Assembly (NCBI GenBank): GCA_963402885.1
Contig: OY727099.1
Location: 11,272,001-11,336,000 of the forward strand
Direction: 5' to 3'
DNA length: 64,000 nt
DNA from: Antedon bifida
Taxonomy: Eukaryota > Echinodermata > Crinoidea > Comatulida > Antedonidae
Part shown: in pieces, positions 1 to 64,000 of the stretch
Layout: every line of letters starts with the position of its first letter
How positions within the stretch are numbered: the stretch's first letter is position 1
The notes under the pieces: model-generated
Databases searched by the model: none
What the model saw: the letters and a program-made list of their open reading frames with translations, nothing else
Told to the model about the DNA's origin: nothing
Program-made: the position numbers and the translations under genes

Positions 1-539
1 TCCCACAAAATGTGTTTAAGCATTTGCTGTATTTCAAGTTAACCTAAATGAAATTGGGTCAGCGATTAAATATGTATGATTGAATTAAAAAGAGAACGAG
101 TATAGATACAGCTTGTATTATTTAGAAGTGATGAAAAGAATGTCTTTGTAAATAGTATTTCAATATGCACATATTTAAATTAGATTATATTGATTGATTG
201 AATATATTATTGTTGCATATTCTGTGTTTGCTTTGTTTTTATTTTACCGATGTCTAGAGTCGTTCCCTCACTTCATTCGGTGAAGGACCCAGAATTTAAA
301 GGTGGGAGCCAGACTCAGATATACAGTAAAAACCGGACGCTTTCAGGACCCAACAACGTATCCCATTAATTGGAGTGGAATTCTTGAAATGGACTTGGTA
401 GTGGTGTTAAATACATATTGGCTCTCTTTCGCTTCTCGAGAAACTGTCCCCTTAGTCCCAAAAGAGGGGTACTGTAGGCTAATTATACAGTACACAGTTA
501 AACTGTTCCTATAGAATTAAATAAAGTCACCGTCGAGTC

Positions 540-665
540 TCTTCATCTTTTGAATCTCTCCCTCATCTTTTGATTCTCTCCCTCATTCTTTGTTTTTTTC
601 CCTCATCTTTTCATTCTGTCTCTTATTATTTAATGCTCTCCATCATTCTTTTTTTTCTCTCTCCC
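540..665. repeat. Pyrimidine-rich degenerate tandem repeat
   Basis: About six degenerate units of roughly 20 bp repeat a CTTTTGATTCTCTCCCTCAT-like pattern. One strand is almost pure pyrimidine. No coding potential is seen. Confidence 0.7.
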
Positions 666-3600
666 TCTAAAGTACAAATCTTCAAATGATGCATTCTTAG
701 TGATGTTAAAAATAACTCACTTGTTTTCTGATGAAGATCTGTCACTCGCTCCACGTTTTAAGCACCCTCAACCAAATGAATCAATTTACACCTTGTAACT
801 TCAACGTACATTCGTTCGTTATTGATGATAAGGCGAATGATTATTATCAACAAGAAACTATAAAGTTCGAATGAATACGTAAACATGATGAGATATGTTA
901 CCTGCATTAATCCCCGTGGGTATTTTAGTCTGCATGTCGTCTGAGATGTCATAATTCATCATGCTTAATTAAGTAGGTCAACTAACTTCTTCAATTTTGG
1001 TTTATTCAAAATTGCATTGCAGAAGAAACTAAATTGCGCTATAAGTTCAAATAAACAATCTATAAGAATATAAAATTCTTTCAAAAGTTGCATTTTAAGG
1101 CACATACGCCGCTGATAATATCAAACATATAAAATGTACAAATGAGAGCTATGTTTTATTCTCAATTCGGGACAGACAAACGACGAAATAATACATCAAA
1201 ATGAGTGCCAAAAGAACAAATTAGTTTCGATACACAACAAAAAAAACCCATTAAAAATGTCAGAAATGCAGGTGAGATTATTATTGGAAAGGAAATGGTG
1301 CTAATACACTGCCACTGTTTGCTGAACAAATGTAATTAGGCCTATAGATGATTTTTAACGTTATATTATAAATCATTTAATAACATCATAAAAACATTTT
1401 TGTAATTATAAATTATTTGTTCAATTATTCCAGAGACCTTCACTCAATGTGGTATAACCTTTTTCATTTCCTCGCCAGATATTGATTCCAGGCCCGTAGG
1501 CCTTGTAATCTTGTCTTCGTGCTGTGCCCTGGGTAAGTTCTTATTCTTCTTACTATACTTTGACATTTCAATAGTCCTTGATATTTTCAAAACGGAAAAG
1601 CAAGCGTTTATGTTGCTAACTTGCAAGTGTCAATGTTGCAAGTGTCACATCGGACTAATTACAACGAAACAACATCGCCAAACAATAGTTGAGAAATTAA
1701 AATTATTTGAATTCACATGAGAGCGTGTTTGTAATTAAGTTAAAGCGACCGTATTTGGAATTAGTTCGAGAAGACGTCGTCGGCCATGAATGAATGAATG
1801 AAATGATATTGAATTGAAAAATACTAGCTACTGTTTAATATATGCGTTAATAAAGGTCATGCAAAATGTTGCAAACATTAGCAACGATTTTTCAAATCGA
1901 ATGTAATTTACAAGGCAAGACATTTTATGTGTAACCTATAAGAACAAGCGTGTACCAGCAACACATTTTATAATTAAAGCAATCAATGGAAATTGAAATT
2001 AAAAATCGATTTTTCGAAATTTCAAGATTTTACATAAATCTAAATGTCATTTTCTTATAACTAAAAAAAAACAATTTTATAATGAAAATGTTTTTACTCT
2101 CACATAGGGTTGGCAGATTCGCAAACATCATCGTTTAATGTTCTCAGTGTGTGTCGATTGTTACGAATTTATTAACTATATTTCAGAAAATCAAATTCCA
2201 ACTTTTGTTGAATTGTGACAACCAATATTAAAAATAAATGAACTAGCGCCAACTTAGCTTACAAGTATAATCTGTTAGAGGGGTCACTGAGGACTGAGAG
2301 GGGGATATTTGTGAAGTGAAGCCTCGGTGGTAGGGAGAGCCAAAATGCTTTATATTGGGGCTGAAAACATAGGCCTAACAACTGTAATTGCATTTTCATA
2401 TTAAAATATAACTTTCATAATAAAATAACCTCTTTTTTTTTAGAATTGTCTTATAAGAAAGTTATGTTATGTAGTCACAAGTGTAAAATCATAAGTCGTG
2501 AGAAACACAACTAACAATTTATTACGCGTCAGGTACCCCAAACAAACGCGTCATGGCTCGCGATACAACGCGTTTACGTCGAACATTTCAACATTCCAAG
2601 CTTGTTCCCTAGTGTCATACTTTTATATAACGCGTTTACTTGTAGGCGTGGTTATTGTATTAGGGCGAGCGTTGACGCTTTATGTTATCAATTCCATCTA
2701 TGATTGGCTGCCCGTCGTCGATAAAAATCATGATAACACGTGATTTGGCAATGTAAATAAATAAAGTGATTTCACTAGGAAATAAATAGATTTGATACCT
2801 CAAGCTGTAAGGTTCGTTCAGTATTAATCAAGGTATTGCAAACACACACTCGACGACAAGGAGTACTGATAATGGGTTGAAGACGACCCGTTTATCTAGA
2901 AATCACCATCAACACGACGTCTTTAAAATCTATTAGTAAGACTATATCTACGGATATTGCTACTCCTTATATTCTGTTTTGGAATGTTCTCACGAAAATA
3001 GTAAGTACATCTATTTCTATATTTTATTTTCTTATTTGTCTTCATTGGAATAGGAGCATGTATCATTGTTGTTTATTTTGGTATATTTTTGGTCATTATG
3101 GTGCTGATCGCATCGCTGACATATCTGCATGTAGGTAGTCCTCTCAGAATAGGCATATGTTATCATAGAAGATGATAATGTAGTTTTGCTGTGCACTTTA
3201 CTGATGTTTAAACTCATTACTGCATCGGATTAACTCGAAAGATCCTTGTTAGCATTCAAAAACAATGTTTGGTTTGAGTGTATGTCTAATTATTGTACAA
3301 AGTTCATGTGTTTTTTTTAATGCTCCGTTGACATTTATAATAGGCTGTGACTGAGTGATTTAGACTCTCTGATATGAAAGCCTCGTCCATTTAAAAAATG
3401 TATCCAAATGGTGTTTATTTTTATTAATAGTATAGCCAATGTTTATTATTCATTAATTTCACAACATATTACCACCAGTGGTATATTGGATCATAATATG
3501 TTTAACCCGTTTAAACAAAACAATCGAGGAGCCGATCGACTGTTATGCCATTTAGGTAATCCTGTCCGTTTTCATATTTGTTTGTTTGTTTGTTTGTTTT

Positions 3601-5689
3601 CATATTTGTTTATGCAGTTTCCTCCCGAAGCAGGTTTTGCCAGCTAGATTTACAGGTTTAAATTGGCTCCAATTGGTATATATTAAAAATGGTGTAAGAA
3701 AAGTATATACTATTATATTTATTATTTTAAACACTTATCTATTATTATTGTGGTAGGTTTGGCCTAGTCATTAAAACATACAGTAGACCAAGAGCCTATA
3801 TTTTGTCATTTGGATAGACAAAGTACAATAATTTGACTTCTTTGTATCTAGTTGATTAGTTAAAGTATGTGTATCAATAATTCGGTACTTAGTCGCTTCA
3901 TTTGCCGAACTGAATTGCTATATTGGGTGAACAATAATTGCAAAATATATAACAAAGTAGATTGTAATACATTAGATATTAGTAGTTTGTTGATTCCATT
4001 CTCTCTGCCGACCTCTTTCTCTTCCTCCACCCCGAATTAATTATACCTACTTTCATTTTCTTTAAGCCTCAAATTCTTTGTCACAAAATGGTTGTTACCC
4101 ATTTAAACACACTTGGCATCTTCTCGTTTCCTGAATGTTGTGTATGAAATACAGAGAAGTTTATTTTTAATGTTTATACTGTATTTTTAAAATATGTTCA
4201 TTAATAATCATAAAATCGAAGGATAATCTAGAAGTTCTCATTTCCTTTCAAATCCTCATTTGGTTAATTTGAAATTCTAATTTCCCAGGCTTACGCACGG
4301 ACTTGGTTAAAGTCTTAGCTTAATGTATTCGTTATGAATTCGTGAATGATATTACAACGTTATTAGGTTGTTTGACAAGGCATCTCACGAGAAGATTCTC
4401 AAATACGAACACCTATTAATTAAAAAAAAACCTTTAAAATCTTAAGGAAGAATACCGTAAATAGAATCACAAACATTGTTAGAAAAAAAGTAGGCCTAGA
4501 GGCCTCAAAATGAATTTGAAAATGAAATTTTGAAATTGTGATGTCAGAAAGAAGTAAAGAGGCTTTTTGGGGCACAATATATATAGACCTACTATTACTA
4601 TAATATAATTTTATTATAAATATGGTATGATGTAAGCCAAATACAGATAATTGTCAAATGGTTAAATTTCTCTTCCTTCTTCCCCATCAATTTTAGAGAG
4701 GCATCACTTGCTTACTATTGGTATTATTAGATATTTATTTTTTAATTGCTGTATTCAGTTAAAAAATATAAAATTAGAATCATGAAAGTTTCCATCTGAA
4801 TTGCATAACTGTCGTCAAAAATCATTATCATTTGTGACAATAGAAAAAAGTAAAAACCCCTACTAAAAAACAAACTTCTTTTTATCATGGCCTTACGTTT
4901 GTCACCTGGTGTCATTAGCGATAGGCAAGTAGGGCCTACCTGACATCACACAAATTTGTTAGGATCTTGCAAAGCATCTTATTCGACAAGTTTGAAGTCG
5001 TAAAATTGTCGCCGCGGTTCACGGTTAGGTTACATCCTGTGGTGCTTGCGGTGATTATACAATATCAAAACAACCCACAGTTAATTTGACGTTTGTATCG
5101 TGAGTGGGGTACTATGAAGACGAGATGCATTAAGAGGGCCGTAAAAGGTATTTGTAATAATATAAGGACCAACATATCTGGTAATATTCACTTATAATTA
5201 TCTGAGGTAGTACGATTTTTTTTATATAGTTTTTGCTTTATTACAAGCCCATATCCTCTATATAGGCCTACTTCAACTTGAAAAGACAAACCAAGAATTG
5301 TTCTTCATCAAAAATATAGTTTCTAGTTTTACAAACATTGAAAGCTTAAACTAGTATAGTACCTTTGGGTCGTGTCCTATTTGTTAGTGAATAAACTCCC
5401 CGATTGGCGACATTTGGTACACAAACATAATTATGCCACTTTTCCAATATAATTCTTTGCCAATCCAGGAGCAAGCACGTTGAAATAATAGTTATGATAA
5501 AATAAGTTGACAGGTTTTAAAGTCATTAAATATCAATATAGCTGTTAATAATAGTTATATCTTGGATGTAGTATTCCCTTACTATCAAACCTTTAACCCG
5601 AACCTTCAAAATAAACGAAAGGGTAGATAGAAAAGTCAGTGAATGTAGGACCACCTGTAGATGACGAAATGAGTTGTCGTCGCCAGCAA

Positions 5690-5900
5690 CTCGGCACATG
5701 ATCATTAAAGATGTATTGTCCCCCAAAAACATGAAAAAATGACGAATAAAATTAGACTTTGAATAGGTTATTTTGTAGTTTAAACAAAGTTATCAATTCT
5801 GTAAAATAAAAATAATTTCACTTCTAAAAAGACAAAAGAAACGATTAATTATAACCAGCTGACAGACAATTTAAGTATTTTTTAGTTTAAATTACATTTT
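5690..5900. repeat. Dispersed repeat with conserved TTGTCCCCCAAAA motif, copy 1
   Basis: The segment starting AAAGATGTATTGTCCCCC and running through AAAATTAGACTTTGAATAG is repeated with divergence near 53995-54185, after the A20-like gene. Both copies continue into a T-rich part containing TTTAAATTACA. I see no terminal inverted repeat, so this may be a fragment of a longer element. Confidence 0.55.
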
Positions 5901-6106
5901 TTTTCGAGGTAATTTGACCAATCACGCGCGACAATTCGGATAATAAATTTAACGTTCTTGATCTGCGCCACTGATTCCCAATGCATCGATTCTGCGATGT
6001 CCTTTTCGAGGAATTTACGGTTTCTTTTACCATGGGAATTCCTTATATTTGGTTTGTTACCTCAGCCTATTTTTATAATGTTAAGCTCCAGTGGTGTTCG
6101 GGTTAA

Positions 6107-6210
6107 AACTTGGTTCTCACTAGGACACAACGGAAAGCAATGGATTATTCGAACTCTCGTTTATGATTGGTCAATTCCCTTGCGTTGCGTCCTAGTGGGA
6201 ACCAATCTTA
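6107..6210. mobile_element. Inverted-repeat MITE-like element, family B, copy 1
   Basis: It begins AACTTGGTTCTCACTAGGAC and ends with the near inverse GTCCTAGTGGGAACCAATCTT. The interior carries the family core GATTATTCGAACT and ATTGGTCAA. It is non-autonomous with no coding capacity. A diverged partial copy of the same terminus follows at about 6293-6345. Confidence 0.75.
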
Positions 6211-7004
6211 AGAAAATTGGCGTTGATTCTGGCCGATACGAATTGTCATAATCAACATACAGGTATCCCGGCCACCTGTCTCGTGATCTTGTTAAGCTTG
6301 GGTTCCCACTAGGATTCAACACAGCCCATCACAGCACGGGGGGATCGCCTAAACTGTCGATTGTGATTGTCATCGCTCCAGTATCAGTTATTCCCTTATT
6401 GTCTTATTGAGGAAAACAAGTAATAATCAAATCAGACGGCGTTTCTGTAGTTCAAAGCCTTAATACTCTGGGGTTTAATGAAACACTTTCTAAGTAATTA
6501 GTAAGTAATTTCGCCGAAGACAAAATCAGAAGAAAAACAATTATGTAACAAATTTTTCCATCTTTTTAAAATCAGCTGTGTATTGGTATATATTAGACAA
6601 TTTGCTTTCCGACAAAAGTGTCTTGTTGGTTCGATCCTCTCAACTTCATTAAACTGGTCTTGGTGGGAATATGTTTTCTAGTACCCTAATATAAATGGAC
6701 TTGTTGCGAAACCGGAGAACAGTTCAAATGTCGATTTATATTTGTACTTTATTGAGTAGGTAAGCACAAACCCATATTTAACCTCAACATATTTTGCCTA
6801 TACATTGTATGTAAACAAAAAGACATGTGATTGGACCACGAAGGGACACGCGTGCTCTAATACTTATAGCTAGTCTGGTTTTGACTTAAATAAAAAGATA
6901 AATATTTAGGCACATATGGCGTTTCATACGTATACTATTTGAGCTTGTATTTTCACACAAATATCGAAATAAAAAAAAAATTAAAAAAGACAATAAATAC
7001 AGAC

Positions 7005-7243
7005 TTCTGTACTCGCGTGCCAACTTGACGACGCGCGCTCAAATACTGATAGCATGATCATGGGATGATTATCAATTCTGTACTCGCGTGCCAACTTGAC
7101 GACACGCGCGCTCAAATACTGATAGCATGATCATGGGATGATTATCAATTCTGTACTCGCGTGCCAACTTGACGACACGCGCGCTCAAATACTGATAGGA
7201 TGATCATGGGATGATTATCAGTTCTGTACTCGCGTGCCAACTT
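7005..7243. repeat. 73-bp tandem repeat, about 3.3 copies
   Basis: Units start TTCTGTACTCGCGTGCCAAC and contain GATCATGGGATGATTATCA. Copies begin near 7005, 7076, 7150 and 7223, and the last is truncated. Units are nearly identical, so the expansion is recent. The unit is unusually CpG-rich for the surroundings. Confidence 0.85.
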
Positions 7244-7415
7244 TGACTTCACGCCACCATATGTTGATAGATAGATGTTGATATCGTAAACTTGACATTT
7301 GCTGTAATTAATGGAATTGAGATATCGTTCATTCAGTTCATGATAAGTGCCGACATTCATCAATGGACAACTCGAGCTCATTGTTGCGTCATCACGATAA
7401 GCACGTCATAAATTG

Positions 7416-7612
7416 TGTTTTTTCATTTCATTTATTTTTGCCTCCATAAAATAGGATTTTTGTTTATAAATATACAGACTTTATTTTCCCATTTCATTTC
7501 ATTTATTTTTGTCTCCATAAAAATACGATTTTTGTTGATAAATGTTTTTTTTTCATTTAATTTCATTTATTTTGTCTCCATAAAAATACAATTTTTGTTG
7601 GTAAATTATAGG
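7416..7612. repeat. T-rich tandem repeat, three copies of about 65-70 bp
   Basis: Three copies share TTTCATTTATTTTTGTCTCC followed by ATAAAAATACGATTTTTGTT. They differ by small indels. An open frame crosses them, but the translation is simple Phe/Ile-rich sequence with no domain. Confidence 0.7.
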
Positions 7613-8214
7613 CCTACAAACTTTATTTTTTAATAAAATGGTAGAATTTTAATAACAAATATTAATTTAAACAAATATTGTTTACTTGCTCTATTTCAAT
7701 AACAAATGTTTACCGTATATTTCTAACCTTTTCTCGAACCTTTCTATATTTGTGACAAGCGGCTTCAGTAATTCATTGAATTTGTTATGTGATTTATAAC
7801 TATGTTTAAATACATATAAATACATTCTTGGGGTTGGTGTTTAACTGTTGAAAACTATAATATAAACTGTCTACACATTTGATTAAATCCAAGGTTAGTG
7901 TGTCACAAAACAAACCGATAGAAAGGGGGATACCACGACAACTTATGATTTGCCGCCGCAAGTAATGCAACGTAAAGGATTCACACATTTCAGTGTGTAG
8001 GCCTAGGCCTACTAAGCTGGATTCCGATTAAGAACATTTCTATCTACTTTATTGGTATATGGTGCAGATTTGAAAAGAGTAGGCCTACATATAAACTGCA
8101 CAACTGTAGTATTTAGGAGATAATTTACCACCAAAATGATAGAATACAGAATGATAGTTAATGGTTTTATATCTTTCTTTTTTTTAGATAGAGTAACAAT
8201 CAAAAGTCTTCAAG

Positions 8215-9270
8215 ATGCCGGTAGAGGAAGGAGTAGTCTATGACCTTGAGTGGGTAATGGCCAACTACAATGGGACGATATATTATGAAGATGCCCAAGG
8301 AAAGACTGAAAACTGGAGACTGATAACTACTACGTGTGTAGGTACAATTGCAGTGATTGCCAACGTTCTTTTGCTGTTTATTGTCGTGGTCATGGTAGAC
8401 ACACGTAAAAAGCCTTCCATGATACTTGTTGCTAACATCACAATCGCTGACTTACTCATGGTTATAAATAGATCCTTCTACGTCGTCATTTTTTACACGT
8501 ATGTGGGCCAAGATCTTGAACGTACAGAGTTTTACTGTAAATTTAGCAGCGGGACTTATATATTAGCATTTACTTGTTCAAGTTATACGCTCGCGTCTCT
8601 TGCGGGTACGCGTTACCAGGGTATTGTGCGTCCTTTTGGGAAACTCTCTCGGCATCCACGTAGATTCAGACATATCTTGATAACTAGTGTGGTTATCTGG
8701 GTTATGTCAATATTAATAAGCATTCCACAGTATATTTTAGCGACGAATGGCAACGATACGTTTTCCGACACGCATCAGTGTGAATATCTACCGCATTTTA
8801 CAACGCTTGCCAAAACGCACGAGATTCTCTTTGTAACGCTTTCTTATGTTTTACCTCTTTTTATTATTGGATTTTGCTACGGTGGAATCTCGCTTTATTT
8901 ACGGAAGTCGTCACGAGAATTACGCGAAATGGACAAACATTCGTTAAACGTCACAAAAGTCGTCAAGCGGCGAACGCGTCTGGCGAAATCGTTCGTGTGT
9001 GTCGTAATCGCTTTTGCTTTGATGTATTTTCCCAGCATGCTCTATCGCATCCTGGTTCAATTTCAAATTGTAGGCCACAATACGGCGTTGTACATGAGCG
9101 GTGTTGCAACCATCACGTGTTATTTAAACACCTGCGTCAATCCAATCATGTTCTGTTTTTTCACGAAGAATATCAGACAAGGATTCATTGATATGTTTTT
9201 CTGCCGATGGAAGAAAATTAAACTCTACAATGTGAATTCTACAAACTCTAGAACACGAACGAAAACGTAA
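8215..9270 (+). CDS. Class A (rhodopsin-like) GPCR, probably peptide-type orphan
   Basis: This is a 351-residue seven-transmembrane receptor in one coding exon. The ATG lies about 28 bp after a good splice acceptor, so a 5'UTR exon is likely upstream. Family marks: N50 in TM1 (IANVLLL), D79 in TM2 (IADLL), C108 and C189 as the TM3-ECL2 disulfide pair, W162 in TM4, P214 in TM5, P273 in TM6 and NPIMF (309-313) in TM7. The tail after TM7 is short (GFIDMFFCRWKK). N-glycosylation sequons sit near residues 18 and 180. Oddities: TRY (132-134) replaces the usual D/E-R-Y, TM6 has FALMYFP with no CWxP tryptophan, and TM7 ends in Phe not Tyr. The general look resembles invertebrate neuropeptide receptors, but I cannot name a ligand. 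It should act at the plasma membrane through G proteins, unless the altered switches change coupling. Confidence 0.92.
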   Translation: MPVEEGVVYDLEWVMANYNGTIYYEDAQGKTENWRLITTTCVGTIAVIANVLLLFIVVVMVDTRKKPSMILVANITIADLLMVINRSFYVVIFYTYVGQDLERTEFYCKFSSGTYILAFTCSSYTLASLAGTRYQGIVRPFGKLSRHPRRFRHILITSVVIWVMSILISIPQYILATNGNDTFSDTHQCEYLPHFTTLAKTHEILFVTLSYVLPLFIIGFCYGGISLYLRKSSRELREMDKHSLNVTKVVKRRTRLAKSFVCVVIAFALMYFPSMLYRILVQFQIVGHNTALYMSGVATITCYLNTCVNPIMFCFFTKNIRQGFIDMFFCRWKKIKLYNVNSTNSRTRTKT

Positions 9271-9666
9271 CAAGTAGACCTATGCCATGAGATGGCAATG
9301 TGTTGGTTCAATGTTGATGGAAGACAAAAAAGAGTGCCTTGGGGTCTGTTATGTGTAGTAAAATGCTGAAAATATATCGTTATAAAAATCAAAAAGGTTA
9401 AATTTTCTTTTTAAATCAGTTCTCAGGCTTTGTGTTTAGACGGGTTTAGGGTATATTATATCTGTTGTCGGATATATGCAATATATAATTATGTATGTGT
9501 TTGATCTATTCAAACATATAGGAACAATGAAAAGAATTAAGACTAGACATTTTGATGAGGGGTTTACTATTATAGCTACTATGTTGTAACAACATGATAG
9601 TAGTTTAAAAGTACATTTACATATCGGAACGCTTCACGACCGCCATTGCATGTTAACAGGAAGAAC

Positions 9667-10045
9667 ATCTTTATGAAACTATGGCATTGTTAACAGAAAG
9701 AAATTCTTAATGAAACTATGGCATTGTTAACTAGAATTAATCTTGATGAAACTATGTCCTGTTAACAGGAAGAAATTCTTGATGAAACTATGGCCAGTTA
9801 ACAGGACGAAATCTTGATGAAACTATGGCATGTTAACAGGAGGAAAATCTTGATGAAACTATGGCCTGTTAACAGGAAGAAAATCTTGATGAAACTGTGG
9901 CCTTTTAACTGGAAGAAATTCTTGATGAAACCATGGCTTGTAAACAGGACGAAAATCTTGATAAAACTATGGCTTGTTAACAGGAAGAAAATCTTGATGA
10001 AACTATTGCTTGTTAACAGGAAGAAAATCTTGATGAAACTATAAT
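9667..10045. repeat. 36-bp minisatellite, about 10-11 copies
   Basis: The unit resembles GATGAAACTATGGCCTGTTA followed by ACAGGAAGAAAATCTT. Early copies are shorter and more diverged, and later ones settle at 36 bp. Because 36 is a multiple of three, a frame of Lys/Leu/Trp-rich repeats stays open from 9814 to 10044. It lies about 400 bp after the GPCR stop, in 3'UTR or intergenic DNA. Confidence 0.85.
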
Positions 10046-10541
10046 GGACATGATGAGAATGTTGTGAATAGAATGTCTATTTTTCAATTTACGTATACGT
10101 GTGTGAAAATGTATAACGCGTAGTTTTATAGGTTTCCCCGTGTCAAAGGAGGTTATTTATTTTGTAAAATTCAGCAAAATATTATACATTAAAAATATAT
10201 TACTGTTAAATATTTGAGCAAACTGTGGTAAAGTGTGGAATTTTGTAAAATTCGCAACAGATGTATAATAAATATACCTATAATAAATTTAATGATGTGT
10301 TATACTTTTTATAAGGTTAATACGAAAATGTGACCTTAGAATGTGCCAATCTCTTGGAGACAAATTTACAATCTCAAGACGACAAGCCAATCAGAAACGA
10401 ACCCGACAAGTGTCAGAAAGCCAGCCTTGCTAGTCAGGTGCTGTGTAATAATTTTAAGTTATAAAAATAAATAATATTAAAGGTGAAACGCATTTTGAAA
10501 TAATAGAAATAATGTTCTCTGCAGTAGGCCCCAATGCTAAC

Positions 10542-10700
10542 TAAAGCTTGGTTCCCACTAGGGCGCAAGCCGCAACGCAAGCGAGTTGACTAATCACTAA
10601 TCACAAGCGACAGTTCGAATAATCCATCGCTTTTGATTGGTCAATTTGACTGCGTTGCGGCTTACGACCTTGCGTTGCGTCCTAGTGGGAACCAAACTTA
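10542..10700. mobile_element. MITE-like element, family B, copy 2
   Basis: Near-perfect terminal inverted repeats AAGCTTGGTTCCCACTAGG and CCTAGTGGGAACCAAACTT are each flanked by TA. The interior has the family's GAGTTGACTAATCAC and TGATTGGTCAA inverse pair. The TA flanks suit a Tc1/mariner-type insertion. A diverged half copy follows at 10748-10790. Confidence 0.85.
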
Positions 10701-10747
10701 ATAAGGACGTAACGCAAGGGCGACTTTTGACTGATCAACTCACTAGG

Positions 10748-10790
10748 CTTCGGTTCCCGCTTGGACGCAACGCAATACATAGCGAGAACC
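10748..10790. mobile_element. Family B partial terminus
   Basis: GCTTCGGTTCCCGCTTGGAC followed by GCAACGCAA matches the family B left end. No right end follows, so this is a fragment or a tandem remnant next to copy 2. Confidence 0.5.
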
Positions 10791-12441
10791 AAAGCGTTAC
10801 AGCAGAAGCCAATATGAAAACAATTATATTTCATTTCATACTTCTCTCCGTTAACAGTGAAGTCAATCAGTCTGTTGCGTGCATATACAATTCCCAGTAG
10901 AGAGTTTTATTTTTACATTCCGGGTCAGGATGTAGTATTTTCGAATTATTTACATTATCACCTGTCATAATTGTTAGTGATAATGTACTACTGTAGTGTT
11001 TGCATCTAATACTGTTTTTTACGAATTTATTTCGTGGAAAATATCCGGACGAATACTACGGCCAACCGGAATATCGTAAATTCTTCCCTTGTTACGATGA
11101 CTTGTAAGTGACATGGCAAAAGGTTTATAACGCCGCGTTGTCGTGGCAGTTGCAGGCCACCGTAGTTTCTATAATTATAATGTAAGTAATAGGTCAAATA
11201 GATTAAATTATGGTCGAAGCAAGATTCCGGCGTTGACGGATTTTATCGGAGGAACGGTATTTATTTAAATAATAGGCCTACATTCGGCGTATGTCCCAAA
11301 ACGGGAAGAGAACGGGAGGATTGTTGATTAAAGCTTACATTACATTGATATTTAAATCATTTTTTATAATTTTGTTTAAAAAAAATAGAAATAGCTGTTC
11401 TGTTTGAATAAGTTGTTGATAATTTGTAAATAATTTAAACTTATCCAAAAGTATCCAAAGAAACATTTCACATTTTTACCATAATATTTATGTTATACGT
11501 TTTTATGTTTCTGGTCCTATTTCACCATCTCAATTTGAATAATATATTTTATGAAGTCTCCCACTGAGAAAAAAATATCAAAAGCCAAACTGTTTAACAT
11601 TTCGTCAATAGATGTTCTACGTGCAAGAACTCTCGCGCCAAAAAAAATCCGTCTGTATACAATTTTCGTTTCTTTTTTGTGTTCGTTGAGCGCTCGTGAA
11701 ATTGTGCTTTTATTATGATAAGAAAGTACATATATTAATTATTATTATTCGAATTTCCATCGAATTGGCGAGAGAAGATGATCTAACAATTGGCACACCG
11801 AGAATAGGACACATCTCAATTAACCATTGTCTAACAGACAAACCGACATACCGTACCGACAGAACAGGGAATCAGTTGCAGAGGAAACGCCTGAAAACAT
11901 CGAAAGTAATTATGGAATAAATTATTATTAAGAAAAGTAATCTGAAACTGATGAAGGCAAAATTTGATATGTCACGTCCGATGGTGATGATCCGTGCCTG
12001 AGGAGAATAAGGAACCGTTGAGATGTATGGTTGACCCAGGTTGACCCGGGGGCAGAGTAGGCCCACACGTCTGGTGACGGTATTGAGTGATATCTTCCTC
12101 GAGGTGTAGCGTCTATGTGGGGACACCTAATGTACAATCACGTATCATGATTTAACTTGTTTATCACAGCTTGAAGAAAATTATATCATTTTAATACATG
12201 GTCACCTCTCAAGAAACGAAAAGCACAAATTACATAAAAAAAACACATAAGAGCAAAATACATTTTAAAATCGTGAAAACCGGGTTTCATTGTAACGAAG
12301 TTTAAGAAAATGAGTTAGGGTATATTAAATTCCCGTAAATCAACCAAACCGATTTGATTTCAAATACTACTTCACTTCTTTGATTTCAGGGGAGACAAAA
12401 CGCCCACACTGACGCAATTTGGAACCCCGAAAACAAGTGTG

Positions 12442-12632
12442 AAGGCCAATTTACACAGACGAGCGGTAACAGTAATACAACTATAGAATCTATGTTATTC
12501 CTTATGACGATTTTTACACACAACACGCGGAGCGGACGGGTGGTTTACGCTGAGGATAGATACAGATTCTACGTGGGACAAGCTACGCGGTTTTCCGCTT
12601 ACCGTTACCGCTCGTCTGTGTAAATTGGCCTT
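12442..12632. mobile_element. MITE-like element, family D
   Basis: Terminal inverted repeats of about 28 bp: the left end begins AAGGCCAATTTACACAGACG and the right end is its inverse, ending TGTGTAAATTGGCCTT. The interior is about 135 bp with CpG-rich patches. Only one copy is in this window. It directly abuts a family C copy. Confidence 0.75.
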
Positions 12633-12801
12633 TAAGCGTCTTTTCATACCTGATACGGTCCGGCTCCGGCAAATAAAATCGAACTTCAATGTTTCGTTTT
12701 CACACGGATAAAATAAGCACTTATTTATGGTTTTCACAACAACGCTCCACATTCGATTTTATTTGCCGAAGCCGGACAGAAGCAGGTGTGAAAGACCCTT
12801 A
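12633..12801. mobile_element. MITE-like element, family C, diverged copy
   Basis: The left end CGTCTTTTCATACCTGATAC and right end GCAGGTGTGAAAGACCCTTA match the termini of the better family C copy at 13413-13609. The interior keeps CGGTCCGG, AATGTTTCGTTTTCAC and TTTATTTGCCG-type blocks. A TA dinucleotide sits at each edge. Confidence 0.65.
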
Positions 12802-13412
12802 AGGCGGCTGTATTAAACGACGACAGTGGAGTTATTATTAGATCGTAATACAATCAAACAAAAAACAATAGAGCTGTAAAAGGATTCATTTCGTTGACTC
12901 ATAAAGATATAGTACTATAATTGTATTGTATAAAGCTACCGACAGTAATGCTATAGTATTACTCTTTAATGCCGCCTTATTCTATATAATTTAATTGTGG
13001 TGTCATTTCACGGGTTTAATAATTGAAATCTTCATCTAAAACTAATTCACTTTTGTTGTCGGTTGCAGAAGAATAATCTAATAATACTGTGAACTTTCAG
13101 AATACTTGATTCATTTTTTCCAAGTTTACGATGCAATCCGATACGATTAAATATATAAAGTTTATTTCTATTTAAAAGTAGGGCACCTAATAAAGATCAA
13201 ATAACATAACAATAATAGTATATTGGTGCAAGTTAATTAGCGGCTGGGTTCGCGTCCTATAAATGTTTGAAAAAAAAAGCTTGTCCTGTATATATTTATA
13301 TTTTCCTCATCAAAACATTTTGATATAATACATATTATAATATCTGACGCGTCAGTTTATATCTTTTGCGTTTATAACGCGTCAGCTTCTTGATTGAGAT
13401 ATTATATCTATA

Positions 13413-13609
13413 AAGGGTCTTTCACACCTGTTCCGGCACGGTTCCGGTCCGGCGTATCGAACATCAATGTTTCGTTTTCACGACGCTCTCCACGCGGCTA
13501 TGCGCCAATCGATATGCGCGTAGCCGCGTGAAAACGAAACATTGACGTTCGATTGGATTTTCCGGCGCCGGACCGTAACCATGCCGGATCAGGTGTGAAA
13601 GACCCTTTA
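13413..13609. mobile_element. MITE-like element, family C, intact copy
   Basis: Long palindromic element. The left end AAAGGGTCTTTCACACCTG is matched by the right end CAGGTGTGAAAGACCCTTT, with TA on both sides. The interior is also largely palindromic (ATGTTTCGTTTTCACG near 13466 against CGTGAAAACGAAACATTGACG near 13526). It should fold into a long hairpin if transcribed. Confidence 0.8.
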
Positions 13610-13889
13610 GTCTAATGCACCATCTACAGAATATTGTCTGGCGACAAAACAAACAGTTTCATAATTAATATAAATATAACAAAAGGCTGTAATTAATAAT
13701 ATAGGATTATTGTTATATTTTATCCTTTTCCCGATTTCATTGCAAATTGTAATTTCAGATTACGGTATTAAAATGATCAGCACAGAAAGAGAAATTCCAC
13801 TGTAGACGCTGTGCATCTGGTAAATGGTGGCTACACTTTGTCAGTTTTTTTGGCGCGTCATTTTTTTTTGTAGACGCGCGCTCGTACAA

Positions 13890-14040
13890 ACTGATTCCAC
13901 TAGTAGGAGGACCACGCAATGCAAATAATTTGACCAATCACAATCGATGATGGATTATCCGAACTGTTCATGCTTTTCATTGGTCACTCGCTTGCCTTGT
14001 TCTTGTTGCGAAACTTTCGTCCTAGTGGGAACCAGGCTTA
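13890..14040. mobile_element. MITE-like element, family B, diverged copy
   Basis: The left end GATTCCACTAGTAGGAGGAC is degenerate. The right end TCGTCCTAGTGGGAACCAGG is well kept. The interior has the family core TTTGACCAATCAC and CATTGGTCACTCGCTTGC. Confidence 0.7.
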
Positions 14041-15908
14041 AAAATAGATATTGATATGGGTCCGTAACAAACGTCATTGCAAGACCTCAAGCAGGATTCG
14101 TGCTCACGAACATAATTGGACTGCTGGACGTGACACGACGACGGAATGTTGACCCTTTCAAATTGTCAAATAATTCGGGAAAATAAATAGTTATACACAT
14201 CACCCCTAGGTGTTTGTATGGGTATAATTATTATTTATATTGGCACTTAAAATCTACGAAAACATGATTAAAAACCCCTGAAGCATTATTTTTTGGGGTG
14301 AAAATGACCTCGAACTAATATCACACGATAGGTACATCGTGCCATCAGAAAAATCACGACTTTGATTATACAATGTGCTTTTCGTCTAATCTCCTTGACT
14401 TTAAAGAACATTACAAGGCCTAAATAGTAAATATTAATTTACAATTTCAAAAAAGCCCCAATAAATAAAAATATCGATTTTCTTTTATTCAAGTCTGAAG
14501 AGAAAACGAGGAGCTAGTTCCTATGTCGGTTAGAATATTATGCAGTGTGTTTTTTTTGTTATTGTGCTTGACAAAAGTACGATAGAAATTTGAGTTGGCT
14601 GGCTTCAAAGTAAAGTTCATCATCATTTTCTATTTATTGTATATAACTTAGTATTTAACGGGAGTGACATCAAACCATTTAACATGTTTAAAGGGTATGC
14701 ATGTTATTTATTTTTTATTTATTTATTTTTATTTTGTTCATACAGACTGGGTTTGAATTAAAACTAATAAATTTAGTGACTTAAACCTGTGAAATAGTTT
14801 GGTAACTACCGTAAATTCCGTAATTAATTTTATAAACCAAATTGTAGGTGAGTAAATTCTTTACTGGATTTGTCAAACAAAATGATTTATTCAATTGTAG
14901 GCCTAATTACGATTTGATTATTATGTAATAAATAAAAAAAACACGTGCCGGATGTAGGAGGCCCTCTTTTGATAAGTACAATACAAATACAAATGGCGGA
15001 AAATCAATTTCGAAGTTTGTTGTTATTAAAATAAAACGCTTAAAACTCTAAATCGTAGATGTCTTAATAACGTATAAGGTAATTTAGCATAAGGATTCTG
15101 TTTAAATGTAATGTTAACTGCTATTGTTATGTGCTGCTATCCTCAGGTAGGTATATAAATAACCTGTAGTCGCCTACTCTAGTCTAACTAGGCTAGGCCG
15201 CGACATTTCACACACAGCGAAGAGGAGCCGACTAGAGCACTAGCAGGACGAATGGTGACGAACCCACTCTAGGGCCTAGGCCTAGTCAAAGCAGTAATAA
15301 CTAATATACACACCGGCATAGGGTCTAGTAGTGAGATAATAAATGTCTACTACCATATGATACATTATATAGTACACAAAACAGTCACAGAATTAGGCCT
15401 ACTCTAGTTACTTTCTTTGAAGTTTCATTTCAAGTTTATAATGTTTAGGCATAGGCTAGGCCTATGTATACTATAGCCTCTTCTAATTTTATTATACTTA
15501 TAATACTAGCCTAGTATAATCATGTTATTATATCTACGTACTAGCTAGGCCCTAACTTAACTAGCTAGTTAGGCCTCCAACTAGGCTCTAGTTTATTAGT
15601 AGGCCCAGGCTTAGTAGCACTGGCCAGGGAAAATTTTCATTTAAAAATTTTGTTTAGCAATATTGCTAATCAAACTGATTTTTAGGTCGAGAAACATTGT
15701 TTTGTATAGTATTTTTTTGCTACACAATTTTCAAAATGTGTAGCAATAAGGTTGTTTTGTATAGCTTTTTGCTATGCTACACTGGCGAAAATGTTCCCTG
15801 CTGGCTACTTAGTGCCTGGACAGGCCTATTTATTAACTAGAGGATAGACTTTTTGATTTATTGGACACAGACGTGAATATGTTTTTTTCTTATAATAGGT
15901 CATTTAAG

Positions 15909-18900
15909 ATGGCGAAAGATTTATCAAATCTAGGGTTAAAGAAGATAAATACAGCTATTCCAGAATTGTCTGATGTTGACCAATACTCAACATTAATCTT
16001 GGACAACAATGTGATCGCCAAGATCGAACAGCTAGACAAATGTCTGAATCTTCAACAAGTGAGAAATAATAAATGACACTCTATTTAAACTGTTCATATA
16101 ATAATTAATATAAATTAGTAATACTTCTGCTTTAATTTTAAATAATGTCATTTTTAATAATTATATAAATCTGTTTGTTTTCCTTGTTCTTTTTTTGTAA
16201 ATTGTATGTTTATATGGCGATCCTGTTTTGGTGTTTTTCTTTACACTGTTGGATCTTGAATAAATAAATAAATAAATAAAATAAATAAATTTACTTCCAT
16301 GAAGAATTGACAAGAGCTAAATTGCAATCCTAGATAATTGAACAAAACAATAACATGCAAGACAGAGAGAAAATTTAATTTTTCAAATGTAATTCATTTT
16401 GTGATTGTTTTTTGTTATTCAGCTTTCTATAGCAAACAATCGTATAATACATATAAATGGAGTGGCCAGGCTGAGAAATCTGCGTGTTTTAAATCTACCA
16501 ACCAACAGTATTCAAGGAATTGATGGCTTAAAAGATTTGATACAATTGGAATGGTTGAACTTATCAGGCAACAACATTAAGGTTAGAACTGGAAATAACT
16601 ACCAAATAATGGCACAAAATATCCAAATAAGGTTACAAAATAACAATATAAGGGTACAAAATATCCAAATAAGGGTACAAAATATCCAAATAAGGATACA
16701 AAATATCCAAATAAGTATACAAAATATCCAAATAAGGATACAAAATATCCAAATACGGGTACAAAATATCCAAATAAGGGTACAAAATATCCAAATAAGG
16801 ATACAAAATATCCAAATACGTGTACAAAATATCCAAATAAAAGTACAAAATATCCAAATAAGGATATGAAATATCCAATTAAGGATACGAAATATCTAAA
16901 TATGGATACAAAATATCCAAATAAGGGTACAAAATATCCAAATAAGGATACAAAATATCCAAATATGGATACAAAATATCCAAATAAGGATACGAAATAT
17001 CCAAATAAGGATACAAAATATCCAAATAAGGGTACAAAATATCCAAATAGGGGTACAAAATATCCAAATAAGGGTACAAAATCTTATCGTCTTATTGTAA
17101 AAATCAGCAGTGTTCTTGTCTCCACCATAAAGCATACAGTATTGATAAACTTTGAAATTAATTAAAATGTTTTGTTTTGCAGTCTATGGACAACTTATCC
17201 GCTTGTCTTAAACTGAAGCACCTTGATCTGTCTGATAACAGTATATCTGCCGTCAGCAATATCTCACTATTGACCTGTTTAAAGGTAACATTCATTATTC
17301 AGGCCTTGTCTTTTAAGGCGAGCTAGTGCAATCACTCACCTAACACACTCCTAAACTGCCCTTGAGGAGTGCGATTTACAACACGCTTAAATTTGGTAAA
17401 CTTCTACACACCAACATACAAACAGCACACCTACAGCACCCCTGAATGTATTGAGGAGTGCAATTTGTAGCACACCTATAATTTTCAAGACAAGGCCTGA
17501 TTATTATATCTTAACCTCTGTCTACACTATCAAACTTTATGTGACAACAAATGTGATGTGCCCATATACTGCATGGAAATGATGATGTCATATCACTACC
17601 ATATTTAAGCATATCACTACCATAATTGGGCACATCACATTTTTTTGTCAAACTACTGTAGTTTGATAGTGCAGACAGAGCTTTAAATAATGCTAAACAA
17701 ATTTGTGGTGTACATTGACTTGAATATTGCTTTTTAAAACGCTTCAGTTATCCAGCTGGAAAATTCTATTACATTTGTTAATTTTATAAATGTTTTAAAT
17801 GTATTGCAAATTGTTTACTATGTAATGGTGTTTTTAAAATTTAAAATAGGAATTTTCAATGTTTTCTTTTTGTATTTGAAGACCCCAATGGTAATATGTT
17901 TTTTATTCAACTTTCTCAGATTATCCTCAGTTCATTCAGTTAATATCGTTTTTTTTTTGTACATTTTTAATTTATGTCTGTTATTTGCAAAATGAACTGA
18001 AATACAAATAAATAAATAAAAACCAGCCTTGTTATCACAGAATTGCAATAATTGTTGAGCAAAGTTGTTACTGCCAATTACCATGATGTATGTGTCTAAT
18101 ACATTAATATACCATCCTTATTTACCTCTTTTAACATCAAGTTCAAATAGTGAAGCTGTAGTTTGCTGGTTAACATGCTTGCCTTCAAATCCCAAAGTCC
18201 AGGGTTCAATCCTGACCTACAGTATTGCCAGAGTTATAACTCACGACTCTTTTAATTCCACTCTCTCTCTGTAATTGCCGAGTTTCTCGCTGTTGGATGT
18301 GTATGATTAAAAAGTATGTTTACATAGCAATAATGTTGGCAATAACGTTGAATTGTATTTGACTATACTTGCTGCGTTATTATGGGTTTTATTTACTATT
18401 AATTGCTATTACCACTTCAAAGAGAAATTAGCAGATAATTTGAGTGCAGTGCTGTAGTCGGTAGTTACTGCGGAAAGATCTTCTGAACAACAACATTTTT
18501 TTCAAAGAACATCCAATGTATCTTCTTGGTACAAATGGTTCAGGGTGTCTGAGCAACTGTGTAATGAGAGATTCCTCCATACCTTACGATCCTGTGCTGA
18601 CCTAACTGTTTCCACAGCTGTACAACCCCCTTTGCTGTAATTCCGTCCGTCCATCTTAGTTTTTTGCCTTACTCACGATCGTTTACATTGCACAGGCAGC
18701 TCCCATTAAAATGTCTTTCTTTAGTCCCAGATGTCTCGAGATATGTGCGAAACATACATTTCATTATTGCTACTAAATAACATTGTTCAACATCCAATGT
18801 ATTTGATCTTTAATGCTAATTAAACTTATATGATAAACAGTGCTTAATCACATTTTATTGTACACTTGCCATGTGTGTGTAAACTTTATCATGACATTGA

Positions 18901-21900
18901 TGTTTTTACTGTTAAGTGTCAAAACATGTACTAAAGGTCAAATGTCACGTTGCAGCATACTTCATTATAAGCACTGCTATCATATTTTTATAGATAAAGT
19001 TTGATTTTTGATATTGTGTTTGTTACACTTGATTATGAAGATGTTAGCTGTGTTCACACACACTGGAGTTAACTCTGTTCTATACAGGCTAGCAGATCCA
19101 TGTTCACACACACACTGGAGTTAACTCTGTTCTATACAGGCTAGCAGATCCATGTTCACATGCACTGGAGTTAACTCTGTTCTATACAGGCTAGCAGATC
19201 CATGTTCACACACACTAGAGTTAACTCTGTTCTATACAGGCTAGCAGATCCATGTTCACATGCACTAGAGTTAACTCTGTTCTATACAGGCTAGCAGATC
19301 CATGTTCACATGCACTGGACTTAACTCTGTAAGTTCTATACAGGCTAGCAGATCCATGTTCACATGCACTAGAGTTAACTCTGTTCTATACAGGCTAGCA
19401 GATCCATGTTCACACACACTAGAGTTAACTCTGTTCTATACAGGCTAGCAGATCCATGTTCACATGCACTGGAGTTAACTCTGTTCTATAAAAGGCTAGC
19501 AGATCCATGTTCACATGCACTAGAGTTAACTCTGTTCTATACAGGCTAGCAGATCCATGTTCACATGCACTAGAGTTAACTCTGTTCTATACAGGCTAGC
19601 AGATCCATGTTCACACACACTAGAGTTAACTCTGTTCTATACAGGCTAGCAGATCCATGTTCACATGCACTAGAGTTAACTCTGTTCTATACAGGCTAGC
19701 AGATCCATGTTCACATGCATTAGAGTAGAAAAAAGAGTGTGTAGACATAATTAATAATTAATTGATGGTTATGATTAATTAATGAAATATATCCATTATC
19801 ATAACTTTTTTTTTGTGCCTGGCACCTGGTTGGTATAATTGTTATAATTTATCAGGTTTCATCAACTTGTGACTGACATAAACAATAAATATTAAAGTCT
19901 TGCTACTGACCTCAGCTACTGAACCAGTTAGTGCACCTTCTTCAAAATCTCAATCAATCATATTTCAATATTCAGGAACTCAACACTTTCCCCCACAATA
20001 ATTTCGGATTAATAAAACCATTGATTTTGAAATAAACAATATTATTTTGCTTGCATGTTTGTTATTATTATTAATAAGATTTTTCATCTTTCGGTCACAA
20101 ATGGAATAAACCCTAAAGTCACAAAACCATTTGTAAAAATTGATAGACAGGCACCTAAAATTTCTGCCTAAGGGTGAAAGAAGGAACAAACATATCAAAT
20201 GTAACGAAAACTTAACCTTCTTTGCTGGGGTACTAATTCTGTGTTGTGAAAAAAGTTCAACGTAGTTCACAACAATATACTGTTAATTCAGTTTAGCTAT
20301 TTTTTAATACATTGAATGTAGGTTACAGTTCAACTTCAGTTAATGTTTATTTACGTGATGTCCTTAAGGCATGTATGTCGTTCATGGATCTAATATTATG
20401 GTATGACATAATGGGAAAGGACCCAGTGATAATTGTTTTATATTACAAAGTGAAACACCTGGAATATTATCTTGATAACCATCAGTTGATACATTTTAAA
20501 GCTCCACGTGAAGTTTACAAACTTTTCAGTGATATTCATTAACCAGTAATGTCGCACAATTTGTAAAGTTTAATATTTTGTGACAAACCTTTAAGCTCTG
20601 TGATCTACACAAACTTTGACAAAAAAATGCGATGTGCCTATATATGGACATAATGGTATCATATCACTACCATATTTAAACATATCATCATTACCATATT
20701 TAAGCATATCACTACCATATTTAAGCATATCACTACCATATTTCGACTTTTTTATCTAACTAGTTTGATAGTGTAGACAGAACATTACTCAAGATTTATA
20801 ATCAACCAATTCAGCCTACTTTGTTTCAAATACATTGTGTACGTCATCAGCCGTTGTTTCCAAGCATCATCTCCAAACCTAATGTACATGTATTTGTAAT
20901 ATTATTTACGATCTGAGTACATTTCCCTTAAGACTTAAACACAATTTGTTGTTTCACTGAAGATGAAATGTATTAATAGACCAAAATGTCAAATCTACAA
21001 AAACACATTTTAGTGCAATAGTTCGTTGAAAAATGATTATTATTATATTTAAAAAAAAATACCTCTCATAAATGTTCTCAAAAAGAAACATCAGACACAA
21101 CCCAAAAGATCATGGTCAATTAAGAGTCTAGAAAAATGTTTGCGTGCATACCACAATCATTTTAAGTACATACTCAAGTATGGTGTAAGTATTTTAATGC
21201 TTTTAGGAGAATCATGATAATGCAATGTCAAGTTACATTATTGGGATGTTGTAATGTTAGTTGGTCATTATTTACATCACAATGTTGCAAAGTGTCAATA
21301 TATTTATATTCTCCTATTCACACTAATTTTGTATGATTCCGAAGGTGTCCCCTTAATAGTACTTAGTACTTACTTAGTTCTACTATATTTCTATGCATTT
21401 TCTTACATTATGGTCATTATTTCCGTCACAAAGTAGCAGAACTTTTGCTAAGAGCTATCAAAAGGACACTTTCTTGCTAAATAAACAAGGATCAATATAT
21501 ATTTGAACACTATAACAAACTCCCTATTCAAAGGACACCCCTATTAAGGGGACACTTTGTTTGTACCCTTAACAGGGGTTCTACTGTACTTCTATGATCA
21601 AATAGTGAGGGTCCCAAATGATCATCAATTGCTGGATGGATCACCCTCATTAAATATGGTTCAAATAAAATAAAGAAATTGAGAAAAAAAACACTTCAGA
21701 ATAAGAGGCAATGTTATTGTTACTTTTCTATTTCTTTGCCACTATTTTCATAGTGCTTTTAATACTGTAGACAATTACACTATCCATTGCCAACTAATTA
21801 CCAAAGCTATTATGTGTTTAACTAAGTACGTACAAGGTTGGTTTGGAATGGTTGAGATCCAGTCTAACTATGAAAATATTGATTATTGAATTTCCACTTT

Positions 21901-24900
21901 ATCTGTAGCTAATGGTTACCAATCATGCTTAAACTGATACTTAACAAATTTACATAGTTCTTAAGTTCTGAAATGTTAAAACTCCCGTTAAAACTATTCA
22001 AATCTTTGTCTAAAAAATTGTGCTTAATTGTAGTTATCTTCAGTGACTGCTAGTGATGCTTTACTTGTTTAGTATATACAATTGTGCACAGTTTATGAAA
22101 ACAGTAGTTGAGCAGACAAAATGAATAATAATATAAATACTAATAATAACAATTCATTTGTAAACTACACTTTTGAACAGTGGCACACTTCTTGAATGAA
22201 GGTGCGGTCCAGAGTAAAGTAAAATAAAAGTTTAAACAAAAAGTGATTTAACAAGAAAAAAAAAGAAATAGAGGATTTAAGAATTAAGCAATTTCATTGT
22301 TGCTTCCTTTCTCTTTATTACTTGAATATTAAGAAAGTTATTTTCTTGAATAAACAGCATCAAGCTGATCTTCACATAAAAAGTGATCATCGTCGGTCAA
22401 TGACGTCATTCAAGATCTTAGTCACACAACCAACGTAATTGAGATTCTTTGATTTGCAACAAAGTTTGACATTATAATGCTAAGATTTATGTGAGATTTG
22501 TCTGAATTAAATTGATTTCTTCATTAGTTGTTGTAATTCACTTTAGTTAATCCTGTTCTTTTAAGTATAAATGGATTTATTTGTTAGAAAACTATCTAAA
22601 TCCTGTTCAAGTGCATTTGGATTTACATAGGAGAGCCGTAGCCACCAGCACCAACACTTTTTCACAGAGGCCTTTGACAACCAAGTGGCTTGAACAGAGA
22701 TTGTTCCCTTTTCTTGTGAAAACCGCACCACTTCATAACTTGTGGCTACATCACTTCACTGCATAGTATCTTTGATCAAATTTCATATTGATCAATTATT
22801 GCCTCTCCTCTGGTCAAGGTGGGCACTGGACGAGAGAAGCCCTTGGTCAATGATAGGACCAGCCAAAGGTGCTTTAAACAGTCCTGGCTTAGTTTCATCC
22901 ATCATTCTGATGAATGTAAGATTAATAATAAAGTATAAAGATAATAATTGTTTTTTACAGACCTTGCTTCTTCATGGTAACATCTTGACAACGCTACGAG
23001 GTGTACCTGCCTATTTTCCAACTTCGCTCACCACACTATCTCTCGCAGAAAATGAAATCAGTGACTTGACGGAGGTATGTACTTTTGCATCCTTTTAATG
23101 TTTTGAGATTTAAGCAATGACTTGGTAGTTACAGTGGTTTCCTAGTAAGCCTTTAGTCCCTGGTTCAAATCCAGTCTGATTCAGTTTTCTTTTCATGATA
23201 CAAAAAAACTCCACACTGAATGACTTGTAAGCCTTTATGTAGATATGTTGTGTTTGACTTGCAGTACATTAGTATGGAAAGAGTGAGCAACTTAGCCGAT
23301 GGCAATTCTTGGTATTATGCCTAAAAAACCTAGCATTACAGTCATAAACAGTTAGCGTCTCATTTCGCATGCGAGCCCACAGTCATGGAACTCAATAAAT
23401 GTTACCTTGCGTGTGGTTCAAAAATAATATAGCTTATATTGAATTGTCATTATTTAATAAACTGTGACATTTCTCTAACATTATTGTAGGTACAAATTGT
23501 CAATTATGGAGATTTCTTGAAAGATAACACAAAACATGCTGTGAGCGCACATGTGCAATGTAGGTCACCGGATGAACGCAACCATGTGTTCAAAACCAGA
23601 AACAAAATTTATTCGCTGCGGGAGCAAAAACACATTTTTTTAGGTCATCTTCATGTGATTTTTATAATTTGTATATTTTTTTAGATGTCATATTTATGCT
23701 GTCTTACCGAACTGGAACAACTGTCGATCAAAAACAACCCTGCTGTTTTAATGACGGCCTCTGTGTATCCTTTACCACGCGTACTATCATTATTCTTATT
23801 CTAAGCCGATTTTTAAAAATGTCATAGTAATATTATAAAGGTTGTATTTTTTTCTTTAATGTATTTATGTTTCTAATTTTTAGTATACCAAGTACAACCT
23901 ATTTGAAAGTCATATAGATATATTTAATTATTTCTTAAGCTCTGTCTACACTATCAAACTTTATGTGACAAAAAAATGTGATGTTTTCATATACAGTATG
24001 GACATGATGATGTCATATCACTACCATATTTGGGCACATCACATTTTTTTTGTCGTCAAACTAGTTTGATAGTGTAGACAGAGCTTTAAACTTAAATATG
24101 ATTAATATTTCTAGGAAGAAAGGAGAATGTATCTACAAAATTTTCAGTATGTGTAAGCTGTAATGAATTTTCTACCAATATCTTGTTTAGAACCTTATTT
24201 AATCCTTAAACAAATGTATCAGTGGTTTTGATTATAGGCCTTACGTAGCCAATTGGTGTTTGACTCTGCATGTTCTAGATGGCGCTGTTATTATTCAAAG
24301 AGAAAGGTACGTACTTGATAAGCCCATCCCTAGCAACACCATAGATTTAGCCCCGGACTTGTTGCACAGTAGCTATGGTAAATACTTGGATATAAGAATA
24401 CCCCTCTTGTATTTAATGCCCTCATTTCTTAAGTTGTATTCCATTTAGTTTATCTGTGGCTGAGTTATTTTCACAATTCATTGGAATATAATTGCCAGTA
24501 GCAAAGTCATAAATATGTTCCCAAGATACCCGACATTTTGCTATATAATTATTTTGCGATATGTTATGGTTTTCTGTGTAATATTTGATGGTAAATATTG
24601 CCTTCCGCATTTTTACCAATTTATATTAGTATGTCATGATTATATTAGCTTACCAAAAATGTTGAGAAGTAGGTCATGACAAGGGCTACTGTTACACTCC
24701 AGGTAAGAGCTGGGTGGTGTCTCCTCAGGTAACCAATGTTGCATCACAGATAATGTTCACCTGTACAGTTAGCATTTGTTTCATATGATTAATATTAGTT
24801 AACTGATTTAAACATGGAGTTTAGTAGAATAAAGCTCTGTCTACACTATCAAACTTTATGTGACAAAAAAAATGTGATGTGCCCATATATGGACATGGTG

Positions 24901-27900
24901 ATATGTCATATCACTACCATATTTGGGCATATCACTACCATATTTGGGCACACTTTTTTAGTTGATAAACTTCTACAGAAAAATTAACTAGGGCAGTATA
25001 AAGTAGTTTTTGGTAGACTAAGTTTGAATTTAATTTAACATTCTAACTTTGTACTGAAGAAATGTGGAAAGCGGTGGTTTGGTTTTACGAATGTGATCTT
25101 GACTAATTTGATTTTTTTCATTGCTATATTCCTTTTTATTGCTGATCATAAACCAGACGCACACGGCCCTCAACAATAATTATGTTTTATTATCAAAATG
25201 TGACACATCAAGGTGTTTTAGTAGCTTATTAAAGCATGGAAACGTGAAGCTCATAACGTCAAATTGTGGTATAATCATAGAATTCTCAATGGACACAAAC
25301 ACTCCCACTGATTATAAACTGATTATTAAAATGTGTCAGAGCTGTTGCTACCTTGACCTTAATAATTTCCCCCTTCTTTAATAATTCAATGACATTAAAG
25401 TTTGATTTGTAAAATGATCAGCAGTCTACTGACACATTAATTATGAACTTTCATCAGTAAAGCCTGCAAAATGGATTTAATAACATTCCAATGTGTGCGT
25501 GTGGTAGTGTTTTACTGATGATACTGTTTCACATTATTTGTGACGTTATGCCGAGTATTTGTTTATCATATGCAGTTAACGCTGAGTGCGGGACTCTCTT
25601 GAAAATGCTCTCACAAAACCAAACTTTTCTTAGCTCCAAAAGGTCATTTATTCTTTTTACATGTTTATTTCTTTGTCATATATTTCAAAATTCAACTTTA
25701 GTCTTTTTTTAATATTAACAACTTAGTTGAAAACCAATTGCTAATCTGATGGTCATTAAAATACCTTAAAATTAAAGTTAATTTATATTTTAATAGAATA
25801 CAGTCAACTCTCCCAATACCTGACTGACTGAGAAAATAAAAATGATATGTTTGTATCATGCCATCTTAATTTAACACTCTGTAATCAAATCCAAACGAAA
25901 ATATATAAAGAGAGTGTTATTTAGTTAATGCAATATCTGTATTATAGTGTAAATTATTATTTTTTAATAAATTGTATACGATAGGTGTATTGTTGTTTGT
26001 ATACATTGTAAAATATCTTTAATGACCTAATATGTCTGTTTTTTGGAATGCGTTTTGAATGATAAAAATTAATTTTTGGAAAGTTTCTGGATTTCAGAGA
26101 GTATGCAAATCAAATGTAATGGTTAGAAGTTTACAGTGCATATTATACTGCTGTTCCAATGCTTCTATAAAGTTTATTGGGTTATGTAACATTCTTGTGG
26201 GAATATGAGCAAGTTAGCAAGAATGTTCTGGCTTTTATGAAGCCCATAAATAATCACAATTTGTTTTTAAACATTGAGCTGCAATCTGCCGACAATGATT
26301 TATCTACAAGAAGTGCTTTACATTGAGTTTAGATAGAGGGCGCTGTAACAGATATTTAATATCTATACTATAAGAGAGAGTTTGTACTTTTGGTGGTTCG
26401 TTAGACAAATAAAATAACTGCGTTATGTTTTAAAAAGTATATTTAATGACTTCTGCCCATTCTAAAGCTCTGTTTACACTATCAAACTTTATGTGACAAA
26501 AAAATGTAATTTGCCCAAATATGGACATGATATCATATCACTACCATATTTGGGCATATAACCACCATATTTGGGCACATCATACTGTTTTGTCACACTA
26601 GTTTGAAGTGTAGACAGAGCTTAAATGACATCACTTTTTATATTTACTCTTTTCTACATTGTTTTATAGTTTGAAGGCAGAGTGGCTTTACAGTCAGGGG
26701 AAGGGTCGGTCATTCCATCCAGGTCAGCATAAAGAAGTCTGTCAGTATTTAAGCCGTGTCTGTCCATTGACTACCGCATCTGAGGTATACATCATCTTTT
26801 TTTTTAATTTGACATTACATTTTCTCAGATTTGCCTAGGAAAAAATCTTCACATTTTTTATAGATTTTTATTAAAAGTCAGTTTTCAAAATGATTTTCTG
26901 TGTTTTTTTTTAAATCTTAGATGTCCTGTTTGAGGTAGTAAAAGTTTCTTAAGATAAAATACTGATTTGATAAATAAAGCTCCAGTGTTTAACTTAAAAC
27001 TTGGAGTTTGAAAAGTTGTGGGGTCATTGAAATATACTGTAACCATCAAATGAATATGTTTACGTTTATTTTTAATATGACCTATGACCTACATTATGGA
27101 TGTCTTTAACCACCAAATCCTGCATTTATATTTGTCACTTTGAATTATTTAGTAGAATTACCATTAATCGTCATATTCTTGTCATATCTCGTAAATTTTG
27201 CTAATTTCGCTATTATTACAAGAAGTAGTAGACTTAGGAAATCGTAACCTGAACCCATACCATCTACAAATCATACAGTGTTGACACATGGGTGTACTAT
27301 TGGAAATGGCAGGATTACAGTTAGGCCTCCTAATTGTTGGTTCTGTGTTGTGATAGCTTAGGCAACATGTCATTATTCTACTGCAGTTAATGCAGTAATA
27401 AAAGTATTTTACTGTATTAACATGATTGTTTCAATTTATGAGGAAGTCAAAAAGTGTGATGTATACACAAAGGAGCTTGCTAAACAAAACGTAGTAGAAT
27501 AATGTTGACATGGTACTTTTAACTGCATGCTTAAGTTTGTTCTTAATTACAGACTCAGTTAAAAGAGGATGAGAAACTGGTAAAAATATTGAACAAACAG
27601 CAACTTTACAAGAAGCAGTTACTAGAAGAGTCGCTGTCATCGCCGTCTCCGACACCTTCCATGATATCAAAGAAAAGCAAAAGATCGCGATCGCAATCCC
27701 CTCATAAGGAAGTCCACGGCTCCCCCTCACCACCACCACCAACTGGACCAATTAAGGTTTGGACACAAGAAACAAAACAGGATATGGTGCAATGGGTTTT
27801 ATCTGAGAGGATCAAGAATCCTCATTCGGACATCGTCCTTGAAGATTTAGAGGGTCAGTACTTCACCAATGAGATTTTAGAAACCATTTAAATTACCCTA

Positions 27901-30900
27901 TTTAATTACCTCGTATTTATTTAGGATTTAAATTTGTGTATATTTAATCCTCTTCCTCGTTTTATTTACTGTGGCACCAAATAAATTAAATGAAACTTTT
28001 TACAATTATATGTTATTTTGATCATACATAGCTGTTAATACAATGGTTTTATTCAGTTATAAGATTATTTTTATCATTTTTATTATATCGTTTTTTTATC
28101 TTTTTTTTTAGACTCATCATGGAAAAATAGCCTTTTAAAATCCAATTCTTTATACCTACCATTCTCAACCAATCTACCTCCAAACGAACTCAACAATGCA
28201 AACTTCAGACCATCCACTGCCCCACCAAACCATAAAGAGTCCGAGGCTCAACCATTTGATAATCGTCCAGCTACGGTTCTAGGATCAAAAGGCATATCTA
28301 TCAATACACAGACTACAAAATCTGGTCACCAAAACGGCAACGCAAATCCAAACAACGCAAGTAGCGACCAGTTTTACTTGTTCAACACTCCGAAGAACGC
28401 CGCTCGGACGCGGGAACCAACTAGTTACGAGGCGTACGAAAACAAACGACTAATTCCTCCTGATCAGAACACAGGAGTTAAAAAGACCAAACCACAAACT
28501 TCATTCGATCCCGAGATTAGTCCAAAACTTGGTCTTTCTGAACCAAAGAAATCGTCTTATAAAAGATCAAAAAGTGTAACCGATAAAAAAACATTTAAAC
28601 AAGAGAAAGTAGAAGAAGTAATTTGCCAAGCAGAGTTAAGAAGAATTAGAGAAATTGCTTTGAAGAGACGCAAATCGAACGAAAGAAAGTTGAAATATGA
28701 CTCAAAAGAAGATGGAAAAGATGTTAACCGGAATGACATCATTAATCGGCAAGGAATCAGATCACACCAATCAGGGAAACCAGAAGAAGACAGCGCTGCC
28801 ACACGTATTCAGGCAGTTTGGAAGGGCCATCATCTACGCTGTGGCAATGATATGCAACAAAAATGGGATGACCTTCATCGAAGACGTTTACAAGAACATG
28901 TTGATCACCTGACACAGGAATTAAACAGGTTACGTACTTTCCAAAATTTTATTTAAGACAACACACTGGTTAATATAAATGAAGTAGGGCTAATGAGAAT
29001 ATTTAACATTCATCACAGTAGAGAAGGATTTATGTGACTAATATGACTACTATGTTTCACATGACCTTTTTAAAACACATATGAACAACTTCAATAACAC
29101 TTGCTACATAGTTTAAAAAAACATCAATATTTCAATCAATTTGGAAGTATTCTCAATTTTTACTTAGTGTAAAGTACAAATTGTGTCAAAGTAGGGCAAA
29201 ACATCTGACCAATTACTCAACTCTCTGACGCAAAGCTACTCTACTGTTACTAGTTAAAAACAATTACAATAAAAAAAGTTTTCAAAGAGTTGTTGCTACA
29301 GATCAAGTCACACCATTAAAAAAAAATTGATGGATTGCATTAATGATTGATTTAATTTTATTTCAATGTAGAGTGAAGAAAGAGAATGAAAAGGAAAGGA
29401 ATCTGAGAAATGTGCATATGAACCTGATGCAAGCACTATGTTCACAGGTTAGCAACTCATATTGTACATCTTTGCTTAAAAATTAAAAACAACACTTTTT
29501 GTTTCAACCAATGTTATGACAGTATGTGAAGCGCCGCTGATATGAGTTTATCAAAGAAATGGGCGCTATATAAATGTTAATGCGTGGTTCCCACTAGAGA
29601 CGCAACACAATGACGTCCCGCAACATAAGTGAGTTGACCAATCACAAGCGATGAATTATTTGAACTGTCGCTTGTTATTGGTTAACTCGCTTGCGTTGCA
29701 TCCACGTCCTTGCGTTGCGTCTACGTCCTTGCGTTGCATCCACGTCCTTGCGTTGCATCCACGTCCTTGCGTTGCATCCACGTCCTTGCGTTGCATCCAC
29801 GTCCTTGCGTTGCATCCACGTCCTTGCGTTGCATCCACGTCCTTGCGTTGCATCCACGTCCTTGCGTTGCATCCACGTCCTTGCGTTGCATCCACGTCCT
29901 TGCGTTGCATCCACGTCCTTGCGTTGCATCCACGTCCTTGCGTTGCATCCACGTCCTTGCGTTGCATCCACGTCCTTGCGTTGCATCCACGTCCTTGCGT
30001 TGCATCCACGTCCTTGCGTTGCATCCACGTCCTTGCGTTGCATCCACGTCCTTGCGTTGCATCCACGTCCTTGCGTTGCATCCACGTCCTTGCGTTGCAT
30101 CCACGTCCTTGCGTTGCATCCACGTCCTTGCGTTGCATCCACGTCCTTGCGTTGCGGCCTAGTGGGAACCAAGCTTTAACAATGAATCTAGATGTTTAGA
30201 ATGCTTTCAATTTAACCTTGTACAAGATTTGTGTTGTGAAAAACAAACTAAGTTCAACCTGGTACTTATTGGGAAAACAGACTTGCATTTAAGTAGTATG
30301 TTTACGTCTACAAAGATACTGCTGAAATTAAAACCGAAATAACAACATAATTTAATACTATTTTCGACAAAAAACATGTGTTTTTTTCCCTTTTAACATT
30401 CAAAGTTGTAAAATTTTTGTATTTTATTACTCTTTAGGGAAAATATGAGTATTACATAATCTATTTGATTTATATCCAACATAAAGTGAGAGCTTTTTAT
30501 ATATTTGAACTCGTATTATACGTTTTAAATAAATCAACAAAAGTATGAATCTCAAATGGTATAATGATAAACTCCCCTATGAATGATTGTCAGTACCCAA
30601 TAGATGGGTTCAACCATTTTTAATAGGGTAATTATCTTGTAAACGTCTATTGTAGTAGAATAATATTGTTTTACATTTTTTTGGTGCTGTTTTAATGTGT
30701 TTTAAATTCTTTTAACTTGCTGCTAATTTGTTTATTGTTTAAACAAATTCTCATGTGTTTAATTTGTACTTAACAGGTAATTGTTAATTAAAATGAAACA
30801 ATCGAATGTATTCAACTCCAGTACTTGACCTCCTGTTCATGTCAACTCTCAAATTAGTTTAATGTACATTTATTAATGAGTTTTTGTTTCAGTTTTGTTT

Positions 30901-33900
30901 CCAGGCATATGTTATCTAACATTAATGTTTAACATACAATTGTCTATAATTGGTTTCAGAAATTGAGTCGGTGATTATATCTTATAAATCTAAGAAACTA
31001 TGTTGCTTTTCTTATAGACTCTATTATTGTATTTATTATGAAATAAAGTACCTATATTTCTACCTTCTCGATATAAGTATAAGTGATAATTTGAAATGGA
31101 AATTAAGTATAGACTTAATTACTGTACTTATTATGAAATATTGTACCTAAATTTCTACCTTCTCGGTATAAGGGATAATACTAAGCTATATCAATTTAAA
31201 GTATTATTTAACAACCATTTTAAGTTAGTTTACTTTATAATTTATTACGAATAATGTCAAATGAAATTATAAAAATAAATGATAATCATAATTCCAATAT
31301 TTCTTACTAAAGGTGGAGTCCCTTACAGAATGGAAGAGGTCAGCAGAGGTGAAACTTAATGCTATGGATCAAAGGGACGCTAAGGTGGAGGAGACAATTA
31401 ATGACTTGAAATTGGACACAAACAACCAACTATCAACCAATCAGAATTTTAGTCAGAAGTTTGAATCGCTTCAAAGTCAGGTAACAGTTTTTAGATATTT
31501 CAGTTAATGATAATGATATTTATTCGAAATAACTTATTCCATCACATTAAAACCAATCAAATATAATAATAAAATCAATAAAAATTGATTAATTAAAAGA
31601 AATCTCTCTCCTCAAGTTTTAAAATGTTATTAATTTTTCAAAGGTTGAAAAGATGCAAGATTCGATGCAATCACTCACAAGAATGCTGCAAGCCAAAGAG
31701 AAGCCAGACTCACAGGCCACACATGGATCCCCAGCAAAGGGGAAGTCTTCAAAAAGCAAGTCAACATCACCCAACAAGTCTGGGACTAAAGATTCCCCAG
31801 AAAAGAAAACTGGACAACAGAACTCACTTAAGACCGAGACTTCATCAGAAAAGAAGGTTGGACAAAAATCGCCAAAGTCTGGGACTAGTAATTCATTAGA
31901 AAAGAAGACTGGAGAGCAGAACTCGCTGAAAAAGTCTGAGGCTAAAGACTCAACAGAGAAGAAAACTGGACAACAAATCACAACAATATCAGACTTATCT
32001 GAGAATAAGCCAGGACAACAAACGACCTCTAATGAACCTAAGAATGTTCCTGGTAGTGGTTTCAAAGCATTGGTTGATAAAGGATCTGGTGGTACAGAGA
32101 AAACTACTGGAGTTAAGCAGTCAGCCATTACTAAAGAGAATGCTGGTAATAATGGTTTGATCAATACCAAAAAACCTGCTACTGGTTCTAAAAGTTCTCT
32201 TAATACAGAGGATTCCAAGAAAAAAGAGTCTAGTGGTACCAAAGAACATGCTAAGGAGTCTGCTAGTACCAAAGAGTTTGTAAGTACCAAAGTAAATACT
32301 AAGTCTGAGGAACACAAGGAGTCGGTTAGTACTAAAGTCTCTGCCAATGTTTCGCTTGGTATTACAAAACCAGCTAAAACCCAAGTTTCCAAGGTGGCAG
32401 AAGATCTTAAAAAGTCTTCTAGTTCTAGCGTGGTAATGTCTGGTACTTCAAAACCAGCTGAAACCAAAGTGTGTACCAAGATCGGAGATGATTCTGCTGA
32501 TACCAATGAGCATATTGATACCAAGGTGTCTTCTGGTACGACAGAACCAGCTGAGGATTCCGTCAGCACCAAGGAATCAGTTGGCACAAAGGAATCTTTA
32601 GGCACTGAAGAGTCAGTTGGCACCAAAGAGTCGGTCGTCACCAAGGAGTCCATTGCCACCAGTGAACCTGATGGTGTTCCATCAATCAGACATGCAAGAT
32701 TCTTTAAAGATTTACTGCCACATGATTCAGAAACAGCCATTCCAGTAGAAAAGGAAAAACAAACAGGTAGTACAGAAGAATCTATCGGTGCAAGCAAGTT
32801 GTCTGGCAAGAACGATGGTGAAAGAAAAAAGTTATCAGATGATTCTCCTCTGCAAGACAATACTGAAGTGAAGAGCCCTTCTGATAGGCAGGTGTTACGT
32901 TTAACCGAAGAAAAGAATGACTGTAAAGAAAACAAAATTGATACCTCTGATGAACAAAAGGAACTGACGCCTAAAGATACTGCCTCTCTAGAAATCATGA
33001 ATGATGAGGATGCTAATCAAGAACAGGTAATGTATTCTTTTGTTTTGTTTTGTCTTCTTTTTATTTGTGTGTGCCTTAATTAAAATAGATAAACTATAAA
33101 AGCTATATTGATTACTATTCACTTCCAAAACATAGATTAGATTTTTAATAAGTACAGCAGAACTTTTAAGACACCCCTGTTCAAGAGACACTTTTTAGGA
33201 CAGTTAAAGGACACTGTGAAACGAACAATGACCAATTTACTGTATACTTTTTTACCAATGTAGCCAACCTCTAATATAAAGGCACTTCTATTAAAGGGAC
33301 ATTTTGTTGGGTCCCAGGTGTCTCTATGGTACTGCATTTCTATTTGCTATTTATTATCCAAACCTACATTTGTTTTAGCCAGTAAAACCTCCAGCTCCCA
33401 AGAATCTTTGTGTAAGGCGTATATCAGAAACTAGTCTGCAACTGACCTGGACAGTGCCACTGCTAGCTGAAGGGGAATGCATCCAGGGTTATACGCTCTG
33501 CATCTCACTGAACGATGACCTTATGCAGGAAATGTCCACTACACAGACACAAGCTATTCTAGGTGGCCTTAGACCAGGATCATATCGGTAAATACTATTA
33601 AGCTACATTCACGATTGTATATGATTTTCCATTTTTAACAACACTTGTGCAGTCTTTAGCTCTGTCTACACTATCAAACTAGTTTGACAAAAAATTTTCC
33701 CAAATATGGCAGTGATATTGCATCATCATGTCCATATATCGGCAAATCACATGTTTTTGTCGCATAAATTTTGATAGTGTAGACAGAGCTTTAGTGGTAA
33801 ATGTAGCTTTACCCTTACGCATTTAATAAAATGACTACTAGGTACATAGTAGTACCCCAGTCTAGTATTCCAGTTAATACAGGAAATCTATGCTTTATTC

Positions 33901-36900
33901 CATTGTCAATCGTTAAACCTATTTACAAAAATGAATACAGTATTAATCATCGGTAAACCAGGTTATTAGTCAACTATTGGAACAGATAATTTTGAAGGAA
34001 TTGTTATTGAATTAATTTGAATTTGAAAGATTAGTTAACATGAGATGGGACTTAACTTGATTTCTAACTGAAGTATTATTTCCTTTTTGTAGATTTAGCG
34101 TTAAAGCAACATCAATCAATGGTGACTCTGAAGACTCGAATATTGTCGTCTTTCAAATGAACACAATCCCAGCGACCGATAAAACACAACCTGAAGAGAA
34201 AGATGAAGATGATGATTCTGATTCTCAGAAAGGAAATCCAAAGAACGAAAATATTTCGAAGGAAGAAAAATCTGGAGATGCAGCTAAGAAGGAAGACGCA
34301 TCTCAGAAAGAAACTTCAGATGAAGACGTTACAGGTGCTAGCAAACGAATGATAGAATCCACTGCTAATTATGAAAACTCTGAAACGTTTGGTGATAGCA
34401 CTTATACTGGAGAAGATATATCTACTGAAAGCGGTTGTATTACAGATCAAAATGCTGAAACTCTTCAAAAGCTAGAAGCTGAAACTCTGCAAAAACTAGA
34501 AGGTGAAACTCTGCAGAAGCTAGAAGGTGAAACTCTTCAGAAGCTAGAAGGTGAAACTTTTCAGAAGCTAGAAGCTGAAACTCTTCAGAAGCTAGAAGCT
34601 AAAACTCTTCAAAAGCTAGAAGGTGAAACTCTTCAGAAGCTAGAAGGTGAAACTCTTCAGAAGCTAGAAAGTGAAACTCTTCAGAAGCTAGAAGCTGAAA
34701 CTCTTCAAAAGCGAGAAGGTGAAACTCTTCAGAAGCTAGAAGGTGAAACTCTTCAGAAGCTAGAAGGTGAAACTCTTCAGAAGCTAGAAGGTGAAACTCT
34801 TCAGAAGCTAGGAGCTGGAGATGCTAGGTTTGATGAAGAGTGTGAGCTGTTCAGTCACAGAGATAACTTGTTAAGGAAGGTGCAACTTGATTTATCCCTT
34901 ATAGATGAGGATGAGATGACTGAGCAATATGATAAAATAGAACCTTTGCAGACACAGAAATCAGTCTCTTCGTTAAGTTCTATGGTTACACCTTTACCTT
35001 CTGTAAACTCGCCAGCCAAGTCTTCAGACAAATGTGAAGTTTTAGAAGAATCGAGAAACAGACATGTGCCAGAAATCATAGATGACAAAAGTTTAAATTT
35101 GGAAACAACGGATTTGGCAAAACAAAAATTCGAACCAGAAATGGCAGATGCTAAAACTAATTCAGAAAGAATGAAATTCACTGAAGAAACTAATCCTGTC
35201 CGAATTAAGCAATCAAGCAAGATGGCCGCCAATTTTGCAGTATTAAATGCGTTTGCATTCCAAGCTTTTGAACAGTCACGAAAGCCGTCAGAAAGTGAGG
35301 AGAGATGTGATGAATTGCGGCAACCAAAATCTATGTCTGTTGAAACTACAGATATTTCAAATGCAAGCCCAACAAATGTAGGTCCAGCAAAGCAACCAAA
35401 AGATCCCATCATTAGCATCGATGACAAACCAATACTAACTGGTTACAGTCCCGAGTCGGATACCGAGATCACTTCAGAAAAAAGACAAACACATGCGTTT
35501 GGGCGTCCAAGTAGCATACCTATATCACGGTCCAGATCGATGTCACCCAGCAAAAGACACAATCACCGAACAATGCCACAGGTAGGAAAACGAATATATA
35601 GAAACACAGATTTTACAATGAAACACAATGTTATATTTAAATTTATTTTACCTCAGCATAATAATCAAATAATAATTGTGTAATTGATTGACAACAGTGA
35701 TTTTTGATATTTTAATTTTTAAAACATATTAGTTTGTTTGATCTAAAAATGTCTCCCTCTTGTGACCTATTTGAATAGACACTACCGCTAATACTAAATA
35801 ATTATTTAATTAGAAGGAAATTAATATAAATATATAGTACATTATTTTATATAAAGTCATAAAGCTTGTTATTGTAAACAATTGTAAATCTAGTTATAAA
35901 AACATTATCTATTACTAATTATTTACAAATTAAATTTTACATACAAATTCATTTTAATGATACCGTAACTCGTCCAAATAGTCAAATTATCGACACCCAA
36001 ATAAAGTTCACTGATTGTACCTTACAACATATTATTTAAACACTATGCCACTATATATTAATGTTAAATATACTGTACATTTACAAGTGAAATTATCGAC
36101 TGCTTGAATGAAGCATTTGATTTCAGTAATACATTACAACATTTTATTTAAAACAATGTTAAATATACTGTACATTGCAAGTAGATAAATGATTGATTCA
36201 TTACTATCTTTTCCCACTTTAGACCATTGCATTAATGGCATGGTAAGTTCTCAAGTTTGAAGTGGTTTTTGTTTAAAGCTCTGTCTACACTACCAAACTT
36301 TATGTGACAAAAATATGTGCCAATATATGGACATGATGATCATATCACTACCATATTTGGGCACATTACACTTTTGTTGTCAAACTAGTTTGATAGTGTA
36401 GACAGAGCTTTACAGTTATATTGCATGTGATTTTCATTTTATATTCTATACATCCTTTGATTTGTGTGTGAGACATTCACCCCTGTTGGTTGTTGTCATA
36501 AACATTTCAAAACACATGCTTTTCAAATCTTTTACCTTTCATATGAAACTTTTCTGCCCACCTTTCTAGACCCTTTTCTTACACCTTCTCCCCCCCCCCC
36601 CTCGCCTTTTTTTTAATACCTTCATAACTTGTTTGCTTGCTGTGTATATTTGTGCATCGAAGCTTACCACATTTCATGTGTATACTGTATTTATTTTTAT
36701 TATTTAAAAATTAGGAAGACTTTGTTCACTCTTGCAAATTTCTATGTTCCTGTTTAAAATGCATACATGTACTTTAGTGTGGTAGTGTGACTATCCCAGA
36801 CACACTTGTCCAACAGTTTGTTTTAAACTTGTGTGAACTGTAGTTATGCACTTACTACAGCTTTGCAGGATTCAACTTTCACCAGTTGCGTTGAAACTGG

Positions 36901-39900
36901 TTTGTCAACTTCTAAGAAAATAACTACTGCCCTCACTAGACGAAAGTGTCTTGCGCAAGAAACTTTTGAAACAAGTCTAGAACTGCCGCTTCTGCATCTT
37001 TCCTCCAAGAACCACTGCCTCTGGTACATACGTGAGCCCTATAAATACGAAATTGTATGAACAATCTGTTAGCTTAAATTTAAAACCATGTACATGTGTG
37101 CACAAACAGCAAGCCAGTTGGGTGAAGGGAGGCTGTTTGTGCTAGTGTTCAAATGACACATTCCAGCACTTGACCCCTGAAATATCTCAAAAATTAATTA
37201 AATTGAGACAATGATCAATCATCAAGTTTACAGTGACTTGTTTTGTGTTCAATGCAGGTACAAACTGTCATTTTAAACACAGCTATTGAACATTGTAATT
37301 GTAAAGGAGTGTGGCGCAGTGTCTTGGACGTTGGACTACTGATCGTGGGTTCGAATCCAACACTTATCGCATTTCTTTTATCCTTAGGCAAAATACTTTA
37401 CTTACGTTTGCCTCTCTCCACCCAAGTGTATAAATGGGTACCTGGTAAGGTCAAAATACAATTGCACTTCTCACTAGCTGCATTATGGGAGTATGTTTCC
37501 ATACGTGTTTGATCCAAAAATGACCGGTGTAATCATATGTACAACTCTTACAGGTTTCACAACATTAGGCACTTTATAAATCCAGAATATTATATTATTA
37601 ATTAAAGTTTGCATTTAATAAGTGATTTTACACATACCTGAACAATCTGTACTATTTCATTTTGAACCGTCACTGCCAAGTTGAGATCAGACCATGACTC
37701 AATAACTGGACATACTCTTATAAATCTTTCATCTTCTTCTGATCTCTTTGTTCTGTTCAACAATCTCTCGCTGTCAAACATCGTCATGTTACTGTGTTCT
37801 GTAGTGTTATCGCCTTCGTTTGCTGTTTCCAAATTTATTACCAAGTTTTCATTTTTGGATTTTTTTGCAGAATTTTTATTGTATTTGTACTTTAACCATT
37901 TCAGATATTTTCGTTGTACTTTTAAAGACTTTGGCGTATTATTAAATTGATTAATTCTTAGATTTTTTTCAACACTTCGCTCGCTTCTTTGATTATTAGC
38001 AGAACGTCTTGCACGTACTCTTGTATGTTCTTTTACAGCTTCAATTGATGCCAGGTTTGAAATTGTAGCTGAAGATCTTGGCTTGCCGTCTCGTGGTCGG
38101 GATGTAAAGAAGCCTTGATATTCGTCTATTATTTTCCTCTCTTCGTCGTTGTCTAATCTAACTACCTCTGTATTTATTTTTGCGATTTGAACGCCATTGT
38201 CGACTTGTTTTTCTATAGTTTCTAGTTTATGAGATGCTTGCGATATTGACAAGGATGTAGATATTGACAAAGATGTGGATAATCTGAATAGTGTGCTCAC
38301 TAATGCCAATAGAACCAAGCACTGTATTCGTGTGAAATTCATTTTAATGATTAAATTCTGGAATAAAATAACAATTGTTTTTAGTTATTGATAAAAAAAA
38401 TAAAGCAATAATGTAATGTTTGCAGTAACAGAGGGCTACAGTATGTTTGGCCTGGTTTTAACAGGACACATTCATGATTGATTGATCAAACCCTTGATGG
38501 TCACCTGATCACCCCTTCCCAGAGGTTGCTTATTCCCTCTCGCACTCTTGCCTAAAAACTAGAGGAACCATCTGAAAATTGTTTTCAATATCATCTTGAG
38601 ACTTGTTAGATGAACATCAGTATTACTATAGAATATTTTGAACTCAATGGAAAAAGAAAAAACTCTGCAATGCTCAATCCAAACTTAACAGTTTGTAAAG
38701 ATTTTACACAAAACAGAATGTAAACTTACCTTACGTAATGGATCCTATGACAGAATAACGTTTTAAAAACTTAATATCTCTCCTCAAAGAATGTTGAAAT
38801 TCTTTATATACTTTTGCGACATCCCACTCAGGTACTAAACAGATTCTCTCATTTCATTGGTAGGAGCAGTAACTAAATTATGAATAATACATTCTTGACT
38901 AAAACATTGCAACTAAATGTAAACTATTAAAATTTCCCCTGCTAGAAAAATGGAATAACCACTTGAGAAAGTTAAAGTATTAGCACAAGTCGTACTAAAT
39001 ATTCGTGTGCCCAGATGGTTCCGCGTCCACTTGAGCAAAATCAAGGAGATCTCCACATTGCAGACTTTAACATCAATTAGCCTGTTCCGAATTCAACACT
39101 TGTTTTATAGTTGAATAATAAGAACTAATTATTTGTGTGGTTTATTTATAATTACTCATTAATTTCTTGTCTGTAAATGTTAATTAAAAGTTGTTTATGT
39201 CATCTTGCCTTGCAGGATGTAGTTTCCATATTTGGAATTGTAAATCATTTTTGTTTGATCAACATTCTGCTCACAGCACTCACTTGCAATTTTAGTTCAT
39301 GTAGTCTTTTATAAAATATCAGGGCCGTAGCCACCAGTACGGTTGGTAAGGTTTCAACCTGAACACAGAGGCCTTTGACAACCCAGTGGATTGAACAGAG
39401 ATTGTTCCCTTTTCTTGCGAAAACCATACCACTTTATTTCTCATGGCTACATCACTGAATAATATGATATGTTATGTTTTTCAACGACCTACATTTGGAC
39501 AGACCCTGAGTTAGTTTCCTCATAATTTAAAGATTTGAGATGCTTAGTTTTATGCTTCTTTAAGTTTAAGTTTTTTTTTAAACATTGTCATAATTGGTTT
39601 AGTTATTAATAACCAGTTATGACAAATTATGAGTATGATTATGATAATGATTCAAAACAGTTTTTTATCAAACTTATTAATAGACCCTCTGCTTAATAAC
39701 TGTTAAAGAGCATATTTTTCTGTTTTATTTCAACATTATTTCTGGGTAGCTGGTTTCCATCCAGGTCTACTTTTTAACTACGTACAAAGACCGTCGTCAT
39801 ATAAAATTACAAACCAGAAAAATATTTATTTTTGTGATATCTTCAATATCTGTGGTTACATTATATCCGTGTTGATATTGTATAGATTGTGTTAAGATTA

Positions 39901-41605
39901 CACTAGTGACCAGATGTCAATGGTCTTTGTAAGGTCAGCATGCACTTGACCATCATGCCTTCCTATCTCCTTACAATAGTCTCTTCACTTTACATTGAGT
40001 AAACAATCATAAAAATAATTTTTAATTTTGGTAGGTCACGGTCATACAGCAGACGGATAAATTAGTAGATTAATAATTAAAATGACTTTTTTGACAATTC
40101 GGTAATTTTCAAGGCGTCAAGTGGCCGATTATGGATTAAGGAGACAATGTTCTTGACAAATAAATTAATTTTTATGATTTATAAATTACGTATTTAATAT
40201 TATAAATACAAGTATGATTAGTTTTCTTTATATTAGTTGGATTGATAGATTACGTTTGATCTTTTAATATAATTAGTTTTTTATTTGTTTAGTTGTGTTA
40301 TCCTGGTACTTTAGTAGTTTGTGGTATTATTACCGTGATGATGCATAATTATTTTTAAATTTTGGTAAAATCCGCAGTCACAATGATTTGTTTAATAGTA
40401 ACATATTTGTTGGAGAGACATTATGTTTATGTTTCACTGAAAGGAATAAATAAGAATAAATAAACATATTATACTCATGATTATGGTAATAAACATCATT
40501 ATCATTTTTATCATTATAAACTTCATTTATAACTTGATTGAAAATGCTCATCTTCTTCAAATTCTATTTTGACAAACCAAAATTAATAACTGAGCACTGA
40601 AACTGTCAGTCAGGTCAGTTACTAATTTTGGTTTGTCAAAATAGAATTTTATAATAATTCATATACAGTATAACTGTTTAATGTCTTTCGTCCTTGGTTT
40701 TTCCAACCTGAGGCTACTGACTACCTCATGACAATATCCTGTAAACAATGCATCCACAGTGATTTATTTCAACTTTTTCTTTCTTTCTTTCCTTGGAAAA
40801 TCCAAAACATTTATTATATATGGCCTTTTGCTCAAATATTATACAATGTACAATAAAAAATGTATACATTATTTATACAATATAAAATTCCGTCTACACT
40901 ATCAAACTTTGATGATATCACATTTGGATACATCACCCTTTTAAATGCGTGCGTTTAAATGGGAAAAAAAATTTCCAATTAGTAGTAAGATCAGTATTTG
41001 TAGTAGACAAAAAATATATATAAGTACAGTATTTCAGTAATAAATATTGTTTTTATTCTGTCTAGAACGCATCTAGTAAGAAACAAAAACATGTACGCTT
41101 GCGGTCTCCAAGTCCTGGTAGCAAGATACCAATAGCAACGAGACTTAAAAAAGGACCAACTCTAACAAACAACCTATCATCTGGTATTACAAATAGCCAA
41201 TCAAGTACAAGCACATTATCAAAGAACCAATCATTTGCTGTTTCAAATCTCAATAGCCAATCAGTTACAAGCATATCATCAGAGAACCAATCAGATCCTA
41301 ATTTAAATCTGAACATCCAATCAATTACAAGCATATCATCAGAGAACCAATCAGATGCCATATATTTGAATACTAACCAATCTAACAATACTGAAATCCA
41401 GGGTTTATCATACACATTCCAAACTGAAGTAAATACATTTGAAACTGGACAAACACAAACTGAAAATGATATGAAGTTTGAAGAAAAGAAAGTTGAAAAT
41501 GAACATTCAAGAAAGTTGTTAACGTCACGTGAGAAGATAAGCAAAGCTGAGGAGCTTTTAAAACAACTGCAACAAGACTTGTTCAAGGCAAAAGTTAAAT
41601 CATAA
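15909..41605 (+). CDS. CEP97: CEP97-like centrosomal LRR/IQ protein with FN3 domain
   Basis: Fifteen phase-consistent exons: 15909-16058, 16423-16581, 17183-17284, 22961-23074, 23685-23764, 24223-24306, 26670-26784, 27553-27853, 28112-28928, 29372-29447, 31313-31480, 31644-33026, 33379-33587, 34093-35581, 41066-41605. Product about 1928 residues. CEP97 partners CP110 to cap mother centrioles and restrain ciliogenesis. Residues 20-230 are leucine-rich repeats and LRR cap that match CEP97 closely ([42 protein letters not shown]). [11 protein letters not shown] follows at about 233. An IQ motif (TRIQAVWKG) is near 600, then coiled-coil segments at about 642-722. Unlike the vertebrate protein as I recall it (roughly 865 residues), a Lys/Ser/Thr-rich low-complexity exon follows (723-1183), then a fibronectin III-like domain (about 1184-1275), 15 copies of an 8-residue repeat (1375-1494) and a C-terminal helix. 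The exon 1-9 identity is secure. The tail could be a fused neighbour, but exon phases join cleanly. Introns hold minisatellites and MITEs. Confidence 0.88.
16258..16290. repeat. (AAAT)n microsatellite
   Basis: AAATAAATAAATAAATAAAA-type run in CEP97 intron 1. Confidence 0.85.
16605..17085. repeat. 21-bp minisatellite in CEP97 intron 2
   Basis: About 22 copies of a unit resembling AAAATATCCAAATAAGGGTAC. It starts about 25 bp after the exon 2 donor (16581) and ends about 100 bp before exon 3. Because 21 is a multiple of three and the unit lacks stops in several frames, long open frames run across it on both strands. They are repeat artefacts unless the intron is retained. Confidence 0.93.
17300..17500. 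mobile_element. Inverted-repeat element, family F
   Basis: The left end CAGGCCTTGTCTT and right end AAGACAAGGCCTG are exact inverses. The interior repeats TGAGGAGTGC (near 17365 and 17455) and CACACCTA-like blocks. It is a single copy in the window, in CEP97 intron 3. Confidence 0.65.
17515..17684. mobile_element. MITE-like element, family A, copy 1
   Basis: The left end CTCTGTCTACACTATCAAAC and right end GTTTGATAGTGCAGACAGAG form the family terminal inverted repeat. The interior carries ATGTGATGTGCCCATATA and CATATCACTACCATA blocks shared by all copies. CEP97 intron 3. Confidence 0.88.
18154..18330 (+). mobile_element. tRNA-derived SINE-like element
   Basis: A tRNA-like head GTAGTTTGCTGGTTAACATG is followed by a box B match GGGTTCAATCC (18202-18212). 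A non-tRNA body with TTGCCGAGTTTCTCGCTGTT follows. CEP97 intron 3. The box A match is weaker, so this is an old copy. Confidence 0.6.
19049..19728. repeat. 50-bp minisatellite, about 13 copies, CEP97 intron 3
   Basis: Thirteen copies of GGCTAGCAGATCCATGTTCA joined by CACACACT or CATGCACT variants and GGAGTTAACTCTGTTCTATA. Most units are 50 bp, with a few 48-55 bp indel variants (for example an added TAAG near 19329). Each unit contains the palindrome AGTTAACT. The CACACACT and CATGCACT variants are interleaved. Confidence 0.93.
20592..20783. mobile_element. MITE-like element, family A, copy 2
   Basis: The left end is degenerate (AAGCTCTGTGATCTACAC) and the right end is GTTTGATAGTGTAGACAGAA. 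The interior CATATCACTACCATATTTAA block is tandemly repeated three times, making this copy longer than others. CEP97 intron 3. Confidence 0.8.
21470..21600. repeat. Dispersed repeat with GGACACCCCTATTAAGGGGA core, copy 1
   Basis: The sequence AAAGGACACCCCTATTAAGG followed by GGACACTTTGTTTGTACCCT resembles the segment at 33150-33340. Each copy contains short inverse pairs of AGGGGAC and GTCCCCT type. CEP97 intron 3. Confidence 0.5.
22635..22757. mobile_element. Dispersed repeat, family E, copy 1
   Basis: It begins GCCGTAGCCACCAGCACCAA, contains CACAGAGGCCTTTGACAACC and TTGAACAGAGATTGTTCCCT, and ends TGTGGCTACATCACT. Start and end form a short imperfect inverse (GTAGCCAC and GTGGCTAC). A second copy lies at 39323-39456. 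CEP97 intron 3, about 200 bp before exon 4. Confidence 0.75.
23125..23340 (+). mobile_element. Decayed tRNA-derived SINE-like element
   Basis: A box B match GGTTCAAATCC (23162-23172) is preceded by TGGTTTCCTAGTAAGCCTTT. The body is decayed. CEP97 intron 4. The call rests mainly on box B and the layout. Confidence 0.4.
23937..24087. mobile_element. MITE-like element, family A, copy 3
   Basis: AAGCTCTGTCTACACTATCA at the left and TGATAGTGTAGACAGAGCTT at the right are perfect inverses, with TTAA-like flanks. This is the cleanest copy in the window. CEP97 intron 5. Confidence 0.92.
24832..24976. mobile_element. MITE-like element, family A, copy 4 (right end lost)
   Basis: The left end AAAGCTCTGTCTACACTATC is intact. 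The interior has a duplicated CACTACCATATTTGGGCA block. The right end is decayed after TTTTTTAGTTGATAAACTTC. CEP97 intron 6. Confidence 0.8.
26464..26624. mobile_element. MITE-like element, family A, copy 5
   Basis: The left end AAAGCTCTGTTTACACTATC and right end AGTTTGAAGTGTAGACAGAG are slightly diverged. The element ends only about 45 bp before the acceptor of CEP97 exon 7 (26670). Confidence 0.85.
29523..29577 (+). repeat. SINE/LINE-type 3' tail fragment
   Basis: AAGCGCCGCTGATATGAG followed by GGGCGCTATATAAATGTT resembles the 3' tail of many invertebrate tRNA-type SINEs. It directly abuts the family B element at 29578. Confidence 0.4.
29578..30177. mobile_element. Family B MITE-like element expanded by an internal satellite
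   Basis: The left end is GCGTGGTTCCCACTAGAGAC, followed by the family core GAGTTGACCAATCACAAGCG and TTGGTTAACTCGCTTGCG. The right end GGCCTAGTGGGAACCAAGCT follows, with TTAA-like sequence at both edges. Between core and right end, the usual short stretch has been replaced by about 24 copies of a 19-bp unit. A normal copy is about 105-160 bp, and this one is about 600 bp. CEP97 intron 10. Confidence 0.9.
29690..30156. repeat. 19-bp satellite, about 24 copies, inside family B element
   Basis: The unit is GCATCCACGTCCTTGCGTT. Units are almost identical, and only the first two differ (CGTC for CATC). It has no stop codon on either strand in any frame, and 19 is not a multiple of three. That explains why six long frames overlap here; none is a gene. 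Confidence 0.97.
33150..33340. repeat. Dispersed repeat related to 21470-21600, copy 2
   Basis: It contains GCAGAACTTTTAAGACACCC, CTTCTATTAAAGGGACATTT and GGTGTCTCTATGGTACTGCA. Word order is similar to the copy at 21470-21600 but diverged. CEP97 intron 12. Confidence 0.5.
33656..33794. mobile_element. MITE-like element, family A, copy 6
   Basis: TAGCTCTGTCTACACTATCA left end and TTTGATAGTGTAGACAGAGC right end. The interior is in the opposite orientation to most copies (AGTGATATTGCATCATCATG). CEP97 intron 13, between the two FN3-coding exons. Confidence 0.88.
34456..34815 (+). repeat. Coding 24-bp minisatellite in CEP97 exon 14
   Basis: Fifteen in-frame copies encode ETLQKLE plus G, A or S. 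The DNA unit is GAAACTCTTCAGAAGCTAGA followed by AGGT or AGCT. Variants are few (one Phe, one Lys, one Arg). The translation is Glu/Lys/Leu-rich and likely helical, with no heptad register because the period is eight. Confidence 0.95.
36274..36411. mobile_element. MITE-like element, family A, copy 7
   Basis: TA-AAGCTCTGTCTACACTAC at the left and GATAGTGTAGACAGAGCTT-TA at the right, so both ends carry TA. CEP97 intron 14, downstream of the nested gene's terminal exon. Confidence 0.9.
36690..36695 (-). terminator. Candidate polyA signal for the nested neurotrophin-like gene
   Basis: AATAAA on the minus strand, about 150 bp after the stop codon at 36844. Spacing fits a short 3'UTR. No transcript evidence. 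Confidence 0.45.
36844..38342 (-). CDS. Secreted neurotrophin-like precursor nested in CEP97 intron 14
   Basis: Two coding exons on the minus strand, 37638-38342 and 36844-37038, joined in phase 0 (CAG|GTATGT donor, TTTATAG acceptor), give 299 residues. A hydrophobic signal peptide (about 1-25) precedes a basic prodomain with sequons at 179, 185 and 196. A furin-type RTKR site (197-200) would release a 99-residue mature chain. That chain opens [14 protein letters not shown], with Trp six residues after Cys as in NGF. It continues [12 protein letters not shown] (NGF-like FETKC region) and [13 protein letters not shown], and ends [13 protein letters not shown] where NGF has the CVC motif. Knot cysteines are 211, 250, 263 and 293. 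The equivalents of NGF C68 and C110, which pair with each other, are both absent. A splice acceptor just before the ATG, an upstream donor and a TATA box support a real gene. Neurotrophin family membership is inferred by eye. A Spatzle-like cystine-knot protein is the alternative. Confidence 0.72.
37306..37605 (+). mobile_element. tRNA-derived SINE
   Basis: The tRNA-like head has a box A-like GTGGCGCAGTGTCTTGGACG and a perfect box B GGGTTCGAATCC (37347-37358). The body follows with CTCTCCACCCAAGTGTATAA and ATGGGTACCTGG. The tail ends GGCACTTTATAAATCCAGAA and an AT-rich run. It occupies about half of the intron of the nested neurotrophin-like gene, antisense to it. It is not a functional tRNA gene, as no acceptor stem closes. 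Confidence 0.8.
38730..38811 (-). promoter_or_regulatory. Candidate core promoter and 5'UTR exon of the nested gene
   Basis: On the minus strand GTATATAAA (38811-38803) is a good TATA box. About 70 bp downstream is a strong donor CGTAAG|GTAAGT (exon end 38730). The matching acceptor TTTTATTCCAG sits just before 38357, 15 bp upstream of the ATG. This gives a short 5'UTR exon, starting around 38775 if TATA spacing is usual. Confidence 0.55.
39323..39456. mobile_element. Dispersed repeat, family E, copy 2
   Basis: Begins GGCCGTAGCCACCAGTACGG, contains CACAGAGGCCTTTGACAACC and GATTGTTCCCTTTTCTTGCG, and ends CATGGCTACATCACT. It has the same orientation as copy 1 and a slightly longer left part. 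CEP97 intron 14. Confidence 0.75.
40559..40649. other. Near-perfect 35-bp foldback hairpin
   Basis: The arm AAATTCTATTTTGACAAACC plus AAAATTAATAACTGA (40559-40593) pairs with 40615-40649 with one mismatch. A 21-nt loop lies at 40594-40614. Total 91 nt, in CEP97 intron 14. The length is in the range of a pre-miRNA, but the pairing is more perfect than usual and the arms are AT-rich. It could equally be a small foldback element. Confidence 0.8.
40888..40945. mobile_element. Family A fragment
   Basis: CCGTCTACACTATCAAACTT followed by GATGATATCACATTTGGATA matches the left end of the family. The right half is missing. CEP97 intron 14. Confidence 0.65.
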
Positions 41606-41823
41606 AACAAAAATATGTTTTATACAACACCACCAAAATGGCATGATGTCATCAAATCACATGTCGTCAAATGCCATGATGTCATCAAGATGCTTGCATA
41701 TCATTTGACAGATGTTTAGTGACCATTCCAGAATTACTCCACTACCCTCCTGACTACGCTACATTTGTGTCACTTTTGTAATTTGTATTTATTTTTAGAT
41801 TATTTTATTTATACCTTGCTGTG

Positions 41824-41829
41824 AATAAA
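41824..41829 (+). terminator. Candidate polyA signal for CEP97
   Basis: AATAAA about 220 bp after the stop codon at 41603-41605. Confidence 0.55.
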
Positions 41830-42351
41830 TTTATATTATTTCTTACATCATATTGGACCAATACAAATTATGATTGAACTTCAGAATGATGATTATGATT
41901 ATTCCAGAATGAGTTTGTTGGGATTTGTTACTGATTAAGATTTTGTTTGCTACTCTTGTATAAAAAAATTGATAATTTATTTTTATTTTAAAATTTTTAT
42001 TTTTTAATGTGTGTTGTATAAATTATATCTATGTATATATGGAATTATTATCAGATTGAGAGAGAAAATGTTAACATTCTAAATATGAAATGCAAGAAAA
42101 ATTGGACAAAAATTATTTTTTTTTTATATACTGTTGCAATGATTAGTTTTCTATTTATGTTAATGTATGTTTTATAGGAGTTTATTTAAAATGTAATACA
42201 AACAAAATGTTAGAAAAACGAGAATGTTGTTAATATGTCTTTAGTTGAGCACATGAAATGAATATGTGCATGATTTCTCATGTTGGTCAAATTTGTCATT
42301 ATCTGTTGTACACGTTTACAAGTTTTTCTAAGGAAATCATCTGTTTATCCT

Positions 42352-42487
42352 AAAGCTCTGTCTACGCTATCAAACTAGTTTGACAAAAAACTTGTCATAT
42401 GCCCAATGATATGACATCATCATGTCCATATTTGGGCACATCACATTTTTTTTGTCAAATAAAGTTTGATAATGTAGACGAAGCTTA
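42352..42487. mobile_element. MITE-like element, family A, copy 9
   Basis: Left end AAAGCTCTGTCTACGCTATC and right end TTTGATAATGTAGACGAAGC, with internal ATGATATGACATCATCATGT and TTTGGGCACATCACA. It lies between CEP97 and FAAH2, possibly in the CEP97 3'UTR. Confidence 0.85.
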
Positions 42488-44471
42488 AAATAGAAACAAA
42501 TGTATATGTATATACCTAAGAAAATTTGTGGTATACTCATAACGTAGTAACAGTATTCACCATACTCAGTACTGCTACTAAGGAAATGACATGGTGGCGT
42601 ACCATACTGTAAAATGACATGGTGGCGTACCATACATATTTTACAAAGTCAAGCACCTTTAAACAAAGTCTTTATTTCTTTTACTTGTTGATTGTTTCCC
42701 GCAACCCAAACAGACTGTTTGTGGTTTTCTATTGCTGTAATACAGTATATCATTTCCGATTTCTATTTCCTTTTGTTATTTATATTTGTAAGGAATTGTT
42801 TCTCTTCAATTCATGTTTTGTGCCTTTTTACATATTGTAAACTGAACCATGCATAATACTACTGATAATTCAAGGAAACGGATTACATTAATACCGGAAG
42901 ATTTCCCAAAACCTTATTCTTTCAATATGACTTATTATAGTACTATTATTAACTTTAATAGTATTATGAAAACATTTTGAAATTCCAAATATGAAAAAAA
43001 AAATTCCCCAAACCAGAATTTGAGCCTTAATGGTTATCTAACTGATAGAAACAACATGTATTTAGCTTGAATTTGTGCCTTTAAATATTTATGCATCAAA
43101 GTTGATGTATTGTTGAACTTTGCTAAAGGGGACAAAATTTGGTTAATGTGTAATATGAACAAGTGATTGTACTCCTATGTACTGATTCATTTCATATGAT
43201 TACATCACATTTTGTATAAATTAAAATAGGCTATTTGAACCTAATCATTCTTTTATGTGAGGGCCTACACAACCCATTGTTATCAGGCCTACACAAACCA
43301 TTGTGCAAGTGCCAGAGTTCAAGGGTTGTTCGTATTGATTGTTATGAAGTGATGATAAATTAACTTATGGTATTTATTTAGTAGTTTTTTTTTTTGTAAA
43401 ATGAGACTCACTAAAGTCCATTTTAAAAATAGTAGTGATGAATTCAGTTGACAATAAAACTTTATGATTCAATACTGCAGAATTATTTCAATTGTAAATA
43501 TGTTTTTTTTTTCAGAAGAATAATTGTTATAAATTGTAATGTTTGAATTTATATTTGAAATGTATGTCATATGACAAGTATGAAATATTGTTATATTTTT
43601 TGCATTCTGATTGAATAAATTGCAGTTGTTGCAGACGTTCCCCATTAGGCCTACGTTATCACTATTTCATTGCAGAACTCAAGAACTCCTACTAATATAC
43701 CACTACTCATATCTTTTAACCCCCGACCGCCCAAAGCCCCCCCCCCCCTCCATCCCCTGATTCAAAGCATCGACCCATTTAACTATGGTCCATGGTCTAA
43801 CTGCTTTAAAAAGGTTATAGGGAATTTTCCATCATCAATATCAAAATATACTTCGTTGGATTATTGGCTGGAAAACCCCCAATGTATTATTACAACCTGA
43901 TTAAGTTCAAGTTTGTATCTGTACCCACGCATTCATAATATACACACCAGAGGATGCACAGGATATTGTGAAATACACTTTAGTGGATCTTACTAGCACA
44001 GTAGGTTATATTTTTTCTAGAATTGTACGATATTTAAGAATTAATATACTTTTGATTTATATTATATTTTGTCGTATAATATTATATTTATTATATTATT
44101 TGACAAAATACCACTGAAATGAAAAAAAAGGACTGCAATATTCGTTACTACAATAATTATAGTGTATTAATTTATTGTCCAAAGATATGTTATAATATAA
44201 CTTCATGAAATACTGTATGTAATTTATGTAACATAAAAATTAAATACTAAACAACCACATTACAGGAATACATAATTAAACATTTTACAATTTAATCAAA
44301 TCTATTAAATTAAAGAGAGAAACAATTGCACATAATTCATAAATTCCCCTGTCTGTAGTGTGAATTTCGTTCTATAAAATGTTTTATTTCATCATCGTAA
44401 AATACTATTTAGTCCAGATATAACGTTTAAATATATTTGAATTAACACCTTAAAAGCAGTCTGATCAATAA

Positions 44472-44477
44472 TTTATT
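44472..44477 (-). terminator. Candidate polyA signal for FAAH2
   Basis: AATAAA on the minus strand, about 95 bp after the stop codon ending at 44569. Confidence 0.5.
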
Positions 44478-44568
44478 CATATTATTCAGAAAAAGGTAAA
44501 CATTAAAAAATACTGTTTCATTTTGTTTAAGGTGTTTCCCAGGAAAAAGGTATATTTCATTTGGAGCT

Positions 44569-47070
44569 TTATTCTGTGGAGTGAGGATTTCTCCAACCAC
44601 CAAACTCTTTCTCCAATTGCATAGCAACTGCTATTGTTAAACGGTCTTGGTTCCTGTTAGCTACAACCTGTATTCCCAGAGGTAAGCCATCTGAGCTCAG
44701 ACCTAAAGGAACCTGCGTCACGGGCAAGCCTAGCGCATTGAAAATGGCTGTATGCGAAAAGTTCATGGGTGTGAATAGTGGAGCGTTGTGATACTGAGTT
44801 AGCTTAGGATGGGATGGATAGAACAACACCCCATCATCTCCTAAAATATTACAAATTTCATCTTTCAATTTCTCACAAGATCTTGTGAGTTTAGCAGTTT
44901 GGTCTGGTGATAATTTATGTAAGTTTTCAAACAATGCTAGCAGTATGGCGGGAAGGGTGTGGTCCGACTTCCTAAATATTGATTTAATTAGCTCAAGGAA
45001 GGGCACAACTTTAGGTCCGTTACCGCTTAAAAGGGAATTGAATGATTCGTTGTCGGTGGTCACCATTTTGGCTGACCAAAGTCCAGTACTGTACTTGAAC
45101 CGATGTGGCTTTATTCTACTCACTTCAACTCCATACTCACTTTCAAGGTAATTGATTACCTAAAAAAAAGAAAAACAAAATCAGCTTTCTGTAAGGTATA
45201 TTATATTGGAATACTATTTTTATGATCAAACTAACTGTAAAAATCTAATGTATTTAATATAAAATGATCATACATTTTCTTGTGCTTGCTTCAGTTGAGG
45301 GTTAAGCCGCGACACCAAGTATTCTTCACCACCGTCCTCAATGCTAAAGAACCTTAATTTCTTAATGTTTACAGACTTCCCCAAATCCAGTTGCTTAATG
45401 TTCTCCTCTCCCGCCATAATCCGCAACATCGGTTCCAGATCCTCTGCATACCGACACATTGGACCAGTTGCTAACAACTCTAATCGGTCGTCCTTCGCAT
45501 TTGGAAACTGCCCCGCGCTCGATACAATCCCAGGAGAGGGTTTATGACCGAAGATTCCATTAAAGAAACATGGCATCCGAATGCTGCCACCTATGTCTGA
45601 GCCAACACCAATGATTGAGCCACCACCTCCGATGATTGCCCCTTCACCTCCTAATAACACAATAATGCAATGACTCATTATATACAAAATAAATAAACAA
45701 AACAAACTAACAATATTTTGTTTCACACAGAGAGTTTTTACCCTTGGTCAAGTCGTGTTTAACTTGTTATCATTCTTGATACTATTTACCCCTTTCCTTT
45801 CAGATAAGAGGTTTAGTAATATCCATTCTTTGTCTGAAGACTTTACAGCTTACATTTTTGTGTGTTTTGATTGGATGGACCTCTGTAATTTGTCTAGGAT
45901 TCTAACATAGTTACTTGAAGCCTACCTGAGCTTCTTCATCTTACCTGAGCTTCCTCCTACATTCCTCCGCAGGTCATATGGGTTATTTGACCTTCCATAG
46001 ATATGATTGGCTGACTCATACCACATGCAAAGTTCTGAAGTGTTAGTAGAACCAATCACAATGCACCCAGCACGCTTTAGGTTAGCTACCACATCAGCGT
46101 CTTTATCACTGATGATGTCTTTACGCGACATCAACCCACTTGTATTCGGAAGACCTTAGAAAAGAAACAAATATTGTGTGATTATATTTTGTCATTTTTT
46201 GGAAAAGACACTGGAGAGCCATCGCAATTAACAAAGTTAAAGTGACCGCTGCAAGTAGCCGCTCCTAGTTGACACTCCTAGTAGCCGCTCCAAGTAGCCG
46301 CTCCAAGTATATTGAACTCCTAAGTTGCCTAATCATTAGGAATGACTATCAGCATTGTTAGCAGTGGAAAGGGAGAACACAGCTGGTGCTAGATCTGCTG
46401 CAGAAGCCTCATAAGACCCCAATTTTGCTGGAACTTAAGAAATGTCAGTCATTATGTAATGTTTTTTCATTAACAATGTTACATCTTACCAATGCATGCA
46501 AATGCCTCCTTTACGGTCAATGGTACCCCGAGAAATGGGCTGCTGGCTTCCGAGTATTTTTCATCAAGAGTTGGCGAGTCCAGAATTTTATCAACTTTTC
46601 TAGCTTCTTCAAGAGCTTCCTCAAAACGATTTGCAACAACAGCGTTCAAAAATGGATTAACCAATCGAATCCTTTCAATGTAAGCTTCAATAACGCTCAC
46701 ACATTTTATCTGTTGAAAATTAAGACAAAAACTATTTAATCAAATCCAAATCAGTTTCATTCATATCAGTGTCTATTACCATACTGGTACAGATTTCCAC
46801 ATGAGAGTGTTAAAATGTAATAGCTAGTCTGTCAAAATATAAATATCAAAAGTAGTTCATAATTTATTTTAGCTGCTTTCAATAATATCTTCTTCTTACA
46901 TTACGTGACCGGATTTGTTTTGCAATTTTTGCAGCACTTTGCAGGAGTAGCTCATTGGTAACGGCTGGTATTTTGGCTTTTGGTCGCACTCCATTAATCA
47001 GTAGTGATAACATGTGGGCAATAATTGCAAAAATGGATTTTACAATTGCCCATAAACCAGAGGTTGCCAT
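44569..47070 (-). CDS. FAAH2: Fatty-acid amide hydrolase 2 (amidase signature family)
   Basis: Five coding exons on the minus strand: 46900-47070, 46490-46709, 45945-46154, 45274-45650 and 44569-45159. All junctions are in phase, giving 522 residues (human FAAH2 is 532). FAAH2 is a membrane serine hydrolase that cleaves fatty-acid primary amides and N-acylethanolamines. A hydrophobic N-terminal anchor spans about residues 6-26. The amidase signature is complete. Catalytic Lys124 is in GVPLTVKEAF, Ser199 is in VGGSSGGEG, and nucleophile Ser223 is in GSDIGGSIRMP. The 75 and 24 residue spacings equal those of FAAH (K142, S217, S241). Other conserved blocks are SELCMWYESANHIYGRSNNP, GIFGHKPSPG and GLPLGIQVVA. 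A splice acceptor before the ATG implies a 5'UTR exon upstream. It is tail-to-tail with CEP97 and head-to-head with the A20-like gene. Confidence 0.95.
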
Positions 47071-48960
47071 CGTTTGTTCACAAACAGCTCTACTAAAATT
47101 GAAAAATCCTATGAAAAAAAAAATGTTTTTTTATTATTTTAATTTGTTTATATTTTAATATGTTTTAGAAAGGACTTTGTGATATCCGGGTTCATTAACC
47201 TCATTTTTTGGTATATTTATGTCAAGGCAACAAAATTAAGTGCATTAACCCTAAATAATGGGGTACAAGCTCATTAATAAATAACCTACAGTAACATTAC
47301 ATAAAAATATTAACAATATGCCAATGTTTCTCAACAGTCATAATGTGCCAGTTGTCCCAACTATCGGCGGCGTACAAAGGAATATTAGGGGACTTGGGAA
47401 TACAAGTTTACCCAGGGAAGAATAATATAAAAGTTTACTACTCCTACTACACTATCTAGTTAATATACTACTACTACTACTTCTTTAGGCTACTACTACT
47501 ACTACTACTACTAGAATAGACTAAATGGTCTATTCCGGCGCTACTACGGTATATAACAACTTAAACACCACTAACAAAATATCCGACAGGCTGAAATAGA
47601 TAAAAATACTAATAAAATAGTAAACACTTTTTTAATTGATGTAATCATGTAATTCTTGTCGCGCGCCCTCAATTCTCTTTCAGAGAAAAAAAAACGCCTC
47701 TTCAACGCCACAAGATTGTACTATTTTATTTTTAGGGCTAAAATATTAAATTGAAAATTCTTTTTAAAGGTTTTAAAATTAGTAAATACACATTCTGAAA
47801 ATAAAAATAAAACACAATTTTTAAAATAAGAATTTAATATTGATTGAGATTTTATTTACACAATAGTAAAGTTTAGACTTCTGCATTTACCTTTGAGTCA
47901 CGATTCGTCCATTATAACGGGGAATTCCCTTACAAATAACTATTTATGAAGATGTTGGAAATTTTGTCAAACTAAAATTAGGGTTTTTAAGCGTCATTTG
48001 AAATAACTGTAGTCAAAGGAGGATGTGATTCGTTTTTACCTATATTTAAAATTGCTGAATATACAGTATATTATTTGTGTAAGTTTATTATTGTGTTATT
48101 TTTTGTGACCATTCTTTACTCGATTAGCTAGCTAGGCCCAAAATCTTGGCAACGACACAGAGTAGTCTTTGTTGACTACGCAGTATCGAAGCCTTTTTTG
48201 TATGTCACGAATATAAATGGTGGATGTGGCAGTTTGATTAGGCGGAAGTATTTGCATATTAAATGTACTTTGACCTCAGGAAAGTTTCAGATCCTTCCTG
48301 ATCATGAGTCAATCATTACATTACATAAGTAACTTTATATTTACATTTCATAATACACACAACCATATTTCACATAATACTGTACGGAAAATAAACAAAT
48401 ATTATTTATTTTATAGATCATTTTTTTTTTGGAAATTAGTACTGCGTTATTTTTAGTAACGCAGTATTGAGCCAAATGAAAGAATAAATACAATTCTACC
48501 TTCAACTTCCTACCAGTATGAAATATTATTACCTCTAATACTGTAGGTTACAGCATTTTATGTAACATTACCAGTAGTAAAATCTAGATATATTTAACAA
48601 ATTTTAAAAATAGTAGACTGAACTCAAGGCCAGATCGAAAGTAGTGCTAGACTGAAACATTGCTTGAAATAATTTTATAATTTAAAATAATTTTATTCGT
48701 ATTTGTATATTTTCTATAATTATAAAACAAATTGACAAAATTAAAGTAAGCCATTCAAATGCCTAGAATACGTGGACATTTAGTAAAATATATTATTTTA
48801 CTTTAAATCATAAATTCTTATTCATTCATTACATTTTACAGTTTATATTCTCAGCCCACCGTTGTTTATGCAGCCAGGTAAGAAAATAAAAACCTGTAGA
48901 TGATCTTGATCATGTGCAATTGTTGTCTTTTTTTATTACAGGTTCGAGAACAATTCCAGG
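47071..48960. other. Head-to-head interval between FAAH2 and the A20-like gene
   Basis: This 1.9-kb stretch must hold 5'UTR exons and promoters of both genes. It contains a (CTA)n-type repeat at about 47433-47515 and AT-rich sequence. A donor CCAG|GTAAGA at 48877 and the acceptor at 48941 suggest a very short 64-bp intron before the A20 start codon. I see no other coding sequence. Confidence 0.5.
47433..47515. repeat. (CTA)n microsatellite, interrupted
   Basis: Runs of CTACTACTACTACTACTACT broken by short non-repeat pieces. Confidence 0.85.
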
Positions 48961-51900
48961 ATGGCTCCAAATGAGAATGGAAAGCAACGTCATGGCAGTC
49001 TCGCATCAGGATTGCCACAACGTATAGCGGACAGTGATCAGGCCGTCAAAGAAAAGATCCGACAGAAGGTAAAGAGCGATATTTTCGTGAATCCAGAACT
49101 GTTGAAGCCAATGTTGTTCTTCAACATGTCCATGTTTTCCTTCCTGCTACCTGAGCATTGGGGGTTTCAGCCAGCAGACTTCATGAACAGCCTTTATATG
49201 AGTCTTTTAGATCTCAACATAATGAAGGCGTTTGAGACCAAGAGAATCATCAATTGGAACGACAATTGCACAAAACTCTACCCTTTGAAAACTACAGGTT
49301 TGTGATTTCCACTTATTTATTAAAATAATATTTTTACTATTTTTGTATAATTTTAATGCTAATAAATATAATGCTACAAAAGAAGTCATAAACAAAAAAA
49401 AAACAAATAATGAAAATGAAGATGAAAAAGGAAAATACAGTCAACTGGCCATTTTTTACGTTTATGAAATTTGTTAAAAATTAGGTGTGTGGGATAATAC
49501 TCAAGCATAGGATTACATTCTTGAAATAATTTGGATCCTATTCCTGGTTTAATTAAATTTGTTTTGTAATTTGTGTATGGGTCCTCTGGGAGAACAGTTT
49601 TTTTTACTGAAGAGGTCACTTAGTATAAAGAACAAACAAATAGATAAATAAATAAATATTAATAGGAGTGCAATGATTTTTTTTGTTGGATCAACAAAAA
49701 ACACTCTTCAGTATTCGGTGATATTCTTTGAAAGCAAAATTCTTGTTTAACCATCATTTTGTTATATCAAATTTGAAGGTGATGGCAACTGCTTGTTGCA
49801 TGCCATCTCTCTCTTCCTGTGGGGAATTGAGGATCTTGATCTACAGATGCGTAGAGTACTCTATCAAGAAATATTCAAAGACAACGGAGTTAAGAAATAT
49901 AAACAAAGATGGCAACTTAAAAGAACAGCGTTTGATGAATCGTTACCGTCGGGTGGCTTGCGTTACGACACCATGGTTAGTTGTACGCTCATATTCAGTG
50001 GCGTCATGGCTACCATCTGCTAGTAGAACAATATATTACCTTAACCTGCTACATATATCAACTTTATTTATAACAACCCTTGTGTGTCATACAGTAAAGC
50101 TCTGTCTAACAGTATCAGACTGTGATGTGATGTGCCCAAATATGGTAGTCATATAACATCATGTCCATGTTTTTTGTCACATAAAGACAAGGGGACAGAG
50201 CTTTAGACATGAATAAAATTGCACAAAACCAAAGCAGAGCAAAATGTATTATTTTTATAATACTTTACCATAGAAACACCTTGTACATTTATCAATTTTA
50301 CAAGTAAAAACTGGATTTTAATACCAAATTTCAATATAATTTAATTTTTTAAACATATTTTTTTTATGAATCTAGAACTGGGATGATGAATGGAAGTTAG
50401 TCATTCGTAATTCATCACCAGAACCAAATCCAGAGGGCCAACATATGTTACCGTTTCACTCGCTGGAAGAAATCCACATATTTATTATGGCAAATATTCT
50501 GAGAAGACCGATTATTGTTCTGGCTGACACAATGTTTCGGGATCACAGAGGGCAGTCTCTCCAGCCACAGAACGTTACTGGAATATACCTACCAGTACTT
50601 TCAAAAAGCAAAGATTGTTGTACTTTACCAATTATTCTAGGTTACCATGGAAACCACTTTGTACCGTTAGTGGGTAAAAAGCTACTACCAGATGAACATT
50701 TAGAAATGGCTTTACCACTTTGTACTAAAGATATTGAAGCCTTTCCGGTACACTTTCTACTTCCGGACGAAGAAGCAACAAAGTTTAGTCTGTTAGAATC
50801 ATATTTGAGTCAGAAAGCACTACCACAATCTGGGATTGCTGACACAATGGTTGCTATACAAGTAACCATACTCGGTGACAAACAGTTTAGTGAATCGATT
50901 AATATTATGGAAACGTACTTCAGGTTAGCAGAAAGGAATTACCGAACAGGATCAATGTTCACTTCACCAAAGAAAGTAGAAACAAGAACTGAATCTGGAA
51001 AAGCAGGCGTCAAGATTTGTTGCATGTGTAATAAGAGTCCAGCTGATGGTGAAAATGATGTTTGCAAAGAGTGCCTAGTGACCACTTGTACGAGTTTTCA
51101 TCCTTCTGCCTCAGCTCCGCCAGTGAGTATGCCAATTGACAGATTCAATGATATGACATTGGCAGAAAATAGAGGAAATGATCCTCATGAGTCAGTATAT
51201 AGAGGACAACTACCATCCGCGTCAAATTTTGACAATAATGCTCAACTTGGTGCCTACTCTATTTGCGTTGACAAGCCTTGCAAAACTCCTGGATGCCAAT
51301 TTTACTGTTCATCAAAACTACCTGGTGATTACTGTCACACCTGTGGCTTCAACGCACCAATGGGACAGCAGCATAGCTCAATGGGACAGCGGCATAGCTC
51401 AATTGAGAAATGCAGAACAACTGGCTGTTCTAATCTAGCTAATTTTGACAGACAAGGTCTTTGTGATCTCTGCTCTGAAACACAACAATTTAAGAAGCCA
51501 AGTCGTCCACAAGTAGTTGGATATGATCTACCTTCTCCGCCACTACCGACAGCCTCTGGATTCCCATCTTCATACAAGGAAAGGTCAAATGCTCCGATTG
51601 ACCCAAGTGGTTTAGATAGCATGCAGATCTTACAATCATCTACTGGAACTAAGAAATGCCTTGAACCAACTTGCAAACTAACCGGTCAGGAAGCCTTTCA
51701 GGGTTTCTGCCAGAGATGCTATCATAAAAATATTGATATAAAGAAACGTGATGAGAGTGTTCCACAACAGAGGATACTAACTAGTACTCTGAAGCAAGGA
51801 TCAATGGTACCAATGTACCCGGTTGTTAGCAGCGTGGAAGAGTGCAGAACGGAGAATTGTAACTTGTTTGGTACCAAAGAACAAAATGGTTATTGCACCA

Positions 51901-53695
51901 AATGTTTGGGAGACGTGTTGATGAAAGAAAGTAATAAATGTAAAAACCACTGGTGTGGTGGACAAACCATTCACGACGGCTACTGCAAAGAATGCTTTGA
52001 GCATACACCACGACTAGGGGGAGAAAGACTAGGGGGAGAAAACCTGTCTTCTAACGTCACTTGTGGTCAGGCAATTTCTTTACCAAATCTTTGCATAACT
52101 AATGGATGCCAAGGTGTCATTGTAACGCTAGGTGATGGAAAACACTGTCACGGCTGTCACAAAGAAAAAAATGACACTGTTCAACCGATGATGAAGTGCG
52201 TCTATCCAAGATGTGATGAAATGACGCCCAGAGATCAACCAATATGTATAAATTGTCAGGACATCTTAGATGCTAACAGGCCAAAAGATGTCAAAGCTAC
52301 AGAAACACCAGCGCCCTCTACAGCCTTAAAACTGGCATGCAGTGAGTGTCGTAATAGCTTTGCAGGAAGTGATGGCATTTGCAACAAATGTAGAGCTTAT
52401 AGTAAGTTATCATTTTTACTAAAATTCAAAATTATGTTTTGTTTTCCTTATTTTTGTAATTCACGAAAATGGAGGTAACTGACAATTACCAGCTGCACAA
52501 CGAAATATATTTATACTGAAGAAGAAGAACAAAAAAAAAGTACTTCAAAAGAGTCTTTCTATGTACAGCATTATTTATATACAGTGTTTAAAAAAACTAA
52601 ACTATAAATCTTATATTTGTTTACAGAAAAGAATGGTGGACATGCCATTGAAGAAGGTAGGCCTACTCATTGCAAGAGTCCAGGTATGTTGGATTGTTGG
52701 CTAAACTCTCCTAAGTTTACAGGTCCTATTTTACCAATGTTCACAATTAGAAGGCCACATCTGACACCATATTATTATTTACCATTTATGTTAGACAGGT
52801 ATAAAAGACTGCCTAATGATAGATATATTACACTAAATACTAATAGTATTGTTTATTGTCATTGATCCCTCACTTCACATGTCTTTCCTAATACGCCTTA
52901 TAGAGCGTGGCATACACATTAATGTTACCAACACTAAATAGTAGACATATATTAATTATAAAAAATGATAATGTGCAGTTTTCATAACACTTAATTAGGC
53001 TTTTGAAAGATTTTATAACCTGTGATTGTTCATTTTTGTAATTTTCCACTGAAGTAAGATAAAGATTGAATATACTGTACATATATGTTTATTGAGAAAG
53101 AAATAGGTGCTGCATAGACAGGATCATGTATAAAAATAAAACAGACAAAGTTCTTGTTTCTGCTTCAAAATAAAATATTTATTGTACAATAAAATATTAC
53201 AGTACAATAAATAACAAGAACTTTGTCTGTTTTATGTTATTAATGTATGTATATATATATATATAATGTCTTGCAGGATGTGATATGTTTGGGACGGCAG
53301 AGCATGATTGGTTATGTTCCAAATGCTACGCTAATAAACCAGCAAAACGTGAAAGCCATTCAGCTCCAATCAATTCTTGCGTGGCAAAAGACGAACCGTA
53401 TAAACCGAGAAAATGCGTTAACGACTGCGGAGGATGGGCCAACGTTCAAGTTCTCAACGGCTTGTGTAATGATTGTTATCAGTTGTACAAGACTGATAGA
53501 CCAGGTAGAGGCTCACCAATGCCCGGGAGGGTACCGCAGTCCGCAAGAATAGTAAACGATCCGCAAGGATATCAAGCTGAACCAAGGAATCGCAATCGTA
53601 CGGACGGAAAATGCTTCAATCCAAAATGCACGAATCGTGGAAATCCCAAGTCACATGGCTTCTGTAATTCTTGCTCAAAAAAGTTACAAGTGTGA
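48961..53695 (+). CDS. TNFAIP3: A20/TNFAIP3-like OTU deubiquitinase with twelve zinc fingers
   Basis: Five coding exons: 48961-49297, 49779-49975, 50376-52401, 52627-52683 and 53277-53695. All phases agree, giving 1011 residues (human A20 is 790). A20 edits ubiquitin chains and restrains NF-kB signalling in the cytosol. The OTU domain (about 110-370) has catalytic Cys117 in GDGNCLLHA and His272 in NHFVPLV. A20-specific blocks include NWDDEW, SLEEIHIFIMANILRRPIIV and GYHGNHFVPLV. C-terminal to it are twelve A20-type Cys4 fingers whose first cysteines are near residues 393, 480, 524, 606, 668, 700, 751, 786, 833, 869, 919 and 985. Most follow C-x4-C-x11-C-x2-C, and the ones near 393, 833 and 919 vary. 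Human A20 has seven. Finger ten is split exactly by the exon 4/5 junction. A splice acceptor 20 bp before the ATG shows a non-coding first exon. A family A element lies in intron 2 and a foldback in intron 4. The closely related OTUD7 proteins carry one finger, so A20 is the better call. Confidence 0.94.
50095..50204. mobile_element. MITE-like element, family A, shortened copy in A20 intron 2
   Basis: TA-AAGCTCTGTCTAACAGTATC at the left and AAGGGGACAGAGCTT-TA at the right. The inner part of the right terminus is degenerate and the interior is shortened to about 110 bp. Confidence 0.8.
53136..53235. other. Nested foldback inverted repeat in A20 intron 4
   Basis: Outer arms ATAAAACAGACAAAGTTCTT (from 53136) and AAGAACTTTGTCTGTTTTAT (to 53235) are inverses. 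An inner pair ATTTATTGTAC and GTACAATAAAT forms a second stem. The whole would fold as a roughly 100-nt hairpin. Confidence 0.8.
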
Positions 53696-53994
53696 AAGAG
53701 GCTGCAAGTTGATGTGCACTGAACCATGAAGTCAGAAGGTTTAGGATTCCTCCTTAGAAGACTCGGCCGGTTGGAATCCCTGTGGATGATGTAATCCAAC
53801 TGATAGTGGGGTGCTGTATGCATGCTGATAGCCTCAGCTGAATCAAGCATCAGATGAATCAAGGTTGAGAGTTTGGATGACTATCATAATATACATGTTC
53901 TTACGTTTTTCATTGATGAAATAATTATAAACAATTACTTAATCATATGATAAGATGCACAATTCAATACAAGATTTCTACCCTTTCTACTAAT

Positions 53995-54185
53995 ATAAAA
54001 GATGTAGGCATAGTGTCCCCCAAAACACGAAAAATGAAGATTAATAAAATCACACTTTGAATAGTTTAATCACTTCTTTTGAAAAATAAAGGGGAAAAAA
54101 GTTTTCACCCATAAAGAAATAACCAAAACCCCATTGGCTGGCTGCTAATTTGCTTTAAATTACAGTTTTTCATGTAAATAAAATA
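53995..54185. repeat. Dispersed repeat with TTGTCCCCCAAAA-like motif, copy 2
   Basis: AAAGATGTAGGCATAGTGTC followed by CCCCAAAACACGAAAAATGA parallels 5690-5900, including AATAAAATCACACTTTGAAT and TTTAAATTACAGTTTTT. It may lie in the A20 3'UTR and supplies its AATAAA. Confidence 0.55.
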
Positions 54186-54518
54186 ATTTTTTTTTTTTAA
54201 ATCCAATTCATTTTAAGTGAATAACTAGTATGTGCCATTACAACGGCACATTTAAAAGAAACAATACATATTCAGAGTTTACCACTGCTCCTCCTGTGAT
54301 AGATATTGTAATAGCTCCCTCCTCTTCTGATTTTAACTGAGCTTTGTTGATTGTTTGGTTTGATGTGTTTTTATTGTAATTTCCTAACAGTCTACATTAC
54401 ACTTTTGTTTTGTAATATAGGTATGCCTATATCTTTCTTTACTTAGTGCAATGAATCACTCAGAATTATGTAGTTGTATCAGGGAAGAGTGAAATGTCAC
54501 TCTTCCCTGGTTGCATTG

Positions 54519-54554
<36 letters not shown>

Positions 54555-54560
54555 ATTATA
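54519..54560. repeat. (ATT)n microsatellite
   Basis: About twelve ATT units. A similar interrupted run lies at 54789-54840. Confidence 0.9.
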
Positions 54561-57194
54561 TAATTCTTTTATTATTTGTAGAAGGCACCACATATCAAAT
54601 TTTGACATGTCGGTAAATTATAACATAACATAACAGAAATATTTACGAAATAAGAAAAACATTTATAATTAAAATAAAGTTAAGTGAGAGGTCGAAGAGG
54701 CCTACACAAAATCGACTCAATTTAAAATAGTTTATTAATTTTAACATTATTACCAATTAACAGTGATACTGTAGTATGATATTGTTTATTATTATTATTA
54801 TTATTAATATTTTATTATTATTATTATTGTATTCTCTATTATATATTAAATAGATTTAAATGTATTGTAATACAATTTACTAGGCGTACTTAAAATATTA
54901 ATACAGGTAATTAATATTATCATTAAGGTCTGTGTAACAAACGTCATACAACATTATTTGATATAAGATTTTGTTTCAAATGGTTGATAAATAAAGATAC
55001 AGTACTCAACATTGCCATTCAACTAAATGATGGTACATATTATTTCATACAAAAAGAAATAGGCCTAACAAGTTTCTTTGGAATCATAATATTTTTGGAA
55101 AAACGAAAATTATTAGTTTTGAATTTTTAAAAATTATTACTTATTCTCCTTTACTAGTTATAGGTGTTTTGACTATTGTACTAAGTCTTATTTGAATTTA
55201 TTTAAATGAGCTTATTTAAATCAGTGTTAGACATGTTGTGTAGTCTAGTTGCACACGCTATTGTTCAATTTTGCCATGTACGCAATGTATTCCATTTTGC
55301 AGGCATAAAGGACACATTTAACTGGGAATAACGCTTAGGACTCCCAAAGACCGTCTATTGGTGAGTTTATTCATTTGTGTAGATATTATATTAATTATTG
55401 AAACATTTCCTTTGATGTTTATATCAGAATCAAAATTATTCTGTATAAGAAGCCGGGTATCAGGCCTACTATCTATATACAGTACTGTATATTTTTTCAA
55501 TATGGATGAAAACGTATTTTAAGTGGTATTCGGTTGTTCTTTTATAAAATTAGCTTTTATTAAATTAGCTTTTATTTTATTCTAATATTTAGCACGATTG
55601 CAAGACTAAATAGGGCCTACAATTTAAAAATTATAAGAAGATTTCGAACATTCGTTTATAAATTGTTGTTGCTGATCGTTTCTAGTTATGCAAGTGTTGC
55701 ATAATAAGAAATGGTATTGAGCAACCCAGTTTATCATAATGTTTAAGAAAGTATCGTTTTAGAGGCCTAGTATTAAGTAGGTGTAAATGGGCTCTTAATA
55801 AACAAAATGTAATGTATTTGATATGTTATGTTTTTAAACGTTAACGTTAACGCCAGAATTTTTATAGTGCCGTAATAAATTTCAGTTTAAATTTATCGTT
55901 ATGTTTAGTCCATCAAACGGTGTGTTCTAACAATACCAATATCCTAATTCTCAATATGGAAGTCATCAAATATTCGGTAAAGTAAACACTATCATATAAC
56001 GGGTTATCAATAATGAACTAATTTACCAACACGAAATCAAATATAACGGAATTATCTACTAAACGGCATTTAAACATTTTTTTTTATAAAATCCCAAATC
56101 ATTTTCATTCATCGGGCCGGCCCGTGTTCATCCATCAAATAACATTAACGGAATTGTCTATTTTTGGGTGAAGCACACATTTTCTTCTGTCACTCTTGTC
56201 CAGGTTGCCGTGTCAAGTAGGCCTATTTGGTGATTTCATCAAATAATTCTTCATTATTAATTTTGATAGCAACGAATTATTAATTAGCCCTAATTAAATT
56301 TCTACACGTAAATACTAAGGCTTAATCATGGAGGTAATGAGCTAATAGAAACTAAACCGGTGGTAGTCTGATTAGCTGGCAATTCAAACGGTTATTGACA
56401 CTGTATTTCTACTCCTCCTATAAAATAATAATTTAGCCTTTTTAATTTACTGTGTCTAAATACATTGCACATTAAATAGCAATTATTGCAACATGATTAT
56501 CATTATTGCGACAGTGCAACCAAAGTGCACAGCATTACACGCTAAGTAGTCTCTAAGTATCTAGGTACTTCTTTAAACAAATTCCCGCTGATGATCAATT
56601 TAGTTTCCAATACACTCCTGTGTGTAGGCCTACTTAATTTTGATGAGATTTTAAACGGATAAAAAACAAATAAATTCAACAACCAAAAACAAAGCGCATT
56701 AAACTTAAATAGAGTCCAATTCAGTTCATGATTATATCCTCAATTCTTTTTCAATAACGTCTGCTCCTTCTTCCCATGATTAGTGTCCTTGGCATTTTAC
56801 GGGGTTTTTTTTGCAATGCTAAATGTTTTGTTCCCTTTAAATGTTATAACTTTCTGAATTTTCAAATCTTAATAGGCCTATTTTTATATATCTTTGTATT
56901 TTGTTGTAAACTAATCTAAAAAATATGCCGCAATTTAGTTGAATTCGTATAATAATTAATTATATATTTAAATCAGGTTTTTAATAGAATAATTAAATAT
57001 TTTATGCATGCACGAGACATCACAATTTACATAGCGCCCTCTATTTGGTTATACTGTACTCCAGTTCATACCACTATCTTTGTTCATACCACGCTATTCA
57101 TGAATATTCATAAGATTATAGTGAGGAATAAATAATAAAAAATAGCCATCTTGTAATTCTGTTACATAGTAAAGGTTTGCTACATAGGCAATGT

Positions 57195-57449
57195 GAAAGC
57201 ATCACTTTTTTTGTCACAAAAGTTTGATAGTGTAGTCATATCCATCGCTACTCTATTTGGGCACATCACAATTTTTTTTGTCGAACTAGTTTGATAGTGT
57301 AGTCATATCCATCGCTACTCTATTTGGGCACATCACAATTTTTGTTGTCAAACTAGTTTGATAGTGTAGTCATATCCATCGCTACTCTATTTGGGCACAT
57401 CACAATTTTTGTTGTCAAACTAGTTTGATAGTGTAGATAGAGCTTAAGG
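57195..57449. mobile_element. Family A element with tandemly repeated right half
   Basis: Three tandem copies of about 70 bp run from GTTTGATAGTGTAGTCATAT through CCATCGCTACTCTATTTGGG to TTGTCAAACTA. They are followed by a normal right end GTTTGATAGTGTAGATAGAG. The normal left end is not present. The unit joins the terminal inverted repeat to the interior, so the terminus itself is amplified. Confidence 0.85.
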
Positions 57450-58111
57450 TACAGCTTAGAAAACAAAAACTAGTGTTTAATAATCTTCACCAAAGAACGT
57501 TTATTAATTATCCTCCAGTAAAGTCTAAAACCAACAAAAATGAACATTTATTCCAACAATTATTGAAAGTTGACTATTAACGAAAGTTAAAATTAAATAC
57601 ATGCTACGTAATAGGCAGTTAAAATAGTAGAATTACATTAAAATATAGCCTGACATTTGTGTACTGTTATGTATTAGATTATGCATTGTGAGGTCAATAA
57701 CGTTTTCAACATTAGACAGCGAAGAATTCTAAGATCATGATTAAGTCAGTTAGAAATTAAATTACCCAATTCTGATTGTTTAAAAAGTTGAATTATGTTC
57801 TGGTTATGGAATTTTTAAAAAGTTGCCTATAAAAAAAAATCTTAAATTTATGTGGAATCTATTAATTTTATACCTAAAAAAAACATATGTACAAAAACAG
57901 GTCAATACACAGATGACCTGAACACAATATTCAAACCAGTATGCATGTTTATTTTTTGATGTGAAATATTTTACCATTTTATTTATTTCACCATCTAGAC
58001 TTACTTGCTTATTTTACTTTACCATATCTAGATTGTATATAGTATTAGTATAGTGTATTTGTATCATTTACAGACCGTTAGCTATTGTGCTAAAAATTTA
58101 AAACCGTGTTT

Positions 58112-61100
58112 TTATTCATCGTCACTACCAGATCTTGAGGGACTGAAATGAAGAAGAAAACAAAAGTTAAATAACTTTTTACAATATAATTTATTTAATT
58201 AAATTCGCACAAATTAACTCCCAGAAATTTAGACTGTCTCTTTTCATATTTCTTTTCCTAGATACTTACTTTTCTCTCATTGGTGACCTACTGGCACTCT
58301 TCATTTGCCTCGGCGGGCTGACAGACATCCTAGGTGACGACGCTCCGTTAACAGAACGTGGCGATCTTGACTGCTGTCGTTCTTGACTTCTAGAATGAGC
58401 ACGTTCTACACTTCTTGATCGATCTTTGCTTTTTGATCGTGAACGAGCCTTCTCTTCATTTCTATGACCGGAACGATGCCGTTCCCTGCTGTGTGAACGC
58501 GACCTGTTTCGGTGCGAGCCTGATCTATCTCTTCTAGTTCCTTTAGACCCGGATCTATCTCTTTCCTTACTTCTTGAGCCTTCTCTCCCTTTGCTTTTAG
58601 ATCTTGATCTATCCTTTTCCCTGCTCTTTGATCGAGAGCGTTCTTTATCTTTGCTTTTCGATCGCGACCGTTCCCTACCACTTTCAGAGTGAGTACGTCG
58701 TCTTTCCGTGCTTTTTGATCGTGAACCGCCTCTTTCCTTCGACTTTGATCGATCTTTTCGTTCCTTATCTTTGCTCCTAGAGCGTGATCTGTCTTTTCTT
58801 GGGCTTCGTGATCTAGCACGTTTTGGACTTCTTGATCTTCTTGGTCTTGGTGATCGAGATCTACAAAATGTTCAAATATTGTGTATATAAATATATATGT
58901 TGTTGCACTGATGAAGGGCTAGTTTTGCCAGAAAACTCTGCTAATTTTTTCTGACTGTTTTGTTTATCTTATTTTGTATCTCCATTGAGATCCAGCCACT
59001 GATACCCACAGCATTGTCATTTTTTCAGTGCTTATTTTATTTGTATCTACATTGAGATCCAGCCACTGATACCCACAGCATTGTCATTTTTTCAGTGTTT
59101 ATTTTATTTGTAATTTGCCTTTGGATTTATATTTTGTCAATACTATTTAAATTATTATTTCTGTTTACTCATGTTGTAAAAAAGATTACTTTTAAAGACA
59201 CTTACCTTCTTTGATTCCTTGTATACGATGACCTGAAATCAGAAAAGTTAACGCATGTCAAATTTATAAAAAAAATTCCAAATATAAAACAGACAAAAAT
59301 ATTATATATTGTTAAAGTATCGTATAACTCAAAAAGTCAGATAAACGACAATCAAGTAAGCTAATACTTTGTTTAATGTACGCCAATGAACACAAAGAAA
59401 GATGCTTTTAGAAAACAAACATTTTACAAGTATTGGCAAAAAAAATGAATGACTCATTCAATTACCTTTGGGGTGAACGACTTCGGCTTCTCTTACTGTA
59501 GCGTCTTCGTCTAAAACAAGAAAATCAGCCGAAGAAAAAGTTAATTCCATTTGATGTTAAAATACTTCTTATTACAAATGAAAATTGATTCATATATTAT
59601 GGCTACTTAAATAGAAATGCATGTTAAAGTATTGTATAACTCAAAAGTCCAGTAAACAACAATTGAGAAAGCTAATACTTTGTTTAATGTATGCCGACAG
59701 AAACAACCAAAATGTTTTTTGAAACCAAACATCTTCTTACAAGTATCGGCAATAAATGATGCTTACACGTTAGATAAACACTCACCCTTTGCTTCGGCTT
59801 CGTGAACGTCTTTTTGGCGACCGAGATCGCGAACGAGAACTGGAAAAATAAACAGATCCACAACATGGTAATATACAAGATTAATTAACTTTCTCCTGAA
59901 AATTAATGTGCACATCCTATGTTATAAATTTTGGTACAGTAATCCAATTTTGTTTTGGGAAAATTATCTTTAATTATCTGCAACAAAATAGGTAGATTTT
60001 TAACTTGATATTATAGGAATTCAAAAAATGGCAATCAAATTTATTCGTTAAACCCCCATCACACACCTCATTGGGTTTTCTTCTTACTTACCACCCATTA
60101 TACCCATTTTTTTCAGTATTATCTACTTAGCAACCAATAACCATCTCAGGTCGTCCACAACCAATCCACTTTAAGCGAGGTCACAGGTGATTGCACATGC
60201 TCTCTCTACCACCAATAACAACCACTAACAAAACCTAGTAGGACACCACCAGTTGTCCAGTAGGACACCACCAGTTGTCCACCGTGGAACAATCCTACAC
60301 CATCAGTAGGACACTGCCGACACCACGGAAGAATCATACACCATTTACGACCTTTAACCCCATAACAAGACCACTTTGTCCACCAATACACGCAGCCTGA
60401 CGATGGGTGTATAGAAATGTCATAATAAAATCACGGGCATGTTGTTACACGAATTTTACAATTTTTTTTACATGCAACTATATTTTGTACTTTTTTAAAA
60501 ATTTCAGCACTTAAAAGATTGGGCAACTTGCCAAGAAATAAAGTTTAACCCAAAGGGTTGTCTTAAAAATTAATTTCCGTATATCCTCTGGTATAATCCC
60601 ACTTTGGGTCTAATCCCACCCCCCTACTTTGGTACTTCTTTCCTCAGGAGGGGGAAAAATAAGGAGTCAACCGCCCAACTAGACTCGTCACTAAATCACT
60701 TTATTCATCAAGATATAAAGATTTTTTTCCCAGCTGCATTTGTTACTTTCTAAAACCCCTTTCTAAGTAAATGTATTTAGAAAATAATATGTAAAAAATA
60801 AATAAAATAATAAGTTGATATTTAAAGATGGACTTAATTGAATAATTTGTACTGAAGAACGAACCTTAATTTTTTTTTAAATGCTTCTCTGAATTATCTT
60901 AAAATAATGTATTGTCGTTTATGTTATTTTACAGAAATGTAGTTAAAAATTTATCTGTAGGTAAAAAATGTCTTCTTTCTAATATAAAAATGGTCAACTA
61001 AAGATGAATAAACTTCTAAAAGTCTAACAATAATGTACTTTAAACATGCTTATTTGTGTAAGTTCATAATAAAGCTGTGCATTGCAATTCATTTAATCAG

Positions 61101-61799
61101 ACGCATTCATTATTATATATTAATTATGTTCATTATTGGTTGTATATTTATTATGTTACTCTGTATTTTGCTGTATTATATTTGGAAATAAATATTATTA
61201 TTAACCTGGTGCAGGCCCACTTCATAAGTTCTTTTACCTGTATTTACAAGCTTTAGGGTTAAACTCTATCAAATACCAACCTGCTATATCTCCTATAGCC
61301 ACGAGTAAACATGTAACAATCGCGTGCAAAGTGACCTCTATCTCCGCATTGGTAACACCGCATACTCGGGTCATACCCACGTCGGAAGCGTCCACGAGTA
61401 CGAGGCCTGGCCAGTGAACAAGATATGCGATTTCCACGTACAGTTCTAAAATAAAGATATAATTAAAATATAACAATCTATTAAGTTTTAAGTGATGGAA
61501 ATTTGAACTTTTTTTTTATCACACTACTCATAATAGTAGCAACTGAATTCTTTCTTAAACAATGTCTTCAGTCCTCTTTACCTGCCATTCATCTCTCTAA
61601 TAGCATCTTCTGCATCGCGTTTCTTTTCAAAAACAATAAACGCAAAACAAGGTGGATTTCGGGCAACCCAAACTTCATTTATATGACCAAATTTCTCAAA
61701 GGCTTTTTCCAGTTCCCTGCTTGATACGTCAAGACCCAAGTCACCAACATACACTCTGGCTCCTTCGTCGTCATCTTCACTGTCACTGTAACGTCCCAT
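58112..61799 (-). CDS. SRSF7: SRSF7-like serine/arginine-rich splicing factor
   Basis: Seven coding exons on the minus strand: 61582-61799, 61281-61445, 59786-59839, 59466-59510, 59206-59232, 58270-58860 and 58112-58142. Product 376 residues. SRSF7 binds exonic enhancers and acts in splicing and mRNA export in the nucleus. The N-terminal RRM (about 15-88) has RVYVGDLG (RNP2) and PPCFAFIVF (RNP1, with Cys where Gly is usual), and the RNPP and RDAEDAI blocks typical of SRSF3/SRSF7. A CCHC knuckle CYQCGDRGHFARDC (103-116) separates SRSF7 from SRSF3. The rest is an RS domain of about 250 residues, longer than in human SRSF7 (238 residues in total), ending SGSDDE. All five internal exons are multiples of three with the same phase, including exons of 54, 45 and 27 bp. 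A splice acceptor just before the ATG implies an upstream 5'UTR exon. Confidence 0.93.
58960..59115. repeat. Tandem duplication of about 75 bp in SRSF7-like intron 5
   Basis: ATTGAGATCCAGCCACTGAT followed by ACCCACAGCATTGTCATTTT and TTCAGTG occurs twice in direct succession with one or two differences. Confidence 0.9.
59325..59785. repeat. Duplicated intron segments flanking small RS exons 3 and 4
   Basis: The intron piece 59325-59465 (GTTAAAGTATCGTATAACTC, CTAATACTTTGTTTAATGTA) is repeated with divergence at about 59622-59785. Each copy lies directly downstream of a small RS-coding exon, offset by about 320 bp. This looks like a tandem duplication of an exon with its intron. Confidence 0.75.
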
Positions 61800-64000
61800 T
61801 ATTAACCTAAAATAAAATGTAACACAATAAATAACAATGAATTAAATACAAAAAGGCACACATACAAATTTAAAAACTTAAAAGGACGTTATAGTAAGCT
61901 ATCCTATAATGTATAGAATACAGGTAGCTTTCCCTAGCTTGGACTCTTCTATAAGTAGAAAGTCACCTCAGTACAGTATTATATCCAGCCTAGGCCTACC
62001 TAGTGGCTTTTTTAGGCTACCTGAGCTAGGCCTCGAGTCCTCCTGCTCTGACCCATCTCATCTGAACCAACATTTTTATTATCAAAATCAGTTTATAAAA
62101 TATCCAACTAACTACACTAATAATATATACATCAGATACTACACATTTATAAGTTTTTTGTTATATTATCAACTATTTAATTCGGCTCTGAAATGCAATC
62201 TTTTGAGCTTACAAAAAATTAAAATGCTGTCTCTGCGGTGCCTGGCGTGGAAAAGATCTGGGCCCAAAAAGAAATGATTCGCTTCAGCAAGCTGGCGTCC
62301 TTTTTGTGGTGGTTTCTGGTTGGTCGATTGCCACAGGTATCAATCACGTGTGTGCTGATATAAGTACACGTTTAAAATTTAATTTAAAAATCGTTCAAAG
62401 AACAAATATACAAATTTCAGTTTAAACAATAATGTGTCTTTAAAAACTTAAGAAATTAAATTTTATAATAATAATAATTGATTAGTAGTAGTCTTTAATC
62501 AAGAAGACGTGTAAAAATGAAAGAAATACTTTTATTTGTGAATGCTTCTTGAAGCCAACTTGATGGTTTAAATCAATCAGTAGGCTGGACGTCGATGATA
62601 TGCGCATCAAAGGAGACGCGCGACGCTTTTTTTCCACACCGTGCACCGTGTAGTAACAACTCGACTCATTTTGCATTTCGAGCCTCGACGATACATGCTC
62701 TGTTTTTGATTTGAGAAAGTCGGAAAACGGTAGGGAAACATAATTTCTATGAAACGTAATATAAGGTATAATTAGTAACTATTTAACATAGAGAAATAAA
62801 TTTTGATAAATAATAAGCATATAGTATATATACATTATTGTTGTTTAATTTGATTGCTTTACTCCCTCTTTTCTTTCCCTTCAGTTTGTTAGCTATGCCT
62901 AGCCTATATAGCTGGGCCTCCTACTACTACTACTAGGCTAGGCCTACACCAACGGTTCAAGAACAAGATGGATGGATGGGGACCGCATTTTTTTGCGGTT
63001 ATCCCAAGCCATTTAATCCTCGTGTTGTATTTTTTTGCGTCTTATCTGTGTTGGTCCATGGTTTGTCTACCCCTACTGTGTTGCTCTTGTACTTGGTTTC
63101 AGATTAATCTTACTTTAGGCCCAGGATTCTTTGTTGAAATTTTTTGATTCAAATAAAAAAACTAGTTTTTTCTAATCTTAGCTTTACAACTGACTGCTGC
63201 TAGCTATATGACAACTTGGTCATACATGTCTTCGTCCGGTACAGTTTTATGATAGAAAATGATACTCACTGAGTACTTGAACTTATAATTAAATATATAT
63301 TTCTATTTCCAGAAGCTAGTTAAAATATTGTTAAACTTTTCAAACTCGTCGATCATCGGCTTCAACGCCACAAAACATCACTTCTCACAGAGGGTGGTCT
63401 TCAGTTTCGGAATAAACCTAATCTGTATTTGTGACAATTAACTAATTTCGATTTAAAAATTATATATAAAACGTAAAATTAAATATTAAAATAAGGCCGC
63501 TGGAAATACATTACATGGTTCTCGTCAGCGCCCGCTCGCGATTTTAGGCCCCGCACCCAAAAAGTTCATCTTTGTGTATTTGTTAAGAAAAAACAGGGGT
63601 AAATATGGGAAAAGTACAAATTTTGTTATATTTTCATGAAAATCCGACTCGCCTCCCGTCGATTGTGAACGCTCAAACCATTGTGTATGTGATCGCACGA
63701 TTTCGCAACATAAAGTGTGTATATTAATCGTCGCGGACCGCCATCAATCCATATTTTGAGCCTCATTGTGAAACCAAGTATTCTAGTCCGGACGGTGAGC
63801 GTGTGTTAGTCATATCCATACCTTGCATCAGAACGAGGTCTACCGCGGTTTTTTTGGTCTGCTGCTCTCCCTCTCATACATTTCGCGATCGATCATCGTG
63901 CCTAGCTACCTCTCTGCCTATGCCATTATTGCATTCAAGGTTTATTTCACTTAATTAAAATACTGTGATGAAAGATGAACGTTGACAAAAATCCCTCACC
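61800..64000. other. Upstream region of SRSF7-like gene; possible further promoter at the window edge
   Basis: No coding exon is supported. The SRSF7-like 5'UTR exon must lie here, but I cannot choose among several minus-strand donor candidates. The last 500 bp are richer in CpG than the rest (GCGCCCGCTCGCGA, TCGTCGCGGACC). They contain a plus-strand donor-like GACG|GTGAGC near 63794 and a minus-strand one near 63820, which hints at a promoter or first exon of another gene. A (CTA)n run lies near 62920. Confidence 0.4.

Follow-up and report, generated by a model that had tools for sequence, protein, structure and literature searches.

A minus-strand gene predicted to encode a secreted precursor with a coagulogen-like chain carrying four of the six knot cysteines

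The window analysed here, a single stretch of DNA of 64 kb, carries on its minus strand a gene for a preproprotein whose C-terminal chain belongs, by sequence, to the neurotrophin/Spätzle/coagulogen group and lies closest to coagulogen within it, in a precursor of Spätzle/neurotrophin style. We put at about two in three the probability that this is a functional animal gene whose product is a secreted group member, a furin-released receptor ligand with two disulfides, of which the secretion, disulfides, dimer and receptor are predicted features. By analogy with the group, the product is most likely a receptor ligand that is secreted and divergent in sequence.

We re-read the gene model from the DNA and confirmed it as first observed; the peptides quoted and the cysteine spacings given in the first-pass annotation were also right. 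Translation of two minus-strand coding exons (38342-37638 and 37038-36844), the first lying in an exon that is open for 235 codons, gives an unbroken 299-residue preproprotein. The features of the gene are as follows.

38805-38810, minus strand: TATA-box-like element TATATA, a putative promoter element found by pattern
38730-38780, minus strand: putative 5' untranslated exon with donor G/GTAAGT at 38730/38729, its start placed about 30 bases from the TATA box
37638-38357, minus strand: exon A, comprising 15 bases of 5' UTR, the ATG at 38342-38340, leader, prodomain and mature residues 1-35; acceptor TTCCAG, donor GTATGT
37743-37754, minus strand: RTKR furin-type site in the translation, with predicted cleavage after which the mature chain would begin at Ser201
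37039-37637, minus strand: 599-nt phase-0 intron (GTATGT...TTTATAG) separating Gln235 from Gly236 in the knot domain
36844-37038, minus strand: exon B, 64 mature-chain residues with Cys250, Cys263 and Cys293, then TAA
36973-36975, minus strand: Leu257 codon CTT, aligned in the column of NGF C68 and coagulogen C134
36859-36861, minus strand: Ala295 codon GCT, aligned in the column of NGF C110 and coagulogen C170
36690-36701, minus strand: two putative AATAAA polyadenylation-like signals found by pattern, starting at 36701 and 36695

The gene is likely intronic to an LRR gene of the plus strand, the candidate CEP97 of the first-pass annotation, whose exons are joined as a putative single gene. 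On that strand an LRR_8 profile clears its cut-off at 16405-16866 and falls short of it at 22739-23095, and an exon follows an acceptor at 41066 and reaches a stop near 41605. No paralogue was found within the 64-kb window (best other tblastn match, E 0.15), and searches of the window with Rfam at gathering score and for tRNAs gave no matches.

The precursor is laid out as a hydrophobic leader (with a hydrophobic 11-mer at residues 9-19), a prodomain, the RTKR site and a 99-residue C-terminal chain with four cysteines. Basic sites are found at 110 (RARR) and 197 (RTKR), and N-x-S/T motifs at 134, 179, 185 and 196, with one more at residue 2 in the leader. Besides Cys8, which is in the leader, the cysteines are 211, 250, 263 and 293, spaced by 39, 13 and 30 residues, so that the mature chain has four of the six knot cysteines that characterize the superfamily. 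Alignment supports the proposal of the first-pass annotation that the absent two correspond to NGF C68 and C110, a bonded pair replaced here by Leu257 and Ala295, while the four remaining mature cysteines align as two canonical pairs with none unpaired. In the same alignment VKVESCKAV occupies the place of FKIPSCCKCAL or IRIDTACVCVL, and Q243 sits in the RQ/KQ glutamine column of all five reference chains; a glutamine before the second knot cysteine is conserved in neurotrophins (PMC2586362, excerpt). The translation and alignment bear out the sequence features of a secreted, furin-processed protein of cystine-knot type with four of six knot cysteines, as first described, but the Cys250-Cys263 loop, which had been called shortened, has at 13 residues the length of that of coagulogen. 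A single-sequence structure model of exon B alone was poor (pLDDT 53.5), with four strands and a short helix.

When the mature chain was searched against Pfam, Coagulin (PF02035) was the sole match listed (E 6.8e-5), its 23.3 bits falling 1.7 bits short of the curated cut-off of 25 bits; the whole protein scored 20.3 bits (E 5.7e-4) against the same profile, and the best E among nine scrambled or reversed controls run against all families was 0.05. Neither NGF (PF00243) nor Spaetzle (PF16077) was listed at E up to 10, a range in which the HMMER filters drop most matches above 0.1. Both of these profiles have a cut-off of 27 bits, and the positive controls scored 182.7 bits for NGF on its own profile and 107.5 and 75.9 bits for Drosophila and Aedes Spz on the Spaetzle profile, on which the coagulogen knot itself scores 33.6 bits. 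The first-pass annotation had called the gene neurotrophin-like and staked this on a match to the NGF or Spätzle family. Taken literally, that match was not found, but a Coagulin match was, and because of this match and the score of the coagulogen knot on the Spaetzle profile, the superfamily assignment survives; membership of the group stands, and identity as a neurotrophin as such, with coagulogen the best relative, does not.

Pairwise comparison points the same way. The Smith-Waterman score of the mature chain against coagulogen was 73, a value reached by none of 1000 shuffles with cysteines fixed (z 10.6), and the ungapped alignment, which spans the intron position, has 24 of 74 residues identical. 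Against shuffles, z was 4.6 for NGF, 1.4 for Aedes Spz and 0.3 for Drosophila Spz. Among the 304 ORFs of the window, exon B ranks first against the coagulogen knot (49, next 36) and third against NGF. The Coagulin match, together with a pairwise fit far better than that to NGF or fly Spätzle, places the chain in the group nearest to coagulogen, and at the level of sequence these comparisons establish relatedness to the neurotrophin/Spätzle/coagulogen group. A phmmer search of the PDB up to E 10 returned one match, coagulogen 1aoc (E 0.05). The best match in PHROGs had E 0.14, and pattern searches of viral contigs (19 matches) and prokaryote genomes (103 matches) gave no confirmed relatives, as expected of collections whose scope excludes animals. 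The excerpted text of a leech transcriptome paper (PMC2996935) mentions nothing on the group.

In the reading we favour, the precursor would enter the secretory path by its hydrophobic leader, and a furin-type protease would remove the prodomain, which bears N-glycosylation motifs, at the RTKR motif. The 99-residue chain, to judge from the alignment, would then fold as a coagulogen-like beta-sheet protomer with disulfides Cys211-Cys263 and Cys250-Cys293, Leu257 and Ala295 standing in for the third. The mature chain, probably as a non-covalent dimer, would, to judge from its group, act outside the cell on a receptor of Toll or Trk type.

Several other explanations of the locus were weighed. That the frame is open by chance and its similarity to coagulogen a coincidence is scarcely credible: the score is under the curated cut-off, the chain is short and codon usage is uninformative, but against this stand the E-value of 6.8e-5 over the whole library, the z of 10.6, the exact agreement of two cysteine spacings and an alignment that crosses the intron position without a gap. 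When the window was shuffled 60 times by a first-order Markov scheme, no stop-to-stop frame reached 260 codons and the longest had 177; this and the best profile match place the gene model beyond chance. The codon test itself does not discriminate, since 94 of 600 stop-free non-coding stretches reach the score of exon B, and in both exons the true frame is outscored by a shifted one. Codon usage that is not clearly coding is also what a decaying paralogue might display, one that was duplicated, lost its function and let its cysteines drift away while the frame stayed open by chance. Two knot cysteines are indeed absent, and CTT and GCT each lie at least two substitutions from a cysteine codon; we nevertheless consider decay unlikely, as the 299-codon frame is intact and retains its start, its splice and furin sites and signals resembling a promoter and polyA sites, and as the mature cysteines that remain make up two canonical pairs and leave none over. 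A clotting or matrix protein akin to coagulogen, in which the cleaved knot chain polymerises instead of binding a receptor, would suit coagulogen being the closest sequence, but is quite unlikely for a chain that lacks the cysteine-bearing N-terminal half and the non-knot cysteines of coagulogen and has a prodomain and RTKR in their stead.

The missing disulfide could also reflect a mis-modelled 3' end of a real group member, with the sixth cysteine coming from a different splice form or terminal exon and just one knot cysteine truly missing. A donor-like GTAAGT begins at 36855, one codon past Ala295, so that the final codons could come from read-through as an alternative end. We hold this to be very unlikely: Ala295 precedes that donor, VKVESCKAV already fills the family place, and Leu257 would be unaffected. 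Downstream to 33500 three acceptor/frame combinations with pyrimidine-rich acceptors give C-x-C, and by eye none resembles the family. The first-pass annotation had allowed for a different acceptor restoring six cysteines; none of the listed acceptors or in-frame donors at the knot intron does so, the donor at 37632 adding one to make five. Loss of this pair under selection, which the first-pass annotation read from its coordinated absence, is plausible, although three of 15 pairs picked at random would also be bonded ones. More tentatively, at somewhat less than even odds, the chain may be a functional ligand of the group with two disulfides, favoured by selection, in which a Leu/Ala contact replaces the ring-forming NGF C68-C110 bond and a coagulogen-like knot serves as a furin-released signal, bridging coagulogen and the neurotrophin-type ligands; with the ring-forming disulfide so replaced, the fold would be kept without any cystine knot.

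These growth factors are usually defined by their knot. If this reading is true, a natural knotless member would reveal a dispensable bond and be a natural test of the purpose of the knot. The presence of a sequence like that of coagulogen inside a neurotrophin-style precursor would also bear on the kinship between this clotting protein and the ligands of Toll and Trk, a relation that phylogenies left unsettled (PMC2586362, excerpt).

Among known systems, the gene resembles the neurotrophins in its precursor plan, in a cysteine with tryptophan six residues later and in RQ.F.E..C ahead of the second knot cysteine. It differs in the absence of two of six cysteines, in shorter loops and in an intron that splits the knot coding, vertebrate neurotrophin precursors being encoded in one major exon (PMC2772990, excerpt). 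Like the Spätzle proteins, the insect Toll ligands, it has a prodomain ahead of a C-terminal knot chain some 100 residues long, here with predicted cleavage between them, and an intron in the knot region; the Spätzle family has a conserved knot intron, which Spz4 and Spz6 lack (PMC2586362, excerpt). DERF precedes the first cysteine as in Spätzle but is differently spaced, pairwise scores with Drosophila and Aedes Spz are close to or no better than those of shuffles, and the extra cysteine adjoining the fifth knot cysteine in Spz1 and Spz2 (PMC2772990, excerpt) is absent here. Drosophila Spz6 likewise lacks two conserved knot cysteines, which two not being given in the excerpt (PMC2586362); unlike the gene here, it carries three additional cysteines and is without an intron in the knot. 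In a non-exhaustive literature search, Spz6 and chordate IL-17 were two relatives without a cysteine pair already in print.

IL-17 identity was rejected, as no IL-17 family was listed for the mature chain in Pfam at E up to 10. The cysteine spacing of IL-17 differs from that of the chain here, and its missing bond is the threading bond, whereas the one missing here is a ring bond. Chordate IL-17, which has a knot-type fold, resembles the chain in having four cysteines, one pair being replaced by serines in IL-17 (PMC4517768, excerpt).

Coagulogen, the horseshoe-crab clotting protein, has a cysteine-bearing N-terminal half that is absent here, and the Coagulin pattern of three knot disulfides with further cysteines, also in that half, is not found in this chain. 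Its cysteines C95, C121, C134, C161, C167, C170 and C172 are without counterpart; at the non-knot columns the ungapped alignment places S218 at C95 and W244 at C121, and C167 faces a gap. The last knot spacing is 30 here and 28 in coagulogen, and a furin-type prodomain is present here and not in coagulogen. The two have in common knot spacings of 39 and 13 and the motifs CPV, TV..E...IVQ, RQ, CR.GS and VR.V...LE.D.

Exon A and exon B, the two minus-strand coding exons of the growth-factor-like gene, which is probably nested in another gene, are separated by a phase-0 GT-AG intron of 599 nt; once spliced, they encode 299 residues with no internal stop codon. The protein has cysteines at 8, 211, 250, 263 and 293, basic sites at 110 (RARR) and 197 (RTKR), N-glycosylation motifs at 134, 179, 185 and 196 plus one within the leader, and its highest hydrophobicity in the leader 11-mer at 9-19. 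The gene model is plausibly rounded off by the TATATA element, 5' exon donor, acceptor and AATAAA signals among the following features.

Features of the growth-factor-like gene
38810, minus: TATATA element
38730, minus: 5' exon donor
just before 38357, minus: acceptor directly ahead of exon A
38357-37638, minus: exon A, with the ATG at 38342-38340
37038-36844, minus: exon B
36850-36855, minus: GTAAGT consensus donor, placed one codon past Ala295 and 3 bases ahead of the stop codon
36701 and 36695, minus: AATAAA signals

The stop-to-stop frame runs to 260 codons, a length reached in 0/60 first-order Markov shuffles of the window (longest, 177). Codon usage was no help in judging coding status: 94 of 600 stop-free non-coding stretches matched or beat exon B, 82/600 did so for the 35 mature-chain codons of exon A, and in each exon one shifted same-strand frame outscored the true frame. 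Exon A also carries an 18-bp tandem repeat (38242-38281) encoding a repeated STSLSI right behind the hydrophobic leader.

The first-pass annotation had called this gene divergent and neurotrophin-like. When the 99-residue mature chain following RTKR was searched against Pfam-A, a family match was obtained to Coagulin (E 6.8e-5; 23.3 bits, below the cut-off of 25). This was the sole family listed with an E-value of 10 or lower; the NGF and Spätzle (Spz) profiles were absent from that list. For the whole protein, Coagulin scored 20.3 bits (E 5.7e-4), and two weaker families (E 0.035 and 1.5) matched over the prodomain stretch. With eight Cys-fixed shuffles, and with the chain reversed, no family did better than E 0.05. 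In the PDB, coagulogen, the horseshoe-crab clotting protein (1aoc), was the sole match at E 10 or below, reaching E 0.05. In the viral and prokaryote collections no relative was confirmed. Single-sequence fold prediction for exon B was strand-rich, at a pLDDT of 53.5, too low for further use.

Local scores of the mature chain against the five reference chains tried, with z and the number of 1000 Cys-fixed shuffles scoring as high
Coagulogen: 73, z 10.6, 0/1000
NGF: 48, z 4.6, 0/1000
NT-3: 39, z 2.7, 20/1000
Aedes Spz: 31, z 1.4, 101/1000
Drosophila Spz: 26, z 0.3, 345/1000

As a yardstick, coagulogen and NGF score 52 against each other. The spliced chain outscores every one of the window's 304 ORFs that are at least 50 codons long, against both coagulogen (73) and NGF (48). 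Exon B ranks first of the 304 against coagulogen (49; next, 36) and only third against NGF (40, behind 44 and 41), so direct NGF resemblance is weak taken alone.

Aligned without gaps, the mature chain and coagulogen are identical at 24 of 74 residues. The coagulogen spacings C88-C127 and C127-C140 (39, 13) match 211-250 and 250-263 exactly, so that the 250-263 loop, previously described as shortened, has coagulogen's length; the last knot spacing is 28 in coagulogen versus 30 here. The earlier assignment of the two missing cystine-knot cysteines to NGF C68 and C110, which are bonded to each other, is borne out by a six-chain alignment, which puts Leu257 and Ala295 in those columns. Their codons, CTT and GCT, would both need two or more substitutions to become a Cys codon. 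The remaining pairs, 211-263 and 250-293, line up with the two further canonical bonds. Because two cysteines lost from six would be a bonded pair by chance in 3/15 cases, the pairing alone is only modest evidence for selection. Spz chains have an extra Cys just ahead of the fifth knot Cys, described for Spz1 and Spz2 in an extract of PMC2772990, whereas here there is an alignment gap and Ser292 precedes Cys293; with no counterpart of that residue, the mature chain has no obvious candidate for an interchain bond.

The splice ALTERNATIVES listed were acceptors beyond donor 37638 that are followed by more than 15 residues, and donors in frame with acceptor 37038. None of these at the knot intron gives six mature cysteines; a donor at 37632 would give five. 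The GTAAGT at 36855 may mark an alternative 3' end. In the downstream stretch as far as 33500, among acceptors preceded by 60% or more pyrimidines, C-x-C occurs in three acceptor/frame combinations, none of which looks family-like by eye.

On the host-gene side there are plus-strand LRR matches only, CEP97 being the first-pass name. A 24-bp repeat (34456-34811, 14.8 copies) lies in frame within a long plus-strand ORF (34061-35680) and encodes a repeated eight-residue unit resembling ETLQKLEG. The window also holds the following.

Other features of the window
8197-9267, plus: Rhodopsin-type GPCR (7tm_1, E 4.4e-33)
16602-17082: very regular minisatellite, 21 bp unit, 90% matches
19051-19726: very regular minisatellite, 50 bp unit, 93% matches
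29690-30155: very regular minisatellite, 19 bp unit, 99% matches
44572-46739, minus: Amidase-family gene of at least three exons (PF01425)
48910-53692, plus: probably an A20-like deubiquitinase gene, with an OTU domain at 50376-52475 plus zinc fingers of the A20 type, of which one is over cut-off (53267-53692)
58269-61841, minus: probably an SR splicing-factor gene, with an RRM (61581-61841) and an RS-rich ORF downstream (58269-58871)

A20 regulates NF-kB in other animals.

We put at roughly two in three the probability that this is a working gene for a secreted two-disulfide ligand of the neurotrophin/Spätzle/coagulogen group, a figure lowered slightly by the PDB match, which gets no further than E 0.05, and by the codon result for shifted frames, which counts against it. 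Furin would release a protomer with two disulfides, which may dimerise non-covalently and act on a receptor of the Toll or Trk type. Clotting, as in coagulogen, is a less likely role, because coagulogen's cysteine-bearing N-terminal half and its non-knot cysteines are missing here. Spz6 (in a portion of PMC2586362) and chordate IL-17 (in a portion of PMC4517768) offer precedents for loss of a knot pair. The material drawn on from PMC2772990 states that the lophotrochozoan genomes of 2009 had yielded no Spz gene. In its plan of leader, prodomain, RTKR and a knot chain of about 100 residues, the protein is similar to the precursors of Spätzle and the neurotrophins, and the same plan is described for an annelid neurotrophin in an excerpt of PMC4812194.
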